Source: Bdellovibrionales bacterium (GTDB lineage: Bacteria > Bdellovibrionota > Bdellovibrionia > Bdellovibrionales > UBA1609). From it: 33,527 nucleotides of DNA. The notes beneath the pieces are model-generated. The model was not told the DNA's origin, made no database searches, and saw nothing but the letters and a program-made list of their open reading frames with translations. Shown here in pieces: positions 1 to 33,527 of the stretch (the first letter of the stretch is position 1; each line of letters begins with the position of its first letter). The translations under genes were made by a program, and so were the position numbers. Location: positions 18,496 through 52,022 of the forward strand of contig JABSOQ010000011.1 of NCBI GenBank assembly GCA_013216195.1, read 5' to 3'.

Positions 1-31
1 CCGAGATTCGACCTATCTCGGATAGATTTTT
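1..31 (+). terminator. Intrinsic terminator of an upstream gene
   Basis: A six-base inverted repeat, CCGAGA (1-6) and TCTCGG (16-21), encloses a nine-base loop and is followed by a short T run (27-31). The shape fits a rho-independent terminator for a gene lying upstream of the window. The stem starts at base 1, so its outer part may be cut off. Confidence 0.5.
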
Positions 32-35
32 GTGT

Positions 36-41
36 TATTAT
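36..41 (+). promoter_or_regulatory. Possible -10 box for engB
   Basis: TATTAT lies seven bases upstream of the engB ATG. No Shine-Dalgarno sequence precedes that ATG, so transcription starting here would give a leaderless or almost leaderless message. No good -35 box is visible at the right distance: positions 13-18 read TATCTC and lie inside the terminator stem. The call is therefore weak. Confidence 0.25.
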
Positions 42-48
42 TTCGCGC

Positions 49-621
49 ATGTCGATCAAGTTTATCAAGTCCGCTGTCTTTCCAGAAGATTGGCCAGAGG
101 CCAGTCACCCAGAGGTTGTGTTTGCCGGCAGGTCGAATGCCGGTAAATCATCACTGATCAACTCACTTTATGGCGCTCAAATCGCCAAGGTCAGTGGTAA
201 GCCTGGCAAAACTCGGCTGCTGAACTTTTTCTCTGTGAACGAAAAGTACAACTTAGTAGATACACCTGGGTATGGCTACGCTGCCGTGTCAGGGGATGAG
301 GTGCGTGCTTGGCAACAAATGCTTGAGACTTACTTTTCACTAAGAGGCACGATCGTGGGAATGGTTCTGGTCGCAGATATCAGGCGCAAATGGTCAGATG
401 ATGAAGCTGCCCTTTGCGAGTTTATGGCGTCCTTGGGCCGGCCGGTAATCGCAGCTTTTACGAAGTCAGACAAGTTGAAAAGTAATGAGCTAAAAAAAGC
501 AATGCAGCTTAAAAAGCAGATTGTCGGCCCTGAAAAAGTGATGGCGATTTCCTCGACTAAAAAGCGGGGAACCATCGAACTTGAAGAGTATATTTTCAAA
601 AATTGGGTTCAGAAATCATAG
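49..621 (+). CDS. engB: Ribosome-biogenesis GTPase EngB (YsxC/YihA)
   Basis: The protein has 190 residues, close to the family's usual 195-210. It is a TRAFAC-class GTPase needed for assembly of the large ribosomal subunit. Visible G motifs are the P-loop GRSNAGKSS near residue 27, a G3 motif DTPGYGYA near residue 72, and TKSDKL (G4) near residue 138. The late serine motif AISS matches G5. The ATG at 49 has no clear ribosome binding site; a possible -10 box lies just upstream. The gene ends 10 bases before the kdsB start and probably heads the engB-kdsB-pyrG transcription unit. Identification rests on motif order and length. Confidence 0.93.
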   Translation: MSIKFIKSAVFPEDWPEASHPEVVFAGRSNAGKSSLINSLYGAQIAKVSGKPGKTRLLNFFSVNEKYNLVDTPGYGYAAVSGDEVRAWQQMLETYFSLRGTIVGMVLVADIRRKWSDDEAALCEFMASLGRPVIAAFTKSDKLKSNELKKAMQLKKQIVGPEKVMAISSTKKRGTIELEEYIFKNWVQKS

Positions 622-631
622 TGAGGCAAAG

Positions 632-1372
632 ATGAATTTATCAGGTTTGAATGTTGTTGCTGTTATTCCGGCTCGCTATGCCTCGACGAGGTTTCCGGGT
701 AAACCACTAGCAATGATCAAAGGCAAGCCCATGTTACAATGGGTTGTCGAGGCGGCAAAAGCGTCGAGCCTTTTATCAAAAGTGATCGTGGCCACAGATC
801 ATGGGCCCATCTTCGACCTAGCTGGAAAACTTGGTGTTGAGGCGGCCATGACAGCCGAGTCTTTGCCGACTGGCACAGACCGGGTTTATGCAGCCACTTT
901 GAATGAAGACTGTGATGTGGTTGTGAACATTCAAGGCGATGAGCCCTTGCTAACCCCTCAGCATTTGGATGCTCTGATTAAACCTTTTCATGAGGATGAG
1001 ACTGTCGACATGGCGACTTTGTGTGCAGAGATTCCTAGGCAAGATCTCGAGAGCCAAGACGTGGTAAAAGTTGTCAAAAACAAGCTCGGAGATGCACTGT
1101 ATTTCTCTCGGTATCCGATTCCGTATTCACGCCTTGACGCGCCGCCGTCTGATTTGGCATGTTGGAAGCATATTGGCTTGTACGCCTACAAGAAGAGCGT
1201 TTTAAAGGAGCTTTGTGCTCAGGCCCCTGTTGAGCTTGAGAGAGGAGAATCTCTTGAGCAGCTACGGGCTCTTCATTTGGGTAAGCGCATTCGAGTGGAA
1301 TTTGTCACTCAGGGCTTGCACGGAGTGGACAATCCCGAGGATATTGAGAGAGTCGAATCTCTATTGGAGTAA
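632..1372 (+). CDS. kdsB: 3-deoxy-manno-octulosonate cytidylyltransferase (CMP-Kdo synthetase)
   Basis: This enzyme uses CTP to activate Kdo to CMP-Kdo, the donor for inner-core LPS, in the cytoplasm. The N-terminal nucleotide-binding motif IPARYASTRFPGKPL and the motif VVNIQGDEPLL, around residue 95, are diagnostic of KdsB. The frame is open from 581, inside engB, but I chose the ATG at 632. It follows GTGAGG at 621-626 with good spacing and gives 246 residues against 248 in E. coli. The next gene is pyrG, which makes the CTP this enzyme consumes, and kdsD follows. That arrangement supports a Kdo-supply operon. Confidence 0.95.
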   Translation: MNLSGLNVVAVIPARYASTRFPGKPLAMIKGKPMLQWVVEAAKASSLLSKVIVATDHGPIFDLAGKLGVEAAMTAESLPTGTDRVYAATLNEDCDVVVNIQGDEPLLTPQHLDALIKPFHEDETVDMATLCAEIPRQDLESQDVVKVVKNKLGDALYFSRYPIPYSRLDAPPSDLACWKHIGLYAYKKSVLKELCAQAPVELERGESLEQLRALHLGKRIRVEFVTQGLHGVDNPEDIERVESLLE

Positions 1373-1381
1373 AAGGTAAAT

Positions 1382-3193
1382 ATGGCAAAGAAATCCATGC
1401 GAACCAGCAAGAAAAAGACCGCTAAAAAAGTCGCTAAGAAGACCACAAAAAAAACCAGCAAGAAGACGACCAAGAAAAAATCACCACTGAAGTCGCGATC
1501 GAACCCACTTGTGCAAAAGTTCATTTTTGTGACAGGAGGGGTTGTCTCATCAATTGGCAAAGGGCTTACAGCAGCGAGCTTGGGCACACTGCTTGAGTCA
1601 CGAGGGCTTAAGGTCTCAATAATGAAAGCTGACCCTTATATCAATGTGGATCCGGGTACGATGTCGCCACTTCAGCATGGCGAAGTCTATGTGACAGACG
1701 ACGGTGCTGAAACAGACCTCGATCTTGGCCACTATGAGAGGTTTACGAGCGTATCATTGAACCGTAGTAACAGCTTCACAGCTGGTCAGGTGTACGAGTC
1801 GGTAATTAGCAAAGAGCGAAAAGGTGATTATCTGGGTGGTACGGTTCAGGTGATCCCCCATATCACTGATGAAATTAAATCGAGAATTTTCGAAGCTGCT
1901 CAGGGTGCCGAGGTCACGATAGTTGAAATCGGCGGAACTGTGGGAGACATCGAGGGCCTACCATTTATTGAAGCTATCCGTCAGATGAGAGCTGATGTGG
2001 GCGTAGAGAACACTCTTTTTGTTCATGTGACTTACGTGCCCTACATCAAAGCGGCAGGAGAGCTCAAGAGTAAGCCAACTCAGCACTCTGTGAAAGAGCT
2101 TCGCGAGATTGGTATTCAGCCAGACTTTTTGATTTGTCGAAGTGAGAAAGAGATTCCTGATGAGGTAAAGTCTAAGATTGGTCTGTTTTGCAGCGTAAAC
2201 CCAGAGCGCGTCATTGCCGCTACAGATTCAAACTCAATTTACGAAGTGCCGTTGGTGCTTTATGAAGAGAAGTTTGATGCCAAGGTGGTCGAGGCTCTTA
2301 GCCTTGAGGCCACTTCAGCAAAAATGACCAACTGGGAAAAGATGGTAGACACATTAGTTCACCCTAAGCAGCAAACCTCAATTGGTATTGTTGGAAAGTA
2401 CGTCGATCTAAAAGAAAGTTATAAGTCTCTACACGAAGCTTTGGTTCATGGCGGTATCGCGAACAAAACCGGTGTGAATATTGTGTACATTGATTCAGAG
2501 AAGCTGACCGAAAAGAACGTTCACGGCGCTCTTGAGGGCGTCGATAGCATCTTGGTGCCTGGTGGTTTTGGTGCCAGGGGTGTCGAAGGTAAGATGGTGG
2601 CGATTCAGTATGCCAGAGAAAGCGAGATTCCCTTCTTCGGAATTTGCTATGGCATGCAGTTAGCCGCGATTGAGTTCGCACGTAATGTTTGTGGGATCAA
2701 AGATGCCACGAGCCGCGAATTTGACAAGCCCAAAAAGGGCCAGCGAAACATGGTTATCGACTTCATGGAAGAGCAAAAAAATATCGCAGACATGGGTGGA
2801 ACAATGCGGTTGGGAGCTTACCCTTGTTCATTGAAGAAAGATAGCAAGGCCCGTGACATTTACGGTGATAGTCTGATCCATGAGAGACACCGTCATCGTT
2901 ATGAGTTCAATAACAAGTTTCGTCCGATCTTTGAGAAGAACGGTATGACTTTGTCTGGAATCTGTAAAGATAGAGACCTTGTAGAGATCATTGAGATTAC
3001 TGAGCATCCTTGGTTTGTAGGTGTACAGTTTCACCCAGAGTTTAAGTCGAAGCCTCTTGATGCTCACCCTCTATTTACCGACTTCGTGAAGGCTTCTTTG
3101 AGCCGCGGGAGCTTGAACACTCGCTCTGCGCCGAAGAAGAAGGCGCGCGCGCGAAAGACCGTTCGAAATAGTCAAAAAGCAATGCGCGCATAG
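1382..3193 (+). CDS. pyrG: CTP synthase with Lys/Arg-rich tails at both ends
   Basis: The enzyme makes CTP from UTP, ATP and glutamine. The synthetase domain starts with [15 protein letters not shown] at about residues 47-61. The class I glutamine amidotransferase domain carries the nucleophile in GICYGMQ (Cys422) and a late HPEF histidine/glutamate pair. At 603 residues it is longer than the roughly 545 of the family. About 42 extra N-terminal residues are mostly Lys, Thr and Ser in AKK/TKK repeats, and the C-terminus ends in another basic stretch ([12 protein letters not shown]). The ATG at 1382 has GGAG about 11 bases upstream, and no methionine or strong start lies between the tail and the core. 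The tail therefore looks genuinely translated. It includes a run of eight A (1447-1454). The tail function is unknown; nucleic-acid binding or control of assembly are guesses. Confidence 0.95.
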
Positions 3194-3216
3194 TTTTCAG
3201 CCAGAGGAAGTAGTTT

Positions 3217-4194
3217 ATGAAGCTCGACATTGAAGAGGCGAAACGAGTTCTAGATATTGAGATAAGAGCTCTAAGCGATCTAAGAGATCGCCTTTCAGAG
3301 AGTTTTGTTAAAGCTTGCGACATGCTGATTGCGACTGAGGGCAAGGTGATTCTCACCGGAGTTGGTAAGTCTGGTCATATTGGTCGCAAAATCGCGAGCA
3401 CTCTTAGTAGTACCGGAACCCCCGCCCTCTACATTCACCCGACTGAAAGCTCTCATGGAGACCTCGGAGTCATCTCGAAAGGCGATTCGGTTATTGCAAT
3501 TAGCTACAGTGGAGAAGCCACTGAGTTAAATGACTTGATCACCTTCTGCGCTCGCAAAGACATTCCGCTATTGGCTTTGACTAGTAAAAAAGAGAGCGCC
3601 TTGGCTGAAGCAGCTAATGTAGTGCTCGATATCTCAGTAGCTGAAGAGGCTTGCCCTCTGAAGTTGGCTCCGACCTCATCATAGACTACGACTTTGGCAC
3701 TAGGAGACGCTCTAGCCATGGCTTTGTTTATGCGAAATGGTTTTCAAGAGCAAGACTTCGCTGAGTTTCACCCAGGTGGGGCTCTTGGGCGCAAGTTGCT
3801 CACTCGTGTTAGCGATGTGATGAGTTCAGATGATGAACTGCCGCTCGTAAGCCCTGATACGCCTGTTGCTGAGGTGATCGTTGTGATGACCGGCTATGGA
3901 AAAGGTACGGCCGCGATCGTCGACAGTTCAGGGGCTCTTGTAGGCTCAATAACTGATGGCGATATCCGTCGCTGTGTTGGTCGATCAAAGGGGCACCTCG
4001 AGGGAGTCGCAAAAGACATCATGACGGCAAATCCCAAAACGGTCGAAGCATCAGAGTTGGCTCAAAAAGCATTGTTCTTAATGGAGCAGTTTCGAATTAA
4101 TCTTCTTTATGTTGTAGATTCTCAAAGTGCCGACCCGAAGAAGCCTGTTGGGGTGTTGCACATTCAAGATTTGATGCGAGCTAATATTAGGTAG
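3217..4194 (+). pseudogene. kdsD: D-arabinose-5-phosphate isomerase KdsD/KpsF, interrupted by an in-frame UAG
   Basis: KdsD converts ribulose-5-phosphate to arabinose-5-phosphate, the first step to Kdo. Codons 1-155 encode the SIS sugar-isomerase domain, with GVGKSGHIGRKIASTLSSTGTP near residue 49 and ESSHGDLGVI near residue 75. A TAG at 3682-3684 follows APTSS. The same frame then continues with TTTLALGDALAMALF and two CBS domains to the stop at 4194. The whole frame is 324 residues plus the UAG, against 328 in E. coli KdsD. The UAG replaces one residue, probably Thr, of the conserved APTSSTTxT motif, with no frameshift. The downstream half could only start at a TTG (3694) with no ribosome binding site. 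The start at 3217 has AGAGGAAG upstream. Possible explanations are a true nonsense mutation, a sequencing error or read-through. UAG ends engB and pyrG here, so it is not simply reassigned. Confidence 0.85.
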
Positions 4195-4314
4195 CGACAT
4201 CGAAAAAAGACTAGTCATCAATCGGTGCGCAGATGCAATTCGCTTCGCGACCTACGGCTAGTGAGCTTCAGTAAAGATTTTCAATTTCTTTATTTGTTCC
4301 CTAACATAGTGACT

Positions 4315-5043
4315 ATGTTTAAGAAAATCGTAGCCTCAGTTCTTTTTTGTAGCGTGACCACTGCCAATATTGCGATCGCTGATACTATTGAGTTTCCCGA
4401 AGAGGAACTTGCCACTGAGACAGTCTTGCCGGTTTTTGAGAACCAGCGTGGGGTTTTGAACCGTGCTGTAGTCACCGAGGGAAGAATCGAAGTTGGCGCT
4501 GGAGCAGGGTTAGCTTTGAATGAGCCTTTTTACAACCCGATTAATGTGCACCTTCAAGGCACTTATCACTTTTCTGAACTTCACGCTCTTAACTTGTTTG
4601 GATTTTTCTTTATGTCGGGCCTCTCTCAGTACGGAGAGCAGCTTAGAACTGCTGACAATTTGGGTAACCCATTCGATGCGGGCGAAGCACCTGCTCCGCA
4701 AAGTCTACTCTTGGCCAACTATCAGATTCAGGCTTTTTACGGCAAAATCAGCTTAACAAAAAAGTCTGTGATGAACCTAGCTCTAGTCGGGCTTGTGGGT
4801 GCTGGTATGATGGGTTACGACTCGGGAGGCTCAGTACCTGCGGTTAATGCTGGGTTTGCTCAAAAGTTTTACTTCAGTGACAGTTTTGCCTTCCGCTTTG
4901 ATTTCAGGCTAGTTGCCTTTCAGGGGCCAGACCCAACTTCACAAGATTTAACTCCGGGTGGTAGTGCACCAGATCCAGGAGATTTTGATGACCAGCTGTA
5001 TTTCAATACCTATTTGACGGCTGGCTTAGTGTTTCTTCTTTGA
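4315..5043 (+). CDS. Putative outer-membrane beta-barrel protein (Glt/Nfs cluster)
   Basis: The protein has 242 residues. It starts with a signal peptide (MFKKIVASVLFCSVTTANIAIAD). The rest alternates short aromatic and hydrophobic strands such as VHLQGTYHFSELHALNLFGFF, and it ends in an aliphatic/aromatic strand (TYLTAGLVFLL) typical of outer-membrane barrels. The frame is open from 4225, but the ATG at 4315 gives a proper signal peptide, so I chose it. No ribosome binding site is visible; TAACAT at 4302-4307 could be a -10 box for a leaderless message. It heads a co-directional cluster of barrel, TPR, FHA and TolQ/R genes. By position it corresponds to the GltA/GltB-type barrels of Myxococcus, but sequence orthology cannot be shown here. 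Confidence 0.7.
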   Translation: MFKKIVASVLFCSVTTANIAIADTIEFPEEELATETVLPVFENQRGVLNRAVVTEGRIEVGAGAGLALNEPFYNPINVHLQGTYHFSELHALNLFGFFFMSGLSQYGEQLRTADNLGNPFDAGEAPAPQSLLLANYQIQAFYGKISLTKKSVMNLALVGLVGAGMMGYDSGGSVPAVNAGFAQKFYFSDSFAFRFDFRLVAFQGPDPTSQDLTPGGSAPDPGDFDDQLYFNTYLTAGLVFLL

Positions 5044-5396
5044 TTGATAACCTTAAATTTGCATCAGCACTTTAGTCTTAGGCCTTAGGTCTAAAGTAGC
5101 GTGTGTCAATGAGCTCTCAAGCAGATCAAATCTTGGTTTGCTAACGAACTTTATCATCTCTCGTAGGCTGCCAGAGCAAAAACTAGGTTCGCATAACCTA
5201 ATTTGATTTGATCGACCTAAGTCGAGCAAAGCGCTAGTATGAATCAGCTTTTTGACTCAATTCTTATCATCGAGGCAACTAGAAAAAGTGCAGTCACTGT
5301 CAGCACTTAGTCTAGATTCAGCACTGAGTCGTTTAGCTTCTCTTAATCATTTTGATAACCTAGGGTGAGTTTACATTCAACTTGAAGGACATCTTA
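5044..5396 (+). other. Long intergenic region with several hairpins
   Basis: This gap of about 350 bases separates the two barrel genes and has no supportable ORF. It holds several inverted repeats: ACTTTAG/CTAAAGT (5069-5097), TAGGTT/AACCTA (5184-5200), TCGAC/GTCGA with a four-base loop (5212-5225), and an imperfect 21-base palindrome AGTGC...GCACT (5287-5307). It also holds three copies of a TCAGCACT motif. None of the stems has a proper T tract, so they are not standard terminators. The region probably contains the promoter and leader of the downstream cluster. TTGACT at 5255 has no convincing -10 box at the right distance. Confidence 0.5.
5064..5330 (+). repeat. Three dispersed copies of TCAGCACT(T)nAGTC
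   Basis: TCAGCACTTTAGTC occurs at 5064-5077, TCAGCACTTAGTC at 5300-5312 and TCAGCACTGAGTC at 5318-5330. The last two are spaced 18 bases start to start, and the first is about 235 bases upstream. Such spacing could reflect binding sites for a regulator or local duplication. The function is unknown. Confidence 0.5.
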
Positions 5397-6209
5397 GTGA
5401 AATTGACTCGTTACGTTCAGTGCTTACTCTTGATTTGTGTTCTGAGTCAGATACCAGCTGCATTGGCTCAATTTGATGATGCTCAAGAAAAGAAAGAATC
5501 AAGCGAAGTTGAAAACCTCTACGATACTTTTGACAAACAAGAGGCCCGCCGAACTAGAGGTAAAAGAATCAAACAAAAAGAAATACCTGAGCCGTCGAGA
5601 TTGGCGGATCTTGCAACACTTGAGCCCTTTAGTGACATTGCTGTAATTCAGAGAAGGTTTTTACCTAAGACGGGTCGCTTTGAATTTTCAGGTTCATTAA
5701 TGGCAAGTGTGAATAACCCTTTCTTTAGCAACTTAGGTTTTGGGGCTCGAATCGCCTATTATTTTAACGAAAAGCACGGAGTCGTTGGGCAGTACTACTT
5801 TCTCTCGAACTCTGAGCGCGACGTGACCTCAAATCTAGAGCAAGAGCGTGGTATTGAGACCAAGAGTCTGACGACTCCCAAGAACTATGCTGGCCTGGCA
5901 TATAAGTGGACTCCTCTTTATGGAAAGATGACTTGGTTGAACAGGGACATCGTGCCGTTTGATTTGTTTTTCACTCTTGGGGGAGGAACCACAAAAACTG
6001 ACCTTGGTAACCAAGAGCCTACGATCCACATCGGCACAGGCCAGGTGTTTGCGATTTCGAAAGGTATGGCAGTTCGTTGGGATCTTTCTTGGAACTTCTA
6101 TCAAGCCGAAGCACTTGATGACAACGATGAAACCATAACTAATAGCCAAGATGATTTGTTTTTGATGATAGGCATGAGTTTCTTCTTTCCGGAGGCCACC
6201 TACAGATGA
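5397..6209 (+). CDS. Second putative outer-membrane beta-barrel protein (Glt/Nfs cluster)
   Basis: The protein has 270 residues. The frame is open from a TTG at 5382, but I prefer the GTG at 5397. It has AAGGA at 5386-5390 with seven-base spacing and gives a clean signal peptide (MKLTRYVQCLLLICVLSQIPAALAQ). A charged linker (residues about 25-75, rich in Glu, Lys and Arg) leads to a strand-rich region. There FEFSGSLMASVNNPFFSNLG, ARIAYYFNEKHGVVGQYYF and the closing LFLMIGMSFFFPEATYR look like barrel strands. The layout recalls the outer-membrane beta-barrel domain family common in Myxococcus and Bdellovibrio. Its stop overlaps the next gene's ATG (ATGA), so the two are translationally coupled. 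A role beside GltA/B-type barrels is inferred from context. Confidence 0.72.
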   Translation: MKLTRYVQCLLLICVLSQIPAALAQFDDAQEKKESSEVENLYDTFDKQEARRTRGKRIKQKEIPEPSRLADLATLEPFSDIAVIQRRFLPKTGRFEFSGSLMASVNNPFFSNLGFGARIAYYFNEKHGVVGQYYFLSNSERDVTSNLEQERGIETKSLTTPKNYAGLAYKWTPLYGKMTWLNRDIVPFDLFFTLGGGTTKTDLGNQEPTIHIGTGQVFAISKGMAVRWDLSWNFYQAEALDDNDETITNSQDDLFLMIGMSFFFPEATYR

Positions 6210-7849
6210 TCACTCAAGTCACACGTGTAATAGCATTGTTTCTAGCGGTCTCACTTGCAGCACAAGTTCAAGCGGAGGGGTTTGGTATTGATCCCACGGC
6301 TGACTCAGAATCGCAGATCTTGCAGATGTTAGAAGGCTTTGAAGGTGAAAAGGTACTGGTTGCTCAAAGAAGCCGTGGCTCTTCGTCAACTTCTGGCAAC
6401 GACCTTGTTAATGCTCTGAGGCTTGCGAAGCAGAAAAACTATAAAGATGCCTCCATGGCGTTGTTTCGCTTGGGCTATTCGCCTAAGTACAGATCGAGAA
6501 GGATGCAGATCAAGTACATTCTGGGGCTCATGCTGTTTCAGATGAGAATGAATCAGGTTGCTGCCTTCCAGTTCATTCAGGTTATCAAAGAGGGTAGGAG
6601 TAAGTACTTAAAGCAAGCGATTGAAAAGCTATCACTTGCCGCCGACTTCCTGGGTGATGACACGCTTTTGAATTATGCGATTTCGAGAGTAAAGGTAAGC
6701 CAGTTCCCGAGGGTGCACCGAGATATGCTGTATTACAGAATCGGTGAGTATCAATATCGAAACGGGCAGTTCTCAGCGGCTGCGAGCAGTTTTAATCGAG
6801 TGGCTTCAAATAGCAGTCTCTATTCATCTGCTAAGTATCAGCAAGGGTTAGCCTATGCGAATCAAAACAAAGCCAAAAAGGCCTTATCGTCATTTAATGA
6901 GCTTATCGACTTTAGAAACAGCAAGGGTATAACAGACAAGGCACGTGTCGCAGCTCTAGCTGGTCGGGCACGAATTGCTTATCAGGCGAAAGACTGGGAC
7001 CGTGCTGTTCAGTTCTACAGGCAAGTGCCTCGTGACACTAAAATTTGGCATGACACTTTGTTCGAGTCGAGTTGGGCGATGTTGAGGTCGGGCCGGTTTA
7101 GATCTGCCCTTAGTAATTTTCACTCGATTCACTCAGCATATTACGAAGACTTTTATCTTCCGGAGTCATTGCTGCTACGATCGATCGTCTACTTGTATAT
7201 CTGTAAATACCAAGAGATGGACAAGGTGCTTAACCTGTTCAATAAGATCTACAGGCCAGTCTTTGTTCGAATTGATAAGATGCTTGACCGAAGGCCTAAG
7301 GCATCGGATTACTTTGAGGATGTCATTCGTGCTTTGATTCAATACAAGCGATATGGTGACGATCTCGACACGAGTAAGTTTCAGATCCCATTCTTGGTAA
7401 CAAGGCGATTGTTGCAAGAGGGTGACTTTCAAAATTCTTACAGTTACATTAAAAAGCTGCTTAAAGAGCGAAAGAGAATTCAATCGATGCCTGCATCTTG
7501 GAGAGCCTCATCGATTGGTAAGTATGCATCACGCGTTCTAAGAACACGGTTGGTAAAGGCTCGCGACAGAGCTGGGCGCCAAATTCGCACACATCTCGAG
7601 ACGATTAAAGATGAACTGTTTGATCTTTTTGAGCAAGAGGGATTCATTCGTTACGAAATGATCAATGGCAAAAAAGAATTGCTGAAAAAGAAGATCTCAC
7701 AAAAAGATCTTCCTACAGAGCAAGTTGATGAAAAGTCTGACCGCGATTACTACATACAGAATGGCTACGAGTATTGGCCTTTCCGTGGAGAGTACTGGTT
7801 AGATGAGTTGGGGAACTACCATTATGTTGGAACGCAAGCCTGTCAGTAA
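6206..7849 (+). CDS. Secreted TPR-repeat protein, GltE/AglT-like by position
   Basis: The protein has 547 residues. It opens with a signal peptide ending near VQA (residue 23), followed by a helical repeat domain. TPR-like helices recur, for example ASMALFRLGYSPKYRS, YRIGEYQYRNGQFSAAASSF, KYQQGLAYANQNKAKKALSSF and AGRARIAYQAKDWDRAVQFY. The C-terminal third is charged and ends in an aromatic-rich stretch. The ATG at 6206 follows GGAGG about 11 bases upstream and overlaps the previous stop. There is no lipobox cysteine at the signal cleavage site, unlike some AglT homologues. A periplasmic scaffold role alongside the larger TPR protein downstream is likely. The specific Glt name is inference from cluster order only. 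Confidence 0.72.
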   Translation: MITQVTRVIALFLAVSLAAQVQAEGFGIDPTADSESQILQMLEGFEGEKVLVAQRSRGSSSTSGNDLVNALRLAKQKNYKDASMALFRLGYSPKYRSRRMQIKYILGLMLFQMRMNQVAAFQFIQVIKEGRSKYLKQAIEKLSLAADFLGDDTLLNYAISRVKVSQFPRVHRDMLYYRIGEYQYRNGQFSAAASSFNRVASNSSLYSSAKYQQGLAYANQNKAKKALSSFNELIDFRNSKGITDKARVAALAGRARIAYQAKDWDRAVQFYRQVPRDTKIWHDTLFESSWAMLRSGRFRSALSNFHSIHSAYYEDFYLPESLLLRSIVYLYICKYQEMDKVLNLFNKIYRPVFVRIDKMLDRRPKASDYFEDVIRALIQYKRYGDDLDTSKFQIPFLVTRRLLQEGDFQNSYSYIKKLLKERKRIQSMPASWRASSIGKYASRVLRTRLVKARDRAGRQIRTHLETIKDELFDLFEQEGFIRYEMINGKKELLKKKISQKDLPTEQVDEKSDRDYYIQNGYEYWPFRGEYWLDELGNYHYVGTQACQ

Positions 7850-10800
7850 GGCATTGCACATTGGGTTGAACGGAGTTTTGTCAGTAGCGGTGCTACTGTC
7901 GATGCCAACCTATGCCCAGAAAAGCAAAACTGTAGGTGATCTTTTAAAAGGCATCCAGACAGATGCAAAGCGAGTCAATCTCAACAAAAGAAGATCTTCG
8001 CTACCAACATTCAAGAAGATGCAGAAGTCGAGCGCGGTGAGGGCCCGAAAAATTAAGCCGCCTTCAAGTGGTAAGCTTTACTATGAAGAGGGCACAAACG
8101 AAGCCGAGCTAGAGAAAATCACAGATGAGGGCATCCGCCAACTAGTCAAGTTGACCAATCGATTTCGTAGAAGCTCGAAAAGAGGTGAGCTGTGGTTGAG
8201 GCTAGCTGAGCAATATGTCGAAAAGGCCCGTCTCATCGAGTATCGCCTGCAACAAAACTACGATGACCAAATCAAAGCCTATGAGCAAAAGAAGAGAAGA
8301 AGTCGGCCAAAGCTAAATTTGAAGCCCGCTCAGAAGTACAACGTAGAGGCAATTAAACTGTACGAAGACTTTATGCGCGAGTTTCCAAAAGACAAGAAGA
8401 TACCACAGGCTCTTTTCTTCTTGGGATATAACTACTTTGAGTTGAATCAGACAACTAAGGGTGAAGGCTTCTATAAGCAACTTACGAAGAGGTTTCCGAA
8501 AAGCCCCTATGTAGACCAATCGAACTTCGCATTAGGTGAATTCTACTTTGAAAATGAGAAGTGGGATAAAGCTCTAGTGCACTACCTCAAAGTGGCACGA
8601 AATAGTCGCTCGAGACTGTTCTCTTTTGCCAAGTATAAAGCAGCATGGTGTCAGTACAAAGTGGGGCAGCTTAAGCAAGCCTTGCGATCACTCGAAGGCG
8701 TGATAGCTGCTGGTCGTAAAGCGAAGAGCGCAGACAGTCAGGGTGGTGTTAGTCGAATTCGATTGGCCTCAGAAGCACTGAAAGATCTGATCATCTTTTA
8801 CGCCGAGGTCGGGTCAGCTGGGGGGGCTCGTAGCTACTTCAGAAAGGTTGCGGGAGAACGCGCTGTTTACAACATGCTAGAGAAATTGGCCTACTACTAT
8901 TCAGATACGGGTGCCAAACAGTCAGCGCGAGCAGTCTTCAAAGAGCTGATCGATTGGAGACCAAACTCTGCAAAAGCATATGATTATCAGTATCAAATAG
9001 TGACCATGTACATTGCTGCAGGTAACAACAAGGTCTTCAAAGATGAGCTCTACAACTGGATTGAAAACTATGGGCCAGAAAGTGTCTGGTCGAAAGCCAA
9101 TGCAGAGAAACCCGATTTAATTAAAAAGGCAAGCCAGCTCATTGAGACCACGCTGCGCAACTACATTCTTCAACAGCATCAGACGGCACAGAATTCGAAA
9201 GCGGCTTATTCTCAGAAGCAAGCCTCAACGGGCTATGAGCTTTACTTCACGACGTTTAAAGAATCGCCCCGCCTTGATGAAATGCATTTTTTCTATGCAG
9301 AGCTTCTGTTCGATATGCAGAAGTGGTCTCGAGCGGCCTATCACTATTTGTGGGTTGTCAATTCTTCGCCTAATAGCAAGTACTACGAAAAGGCCAACCT
9401 AAACTCAATCTTGGCTTTGGAGAAGAGCCTGCCATCTGGAGAAGAGATCAAAAAGATTGTTGGCAAGACAACAGAGCCAGTTCCATTCGACAAGACCCTA
9501 AGGGTGTTTGAAAAAGTGGCTCTGAACTATGTCAAAAAGTACCCGAATGGTGAGAACAGTGTAGCGATCGAATACCGATTGGCTTCGATCTATTACTATT
9601 ACAACCAGTTTGATAAGGCCCTTGAGCGTTTTGAGAAAATAGTGGAGCAGCATCCGAAAACAAAATACGCAGAGTATTCGGCCAACTTGATTCTCGACAT
9701 CTACAACATTAAGAAAGACTACATTGGTCTCCAAAAAGCTGGTCGAAAGATCTTGGCGATACCGCAGCTCGCGATCTCTCCTGTTGGTGCGCAGATTCGA
9801 ACGATTCTAGAGCGAGCAAGTTTCACCGAGGCCCAGCAAATGGAGCAGTCGAAAGATTACCTAAAGGCTGCCGCCTCTTATGAGAATTTCGCACTAAAGA
9901 ACCCGAAGTCAAACCTTGCTATGACTTCATTCTTTAACGCCGCTATCAGTTATGAGAAGGGGGGCAACCTATTCAAAGCTTTGGCGATGTATGAGATAAT
10001 CTCAAGTAGAGCAAAAGGCAAAGATCTCGCTCTGAAGAAAAAGTCTGAGCGAATCACACCTTCGCTTTACGAAAAAACAGGTCAGTATGAGAAGGCTGCA
10101 GAAGCGTTTGAGCGATTCGCCGCCCAGAACAAGAAAGACAAAGAGTCGGCCAATTTTTACTTTAATGCAGCGGTCATTCGAGACGGGATGAAGTTCTACA
10201 CGGCTGCAATTCGCAATTACGACCAGTATTTTAGAAAGAGCCGAAATCTTGAGAGAAAAGAGGCTTTGTTTTTGATAGGGCGAATCTGGGAGCGTCGTAA
10301 CAATCTTCGTCAAGCCACTGCTTGGTATGAGAAGTACATGAATAGTAACCCGATCAATGCCGGTGGTGTTATTGAGGCTTCTTATCGGTTAGCCAAGATC
10401 TATGAAAGGCGAAAGCGTAAGAAGCAGGCCGAAGAGTGGTACAAAAAGACAGTGGCCATTCAGCGCCGATTGTCGAGCAAAACAAAGAACCTCGGAGTCT
10501 CATACGCTGCGGAGTCGAAGTTTAAGCTTGTTTACAAAACTTATGAAGAACTGAGACGGGTTAAGATTCCCAATAGCCCAGCGGCTCAGAAGAGAGCTGT
10601 AGATAAAAAGCTTGGTCTCATAAACAGGCTGAAAGAAGAGCTCAAACAAGTCATTAAATATGATGATGGTTTTCAGATAGTTGCATCTCTTGCTTTGATT
10701 GGCCAAGCTTATCAGCATATGAGCGCGGCAATTTTCAACGCTCCTTTGCCAAAGGGTCTCGATAAGGCGGGTCTTCAGCAGTACAAAACCGCAATTGCTG

Positions 10801-10994
10801 GTGTGGCAAAGCCGTTTCAGGATCAAGCTGTTGAAAACTACATTGCTGCTATTCAAAAGGCCGAGCAGCTTGAGGCTTACAATAGCTGGGTCAAGATCGC
10901 TCGAACCGAGCTCTACAACATCGACAGTGAGAAGTATCGTAGATTTGATTTTGAAGTGTTTTTAACCAAAGTACCTGACTGGATGGAGAACTAG
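7824..10994 (+). CDS. Large secreted TPR-repeat protein, GltD/AgmU-like by position
   Basis: The protein has 1056 residues from the ATG at 7824, which I prefer to the ATG at 7803. The later start gives a standard signal peptide (MLERKPVSKALHIGLNGVLSVAVLLSMPTYAQ) and has GGGG about 11 bases upstream. It overlaps the previous gene by 26 bases. TPR units run through almost the whole length, for example ALFFLGYNYFELNQTTKGEG, NFALGEFYFENEKWDKALVH and EYRLASIYYYYNQFDKALER. Basic segments are frequent. In Myxococcus the giant periplasmic TPR protein AgmU/GltD sits in the equivalent gene set. The size and context match, though TPR proteins cannot be assigned by repeats alone. Confidence 0.75.
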   Translation: MLERKPVSKALHIGLNGVLSVAVLLSMPTYAQKSKTVGDLLKGIQTDAKRVNLNKRRSSLPTFKKMQKSSAVRARKIKPPSSGKLYYEEGTNEAELEKITDEGIRQLVKLTNRFRRSSKRGELWLRLAEQYVEKARLIEYRLQQNYDDQIKAYEQKKRRSRPKLNLKPAQKYNVEAIKLYEDFMREFPKDKKIPQALFFLGYNYFELNQTTKGEGFYKQLTKRFPKSPYVDQSNFALGEFYFENEKWDKALVHYLKVARNSRSRLFSFAKYKAAWCQYKVGQLKQALRSLEGVIAAGRKAKSADSQGGVSRIRLASEALKDLIIFYAEVGSAGGARSYFRKVAGERAVYNMLEKLAYYYSDTGAKQSARAVFKELIDWRPNSAKAYDYQYQIVTMYIAAGNNKVFKDELYNWIENYGPESVWSKANAEKPDLIKKASQLIETTLRNYILQQHQTAQNSKAAYSQKQASTGYELYFTTFKESPRLDEMHFFYAELLFDMQKWSRAAYHYLWVVNSSPNSKYYEKANLNSILALEKSLPSGEEIKKIVGKTTEPVPFDKTLRVFEKVALNYVKKYPNGENSVAIEYRLASIYYYYNQFDKALERFEKIVEQHPKTKYAEYSANLILDIYNIKKDYIGLQKAGRKILAIPQLAISPVGAQIRTILERASFTEAQQMEQSKDYLKAAASYENFALKNPKSNLAMTSFFNAAISYEKGGNLFKALAMYEIISSRAKGKDLALKKKSERITPSLYEKTGQYEKAAEAFERFAAQNKKDKESANFYFNAAVIRDGMKFYTAAIRNYDQYFRKSRNLERKEALFLIGRIWERRNNLRQATAWYEKYMNSNPINAGGVIEASYRLAKIYERRKRKKQAEEWYKKTVAIQRRLSSKTKNLGVSYAAESKFKLVYKTYEELRRVKIPNSPAAQKRAVDKKLGLINRLKEELKQVIKYDDGFQIVASLALIGQAYQHMSAAIFNAPLPKGLDKAGLQQYKTAIAGVAKPFQDQAVENYIAAIQKAEQLEAYNSWVKIARTELYNIDSEKYRRFDFEVFLTKVPDWMEN

Positions 10995-11830
10995 TGGTGA
11001 GATTGATTTGTTTCATTATTGTTGCATCCATAAGCATTGTCGATACAAGCTATGCTCAGTTTGATGGCAACAATGATTCATCATCAGTGTCTAGAAGTTC
11101 GGCAAACCCTGAAGTAAGGGTAGAGAAATCAGATATTAGAGAGATTTTTAAGAAGAGAGAAATAAAAGACGACGAAGGCTTCGTCTTCGCGGTTTCAAGG
11201 GTTTTGGGAAAAGATCAGAAGAATCTTTTGGCTTTGAATGCTCTTGCCGTACACTATATAGAGCGCGGAAAGATCGGGTTGGCGAAGATCGTGCTTAGCA
11301 GAGCTCTGGAAGCTCATCCAAGTTCACATACCATTCATAATAATCTTGGTATCATTCATCTGTCTGAAAATGAGCAGAGAAAAGCGATCAATGCCTTTAA
11401 AAAGGCCATTGAACTCAAGTCTGATTATGAGATTGGGTTGGCGAACTTAGGTTCGATCTACGTCGAATATGGGGATTATCCGCGGGCTGTTGAACCCTTA
11501 GAAGAGGGCTATGGTGTTGTTCGGCAGCAAATCAAGCAAAGAAATGAAGATGCAATCAAAGTGGCTAGCAATTACGCCGTCGCTTTGGCTGGTACCGCTC
11601 AGTTTGAGAAGGCAAAGGGAGTCTATGAAGAGATTCTTGAGGCAGACTCGCGTAATGTGGGAGTGCTTTACAACTTTGCCTCTTTGTTAATCGAAAACTT
11701 GCAGAAAGCTGAGCAGGGAAGAAAAGTTCTTTCGCGGCTCAAATTTGTAGCAGACGACAAAGCGTTGTTAGCAAAGGCTAAGAAGCTAGAGGCTGCGCTC
11801 GAAGCAATTGAGGAACAAAAAAGTCAGTAA
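10994..11830 (+). CDS. Secreted TPR-repeat protein (Glt/Nfs cluster)
   Basis: The protein has 278 residues. The start is GTG at 10994, overlapping the previous TAG, or the GTG immediately after it at 10997. GGAG at 10984-10987 serves either. The signal peptide is MVRLICFIIVASISIVDTSYAQ. A low-complexity Ser/Asn linker leads to at least three TPR units, seen in ALNALAVHYIERGKIGLAKI, HNNLGIIHLSENEQRKAINA and LANLGSIYVEYGDYPRAVEP. Its size and TPR content resemble GltC/NfsC-type proteins that connect periplasmic and outer-membrane parts, but that match is tentative. The next gene follows 11 bases after the stop, with a strong ribosome binding site. Confidence 0.7.
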   Translation: MVRLICFIIVASISIVDTSYAQFDGNNDSSSVSRSSANPEVRVEKSDIREIFKKREIKDDEGFVFAVSRVLGKDQKNLLALNALAVHYIERGKIGLAKIVLSRALEAHPSSHTIHNNLGIIHLSENEQRKAINAFKKAIELKSDYEIGLANLGSIYVEYGDYPRAVEPLEEGYGVVRQQIKQRNEDAIKVASNYAVALAGTAQFEKAKGVYEEILEADSRNVGVLYNFASLLIENLQKAEQGRKVLSRLKFVADDKALLAKAKKLEAALEAIEEQKSQ

Positions 11831-11841
11831 GGAGGCTTGCC

Positions 11842-12114
11842 GTGCAAAAGAAAAAGACTACACTTATGGCTGTAAGCTTTTTGCTTTTGACTGGCCTTTG
11901 GTCCTCTATAGGTTTGGCCCAAAACGACAAGCGTAAAGCTACAATCGATTTTGAGGATGAGTTGATTGAAGGTGAAGTGAAAAAGCCAGAATTGTTCTAT
12001 TTGTTGCAGAAAAAGCAATTCAACTTTAAGAGGCTCATTAAACTTAGAAAGAACTTTATTCCCGAAATGGAAAGAACCTCAGAAGAATTGAGACACACCG
12101 GGAGAAAAAATTGA
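11842..12114 (+). CDS. Small secreted protein, possible GltF/CglF homologue
   Basis: The protein has 90 residues, starting at GTG 11842 with AAGGAGG at 11829-11835 and ideal spacing. A signal peptide ends near GLAQ (residue 27). The mature part is short and charged: an acidic stretch (IDFEDELIEGE) followed by PELFYLLQKKQFNFKRLIKL and RKNFIPEM. The late LIKLRKNFIPEM pattern and the placement just before an FHA/AgmX-type protein recall the myxobacterial gliding protein GltF/CglF. This is recognition from memory, not a search result. The stop overlaps the TTG start of the next gene, so the two are coupled. Confidence 0.6.
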   Translation: MQKKKTTLMAVSFLLLTGLWSSIGLAQNDKRKATIDFEDELIEGEVKKPELFYLLQKKQFNFKRLIKLRKNFIPEMERTSEELRHTGRKN

Positions 12115-14399
12115 AACAACCTGTCGTACTTCGGATATATCTCAATGGCAAACTTGAAGGGGTGAAGCAATTCACTGATCCCCAGATTGTCTTTGGGCGC
12201 AACCCAGAGGCACAGGTAGATTTGCAAGATGAAGATGTATCACTACTCCACGCTGCTATTGTTGAGCAGGATGGAAAATATGTCATTTCAGATATGGGCA
12301 CTCAGTCTGGCACCTTTGTAAATGGAGAAAAAGTCTTAGAGGCTGAGGTTCAGTCTGAAGATGAGATTCAAATTGGGCCCTATCAGATTCAGTTTTTCGT
12401 TGGCATCCCCAAGCCAGGTTCTTTGGCTCCAAAGGCCGGCACTGTTGTCACTACTGTGGCTAAGCCAACTGAGACTGAAACTGCTAAAGAAGAACCTGCC
12501 AGCCAGGAGCCTGTGAAGAAAGAAGACCCTCGGCCTGAACCTGAAAAAGAGCAAGCAGCTCAAGAAAGAGCCGCCGAAGAAAAACAGCCTGATGCCAGTT
12601 CAGACGCTGAAGCAAAATTGCGACATAAAGAAGCAGAAGAGCGGTCTGCTCAAGACTGGGAACCGCCACCTGTTGCCAATCAGGGCAAAAAAGTAGAGCC
12701 AAAACCTGAGCCTATTGCCGCGCCTAAAGAAATTGACGAAAAGACTGACCCGGCAATGGAGATGGAAGCTGAATTAACTGAGCCTGGTCAAATGGAACTT
12801 CCTGAGCTGACAGACCCTGGTGTCACTCCAATCACACAGACAGTCGAAGATCGTCGCACTAAAGAGACAGTGACATTTACGCCGAGCGGAGGCATCCCGA
12901 ATCCGGTAAAGAAGACCAAAAAGACTTTTGCGCCACCTAGCCAAAAAGAAGCGATCGAGATATTGAAGCCATCTAAGGGTACGGTCATTGAGGTGGTAGT
13001 GGCGTGGAAAGAGAGAATTATCAGTTCTCATCATTTTCATAACAAAGGTGTCGTCACCATCGGCTCATCAGAAAAGGCTGATATTGTTGTGCCGGTCATG
13101 CAAGGCGTGAGCTCGTATCCTTTAGTAGAAATCGGAGCACTCGCATCGGTGAATGTTGCGCCGAATACGCCAGGTGATCTGATAGACCAAAATCGCAAGA
13201 CTTCGTTCGCAGACTTGGCAAAAGCCAACCGTTTCAAGGCGAACAAGGTGGGGCATCAGATCGACCTTGCTCAGGGCGAGATGGTTCGAATTGGTTTTCA
13301 GGGTGGCCTTATTAACGTTTACGTTCGCTATGTGCCAGAAACCCAAAAGCCACTTGTTGCGCCATTCTTAGACCTAACAGCGTCAGAAGTTACGGGAGTG
13401 ATTCTAGCCGCGGTTGTGTCAGCGATTTTTGGTGTTTATATGTTCCTGTACTCGCCAACAAACTTGAATGATGAGGCGAGGCTTGAAGAGCCAATTCGAA
13501 AAGCCACGGTGACCTTTAGGCCGCCAAGGAGAATTAAAAAACAGATTATTGAGGCTAAACAAAAGCCAGAGAAGAAACCTAAGAAAGTAGTCAAAGTTGT
13601 TAAAAAGCAAAAGAAGACGAAGACTCCTTCTAAGACCAAGGCGGGTAAGGTTGGTAAAGCAGGAGAGGTTGCTCCTAAAAAGACCAAGTCGACTAAGAAA
13701 AAGGTGACTTCAGCTCGCCCTGGTGGAGCTATTAAGACTGGTAAGAAAAAAGGCGCCAATATGAAGAGCCGAAAGCCAGACCCGAGTAAGGTAGGTTTGC
13801 TCAGCGTATTTGGCTCTAAAGGAGCACAAAAGAAGCTCGATAAAGCGTTCAGCGGCTCTGGCGAATTGATGGGAATGGCTGATCAAGCCACAGGTTACGC
13901 CGGTGATAATGAGAACAGAGCTGGTGACACATTGGGAACCAAGATCAAAGATACCGGCGCTGGTGGTAAAGGCCAGCAAGCTGTCGGTATCGCAGGTGTG
14001 GGAACCAAGGGTAAAGGCACAGGCACTTATGGTCTCGGTACTGGTGGTATTGGAACCAAAGGTCAGGTTGAGATCAACGTCGGCGGTCAAGCTGCAGAGT
14101 TCGTGGGCTCAATGGATAGAGAGGCCATTCGAAGAGTGATCTTGAATAACAAACGGGCCATTCGTTCGTGCTATGAGCGAGAGCTACAACGCCGGCCAAA
14201 TATGTACGGTAAGCTAGTTCTACAATGGAACATAGAAGAAAAAGGAAAAGTCACTGAAGCAAAGGTGAAATCAAACTCCCTTGGCTCAAACAAAGTGGCG
14301 TCTTGTATTATTTCGCGATTGAGAACATGGAGATTTCCGGAACCACCACCAGGCACAATTGGGCAGGTTTCGTATCCGTTTGTTTTCACTTCGCAATAA
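12111..14399 (+). CDS. FHA domain, transmembrane and AgmX/PglI C-terminal domain protein (GltG-like)
   Basis: The protein has 762 residues, starting at TTG 12111 with GGGAG at 12100-12104. The N-terminal FHA domain (about 1-98) has the phosphothreonine-binding pattern: GR at 29-30, S44, H47 and NG at 71-72. A Glu/Pro/Lys-rich linker, a second globular cytoplasmic region (about 285-420) and one transmembrane helix (VTGVILAAVVSAIFGVYMFL, about 428-447) follow. The periplasmic part has Lys/Pro-rich and Gly-rich stretches (GTGTYGLGTGGIGTKG). It ends in a TonB-like AgmX/PglI C-terminal domain with AIRSCYERELQRRP and LRTWRFPEPP. This is the layout of GltG, the inner-membrane protein that links AglRQS motors to the periplasm. 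The TolQ gene starts 16 bases later. Confidence 0.85.
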   Translation: MKQPVVLRIYLNGKLEGVKQFTDPQIVFGRNPEAQVDLQDEDVSLLHAAIVEQDGKYVISDMGTQSGTFVNGEKVLEAEVQSEDEIQIGPYQIQFFVGIPKPGSLAPKAGTVVTTVAKPTETETAKEEPASQEPVKKEDPRPEPEKEQAAQERAAEEKQPDASSDAEAKLRHKEAEERSAQDWEPPPVANQGKKVEPKPEPIAAPKEIDEKTDPAMEMEAELTEPGQMELPELTDPGVTPITQTVEDRRTKETVTFTPSGGIPNPVKKTKKTFAPPSQKEAIEILKPSKGTVIEVVVAWKERIISSHHFHNKGVVTIGSSEKADIVVPVMQGVSSYPLVEIGALASVNVAPNTPGDLIDQNRKTSFADLAKANRFKANKVGHQIDLAQGEMVRIGFQGGLINVYVRYVPETQKPLVAPFLDLTASEVTGVILAAVVSAIFGVYMFLYSPTNLNDEARLEEPIRKATVTFRPPRRIKKQIIEAKQKPEKKPKKVVKVVKKQKKTKTPSKTKAGKVGKAGEVAPKKTKSTKKKVTSARPGGAIKTGKKKGANMKSRKPDPSKVGLLSVFGSKGAQKKLDKAFSGSGELMGMADQATGYAGDNENRAGDTLGTKIKDTGAGGKGQQAVGIAGVGTKGKGTGTYGLGTGGIGTKGQVEINVGGQAAEFVGSMDREAIRRVILNNKRAIRSCYERELQRRPNMYGKLVLQWNIEEKGKVTEAKVKSNSLGSNKVASCIISRLRTWRFPEPPPGTIGQVSYPFVFTSQ

Positions 14400-14415
14400 A
14401 AGGGGGTAATGAACC

Positions 14416-15102
14416 GTGGAAGAACAGTTAGCAACACAGGTTGTTGATGAGTGCGCTCAGTACAGCAACTTTATAATGAAATCTTTCTGCCAAGGTGGTC
14501 CGGTAATGATCATCATTTTGGTAGTCTTTTTGATTGTACTTTTTTTGATTGTCGAAAGGCTACTTAGCCTTCAGCGACTTACTGTTGATAAGACAAGCAT
14601 CAACGAGAACCTATTCAGCATGCTTCTAAGGGGCGAGGTCAAACAGGCCATTTCGTTCTGTGATTCGAGACCGACTCCTCTGACAAACACTTTGAAGTCA
14701 GGCCTAGTTCAGGTGATGAACCGTAGACCAGATGAAGAGGTGCAGGTCGCAATGGATGCCAGCGTTTTGAGAGAAACCCCAAGGTTAGAGGGCTGGACTT
14801 CGTTCTTGGCTGTTTTCGGTAACGTTGCGGTTTTGATCGGTTTGATGGGAACGATCATCGGTTTGATCACTTCGTTTAGTGCCGTTGAGCAGGCCGACAA
14901 TGCCACGAAAGCCGCGTTGCTTTCAAAGGGTATTTCTGAAGCACTGAACTGCACAGCTTTCGGTCTTCTTGTCGCGATTATAGCGATTGTGTCTTTTGGT
15001 TACTTCCAGATCAAAATTGGGAAGGCGATCAATGACATGCAAGAGAGCTCGATGACAATGATGAATCTAGTCGTGGCGAACCGCGATAAGGTTAAAGACT
15101 AA
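14416..15102 (+). CDS. TolQ/ExbB/MotA-family proton channel subunit (AglR-like)
   Basis: The protein has 228 residues. The GTG at 14416 is preceded by GGGGG (14402-14406). It has the three membrane spans of the TolQ family: about residues 29-47, 129-153 and 172-196. The long cytoplasmic loop lies between spans 1 and 2. The family signatures GLMGTIIGLITSF and ISEALNCTAFGLLVAI are clear. With the two downstream TolR-type proteins it should form a proton-motive-force motor in the inner membrane. Because it follows the GltG-like gene and lacks TolA, TolB or Pal partners, I read it as AglR rather than TolQ. The name is inferred from context. Confidence 0.88.
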   Translation: MEEQLATQVVDECAQYSNFIMKSFCQGGPVMIIILVVFLIVLFLIVERLLSLQRLTVDKTSINENLFSMLLRGEVKQAISFCDSRPTPLTNTLKSGLVQVMNRRPDEEVQVAMDASVLRETPRLEGWTSFLAVFGNVAVLIGLMGTIIGLITSFSAVEQADNATKAALLSKGISEALNCTAFGLLVAIIAIVSFGYFQIKIGKAINDMQESSMTMMNLVVANRDKVKD

Positions 15103-15129
15103 CCCGAGATCTAAGAGGAAGCACAGTTT

Positions 15130-15606
15130 ATGGCTCATATAGATGATTCAGGTGGATCGAACAAAAGATCAGCAAATGTTGATGTCAACATTGTACCTTT
15201 CATCGATTTGATGAGCGTCTTGATTATTTTTCTTTTGATCACGGCTGTATGGACGCAAGTTTCAATGATTCAAATCGGTAGTTCAATATATGGAAAGAAA
15301 ACAGCTCAAGAAAGGGCGGAACCCCCTCCCAAAGCTGAGATTCCATTTCGCCTCGACGTGAGAGAAGAGGGCTACCGAATTATATTGGGTCGTCAATCCA
15401 CCAATGTGCCAAAAAAGGGTGGGGATTACGATACTGAGAGACTGGTTGAAGAGCTGAAGAAGATCAAAGAGCTTTACCCCGAAAAGGTAGACTCAGTCGT
15501 GACTGTGCTTGATGAGCTGCCATACGAGACTTTAATTCATGGAATGGATGCTTTGCTGACGGCAGGTTTTCCGCAGATTTCTGTGGCAACAGCAGGAGCG
15601 AACTAA
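15130..15606 (+). CDS. TolR/ExbD-family motor stator protein (AglQ/AglS-like, first copy)
   Basis: The protein has 158 residues, with a short cytoplasmic N-terminus and one membrane span. The span contains the essential proton-carrying Asp26 in VDVNIVPFIDLMSVLIIFLL. A periplasmic ExbD-type domain follows, ending in a VVTVLDELPYETLIHGMDAL helix-strand. The ATG at 15130 follows AGAGGAAG about ten bases upstream. Its stop overlaps the next gene's ATG by one base. TolR-type pairs next to a TolQ are typical of the AglR/AglQ/AglS set. Confidence 0.88.
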   Translation: MAHIDDSGGSNKRSANVDVNIVPFIDLMSVLIIFLLITAVWTQVSMIQIGSSIYGKKTAQERAEPPPKAEIPFRLDVREEGYRIILGRQSTNVPKKGGDYDTERLVEELKKIKELYPEKVDSVVTVLDELPYETLIHGMDALLTAGFPQISVATAGAN

Positions 15607-16196
15607 TGGCGATTCGTGTTCCCGGAAAAAGAGCGAGAAGAGGGCATGTTCAGTCGACCAAAAGAAGTGCGGTAGCCGTTTTACAGCTGACCGCGATGGT
15701 TGATATGTTTACTGTTTTGGTTGTGTTTCTGTTGCAGAACTATGCGACGACAGATCAAATTCTACCCATGCCTGAAGCTGTTGAATTGCCACAAGCAAAA
15801 ACCGTAAAAGAATTAGCGCCGTCGAATGTCGTTGTGATTACAGAGCAAAATGTTCTTGTGAATGAAACCAAAGTGGCCACTTTTGCATTGGTCAAAGAGT
15901 CGAAAGACTGGATGATTGTAGAAGTTGAAAAAGCCGTAAAGAACTTGATTGAAGAAGGTGAAGAAGAAAAGCTTCGTCTAGGTGCTCAGATTCAAAAAGC
16001 CGTATCAGAGGCGAGAGAGGGTGAGTCACCTGAAGATTTAGTCGATGAGTTCCGTAAGATCACCATTCAAGCCGATAGCAAAATTGACTTCCTTACCGTA
16101 AAGAAAATTATGTACACCGTCACCGAAGCAGGCATATATGAAATTAACTTTGCCGTGGTGAAAAAACCAGAAGAGATCGGTGGGCTGGATCTCTAG
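15606..16196 (+). CDS. TolR/ExbD-family motor stator protein (AglQ/AglS-like, second copy)
   Basis: The protein has 196 residues, starting at ATG 15606 and sharing one base with the previous stop. A very basic N-terminus (RVPGKRARRGH) precedes the single membrane span. Asp33 in LTAMVDMFTVLVVFLL sits at the proton-binding position. The periplasmic part is longer than in the first copy, with an acidic helical insert (about 100-145, EEGEEEKLRLG). It still ends in the ExbD-like strand pattern. Two dissimilar TolR subunits beside one TolQ match AglQ plus AglS. It is the last gene of the cluster before a hairpin at 16266-16292. Confidence 0.86.
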   Translation: MAIRVPGKRARRGHVQSTKRSAVAVLQLTAMVDMFTVLVVFLLQNYATTDQILPMPEAVELPQAKTVKELAPSNVVVITEQNVLVNETKVATFALVKESKDWMIVEVEKAVKNLIEEGEEEKLRLGAQIQKAVSEAREGESPEDLVDEFRKITIQADSKIDFLTVKKIMYTVTEAGIYEINFAVVKKPEEIGGLDL

Positions 16197-16265
16197 CTTA
16201 CGTAGTGAATTCCTGATCATTTGTTAGACCCAGCTAGTTTAACCTAATCTTAAACAGCCCGATAA

Positions 16266-16292
16266 ACCCCAAAGCCGGTCGAGTTTCGGGGT
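16266..16292 (+). terminator. Hairpin downstream of the Glt-like cluster
   Basis: ACCCCAAA (16266-16273) pairs with TTTCGGGGT (16284-16292), leaving one bulged C and a ten-base loop. The T tract after it is poor (ATTTAC), so it may be a weak terminator or a message-protecting hairpin. Confidence 0.4.
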
Positions 16293-16364
16293 ATTTACAA
16301 TAACTTGACTCAACCTGAGGTCTGTTCAGCCCGATTAAAAACTAAGCCTAAATAGGGAGGGTTT

Positions 16365-16808
16365 ATGTACCTTGTTCAGTTAATTTATGCGAGTCGAATT
16401 GATCGAGAGAACTTTCCAGACAATGGGGCCCGCATGATTCAAGAAGCCTCAGCCAAAAACAATAGAGATTTAGATATCACCGGGGTCCTGTTTTGTGATG
16501 GAACTCACTTCTTACAAGCTATTGAAGGGTCTAGGTCTAACGTTTCAAAACTGTACAACAAGATTGCAACCGACCCTAGGCACCTGGATGTTACCATTTT
16601 GCGGATGGCTGATGTGGCTGTTAGGGATTTTGCACACTGGTCTATGGAACTTTTGAGCTACAAGGCTGACACGGTTAACACACTGAAGCGGTTCTCGATC
16701 TCAAAAGACTTTGATCCCTTTTTGTTATCAGCTGACAGTTTGCGCGAAGTTCTGATCTATCTAGCTGAGCAGCAAGAAGTGGGTTTGAATCAAAAGAAGG
16801 CCTCCTAG
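16365..16808 (+). CDS. BLUF-domain blue-light sensor
   Basis: The protein has 147 residues and is almost entirely one BLUF domain, a flavin-binding blue-light sensor. The key photocycle residues are all present: Tyr8 (LIYAS), an Asn at 32 or 33, Gln51 (FLQAIEG), Trp92 and Met94 (HWSMEL). The conserved DITGVLFCDG and DPRHLDV segments are also visible. No output domain is attached, so it should act by binding a partner, as short BLUF proteins such as PixD do. The ATG at 16365 has AGGGAGGG just upstream. It sits between the Glt-like cluster and a PilZ protein, which suggests a link to motility or surface behaviour, but nothing in the sequence proves this. Confidence 0.92.
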   Translation: MYLVQLIYASRIDRENFPDNGARMIQEASAKNNRDLDITGVLFCDGTHFLQAIEGSRSNVSKLYNKIATDPRHLDVTILRMADVAVRDFAHWSMELLSYKADTVNTLKRFSISKDFDPFLLSADSLREVLIYLAEQQEVGLNQKKAS

Positions 16809-16839
16809 GTTTTTAGGCCGAAAAAGCAGCGTGTTTAAG

Positions 16840-16865
16840 AAAGCTCTCAGTCTGAGGGCTTTTTT
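16840..16865 (+). terminator. Rho-independent terminator after the BLUF gene
   Basis: AAAGCTCTCA and TGAGGGCTTT form a ten-pair stem (one G-U pair) with a three-base loop, followed by a T run to 16865. It lies between two convergent genes. It reads best as the terminator of the BLUF gene; the A-rich left arm may also help stop transcription from the other side. Confidence 0.8.
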
Positions 16866-16947
16866 GTTTCTGTGTGTAGGCTTTAATGTCTTGAAGACAT
16901 GGCTCAAGGAGCCTTGTTTTTCGTACAGCTATGTTGGTGTGAGTTCT

Positions 16948-17658
16948 TTAGGCTGCAGAAACTTGCCGAATGGCTGAAGCTTCGGCACCTTTAACATAAG
17001 ACACGATTCTTGATATAGCCTCGCGGTTGATCTGCGAAAATTTAAAGCCAGCAAACTGACTTTCAGATACGTATCGCACCTGAGCAGTTGCATGCACTGT
17101 GGGCATACTTTCAGACTGAATTTCGATTGCCACTTCTGTACCAGCGACTAAGCCCGAAACGTTCAATGCACCAAAGCCGCCTTCACTGATTGTTTTCAAC
17201 TGCCCAATAATGGTCTGACTCTCTGAGAGATTAATGATCACTTTGCCCTCAATTGGCGCTCTCGGGTAGGCCCTACGGTTTACGCCAACTTCATCCATCA
17301 GATCGTGAAACTCGTGAATTGGTGCCCAGTTCGGCATTCCTTTTGTCCAGATCAAAGCCGAGTTGGGATCGCCCGTCACTTTTTTGAGTTCTGACACGAG
17401 CTGTTTTCTCGACATGGGCCCGTAGGATTGGCCTTGCATAGCGTAGTGCCAAAGCCGGTCATCAAAGTTGTTCTGCAGCCTAGATAGCAGCTCATCTAAG
17501 TTCGAGTGCCACCAACTCAGTGGTTTCCAGTCGGATTGTGCTTGGCCCCATACCAGAGCCTCTGAGCTTACGGAGCCCAATTGCACTTTCTGCTTGAGCT
17601 CATCGGTAGAAAATGGGCCTTCTATGCGCTCATTGTGAAAAGTAAACCACTTAGCCAT
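16948..17658 (-). CDS. GYF-GYF-PilZ domain protein
   Basis: The protein has 236 residues and no signal peptide or membrane span. Two GYF_2-type modules occupy about 1-50 (KWFTFHNERIEGPFSTDELK, then SDWKPL) and 69-117 (LWHYAMQGQSYGPMSRKQLV, then MPNWAPI). A PilZ domain occupies about 127-225. PilZ normally binds cyclic-di-GMP through RxxxR and [DN]xSxxG. Here R129-AYP-R133 is present, but the second motif is TISEGG, with Thr157 in place of Asp/Asn. GYF domains bind proline-rich peptides, and the Myxococcus gliding protein AgmX/GltJ also has a cytoplasmic GYF domain. The ATG at 17658 lacks a clear ribosome binding site. It is convergent with the BLUF gene and divergent from lptC. Confidence 0.85.
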   Translation of the reverse strand: MAKWFTFHNERIEGPFSTDELKQKVQLGSVSSEALVWGQAQSDWKPLSWWHSNLDELLSRLQNNFDDRLWHYAMQGQSYGPMSRKQLVSELKKVTGDPNSALIWTKGMPNWAPIHEFHDLMDEVGVNRRAYPRAPIEGKVIINLSESQTIIGQLKTISEGGFGALNVSGLVAGTEVAIEIQSESMPTVHATAQVRYVSESQFAGFKFSQINREAISRIVSYVKGAEASAIRQVSAA

Positions 17659-17844
17659 ACTGATTCATCGGCAACTCAACACACCGGCTTTACTGGTGAA
17701 AACGATAAAAGTCTCAGATTGGACCAATGGCTGTGCCCTGATTTCGTCTAGGTCTAAAAATCAGTGGAATTTCTGGGAAGTTTCTGACAATCTTTGCCAG
17801 ATTCATGCCAACGGTGAGATAATATTATTAAGGAGTTAGGGCTG

Positions 17845-18834
17845 TTGAAGAAGTATGGTCGTTGGATTCTAGGAGTCCTACTCTTTTTGGTGGTTGTCGA
17901 GATTGTGGTCATTGCACCCGATTCGATCAACACAGCAGAAGAGTCTACAGAAGCTGAGGGTATCGACGACGAGAGCATTTCAGACGACTCATTCAAACAA
18001 GCCATGCAAGGGGCCCACGCAGTTGGCACCTCAGAGGGCAAGAAAGAATGGGAGTTGTGGGCAGACGAGGCTTTTGATTTTAGTAGTGAGCAAGATTGGA
18101 CACTGGCAAACGTGAAAGCCGTGTTCACAGGAGATGACGGAGTTTTTTTTACAGTGACAGGCAAAGAGGGCTTTGTGGAGCCAGAGAGCAAGAACATGAA
18201 AATCAAAGGCAACGTGATCACGCGTTCGTCTAATGGTTATGTGTTTCGTAGTGAGACAGTTCGCTACACCTCTGCCTCAAGATTGTTAACAAGCCCAGGC
18301 AAGGTGCGAGTTACTGGGCCGCGAGACCGAAATGGCGACTCATTAAAGATGTCTGGCGTAGGTATGGAGGCGAACGTTGCCGTCTCACGAATGGAGATTT
18401 TAGACAAAGTGAAAGCCTCAAAGGCTGTCAAAGACGAAAAGGTTGCAAGAATTCGCTCGAAGAGGGCCCTTCTTAGCGGTAAAAGGCGCATGGCTAGCTT
18501 TCATGGCAACGTTGTTATCGACATGGAAGACATGCGAATTACTGGCCCTGACGCGGAGTTTGTATACGACAAGACCAACAAAATGGTGGAGTCGATGTAT
18601 GTAAAGAACGGTGTAAAGGTTAGCGACGCTTTAAAGTACGCCACTTCAGACAATGTGAAAGTGTTGTTTGAAGAAGAGAAGTTCGTGTTTCGAGGAGCAC
18701 CTCGAGTTGTTCAAAACAACGACGAGTTGACTGGTGAAGAGATCGTTTTTTTGAACGGTGGCAAGCGGGTGAAGGTTCAAAAAGTGAGAGCAAGAGTTGA
18801 AGAAGATTCGATGAAGAGAGGGCCTCAGCAGTGA
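17845..18834 (+). CDS. lptC: LPS export protein LptC with an added LptA-like (OstA) domain
   Basis: The TTG start at 17845 is supported by AAGGAG at 17830-17835. One N-terminal membrane anchor (about 6-23, [20 protein letters not shown]) leads to a periplasmic LptC-type beta-jellyroll (about 45-180, with [14 protein letters not shown] and [18 protein letters not shown]). At 329 residues it is much longer than E. coli LptC (191). The extra C-terminal half (about 200-320, with [20 protein letters not shown] and [20 protein letters not shown]) looks like the OstA/LptA fold. No separate lptA lies between this gene and lptB, where it normally sits. The protein probably carries LPS across the periplasm from the LptB2FG transporter. 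Its stop overlaps the lptB GTG by four bases. Confidence 0.82.
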
Positions 18835-19553
18835 AGCATCTGAGTATTAAAGGCATCACGAAGTCTTTTAAACAACGTAAAGTTGTAAAGGGTGTCTCTT
18901 TCGAAGTTGAGTCGGGTCAAGTAGTTGGTCTCCTTGGGCCGAATGGTGCGGGCAAAACGACCTCGTTCTATATGGTTGTTGGCTTGGTAAGACCTGATGA
19001 AGGCTCTGTGAGTATTGATGAGACCATGATCGGCAGTTTGCCCATGTATCAAAGAGCCCGTGTGGGCTTGAGCTATTTAGCTCAAGAACCGAGTATTTTT
19101 AGAAGATTGACGGTAAGCGAGAACATCATGGTGGCTTTGCAAGCGCAGGGTATGTCTCCCTCACAAAGGCGTGAGAAATTGAAGAGCTTACTCGATGACT
19201 TTAAGATTCAGCACATTAGAGAATCCTACGGTTATAGCCTTTCAGGCGGGGAGAGACGCCGAGTGGAGATCGCAAGGTCTCTCGCGGGTTCACCTGACTT
19301 TCTACTTCTTGATGAGCCGTTTGCTGGTATTGATCCAATTGCGGTGAATGACATTCAAGAGATCATTCTTGAGCTCAAGAGTCGGGGGATTGGTGTTCTG
19401 ATCACGGATCACAATGTTCGAGAGACATTAGGTATTTGTGACAAAGCTTATATTTTGAAAGAAGGAAAGATTGAAGTCGAGGGCACTGCAGAAGAGATTG
19501 CAAACTCTGAAGTGGCTCGAAAGTTTTATCTCGGAGAGAATTTCAGGCTTTAG
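18831..19553 (+). CDS. lptB: LPS export ABC transporter ATPase LptB
   Basis: The protein has 240 residues, the family's usual size (E. coli 241). It is the cytoplasmic ATPase that powers LPS extraction with LptF and LptG, neither of which is in this window. It has a Walker [10 protein letters not shown] near residue 36, a Q-loop region ending [13 protein letters not shown], the signature [15 protein letters not shown], Walker [14 protein letters not shown] and the switch His in [10 protein letters not shown]. The GTG start at 18831 overlaps the lptC stop, which implies translational coupling. rpoN follows 12 bases after the stop, the same lptB-rpoN order as in many proteobacteria. Confidence 0.96.
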
Positions 19554-19565
19554 GGAGTCTTAATT

Positions 19566-21005
19566 ATGGCTATGCAACTCAAAACAAGTTTGAAGCTGTC
19601 GCAACAGTTAAGGATGACACCTCAACTGCAACAGGCAATTAAACTACTGCAACTTTCGAGAATTCAGCTCGAAGAGGCCGTTCGCAATGAATTGATAGAG
19701 AACCCAGTGCTCGAAGAAGTGCAAGACAGCGTCGAGGGTGAAGCAGAGATCATAAAAGACGAGCGTCAAGCCTCTGAAGAAAAGTTAGATCCAGCGAAAG
19801 AAGCTGACCCTGACCCAAGAAGCCAAGAAGAGTTCGATTGGGAGAGCTATGTCGAGTCGAACCCTAAGCCTCCAGCCTCTATGGGCGGTGGCAACGAAGA
19901 GATTATGAATTACGAGAATTTCATCTCGGCGAACCAAACTCTGAGCGATCATCTGACCTGGCAAGCGAACCTAGCAGGCTTCAACGAAGAAGAAGAAGCT
20001 TTGGTCAACATTTTGATCAGTTACATTGATGACGATGGTTACATCAAGACAGATCTAGCGGAAGTGGCGGCTGAAGAGGACGTCGACCCCAAAGAGCTAG
20101 AGGAGATGCTGCCATTTATACACGAGTTTGACCCCGCTGGAGTCGGAGCTCGTGACTTGAAAGAGTGTTTGCTGATTCAAGCGAAACACCTGCAAGAAGA
20201 TACAAACGATTTGGTGTATTTGGTTAACAATCATCTCAAGGATCTTGAAAAGAAAAACTACAATGGCATCGCGAAGGCCATGAACGTTGAGCTCGAGACA
20301 GTGATCGACATGTGTAAGATTATTTTGTCGATGGAGCCAAAGCCCGGTCGATCATTTATGTCGTCAGACACTCAGTTTGTGACCCCAGATGTATATGTTT
20401 ACAAAGTTGGCGATGAGTACATGGTATCTCTAAATGAAGACGGTCTGCCAAGATTGCGGGTATCAAACCTTTACAAGAACATCTTGAAGGGCGACCAGCG
20501 CTCAAGTGACAAGACCCAAGAGTACATTCAAGACAAGCTCAGAGCTGCCGTTTGGCTGATCAAGTCGATTCACCAGAGACAGCGCACGATCTATAAGGTG
20601 ACAGAAAGTATAGTGAAGCATCAAAAGAAGTTCTTTGATATGGGGCCTGCTCACATTAAGCCCATGATTCTCAGAGACATTGCCAATGACATTGGTATGC
20701 ATGAATCGACTGTGTCACGTGTGACTACAAACAAATACGTGCATACTCCTCGGGGCATCTTTGAATTGAAGTACTTCTTTAATTCAGGCATCAGCAAAAC
20801 TGATGGCGACTCGCTAGCAAGTGAGTCTGTGAAGTTGAAAATCAAGCAATTGGTGTCAGAAGAAGATCCTAAGCATCCTCTGTCAGATCAGAAGATCGTG
20901 GAGGCTTTGAAAAAAGATGGCATCAAGATCGCCAGAAGAACAGTTGCAAAGTACCGTGATGTACTTAAGATCTTGCCGTCTTCGAAGAGAAAAAAGTACT
21001 TCTAA
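19566..21005 (+). CDS. rpoN: RNA polymerase sigma-54 factor RpoN
   Basis: The protein has 479 residues (E. coli 477). Region I, which contacts activators, is the Gln-rich LKLSQQLRMTPQLQQAIKLL at the N-terminus. It is followed by the acidic region II (about 55-115). The core-binding and DNA-binding regions end in the diagnostic RpoN box ARRTVAKYRDVLKI, near residue 455, where the family has ARRTVAKYRE (here Asp for Glu). It directs transcription from -24/-12 promoters with AAA+ activators. The ATG at 19566 follows GGGAG closely. It lies downstream of lptB, probably in one operon. Confidence 0.97.
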   Translation: MAMQLKTSLKLSQQLRMTPQLQQAIKLLQLSRIQLEEAVRNELIENPVLEEVQDSVEGEAEIIKDERQASEEKLDPAKEADPDPRSQEEFDWESYVESNPKPPASMGGGNEEIMNYENFISANQTLSDHLTWQANLAGFNEEEEALVNILISYIDDDGYIKTDLAEVAAEEDVDPKELEEMLPFIHEFDPAGVGARDLKECLLIQAKHLQEDTNDLVYLVNNHLKDLEKKNYNGIAKAMNVELETVIDMCKIILSMEPKPGRSFMSSDTQFVTPDVYVYKVGDEYMVSLNEDGLPRLRVSNLYKNILKGDQRSSDKTQEYIQDKLRAAVWLIKSIHQRQRTIYKVTESIVKHQKKFFDMGPAHIKPMILRDIANDIGMHESTVSRVTTNKYVHTPRGIFELKYFFNSGISKTDGDSLASESVKLKIKQLVSEEDPKHPLSDQKIVEALKKDGIKIARRTVAKYRDVLKILPSSKRKKYF

Positions 21006-21031
21006 GCAAGATCTTGATTCGCTAAATGAGA

Positions 21032-22360
21032 TTAGTAAACTATATTCGGGAACCAGTAGGTTCGCACTGTGGCGTCGGGAGTCGTCGTGTCGTAGGTGTT
21101 GATCGTCCCATCTTGAGTTCCGTCATCAGCCTCATCAAGAATGTCTTGAAAGTCTGAATAGTCATTACAGCCATCGTTACCATCCCAGGCGTCATTACCA
21201 CAGTCGGTTCCCTCGATACCAAAAACGTGAGGGTCATAATCACTGCTGTTTCCACTGCTGGTACCGTAGGCTAAGAACTCAGTTAAAGTGTTCCACTCTC
21301 TTAGGTAGACTCGTATGCGGTGAATTCTCTCTCGGGCAGAATCCCAACACTCAAAAAGGTAAGGGTGATTGGTTGAGAACACTGTGGTCTCATCTAGGTC
21401 ATTGATGGGTTCAAACGCATAAGGCAGTGTAGAACTGCCCGTTCCGCCGTACCCAGTGTGATCGTGCTCACCCGATGAATTTTCGGCCCAGTTGATTTGA
21501 TAAGAAAAGCCTGACTGAAGTTGAGAAGCATTACTTGCAAGAGGCAGAGATAAATTCACACCATCAGCGTCGACCTCATTAATGGCTCTTACGGGTATGC
21601 TCTCTGTCGAGGAGAAAACGCCCCAGCCACCTTCAGAACCACCACCCATGCAAGAGCCCAGATCACCACCACCCCAGTCGGCATCATCAGCTGCTGTCAC
21701 GATGGTGCTAGAAGCTGCAGTGTCGATAGCGGTAATATTAGATTCATAGGTACCAAAGCAACAGTTTAACAAGTTTGAGTCGTCTTCAGAACGGTCATAA
21801 ATACAGTTTGGCCCGGAGGTGTCTACCGACCGTATTTCGATGGCCGAATCGCAAGCTACTGTTGTGCCGTCTTGCTCTGTTATAGAGCATTCATTGATGT
21901 TGCTGGTGTCAATCTCACCATCGGTAAAAACCAGAGTCACATTTGTCGGACCATAACCCACGCTTTGGTTCCAGTGGTAAGAGGGCAGAGAGGTTACATA
22001 TTCGCACATTTCAGCTGGTACATTGTATTGTAGGTCCATCGATTGAACATAGGAGTCGAACTCGAGAACGTCGAATATACAGATGAGATCTTCGCTTGAG
22101 CTTGCCGTAGAACTAATTGCACAGTCTTGGTTAAAGGTGCCATTAGTTGTGACATAAAAAGACTCATCGTAATCGTTCAGTGTGACAAAAAATTCTTCTG
22201 AGACAGAAGAGTTTTGGTCACCATCATCGCCAGTGTTCTCATCGTCAGTGTTGTCTTGCAAAGGTAAGTCTGAAGATGCCCCGTTGCCGTCGCAACCTGA
22301 GAAAATTGTCATAGCACTACAGACAAACAATATCGCAATGATTCGTGTTAACAAAGCCAT
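21032..22360 (-). CDS. Cysteine-rich lipoprotein of unknown function
   Basis: The protein has 442 residues. The ATG at 22360 has AAAGGAGG nine bases upstream. A lipoprotein signal peptide ends in the lipobox FSGC (Cys23). It is followed by a long Asp/Asn/Ser-rich linker (about 24-55) with Asp at +2. The mature part has over a dozen further cysteines, including an NCC pair, so it is probably disulfide-bonded. It also has an Asp/Gly-rich stretch NDAWDGNDGCNDYSDF that could bind calcium. I recognise no family. It sits on the opposite strand between rpoN and hpf, which are usually adjacent, and looks like a lineage-specific insertion. Confidence 0.75.
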   Translation of the reverse strand: MALLTRIIAILFVCSAMTIFSGCDGNGASSDLPLQDNTDDENTGDDGDQNSSVSEEFFVTLNDYDESFYVTTNGTFNQDCAISSTASSSEDLICIFDVLEFDSYVQSMDLQYNVPAEMCEYVTSLPSYHWNQSVGYGPTNVTLVFTDGEIDTSNINECSITEQDGTTVACDSAIEIRSVDTSGPNCIYDRSEDDSNLLNCCFGTYESNITAIDTAASSTIVTAADDADWGGGDLGSCMGGGSEGGWGVFSSTESIPVRAINEVDADGVNLSLPLASNASQLQSGFSYQINWAENSSGEHDHTGYGGTGSSTLPYAFEPINDLDETTVFSTNHPYLFECWDSARERIHRIRVYLREWNTLTEFLAYGTSSGNSSDYDPHVFGIEGTDCGNDAWDGNDGCNDYSDFQDILDEADDGTQDGTINTYDTTTPDATVRTYWFPNIVY

Positions 22361-22453
22361 GATCTAGGCCTCCTTTACCTCGCATTCTTATCGGAGGTGA
22401 TTGCGGCAACTTAGAGGTCTCAATCTGGAAACTAGGCCTTTTTCTAGGTCGTC

Positions 22454-22481
22454 TTGTTTCAGGTTGAGAATGTTGCATAAT
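22454..22481 (+). promoter_or_regulatory. Possible sigma-70-type promoter of hpf
   Basis: TTGTTT (22454-22459) and CATAAT (22476-22481) are 16 bases apart and lie about 90 bases upstream of the hpf ATG. The match is fair, not strong. It would let hpf be transcribed independently of rpoN. Confidence 0.35.
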
Positions 22482-22568
22482 CAACGCGCGAGAGAACACT
22501 CGACTTTCGGCCTGATCCTGCCGATAGGGCTTAACCAATACATTTCAAAACCTTGAGGAGGATGCTGC

Positions 22569-22946
22569 ATGCGATTGTATTTCCATTTCCGACACACCAA
22601 ACCCTCTAAGAAAATTCAAGCCTACCTAGAAGAGAGAGTAGACAGGCTGCGAAGGTTTGAGCTCAAGCCGGTCAGCTGTGATGTGACTCTTAAAATTGAA
22701 GGTGGGGTCCAGATGGTTGAGATGCACACGAGTGGCAATGGCCCGGTTATAAGAGCGCATGGAGAAGGCACTGACTTTTTTGAAGCTATTGATGTGGCGA
22801 TGAGCAAGCTAGAGAGACAAATGGAGAGAAAAAAAGCCAAGGTGAAAAACCACAAATGTTACGAGCGAACTCATCAAGGCAAGCTCGACCAGCTTGATGA
22901 GAGCTTGTCATTGCCAGGTGAGGAGCCACAAGAGGAAGTCGCGTAA
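22569..22946 (+). CDS. hpf: Ribosome hibernation promoting factor, short form
   Basis: The protein has 125 residues, consistent with a short HPF/YfiA protein that lacks the long C-terminal dimerisation domain. It binds the decoding centre of idle ribosomes. Visible features are the N-terminal beta-alpha unit (LYFHFRHTKPSKKIQAYLEE), the second strand pair (CDVTLKIEGGVQMVEMHTSG) and the basic helix DFFEAIDVAMSKLERQMERK that fits the mRNA channel. The tail is acidic. The ATG at 22569 has GAGGAGG with good spacing. hpf normally follows rpoN directly; here a lipoprotein gene intervenes. Confidence 0.92.
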   Translation: MRLYFHFRHTKPSKKIQAYLEERVDRLRRFELKPVSCDVTLKIEGGVQMVEMHTSGNGPVIRAHGEGTDFFEAIDVAMSKLERQMERKKAKVKNHKCYERTHQGKLDQLDESLSLPGEEPQEEVA

Positions 22947-23012
22947 AAATAGGGCTTTGCGACCTCATATTGACCTCTACCTAGAGCCTTGCTAAACACT
23001 TTACTTCTGTTT

Positions 23013-23037
23013 GCTCCGAGAGATCCTCGGAGCTTTT
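23013..23037 (+). terminator. Hairpin in the hpf-metK gap
   Basis: GCTCCGAG (23013-23020) and CTCGGAGC (23026-23033) form a perfect eight-pair stem with a five-base loop, followed by TTTT. It could end the hpf transcript or act as an attenuator in the metK leader. No known SAM riboswitch core is recognisable around it. Confidence 0.55.
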
Positions 23038-23099
23038 ACATTCACGAGATCAGTGTCTTTTCAGGCTCTGTTCTCGCTGAACGGCAAGTGAGGTGCTCA

Positions 23100-24260
23100 A
23101 TGAAAAACTACCTTTTTACAAGTGAATCAGTTTCTGAAGGCCATCCAGATAAAATGGCTGACCAAATAAGTGACGCAGTGCTAGATGCATTGCTCGCCCA
23201 AGACCCACTTAGCAGAGTGGCCTGTGAAACTATGATTTCTACGGGCTTCGTAACGCTTGCTGGCGAAATTTCTACCAAGGCCTACGTCGATATGCCCACC
23301 ATCGTTCGCGACACGGTGAAAGAGATTGGCTACGACAGCAGCGACAAGGGTTTTGATTATCAAAGCTGCGCTGTTTTTACTTCTATCGACAATCAGTCTC
23401 CAGACATCGCTATGGGCGTTGATGAGTCTGGCGGAAAAGAGCAGGGAGCCGGTGACCAAGGGATCATGTTTGGTTATGCAGTTAACGAAACGCCTGAGCT
23501 AATGCCGATGTCGATAGCCTATAGCCACAAGTTGGTATCAGAGCTAGCTGCCATGAGAAAGTCAGGCAAAGCAGATTTTTTGCGACCTGATTCTAAGAGC
23601 CAGGTGACCATTCAGTATGAAGATGGAAAAGCTAAGCGCATCGACGCTGTTGTTCTCTCTACCCAGCATTCACCTGAGATGAGCCAAGAACAGATTCAGA
23701 GTTTTGTGATTGAAGAATTGTTTCAAAAGGTTCTTCCAAAAGACATGCTAGATGCCAACACGAAGTATCACGTGAACCCCACAGGGCGTTTTGTGATCGG
23801 TGGACCTCAAGGAGACTGCGGGCTAACAGGGCGAAAAATCATTGTCGACACCTATGGTGGGCATGGAGCTCACGGTGGTGGGGCGTTCTCAGGTAAAGAC
23901 CCTTCGAAAGTTGATAGGTCTGCTGCTTATGCTGCTAGACACGTAGCCAAAAATATTGTGGCTGCTGGTTTTGCCGATCGTTGTTTGGTTCAGTTGGCCT
24001 ATGCAATTGGTGTGGCTGAACCTGTTTCAATTATGGTTGACGACTACGGCACAGGCAAAGTCGATAGCGAAAAGCTTAGTAAGGCCGTTTCTCGAGTATG
24101 GAACCTTACACCAAAGGGTATCGTTGAAGAGCTCGATCTGTTGAAGCCTCGCTACAAGAAGACTGCGGCCTATGGTCATTTCGGTCGTGAAGAAGCCGAG
24201 TTCACTTGGGAGAAGTTGAACAAAGTTGACGCTCTGAAAGATGCTGTAACCTCTCTGTAA
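23100..24260 (+). CDS. metK: S-adenosylmethionine synthase
   Basis: MetK makes S-adenosylmethionine from methionine and ATP. The frame is open from 22989, but I chose the ATG at 23100. It is preceded by GTGAGGTG and begins with the expected [20 protein letters not shown], giving 386 residues (E. coli 384). Hallmarks are the ATP motif [12 protein letters not shown] near residue 117 and the P-loop-like [20 protein letters not shown] near residue 258, which carries the catalytic lysine. It is a lone gene downstream of a hairpin. The next two genes are on the other strand, so it probably has its own promoter. Confidence 0.97.
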
Positions 24261-24265
24261 TAAAG

Positions 24266-24295
24266 CCCTCTGAGCTGCAGCTACTGCAGCAGGGG
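24266..24295 (+). terminator. Strong hairpin after metK, no T tract
   Basis: GCTGCAG (24274-24280) and CTGCAGC (24284-24290) form a perfect seven-pair stem with a three-base loop. Flanking CCCTC and GGGG may extend it. No T run follows, so it may stop transcription inefficiently or protect the 3' end. Confidence 0.45.
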
Positions 24296-24332
24296 AACCT
24301 CAAGTTGTCGGCTTAGTCTGTTAGGTCGACAG

Positions 24333-24917
24333 CTAAAGATCAAAATTTTCGATTTTCAGCCGAATATGGCGGGTAGGCTGTTGGCCGCGTAAGTAGTCGA
24401 TCTCTTCGAACTCAAATGTAGAGTTTGCCCACAGGTAAGTGTACAGTAGCTCGAAGAGTGACTGATTGACGATTCCACTAAACTTCAGATCAACTGTATG
24501 AATTCCTTTTCGAAATTCGTTTTCAATGGCGGTTTGAATAGCTACGGCTAGCAGGCCAAACTGTGTGTTCATCGCATTGCTTCTCTGGCCAATCTCGAGA
24601 CTACCTAAATGTATGTGATAAATGTCGAGCTCGACTCGGCCTGGCTTGTTGCGTGTCAGGTTTCTGCCAACCGATAGACCGAACTCTGGGTACTCGGTGA
24701 TTTCAGCACTAGAGGCAAATAAGTCATGAGCTAAATTGTTAACGAAAGGGTCTTCATAATAGCGAGAAAACAATGGCGTGAGAATGCCGAGTTGAGCAGC
24801 TGTTCGGGTACGGCTTGACTCGAGGCCCCCTTTCTCAAGCTCAGGGCCGCACTTCGTCGGTTCTGCAAATGTAAGGTTGGCCCCAAGAAAAAGGCCCAAT
24901 AATACCAAGATTTTCAC
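24333..24917 (-). CDS. Secreted protein of unknown function
   Basis: The protein has 194 residues. The GTG start at 24917 is supported by GAGGA seven bases upstream. The signal peptide is MKILVLLGLFLGANLTFAEP, with cleavage near TFA. The mature protein has a mixed alpha/beta look (FGLSVGRNLTRNKPGRVELD, HTVDLKFSGIVNQSLFELLY) and one cysteine near its new N-terminus. I recognise no family. The preceding gene on the same strand ends 60 bases upstream, so the two secreted proteins are probably co-transcribed and may act together. Confidence 0.65.
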   Translation of the reverse strand: MKILVLLGLFLGANLTFAEPTKCGPELEKGGLESSRTRTAAQLGILTPLFSRYYEDPFVNNLAHDLFASSAEITEYPEFGLSVGRNLTRNKPGRVELDIYHIHLGSLEIGQRSNAMNTQFGLLAVAIQTAIENEFRKGIHTVDLKFSGIVNQSLFELLYTYLWANSTFEFEEIDYLRGQQPTRHIRLKIENFDL

Positions 24918-24977
24918 GACTCATTCCTCAACTAGTTGCGGTGCAAGCTATATGCCTGAGATCAACTCTCTGTCGAG

Positions 24978-26507
24978 CTATTGGAGGCTATTTGGAGACT
25001 GGCGATCCCAAAAGTTGAGACTAAAAGCGGCTGCCATGTTGATTTGTGGTCCTTTGAGTTGCCCCGTGTTTGCTAAGTAATCAAGCTCTTCTGTTGAGAC
25101 CCCAAAGGCTGCATGAAACAGTTCGACGTTGTGGGGAGGCTCTTCGGCTGTTACGGCCTGGCTCCAATCTTCTAGTGTCAGCTCTGATAGGGCATAGATC
25201 ATTCTAAGAACTCTAGCAAACTCCTCACGAATTTCTGATTCAACATGAGCAGCCAGATTTGAAGCTGTGATCTGCTCCCATTCTCGACCTTCAAGATACA
25301 TCAGATCTCCGAATACTGGGTTGTTGTTATGCGGAATCGATTCGTGGGGAGAGCCTGAGAACTGGCTCACTAAGCCACCAAGATGTTTTGTAACATATGG
25401 CAAGCTTCGCCTAAGCTCAGCTGCGGTATTGAAAATCTCTTGGGAGGTCATCGCTGTCACCATGCGGTCAATGTCTTGCTTAGCGTAGCCGAGGTCACCA
25501 AATTCAGGTCTAGCGTCCTCAGGTACCGGAAGGTTCGTAATTCTATAATTTAAAGTGGCTTTGTCGATGAGAACGAGAGCTTCGTTGTAGTAAAGCAAGC
25601 GAATGGCTCTTCCTGTTCTCATGGCGTCTCGCCAACCACCATCCTCAACAACCTGCCTAACAATGGTTCTGTAAGAGGCTGCGTAGTCTGGCCTCAAAAT
25701 GTAGGTCAGAAAGTGGCCAAAGATTTCGTGATCTAGAGTGAAGTTTATAAACAACCCGCCCTCAGCCCTCTTCACTACAAACAGTGGAAAGTAGCCATCA
25801 TCAAGTGCCTTATAAAGAGCCTTGCCAGGTGGTACGTAGTTGACATTTTCTTCTTCAATGTATGGCTCATAGCCAGGAGGCACTGGCTCAAGGTAGCGAA
25901 GGTGAATCCAATCCCATTTGCCCTCGAGGTTTATCTTTCGAAAAGGAAAAGCTATGTGAATAACATCTTGCCGACCGAGCTCTGTTTGATGGTTATGATT
26001 CCAGCTGGTGAGGTGGCTTGCGATCTCACGGTCAATACTCGTTAACAGTGAAGTGAGCTTAGGTGCCCGTTTATTCTTAAAATCAAAGCCTAGTCGCTTC
26101 GCTAGTGCGAGTCGATCTTGGCCCCATGGAGAGCCTTCGACTTCTGCGAAAAACTGTTGATAGCTCTCAAGTTGATCAGAGTTGGTCATCGCGGAGTCGA
26201 AAGTCTGCTTTAGCCTTTTCCACATCATTCGGCTATGCAGATCGAGCAGTTTGCCGCTCTGATAAACCGACGATGCAGGGTTGAGCTGCCCACGGCAAGC
26301 CAAGCCATTCCTGGAGAGATCAAAGGTGCCAATATTGACTGTGGCGTTGGCCTTTAGGGTCATAGAAAGACACAAAAGAGGCAGAATGGGCCCTAATTGG
26401 GCGAGAAACGGCATCAGCTCATTTGGCTTAACCCTGGTTGGGGCTACAACAAGAGCTGACAACAATGAGGTAAATATCTGAATTAATTTAAGATTCACCC
26501 AACTCAT
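24978..26507 (-). CDS. Secreted protein of unknown function with HExxxH motif
   Basis: The protein has up to 509 residues. Two starts are possible. The ATG at 26507 gives one hydrophobic segment (KLIQIFTSLLSALVVAPT) before a second. The ATG at 26414 gives LAQLGPILPLLCLSMTLKANA, with a typical AxA cleavage site. Neither has a good ribosome binding site. The mature part is mostly helical. The most telling motif is LDHEIFGHFL (His260, Glu261, His265 in the long form), an HExxxH that resembles but does not equal the HExxH zinc-protease motif. No clear third ligand can be assigned. I do not recognise the family. It lies upstream of the 194-residue secreted protein on the same strand. Confidence 0.65.
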   Translation of the reverse strand: MSWVNLKLIQIFTSLLSALVVAPTRVKPNELMPFLAQLGPILPLLCLSMTLKANATVNIGTFDLSRNGLACRGQLNPASSVYQSGKLLDLHSRMMWKRLKQTFDSAMTNSDQLESYQQFFAEVEGSPWGQDRLALAKRLGFDFKNKRAPKLTSLLTSIDREIASHLTSWNHNHQTELGRQDVIHIAFPFRKINLEGKWDWIHLRYLEPVPPGYEPYIEEENVNYVPPGKALYKALDDGYFPLFVVKRAEGGLFINFTLDHEIFGHFLTYILRPDYAASYRTIVRQVVEDGGWRDAMRTGRAIRLLYYNEALVLIDKATLNYRITNLPVPEDARPEFGDLGYAKQDIDRMVTAMTSQEIFNTAAELRRSLPYVTKHLGGLVSQFSGSPHESIPHNNNPVFGDLMYLEGREWEQITASNLAAHVESEIREEFARVLRMIYALSELTLEDWSQAVTAEEPPHNVELFHAAFGVSTEELDYLANTGQLKGPQINMAAAFSLNFWDRQSPNSLQ

Positions 26508-26588
26508 CTTTCAAAAAACTGCAAAGTCCAAACCAACGCTGTGCTCCCAGCCCTCTGATGCTGCTATCGAGGTTGCCGATTGCAACAT

Positions 26589-26840
26589 ATGGCAATATCG
26601 ATTACCACTAAGCCTGCCATGGGAAAGAAGATCGCGACTACCGTCTACATCACTGAAGACCAACAAGCCAAGCTAAAGGCTCTCAATGAGCAAACAAAGG
26701 TGCCGGTCGCCGAGTATATACGCCAGGGCATTGATTCTGTTTTAAACCAACATGCACATATCATCCCGGGCCAACTCGATTTACCATTGATGGCTCCGGA
26801 TGTGTTTAGTAATCAGCTCCTCAACCTCAATAAGAAGTAA
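26589..26840 (+). CDS. Ribbon-helix-helix (CopG/Arc-type) protein
   Basis: The protein has about 83 residues from the ATG at 26589. A TTG at 26580 and an ATG at 26619 are also possible, and none has a clear ribosome binding site. The core KKIATTVYITEDQQAKLKAL followed by EQTKVPVAEYIRQGIDSVL is the beta-strand, helix, helix pattern of ribbon-helix-helix DNA-binding dimers. The tail (LDLPLMAPDVFSNQLL) is hydrophobic. No toxin gene accompanies it, so it is not an obvious antitoxin. It ends 12 bases before lepA and may be co-transcribed with it. Its target is unknown. Confidence 0.7.
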   Translation: MAISITTKPAMGKKIATTVYITEDQQAKLKALNEQTKVPVAEYIRQGIDSVLNQHAHIIPGQLDLPLMAPDVFSNQLLNLNKK

Positions 26841-26852
26841 GAAATCTCAGTT

Positions 26853-28655
26853 ATGAAATTGGAGAATATCCGCAACTTTTCAATCATCGCCCACATCGAC
26901 CATGGCAAATCGACATTAGCTGATGGACTTTTACAAAAAACTGGAACCCTTTCAGATCGTGAGAAGAAAAACCAGTTTCTCGACAACATGGATCTCGAGC
27001 GTGAAAGAGGAATCACAATCAAGGCTCAAACTGTTCGATTGATGTACAAGGCAAAAGACGGAGAAACCTACCAACTCAATTTGATCGATACTCCGGGCCA
27101 CGTTGATTTCTCTTACGAGGTGTCTCGTTCTCTCGCAGCTTGTGAAGGGGCAATACTCGTCGTAGATGCCGCTCAAGGTGTCGAAGCCCAAACGATTGCG
27201 AACGTCTTTTTGGCGATTGAAAACGATCTTGAGATTATCCCGGTTTTGAACAAGATCGACTTGCCGGCAGCAGACCCAGCAGGTGTCTCCCAGCAGATTG
27301 AAGAGGCTATTGGTCTTGATGCCACGGGCGCAATTCATGCCTCAGCCAAAACAGGCCAAGGTATCGAAGATATTCTAGAGGCGGTCGTGGCCCATGTTCC
27401 GCCTCCGAAGGGCGACATCGAACAGCCACTACAAGCTCTTGTGTTCGACAGTTGGTTTGACCCTTATCAGGGTGTGGTTTCACTTGTGCGAGTCGTTGAG
27501 GGTTCTCTCAAAAAAGGCGACAAGATCAAGTTTATGTCTACAGGCGTAGAGTACGAGGCGCTTAAGCTTGGTGTGTTTTCGCCATTTGCGCAGAACTTAG
27601 ACCGTCTCTCTGCCGGTGAAGTTGGCTTTATCATTAGTGGTATCAAAGACATTCGTGATGTGATGGTCGGAGACACGGTTACCCATGCCAAAAAAGGCGC
27701 ACAAGAGGCACTCGGTGGTTTTCAGAAAATGAAGCCGATGGTTTTCTCGGGGATCTTTCCTGTCGAAACGCCCGACTTTGAAATTTTGAAGGAAGCACTT
27801 GAAAAGCTGGCGCTTAACGATTCGAGTTTGAGTTTTGAAACAGAAACATCTGCAGCTCTTGGCTTTGGTTTTCGCTGCGGTTTCTTAGGTCTTTTGCACA
27901 TGGAGATTGTGCAGGAGCGGCTAGAGAGAGAGTTCAACCTCAACTTGATAACGACAGCTCCAAGTGTGGTTTACAAAGTTTATCAAAACGATGGTGAAGT
28001 TCTTGAGTTAGAGAACCCATCGGGCTTACCTGATATGACAATGCTCGATCATCTTGAAGAGCCGATGGTGAAGCTGACTTTACACACTCCGGATGAGTTT
28101 GTGGGTAACCTGCTTAAGCTTTGTGAAGACCGAAGAGGTGTTCAACAAAAAATGGAATACATGAGTAACGGTCGAGTTATAATCGAGTACAAGCTACCTC
28201 TTAATGAAATGGTTATGGACTTCTACGATAGGCTTAAGTCTCTATCTAAGGGTTATGCTTCAATGGAGTATGAGTTGCTTGAATACGAAGAGTCTGACCT
28301 GGTTCGATTAGACATTTTGATTAATGGTGACTCTGTAGACGCTCTTTCTGTAATTGTTCACCGGTCAAAGGCCGATTCGCGGGGCCGTAGCCTTGCAAAA
28401 AAGTTGAAAGAACTCATTCCTAGGCAGCAATATCAGATTGCAATTCAAGCAGCTATCGGAGCAAAAATCATTGCTCGTGAGACCTTAGGTGCACTTCGCA
28501 AAGACGTAACAGCCAAGTGTTACGGTGGAGATATCACTCGAAAAAGAAAGCTTCTTGAGAAGCAAAAAGAGGGTAAGAAGCGAATGAAGTCGATTGGCAA
28601 GGTTGACATTCCTCAGAATGCCTTTCTTGCTATCTTAAAGGTAGATGGCGAATGA
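26853..28655 (+). CDS. lepA: Elongation factor 4 (LepA)
   Basis: The protein has 600 residues (E. coli 599). It is a translational GTPase acting on stalled or assembling ribosomes. G motifs are [15 protein letters not shown] near residue 12, [15 protein letters not shown] and [10 protein letters not shown]. The elongation-factor domains II, III and V follow. The LepA-specific C-terminus has [20 protein letters not shown] and ends [13 protein letters not shown]. The stop overlaps the start of the first signal peptidase gene by four bases (ATGA). This is the classical lepA-lepB operon order, here with three lepB genes. Confidence 0.97.
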
Positions 28656-29692
28656 AGAAGCTGATCTCTCAGGGTACAGGCTCTCTGCTTCTAGCAATCG
28701 CGTTTGCGCTTTGCATTCGTTGGGCCTTTATGGAGGCCTACGTTATACCCTCGGGTAGTATGTTGCCTACTTTGTTAGTCAACGATCATATCTTTGTGAA
28801 CAAAGCCAGTTTCGGTTTAAGAGTGCCTTTTACTTCGGATTGGTTGTTTCAGTGGGGCGAACCTTCGCGAGGCGACGTGGTAGTTTTTCGTTACCCAGCA
28901 GATCCTCGATACTACTACATCAAGAGAGTCATCGGTGTGCCAGGTGATTTGATCGAGTACCGTAGAGGCTACGTTTATATCAACGGTGAAGTGGTCGAGA
29001 GGTTGGTGCCTGCAGGCGATGTCAAAGCGGATTGGCAGTGGTTGAGCGACAAGAGCTTTATTGGCGACCAAAACGGTTTGTCTGACTACACTCATTGGCA
29101 AGAGTCAATCGGTCGGTCGACCTACAGTGTGCTACTGAATGAGCAGGGCTCGAGACAAATTGAATACGAGCCATTTCGGGTTCCTGATCGGCACTTCTTT
29201 GTCATGGGTGACAACCGTGACAATTCGCAAGACAGCAGACACTGGGCTTCCCGTGAGCGCAGAGCCAAAGGCTCTGTGACTTTTAGCATGCAATCAGATT
29301 TGAAAGAGCCGATCGAGGTTCCAGCAGGTACAGTTGTGAAAACAGATCTGATTCGGGGCTTGAGCAGAAGGTACCGCACCACTGAGGCCGTCTCAGTTAA
29401 GCCGGGTCAAGCAAGCCAAGTCGGTGTTGAAGCCTTGTCTCCTGGTTTGGAGCACAATGTGTCGGCCCGGCAAATTAAAACGGTGGAATCAGAGCCGCTG
29501 AACGGTTTGTTAACCGTGGCAAACCCAGATTCCATTCTGGGCGGTGAAGATTTTCGATATGTTCCGAGATCATATGTGGTTGGTCGCGCCATGTTTGTTT
29601 GGTTGAGTTGTGAAAAAACTCTTCCGATCCTGACGTTTCTTTGTGATCCTACTACAGTTCGATGGTCTCGATTTTTTCACGATGTTGATTAA
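28652..29692 (+). CDS. lepB: Signal peptidase I, first copy, with an inserted beta-rich domain
   Basis: The enzyme cleaves signal peptides on the periplasmic side of the inner membrane. One N-terminal membrane span (about 8-25) is followed by the catalytic box PSGSMLPTL (nucleophile Ser36) and [12 protein letters not shown] (general base Lys91). Box E is [12 protein letters not shown] (about 185-196). Between box E and the final [11 protein letters not shown] strand lies an insert of about 100 residues (about 200-303, DNA 29249-29560). The insert reads [38 protein letters not shown], then [11 protein letters not shown]. That pattern is typical of phage baseplate-J-type barrels. The active-site residues are intact, so activity is expected. 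The ATG overlaps the lepA stop. Confidence 0.92.
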
Positions 29693-29712
29693 AGCACAAT
29701 GAGGAGTTGCTC

Positions 29713-30453
29713 TTGAGTCAAAACCAAAAAGCCGGATTTATGGACAGCTTTGGATCATTCGCACTGGCCGTATTGGCTATATTAACTTTGCGTTGGCTCT
29801 TGGTTGAGCCGTATGTGATACCCTCGGGCAGTATGATCCCAAGCCTGCTTGTGCATGATCACATTCTCGTAAATAAGCTGGCTTACGGGGTGCGGGTTCC
29901 CTTTTCAAAGCAATGGCTTTGGAAGGGCGACAACCCAGAGCGAGGCGACATCGTGGTTTTTCGGGCCAAAAATGAGAGCTACTTCATGGTTAAGCGTGTA
30001 CTGGGGCTTCCTGGCGAGACTTTAAAGTTCTACTCAGACGGGAGAGTCTCTGTAGGCGGCGAAGTCATCGAGCGAAGTGATCTGGGCGAAGTTGTCGACA
30101 AAGAAGATCAAGGTCGCTACTACGCCGTTGATGCAGACGATGTTAAAGCACCTTTTCGTGGGCTAGAATTCTTCGAGGAAGACAACGGTAATAACAAGTA
30201 TCGAACCATGCAAATCTTAGGTGGTGATCGGCCCGAGTTTGAAATTGAAATCCCCGATGACCACATATTTATGATGGGAGACAACCGAGATAACTCAAAA
30301 GACTCTCGGTTTTGGGGGCCTTTGCCAGTTGATCATGTGTTGGGCAGGGCGACTTTTGTTTGGTTGAGTTGTGATGAAACTTTACCGGTTTTGTCTTTTT
30401 TGTGTAACCCACTTGAGCTTAGATGGAGCCGATTCGGCCACTCGGTGAAATGA
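29713..30453 (+). CDS. lepB: Signal peptidase I, second copy
   Basis: The protein has 246 residues from the TTG at 29713, chosen because GAGGAG (29701-29706) is six bases upstream. A TTG at 29707 abuts that sequence. It has one clear N-terminal membrane span (about 8-28). Catalytic motifs are complete: PSGSMIPSL (Ser40), YFMVKRVLGLPGE (Lys94) and [18 protein letters not shown]. It lacks the insert seen in the first copy and closely matches it elsewhere, including the shared ending FVWLSC...LRWSRF. The two probably arose by tandem duplication. This copy is most like a standard housekeeping enzyme. The third copy begins one base after its stop. Confidence 0.93.
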   Translation: MSQNQKAGFMDSFGSFALAVLAILTLRWLLVEPYVIPSGSMIPSLLVHDHILVNKLAYGVRVPFSKQWLWKGDNPERGDIVVFRAKNESYFMVKRVLGLPGETLKFYSDGRVSVGGEVIERSDLGEVVDKEDQGRYYAVDADDVKAPFRGLEFFEEDNGNNKYRTMQILGGDRPEFEIEIPDDHIFMMGDNRDNSKDSRFWGPLPVDHVLGRATFVWLSCDETLPVLSFLCNPLELRWSRFGHSVK

Positions 30454-30454
30454 T

Positions 30455-31138
30455 TTGAGTTCTCCTTCGCCTTTCTTGAAATCGCTAGAATTCTTGCGGA
30501 GATATTCTGAGGGTATTGTACTGACATTGCTACTGGCTCTGATGGTCAGGCTGTTCGTTATTTCGAGTATGCAGGTGGTAAATGATCATATGTCTCCGAC
30601 ATTGCTTCCTGGAGACTACGCTGTGGCGTACCGCCTGCCATTTGGCATTCGAATTCCGCTATCAGGATCAAAAATCGGTAAAGGGAAGCCAAGTCGAGGA
30701 GATGTGGTGATGTTTCCGTGCCCTGGTGACGCTCGGTCAAGTTGTGTGAGTCGAGTCATGGGACTTTCGGGTGATAGGGTAGAAATTCAAGGGGAGAGGC
30801 TAATTCTAAATGGAGAAATGGCCGAATACAGCTCACCAGAGGAACACAGATCAGGCTTGCTTCTAACCGAGTCTGTTTTGGGAATGTCGCACCAGATTGC
30901 CATAGCTGGCCAAGAAGCGAATAGGAGTTTTGGCCCTGTAATTGTTGGCCCTGGTCATGTGTTTTTGCTGTCAGATCATCGAGATCTTTCTAAAGATTCG
31001 AGGTCGTATGGCGCGGTGCCGGTAGCTTCGTTAGAGGCGAGAATCAGTATGGTTTGGGTTTCTTGGAGCTGGCCAAAAGAGGCCAGGTCGGCGCTACCCG
31101 CTCTCAGGTGGGGAAGGGTGCTGAAGGCTGTTCAATAG
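30455..31138 (+). CDS. Signal peptidase I-like protein, third copy, catalytic residues lost
   Basis: The protein has 227 residues, starting at TTG 30455 one base after the previous stop. The fold is recognisable: a membrane span (about 19-37), then NDHMSPTLLPGDYAVAYRLP, SRVMGLSGDRVE, and LLSDHRDLSKDSRSYGAVP. The catalytic serine of GSM is replaced by His45 (DHM). The catalytic lysine of IKR is replaced by Ser99 (VSR). Both members of the Ser-Lys dyad are therefore missing while the surrounding boxes are kept. It should be inactive as a peptidase and is probably a partner or chaperone-like paralogue. Gram-positive inactive SipA-type proteins offer a precedent. Confidence 0.88.
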   Translation: MSSPSPFLKSLEFLRRYSEGIVLTLLLALMVRLFVISSMQVVNDHMSPTLLPGDYAVAYRLPFGIRIPLSGSKIGKGKPSRGDVVMFPCPGDARSSCVSRVMGLSGDRVEIQGERLILNGEMAEYSSPEEHRSGLLLTESVLGMSHQIAIAGQEANRSFGPVIVGPGHVFLLSDHRDLSKDSRSYGAVPVASLEARISMVWVSWSWPKEARSALPALRWGRVLKAVQ

Positions 31139-31240
31139 CCTTTGAGTTGTGTTTTTCGGCTCAAATCCATCCTGCTTAAAGCGCTCTTGAACTGGCCCTC
31201 GATTTTGCGAAATCCATTGCGACTTCTGGGTCTTATGAGA

Positions 31241-31269
31241 TTGACTGGCATAGGGGCCTTCTATATATT
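31241..31269 (+). promoter_or_regulatory. Near-consensus sigma-70 promoter of pyrB
   Basis: TTGACT (31241-31246) and TATATT (31264-31269) are separated by exactly 17 bases. The -10 box ends eight bases before the pyrB ATG, so the transcript should begin at or within about two bases of the start codon. No Shine-Dalgarno sequence is present. Confidence 0.75.
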
Positions 31270-31277
31270 GACCGGCG

Positions 31278-32231
31278 ATGTCATTAGTCAAAAAGCCTTT
31301 CCTTAGCACTGCAGATGTAAGCAAAGAAGACGTTATTGCGATCTTCGATCGTTCCGCTCTTTTTAAAAAAGAGTTTGAAGAAAAAGGTCGAATCGATCAC
31401 CTCATTAAACCGAATAGCCTCGGTCAAAAAGTGGTGACTTTGCTTTTCCAAGAACCCTCTACTCGAACTCGTACCAGTTTTCAGCTGGCAGCTTTAAGAT
31501 TGGGTCTGCGAGTTGTGTTGCTCGACAACATGTCAATCTCGAGCATGCAAAAGGGTGAGACGGTTGGTGACACTATCCGAAACGCGGCTGCAATGCAGCC
31601 CGACCTACTGATTGGTCGTTTTAACGAAGACTTAGATGCCGAAGAGGCAATCAAAGCCCTAGAGATTCCAGTGATCAATGCTGGTTTAGGTGCAAAAGAA
31701 CACCCCACTCAGGCCCTTCTCGATGCCTTCACTATTCGTGAGTACAGAGGTCAAGTTGAGGGCGAGAGAGTATTGTTGGTGGGTGACGTTTTGCACTCGA
31801 GGGTCGCAAACTCGAACTTGAAACTTCTAAGAAACCTAGGTGCAGAAGTCGCTTACTGTGCTCCCGAAGAGTTTAGACCTAAAGATTCTTTGTGGCAGGA
31901 TGTTCAACACTTTCCTCACCGTGATGAGGCGGTTCAATGGGCGTCAGTTATAATGGGTTTAAGAATTCAGACTGAACGGCATAAAGATGAGCGCAGCATC
32001 GGTCTTACAGTTGCGAACTTTAGAGATCGTTACCGAATCGGGGGCGATCAGCTGAATCACTTTCGTGAAGACGGCATCTTGCTTCACCCAGGACCAGTTA
32101 TTCGTGGTGTTGAATTTTCAAATTACGTCTTACAAGATCCACGATGCCATGTTCTCGATCAGGTCACCAATGGTGTTTATGTACGAGCAGCCTTGATGTC
32201 ATTCATGCTTGGAATAGAGGTCTCCTCGTAA
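31278..32231 (+). CDS. pyrB: Aspartate carbamoyltransferase, catalytic subunit
   Basis: The enzyme joins carbamoyl phosphate and aspartate in pyrimidine synthesis. The protein has 317 residues, usual for the family. The carbamoyl-phosphate site FQEPSTRTRTSF near residue 57, the second site EHPTQALLDAFTI near residue 142 and the late LHPGPVIRGVEFS are intact. The ATG at 31278 fits the usual N-terminus, and a strong promoter lies so close that the mRNA is probably leaderless. carA follows two bases after the stop; its product supplies ammonia for carbamoyl phosphate. No pyrI is seen next to it. Confidence 0.96.
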   Translation: MSLVKKPFLSTADVSKEDVIAIFDRSALFKKEFEEKGRIDHLIKPNSLGQKVVTLLFQEPSTRTRTSFQLAALRLGLRVVLLDNMSISSMQKGETVGDTIRNAAAMQPDLLIGRFNEDLDAEEAIKALEIPVINAGLGAKEHPTQALLDAFTIREYRGQVEGERVLLVGDVLHSRVANSNLKLLRNLGAEVAYCAPEEFRPKDSLWQDVQHFPHRDEAVQWASVIMGLRIQTERHKDERSIGLTVANFRDRYRIGGDQLNHFREDGILLHPGPVIRGVEFSNYVLQDPRCHVLDQVTNGVYVRAALMSFMLGIEVSS

Positions 32232-32233
32232 TC

Positions 32234-33301
32234 ATGGACAAGGGCTATCTCGTTCTCGAGTCTGGACAGGTTTTCGCTGGCCGCTGGCATGGCGGGCCTG
32301 AGACTTCTGGTGAGGTGGTCTTCAATACTGGTCATTCTGGTTACGAAGAGATGGCCACTGACCCCTCTTACTTTTCACAAATTTTGATAACCACGGCTCC
32401 TATGCAGGGTAATTATGGAGAAGACGATCGTCACCGAGAGTCTGAGCGTATGTGGATACGTGGTTTTGTTTGCCTTGAAATGCAAAACTCCTCGCGAGAT
32501 CACTCTTGGGAAGACAAGCTGATCTCGCAACAAGTGCCAATTCTTTCACAGCTCGATACACGCGAGATTGTCCTTACCTTACGAGAGCAAGGTACGACTT
32601 GGGGAGCCTTGCTGTCTGCGGAGTCAGAAGAGCAAGCTGTGCAAAAAGCCAGTAGCCTCATATCTAAAGGCAAGGGCCAGAACCCAAATTGGCCTGAGGC
32701 TGTGACTTGCAAACAGGCTTATGAATTAAAGGGCAAAAACCCAGCAGGGCCAAAATTTGCGGTTATCGATTTTGGTTGCAAACTGAACACTTTACGAGAG
32801 CTGCAAGCTCGAGGTAAAGAGGTTAAGGTCTTTCCGTGCACAGTTACTGAAGAAGAGATTCGCAACTATGAGCCAGATGGCATCATGCTATCAAATGGCC
32901 CCGGTGATCCAAGCGACGTTCAGCATGCTGTGGGTGTCGTTAAATCTCTGCTAGGCTGGCGATACATCTTTGGTATCTGTATGGGGCATCAGGTTTTGGC
33001 GCAGGCCTTAGGGGGCAGTACCTACAAGCTTAAGTTTGGTCATCGAGGCTCCAACCATCCCATTAAAGACAGCTTGCTCGGGCAGATTTACATGACTAGC
33101 CAGAACCATGGTTACGCGGTTGAACGAGACTCTTTGCCTGATGGCGTAGAAGTCAAGCACATCAACTTGAATGATCATACGGTCGCAGGGATCAAATCAG
33201 ATTCTCAAAAGTGTATGAGTGTTCAGTTTCACCCCGAGAGCCACCCTGGTCCGCATGATGCTGTTCCTCTTTTCGACTTTTTCGTTAAGCAGGTGCAATG
33301 A
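32234..33301 (+). CDS. carA: Carbamoyl-phosphate synthase small (glutaminase) subunit
   Basis: The protein has 355 residues from the ATG at 32234 (E. coli 382, B. subtilis about 364). The frame is open from 32144, but that earlier part lies inside pyrB. The N-terminal CarA domain starts YLVLESGQVFAGRWHG. The class I amidotransferase domain carries the Cys nucleophile in FGICMGHQVLAQALGG, the LSNGPGDPSDV loop and a late QFHPESHPGPHD with the catalytic His and Glu. It passes ammonia to CarB for carbamoyl phosphate synthesis, feeding PyrB. carB, often next, is not visible; the sequence turns abruptly to low complexity after the stop. Confidence 0.95.
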   Translation: MDKGYLVLESGQVFAGRWHGGPETSGEVVFNTGHSGYEEMATDPSYFSQILITTAPMQGNYGEDDRHRESERMWIRGFVCLEMQNSSRDHSWEDKLISQQVPILSQLDTREIVLTLREQGTTWGALLSAESEEQAVQKASSLISKGKGQNPNWPEAVTCKQAYELKGKNPAGPKFAVIDFGCKLNTLRELQARGKEVKVFPCTVTEEEIRNYEPDGIMLSNGPGDPSDVQHAVGVVKSLLGWRYIFGICMGHQVLAQALGGSTYKLKFGHRGSNHPIKDSLLGQIYMTSQNHGYAVERDSLPDGVEVKHINLNDHTVAGIKSDSQKCMSVQFHPESHPGPHDAVPLFDFFVKQVQ

Positions 33302-33527
33302 AACCCGCTCACCGCGTGCGCACACGCGCAGCCGTGCACGGGCATACATGAACTTACATACGCATTTGCTGCCCACGCACGCGCAATGCTTGTGAGGAAG
33401 GGCACCGCGCACACACACACACGTGCACACACATGCGTGCGCGTACACGCGTACCCGCACACGCACATGCACACGCACACATGCGCTGCGTTCGACCCGC
33501 TGCGGTCGAGCGAACCGTGCGCTGGAG
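33302..33527. other. GC-rich alternating purine-pyrimidine tract at the window end
   Basis: Immediately after carA the composition changes to GC-rich CA, CG and TG dinucleotides with no credible gene. Strict pyrimidine-purine alternation runs 33406-33454 (49 bases) and 33456-33486 (31 bases). Such sequences favour Z-DNA. A hairpin follows: CGACC (33493-33497), loop CGCTGC, GGTCG (33504-33508). It may be a real intergenic spacer or a misassembled or contaminating end. Confidence 0.6.

Follow-up and report, generated by a model that had tools for sequence, protein, structure and literature searches.

A ten-gene Agl/Glt-type cluster

The window, a 33,527-nucleotide stretch of a Bdellovibrionales draft genome (4.1 Mb in 296 contigs), contains ten co-directional genes on the + strand between positions 4315 and 16196, and their reading frames and profile matches bear out the coordinates and content given in an earlier, sequence-only reading of this DNA. 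With a neighbouring gene on the opposite strand, they are:

4315..5043, + strand: GltA-like outer-membrane beta-barrel with signal peptide (TIGR04565 OMP_myx_plus, 5.7e-24, above cut-off)
5382..6209, + strand: GltB-like outer-membrane beta-barrel with signal peptide (TIGR04565, 4.1e-29, above cut-off; collinear in relatives)
6206..7849, + strand: GltC, secreted TPR protein (NF033756 gliding_GltC, 2.5e-63)
7824..10994, + strand: GltD-like secreted TPR protein, 1056 aa (TPR match and GltD position)
10994..11830, + strand: GltE-like secreted TPR protein (NF033758, 1.7e-17)
11842..12114, + strand: GltF/CglF small secreted protein (NF033764, 2.6e-11)
12111..14399, + strand: GltG, with a cytoplasmic FHA domain, one TM segment and a periplasmic AgmX/TonB-like C-terminal domain (NF033760, 6.4e-82)
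14416..15102, + strand: AglR, TolQ-like proton channel subunit (PF01618 MotA_ExbB, 7e-28)
15130..15606, + strand: AglQ, TolR-like subunit (PF02472 ExbD/TolR, 7.7e-16)
15606..16196, + strand: AglS, TolR-like subunit (PF02472 ExbD/TolR, 5.3e-12)
16948..17658, - strand: GYF-GYF-PilZ protein (GYF_2, 7.3e-23; PilZ, 2.2e-9)

The ten genes comprise an Agl/Glt-type set: an AglR-family protein, two TolR-like proteins, GltG, GltC, GltD and GltE with GltF, and the GltA and GltB barrels. Nine of them match gliding models, OMP_myx_plus or motor families in profile searches. In GltG, the NF033760 match spans residues 1–761 and is joined by matches to the FHA domain (PF00498, 8.3e-16) and to the AgmX/PglI C-terminal domain (NF033768, 8.8e-33, above cut-off). 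The sequence-only reading had proposed profile searches as a check, and the Glt-family, OMP_myx_plus and motor matches were found, but four proteins fall short of the NCBIfam Glt equivalog cut-offs (GltG, 276 of 650 bits; GltC, 215 of 450; GltE, 64 of 225; CglF, 43 of 90). These cut-offs were set on myxobacterial gliding proteins, and the four are thus homologues within those families rather than equivalogs of the Myxococcus proteins. Profiles built from orthologues of the window proteins also reach the myxococcal families, with scores of 109–151 bits for the GltE profile on myxococcal GltE-position proteins and matches of the GltF profile to myxococcal GltF/NfsF.

In every relative, the GltA-like gene opens the collinear set; its ATG at 4315 is nested in a longer GTG frame that begins at 4225, and an alternative ATG start at 7803 is possible for the GltD-like gene. 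The GltE-like protein has no lipobox cysteine at the end of its signal peptide. Single-sequence structure prediction of the GltB-like barrel was uninformative (pLDDT 39), and neither Rfam nor tRNA scans gave a match anywhere in the window. A BLUF gene at 16365–16808 was rejected as a machine part, as it is absent from the loci of relatives. The description of the machine as complete holds for GltA–G plus AglRQS but not for GltH, GltI, GltJ and GltK of Myxococcus, which, like CglB, have no counterpart in the cluster among its frames or in profile searches.

The motor and its place in the Agl/Glt family

The window AglR shares 43% identity (155 bits) with Myxococcus AglR, and the next protein follows at 31% and 88 bits. 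In a tree rooted on TolQ and ExbB proteins of the same order, all Agl-type proteins split from TolQ/ExbB with support of 100/99, the window set being a single clade at 97/94; in a tree of the concatenated motor proteins, support for the window set rises to 100/100. Asp26 of AglQ aligns with the motor aspartate of M. xanthus AglQ, Asp28, which is required there and whose D28N mutant has a described phenotype (PMC3858216), and AglS Asp33 is likewise conserved in the alignment with Myxococcus, so two different TolR-like subunits each carry a membrane motor aspartate. The AglQ motor aspartate is missing from several paralogous sets.

The Pfam TolQ and TolR domains could also come from an ordinary TolQR or ExbBD system whose neighbours are unrelated to it, and the sequence-only reading had named such a placement, without Glt/Nfs similarity elsewhere, as the outcome that would overturn its proposal. 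What we find instead is an AglR set apart from TolQ/ExbB, two different TolR subunits, profile matches for GltC, GltF, GltG and the barrels, and collinearity across the order. The rooted tree, profile matches and order-wide collinearity refute this alternative, to which we assign almost no probability. Judged by their sequences, the TolQ/TolR proteins of the cluster are AglR, AglQ and AglS rather than TolQR or ExbBD, and the proposal of a Glt-like machine with its own AglRQS-type motor stands.

Whether this machine belongs with Glt, with Nfs or with a third branch was also raised by the sequence-only reading. For this comparison, Myxococcus proteins were reached via relatives of MglA, the MglA query having been checked against a PDB sequence. 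In the AglR, GltD, GltG and concatenated motor trees, the window falls inside one Bdellovibrionales clade of the Agl/Glt family. The GltD and GltG trees place the window proteins outside both myxococcal Glt and Nfs; the latter two tend to pair with each other (92/94 in one analysis, 78/85 in a repeat GltD tree). The best trees give the window branch a clade of its own, but AU tests do not firmly reject Glt as its partner (p 0.07), nor do they reject Nfs (p 0.18). The Myxococcus M1 motor comes out as sister in one tree (88/86) but not in the rooted tree, and AU tests do not firmly reject this pairing either (p 0.20 and, for the concatenated motor, 0.48). The cluster is best stated to be a third, Bdellovibrionales branch that, on these trees, appears co-orthologous to Glt and Nfs.

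A rival reading is an Nfs-like machine, which would transport or wrap a surface polymer in coat or envelope assembly, rather than serve gliding or prey contact. Like the window cluster, Nfs in Myxococcus xanthus is encoded in a single cluster, of GltA–H paralogues, and it uses a shared motor (PMC3858216); moreover, the orthologue-built GltD profile rates NfsD (506–508 bits) close to Hyalangium GltD (517 bits), and the Nfs pairing survives the AU test. By contrast, Nfs lacks a dedicated motor, whereas in the window AglRQS directly follows GltG; Nfs is a separate clade in the GltD and GltG trees; and mutants of the Bdellovibrio orthologue Bd0838 are defective in prey attachment (PMC6561027). Taken together, we regard an Nfs-like role as quite unlikely.

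Conservation across Bdellovibrionales and the Bdellovibrio operons

The order GltA-GltB-GltC-GltD-GltE-GltF-GltG-AglR-AglQ-AglS is identical in all 22 other Bdellovibrionales loci compared. Five further loci, including one from an HD100-like genome, share it, and a sixth is cut by a contig end. Such retention shows that the arrangement is not a chance run. GltD and GltE are a single reading frame in about 12 loci: nine of the 22 lack a separate GltE frame and encode a GltD of 1234–1299 aa, and in three of the five further loci one frame matches both proteins. At a threshold of E <= 1e-40, 68 of the 69 Bdellovibrionales genomes have a GltC orthologue and none of the other 123 in the phylum does (192 genomes, 104 of which were taken as outside the order). 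The cluster is kept in genomes of only 1.2–1.5 Mb. In the complete 2,657,893-bp genome G031, which we presume is probably Pseudobdellovibrio exovorus, the window-type set is the only three-gene motor set; of its four MotA_ExbB proteins, one is the window-type AglR, two are each paired with one TolR-type protein, and the fourth, a weak 305-aa match, is taken to be flagellar MotA. MglA is encoded in all 38 Bdellovibrionales genomes tested and in the genome of the window.

In Myxococcus xanthus, homologues of GltA–G and AglRQS, including the AglQ motor aspartate, are split over three loci (G1, G2 and M1), in line with the sequence-only reading and as Luciano et al. (2011) described; the same paper reports core complexes encoded in one region in Geobacter and other bacteria (PMC3169522). 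The suggestion that the one-run layout of the window is an unusual, derived compact version does not hold, because the layout is order-wide here and single-region complexes, including Bd0828-Bd0838, were already known (PMC3169522). The single cluster is the norm of the order, ancestral and not a compacted form. According to the description in that paper, Geobacter and further bacteria that do not glide have a core complex that resembles the window in having the motor with GltC, GltD, GltE and GltG in one region, but lacks GltA, GltB and GltF and has an extra gene that is absent from Bdellovibrionales (PMC3169522).

Bdellovibrio bacteriovorus HD100 has four agl operons, Bd0412-0420, Bd0828-0838, Bd1473-1483 and Bd2368-2377 (PMC2797640), also described as four expanded sets (PMC3169522). 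Genome G093 of the same order, a single contig of 3,782,950 bp, has four three-gene motor operons, at 0.398, 0.787, 1.403 and 2.282 Mb, and the 5' end of the third carries genes for a GYF-PilZ protein and a MIDAS-type lipoprotein. We infer that G093 is HD100, because the operon positions fit the locus-tag order and the genes of the third operon fit Bd1482, a PilZ protein (PMC3271064), and Bd1483, a MIDAS protein (PMC11003981). Bd0828-Bd0838 matches the window gene for gene and in order over all ten, motor and envelope parts included, and shares a clade with it in the trees of AglR, of the motor and of GltD. The two differ in that a GYF-PilZ gene adjoins the window cluster but is unlinked in the HD100-like genome, and in that Kdo genes lie upstream in the window. 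The layout is thus the one already known from Bdellovibrio, and the window cluster is a further copy in an uncultured relative.

Luciano et al. (2011) considered Bd0828-Bd0838, as one agl and glt cluster, the best gliding candidate of Bdellovibrio (PMC3169522). Transposon mutants of Bd0838 (AglS) show no prey attachment, killing or rounding, and Bd0836, by gene order the AglR gene, is reported to be a c-di-GMP pulldown candidate required for predation (PMC6561027); the predation-related role suggested by the sequence-only reading is supported in this orthologous operon. The detailed mutant phenotype of the operon covers one gene, the last. Expression of bd1480, the aglQ of another operon, is reported to be surface-induced (PMC9140294), and gliding itself may consequently be run by a different Bdellovibrio operon.

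Near-universal retention in the order, even in genomes of 1.2–1.5 Mb, is also what a Tol-Pal-like machine for general envelope maintenance would predict, one needed for growth and whose loss would impair gliding or attachment only secondarily. Several observations weigh against such a function. First, the same genomes hold separate TolQR/ExbBD-like pairs of one R and one Q. Second, Bd0838 transposon insertions are viable in an axenic library (PMC6561027). Finally, one of the 69 genomes (G208, 94% complete) has no GltC orthologue, though it keeps a different, more distant set. We consider a maintenance role unlikely.

Proposed mechanism and a candidate c-di-GMP input

We propose that the ten genes probably encode a proton-driven Agl/Glt machine of Bdellovibrionales, orthologous to Bd0828-Bd0838, that provides traction in gliding and prey contact. 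Gene content, family membership, motor residues, order-wide collinearity and near-universal retention are direct observations; how force is passed on, and what exactly the machine does at the surface of the window species, is drawn by analogy and would run as follows. AglR and the AglQ/AglS pair, judging from their family and their motor aspartates, could form a proton-driven motor in the inner membrane. This motor would move GltG, whose FHA domain lies in the cytoplasm and whose TonB-like end lies in the periplasm; in the Agl-Glt system, AglR binds GltG (PMC3169522). GltG could then pass the work to secreted GltC, GltD and GltE and the small GltF, and these to the barrels GltA and GltB in the outer membrane, as Myxococcus interaction data suggest for both steps. 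Outer-membrane complexes driven in this way could generate traction for gliding over surfaces and for prey contact and attachment.

Gliding and prey entry in Bdellovibrio are known to be governed by c-di-GMP. The only PDB match of the GYF-GYF-PilZ protein encoded beside the window cluster is the GYF domain of AgmX/GltJ (7z3c, 7.6e-4). Its gene occurs in 31 of 34 Bdellovibrionales, the three smallest genomes lacking it, and lies within 16 kb of GltC in 16 of 30 genomes. The motor genes of the C33 set here, and those of the Bd1473 set in HD100, have a related GYF-PilZ gene next to them. As c-di-GMP signalling controls Bdellovibrio gliding (PMC3271064), the GYF-GYF-PilZ protein is a candidate c-di-GMP input to the machine. 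More speculatively, this soluble protein might replace the membrane protein GltJ as the source of cytoplasmic commands, its GYF domains acting as the GltJ input domain and its PilZ domain making the motor responsive to c-di-GMP; we offer this idea tentatively.

More broadly, a 2026 review still calls the gliding motor and force-transmission parts of Bdellovibrio unidentified (PMC13104615). Almost every genome of the order, even at a size of 1.2 Mb, carries one particular Agl/Glt set, that of the window; this retention, together with the set's standing as the sole three-gene motor set of G031, narrows the options among the four paralogous operons. The linked PilZ protein points to a possible control input of the machine.

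Genes flanking the cluster

Directly upstream of the Agl/Glt cluster lie the Kdo-pathway genes KdsB, CTP synthase and KdsD (581-4194). Among the 22 relatives' loci, 13 likewise have KdsD on the upstream side. An in-frame TAG (3682-3684) breaks the KdsD-type frame of the window; the corresponding frame of one relative (L158) is unbroken, at 341 aa. This TAG is either a nonsense mutation or an assembly error. On the other side, a BLUF gene follows AglS; none was seen adjoining the cluster in the relatives' loci. Separately, the window carries a tandem run of three signal-peptidase-like frames (28652-31138).

Window features
3217-4194, arabinose-5-phosphate isomerase (KdsD-type) frame, interrupted
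16365-16808, blue-light sensor of the BLUF type, immediately after AglS
28652-29692, signal-peptidase-like frame 1
29707-30453, signal-peptidase-like frame 2
30455-31138, signal-peptidase-like frame 3

Fused and motorless variants in relatives

About 12 relatives (L161-L165, L167, L169, L176, L177, L186-L188) encode GltD and GltE as one fused frame of ~1230-1300 aa, which suggests that the two TPR proteins act together. A mini-cluster at 3.49 Mb in G093 (L184:5754-9078), ordered GltB-GltC-GltF-GltA and nearer to the window set than the other paralogues are, has no motor genes. It may rely on a shared motor, in the manner of Nfs.

Paralogous sets and their motor aspartates

Three more Agl/Glt-like sets, each with AglR, AglQ and AglS homologues, occur on other contigs of the window's genome (C33, C295 and C229), making four in total, the same number as in Bdellovibrio. 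Adjoining the C229 motor set is a vWA/MIDAS-like secreted protein, with a DRSGS motif and a PF13519 match (5e-4) below the cut-off; it may be a CglB-like adhesin.

Features of the paralogous sets
L019 (C33), 7822-8379, AglQ, M. xanthus Asp28 column substituted
L020 (C295), 5099-5563, AglQ, same column substituted
L021 (C229), 7429-7860, AglQ, same column substituted
L021 (C229), 1054-2661, vWA/MIDAS-like secreted protein

In our alignments, the window set has both motor aspartates, in AglQ and AglS. In the three paralogous sets, and likewise in the Bd1473-type set (L198), Ala, Ser or Gly replaces the AglQ aspartate and the AglS aspartate is retained, a pattern suggesting that these sets encode motors with one active aspartate.
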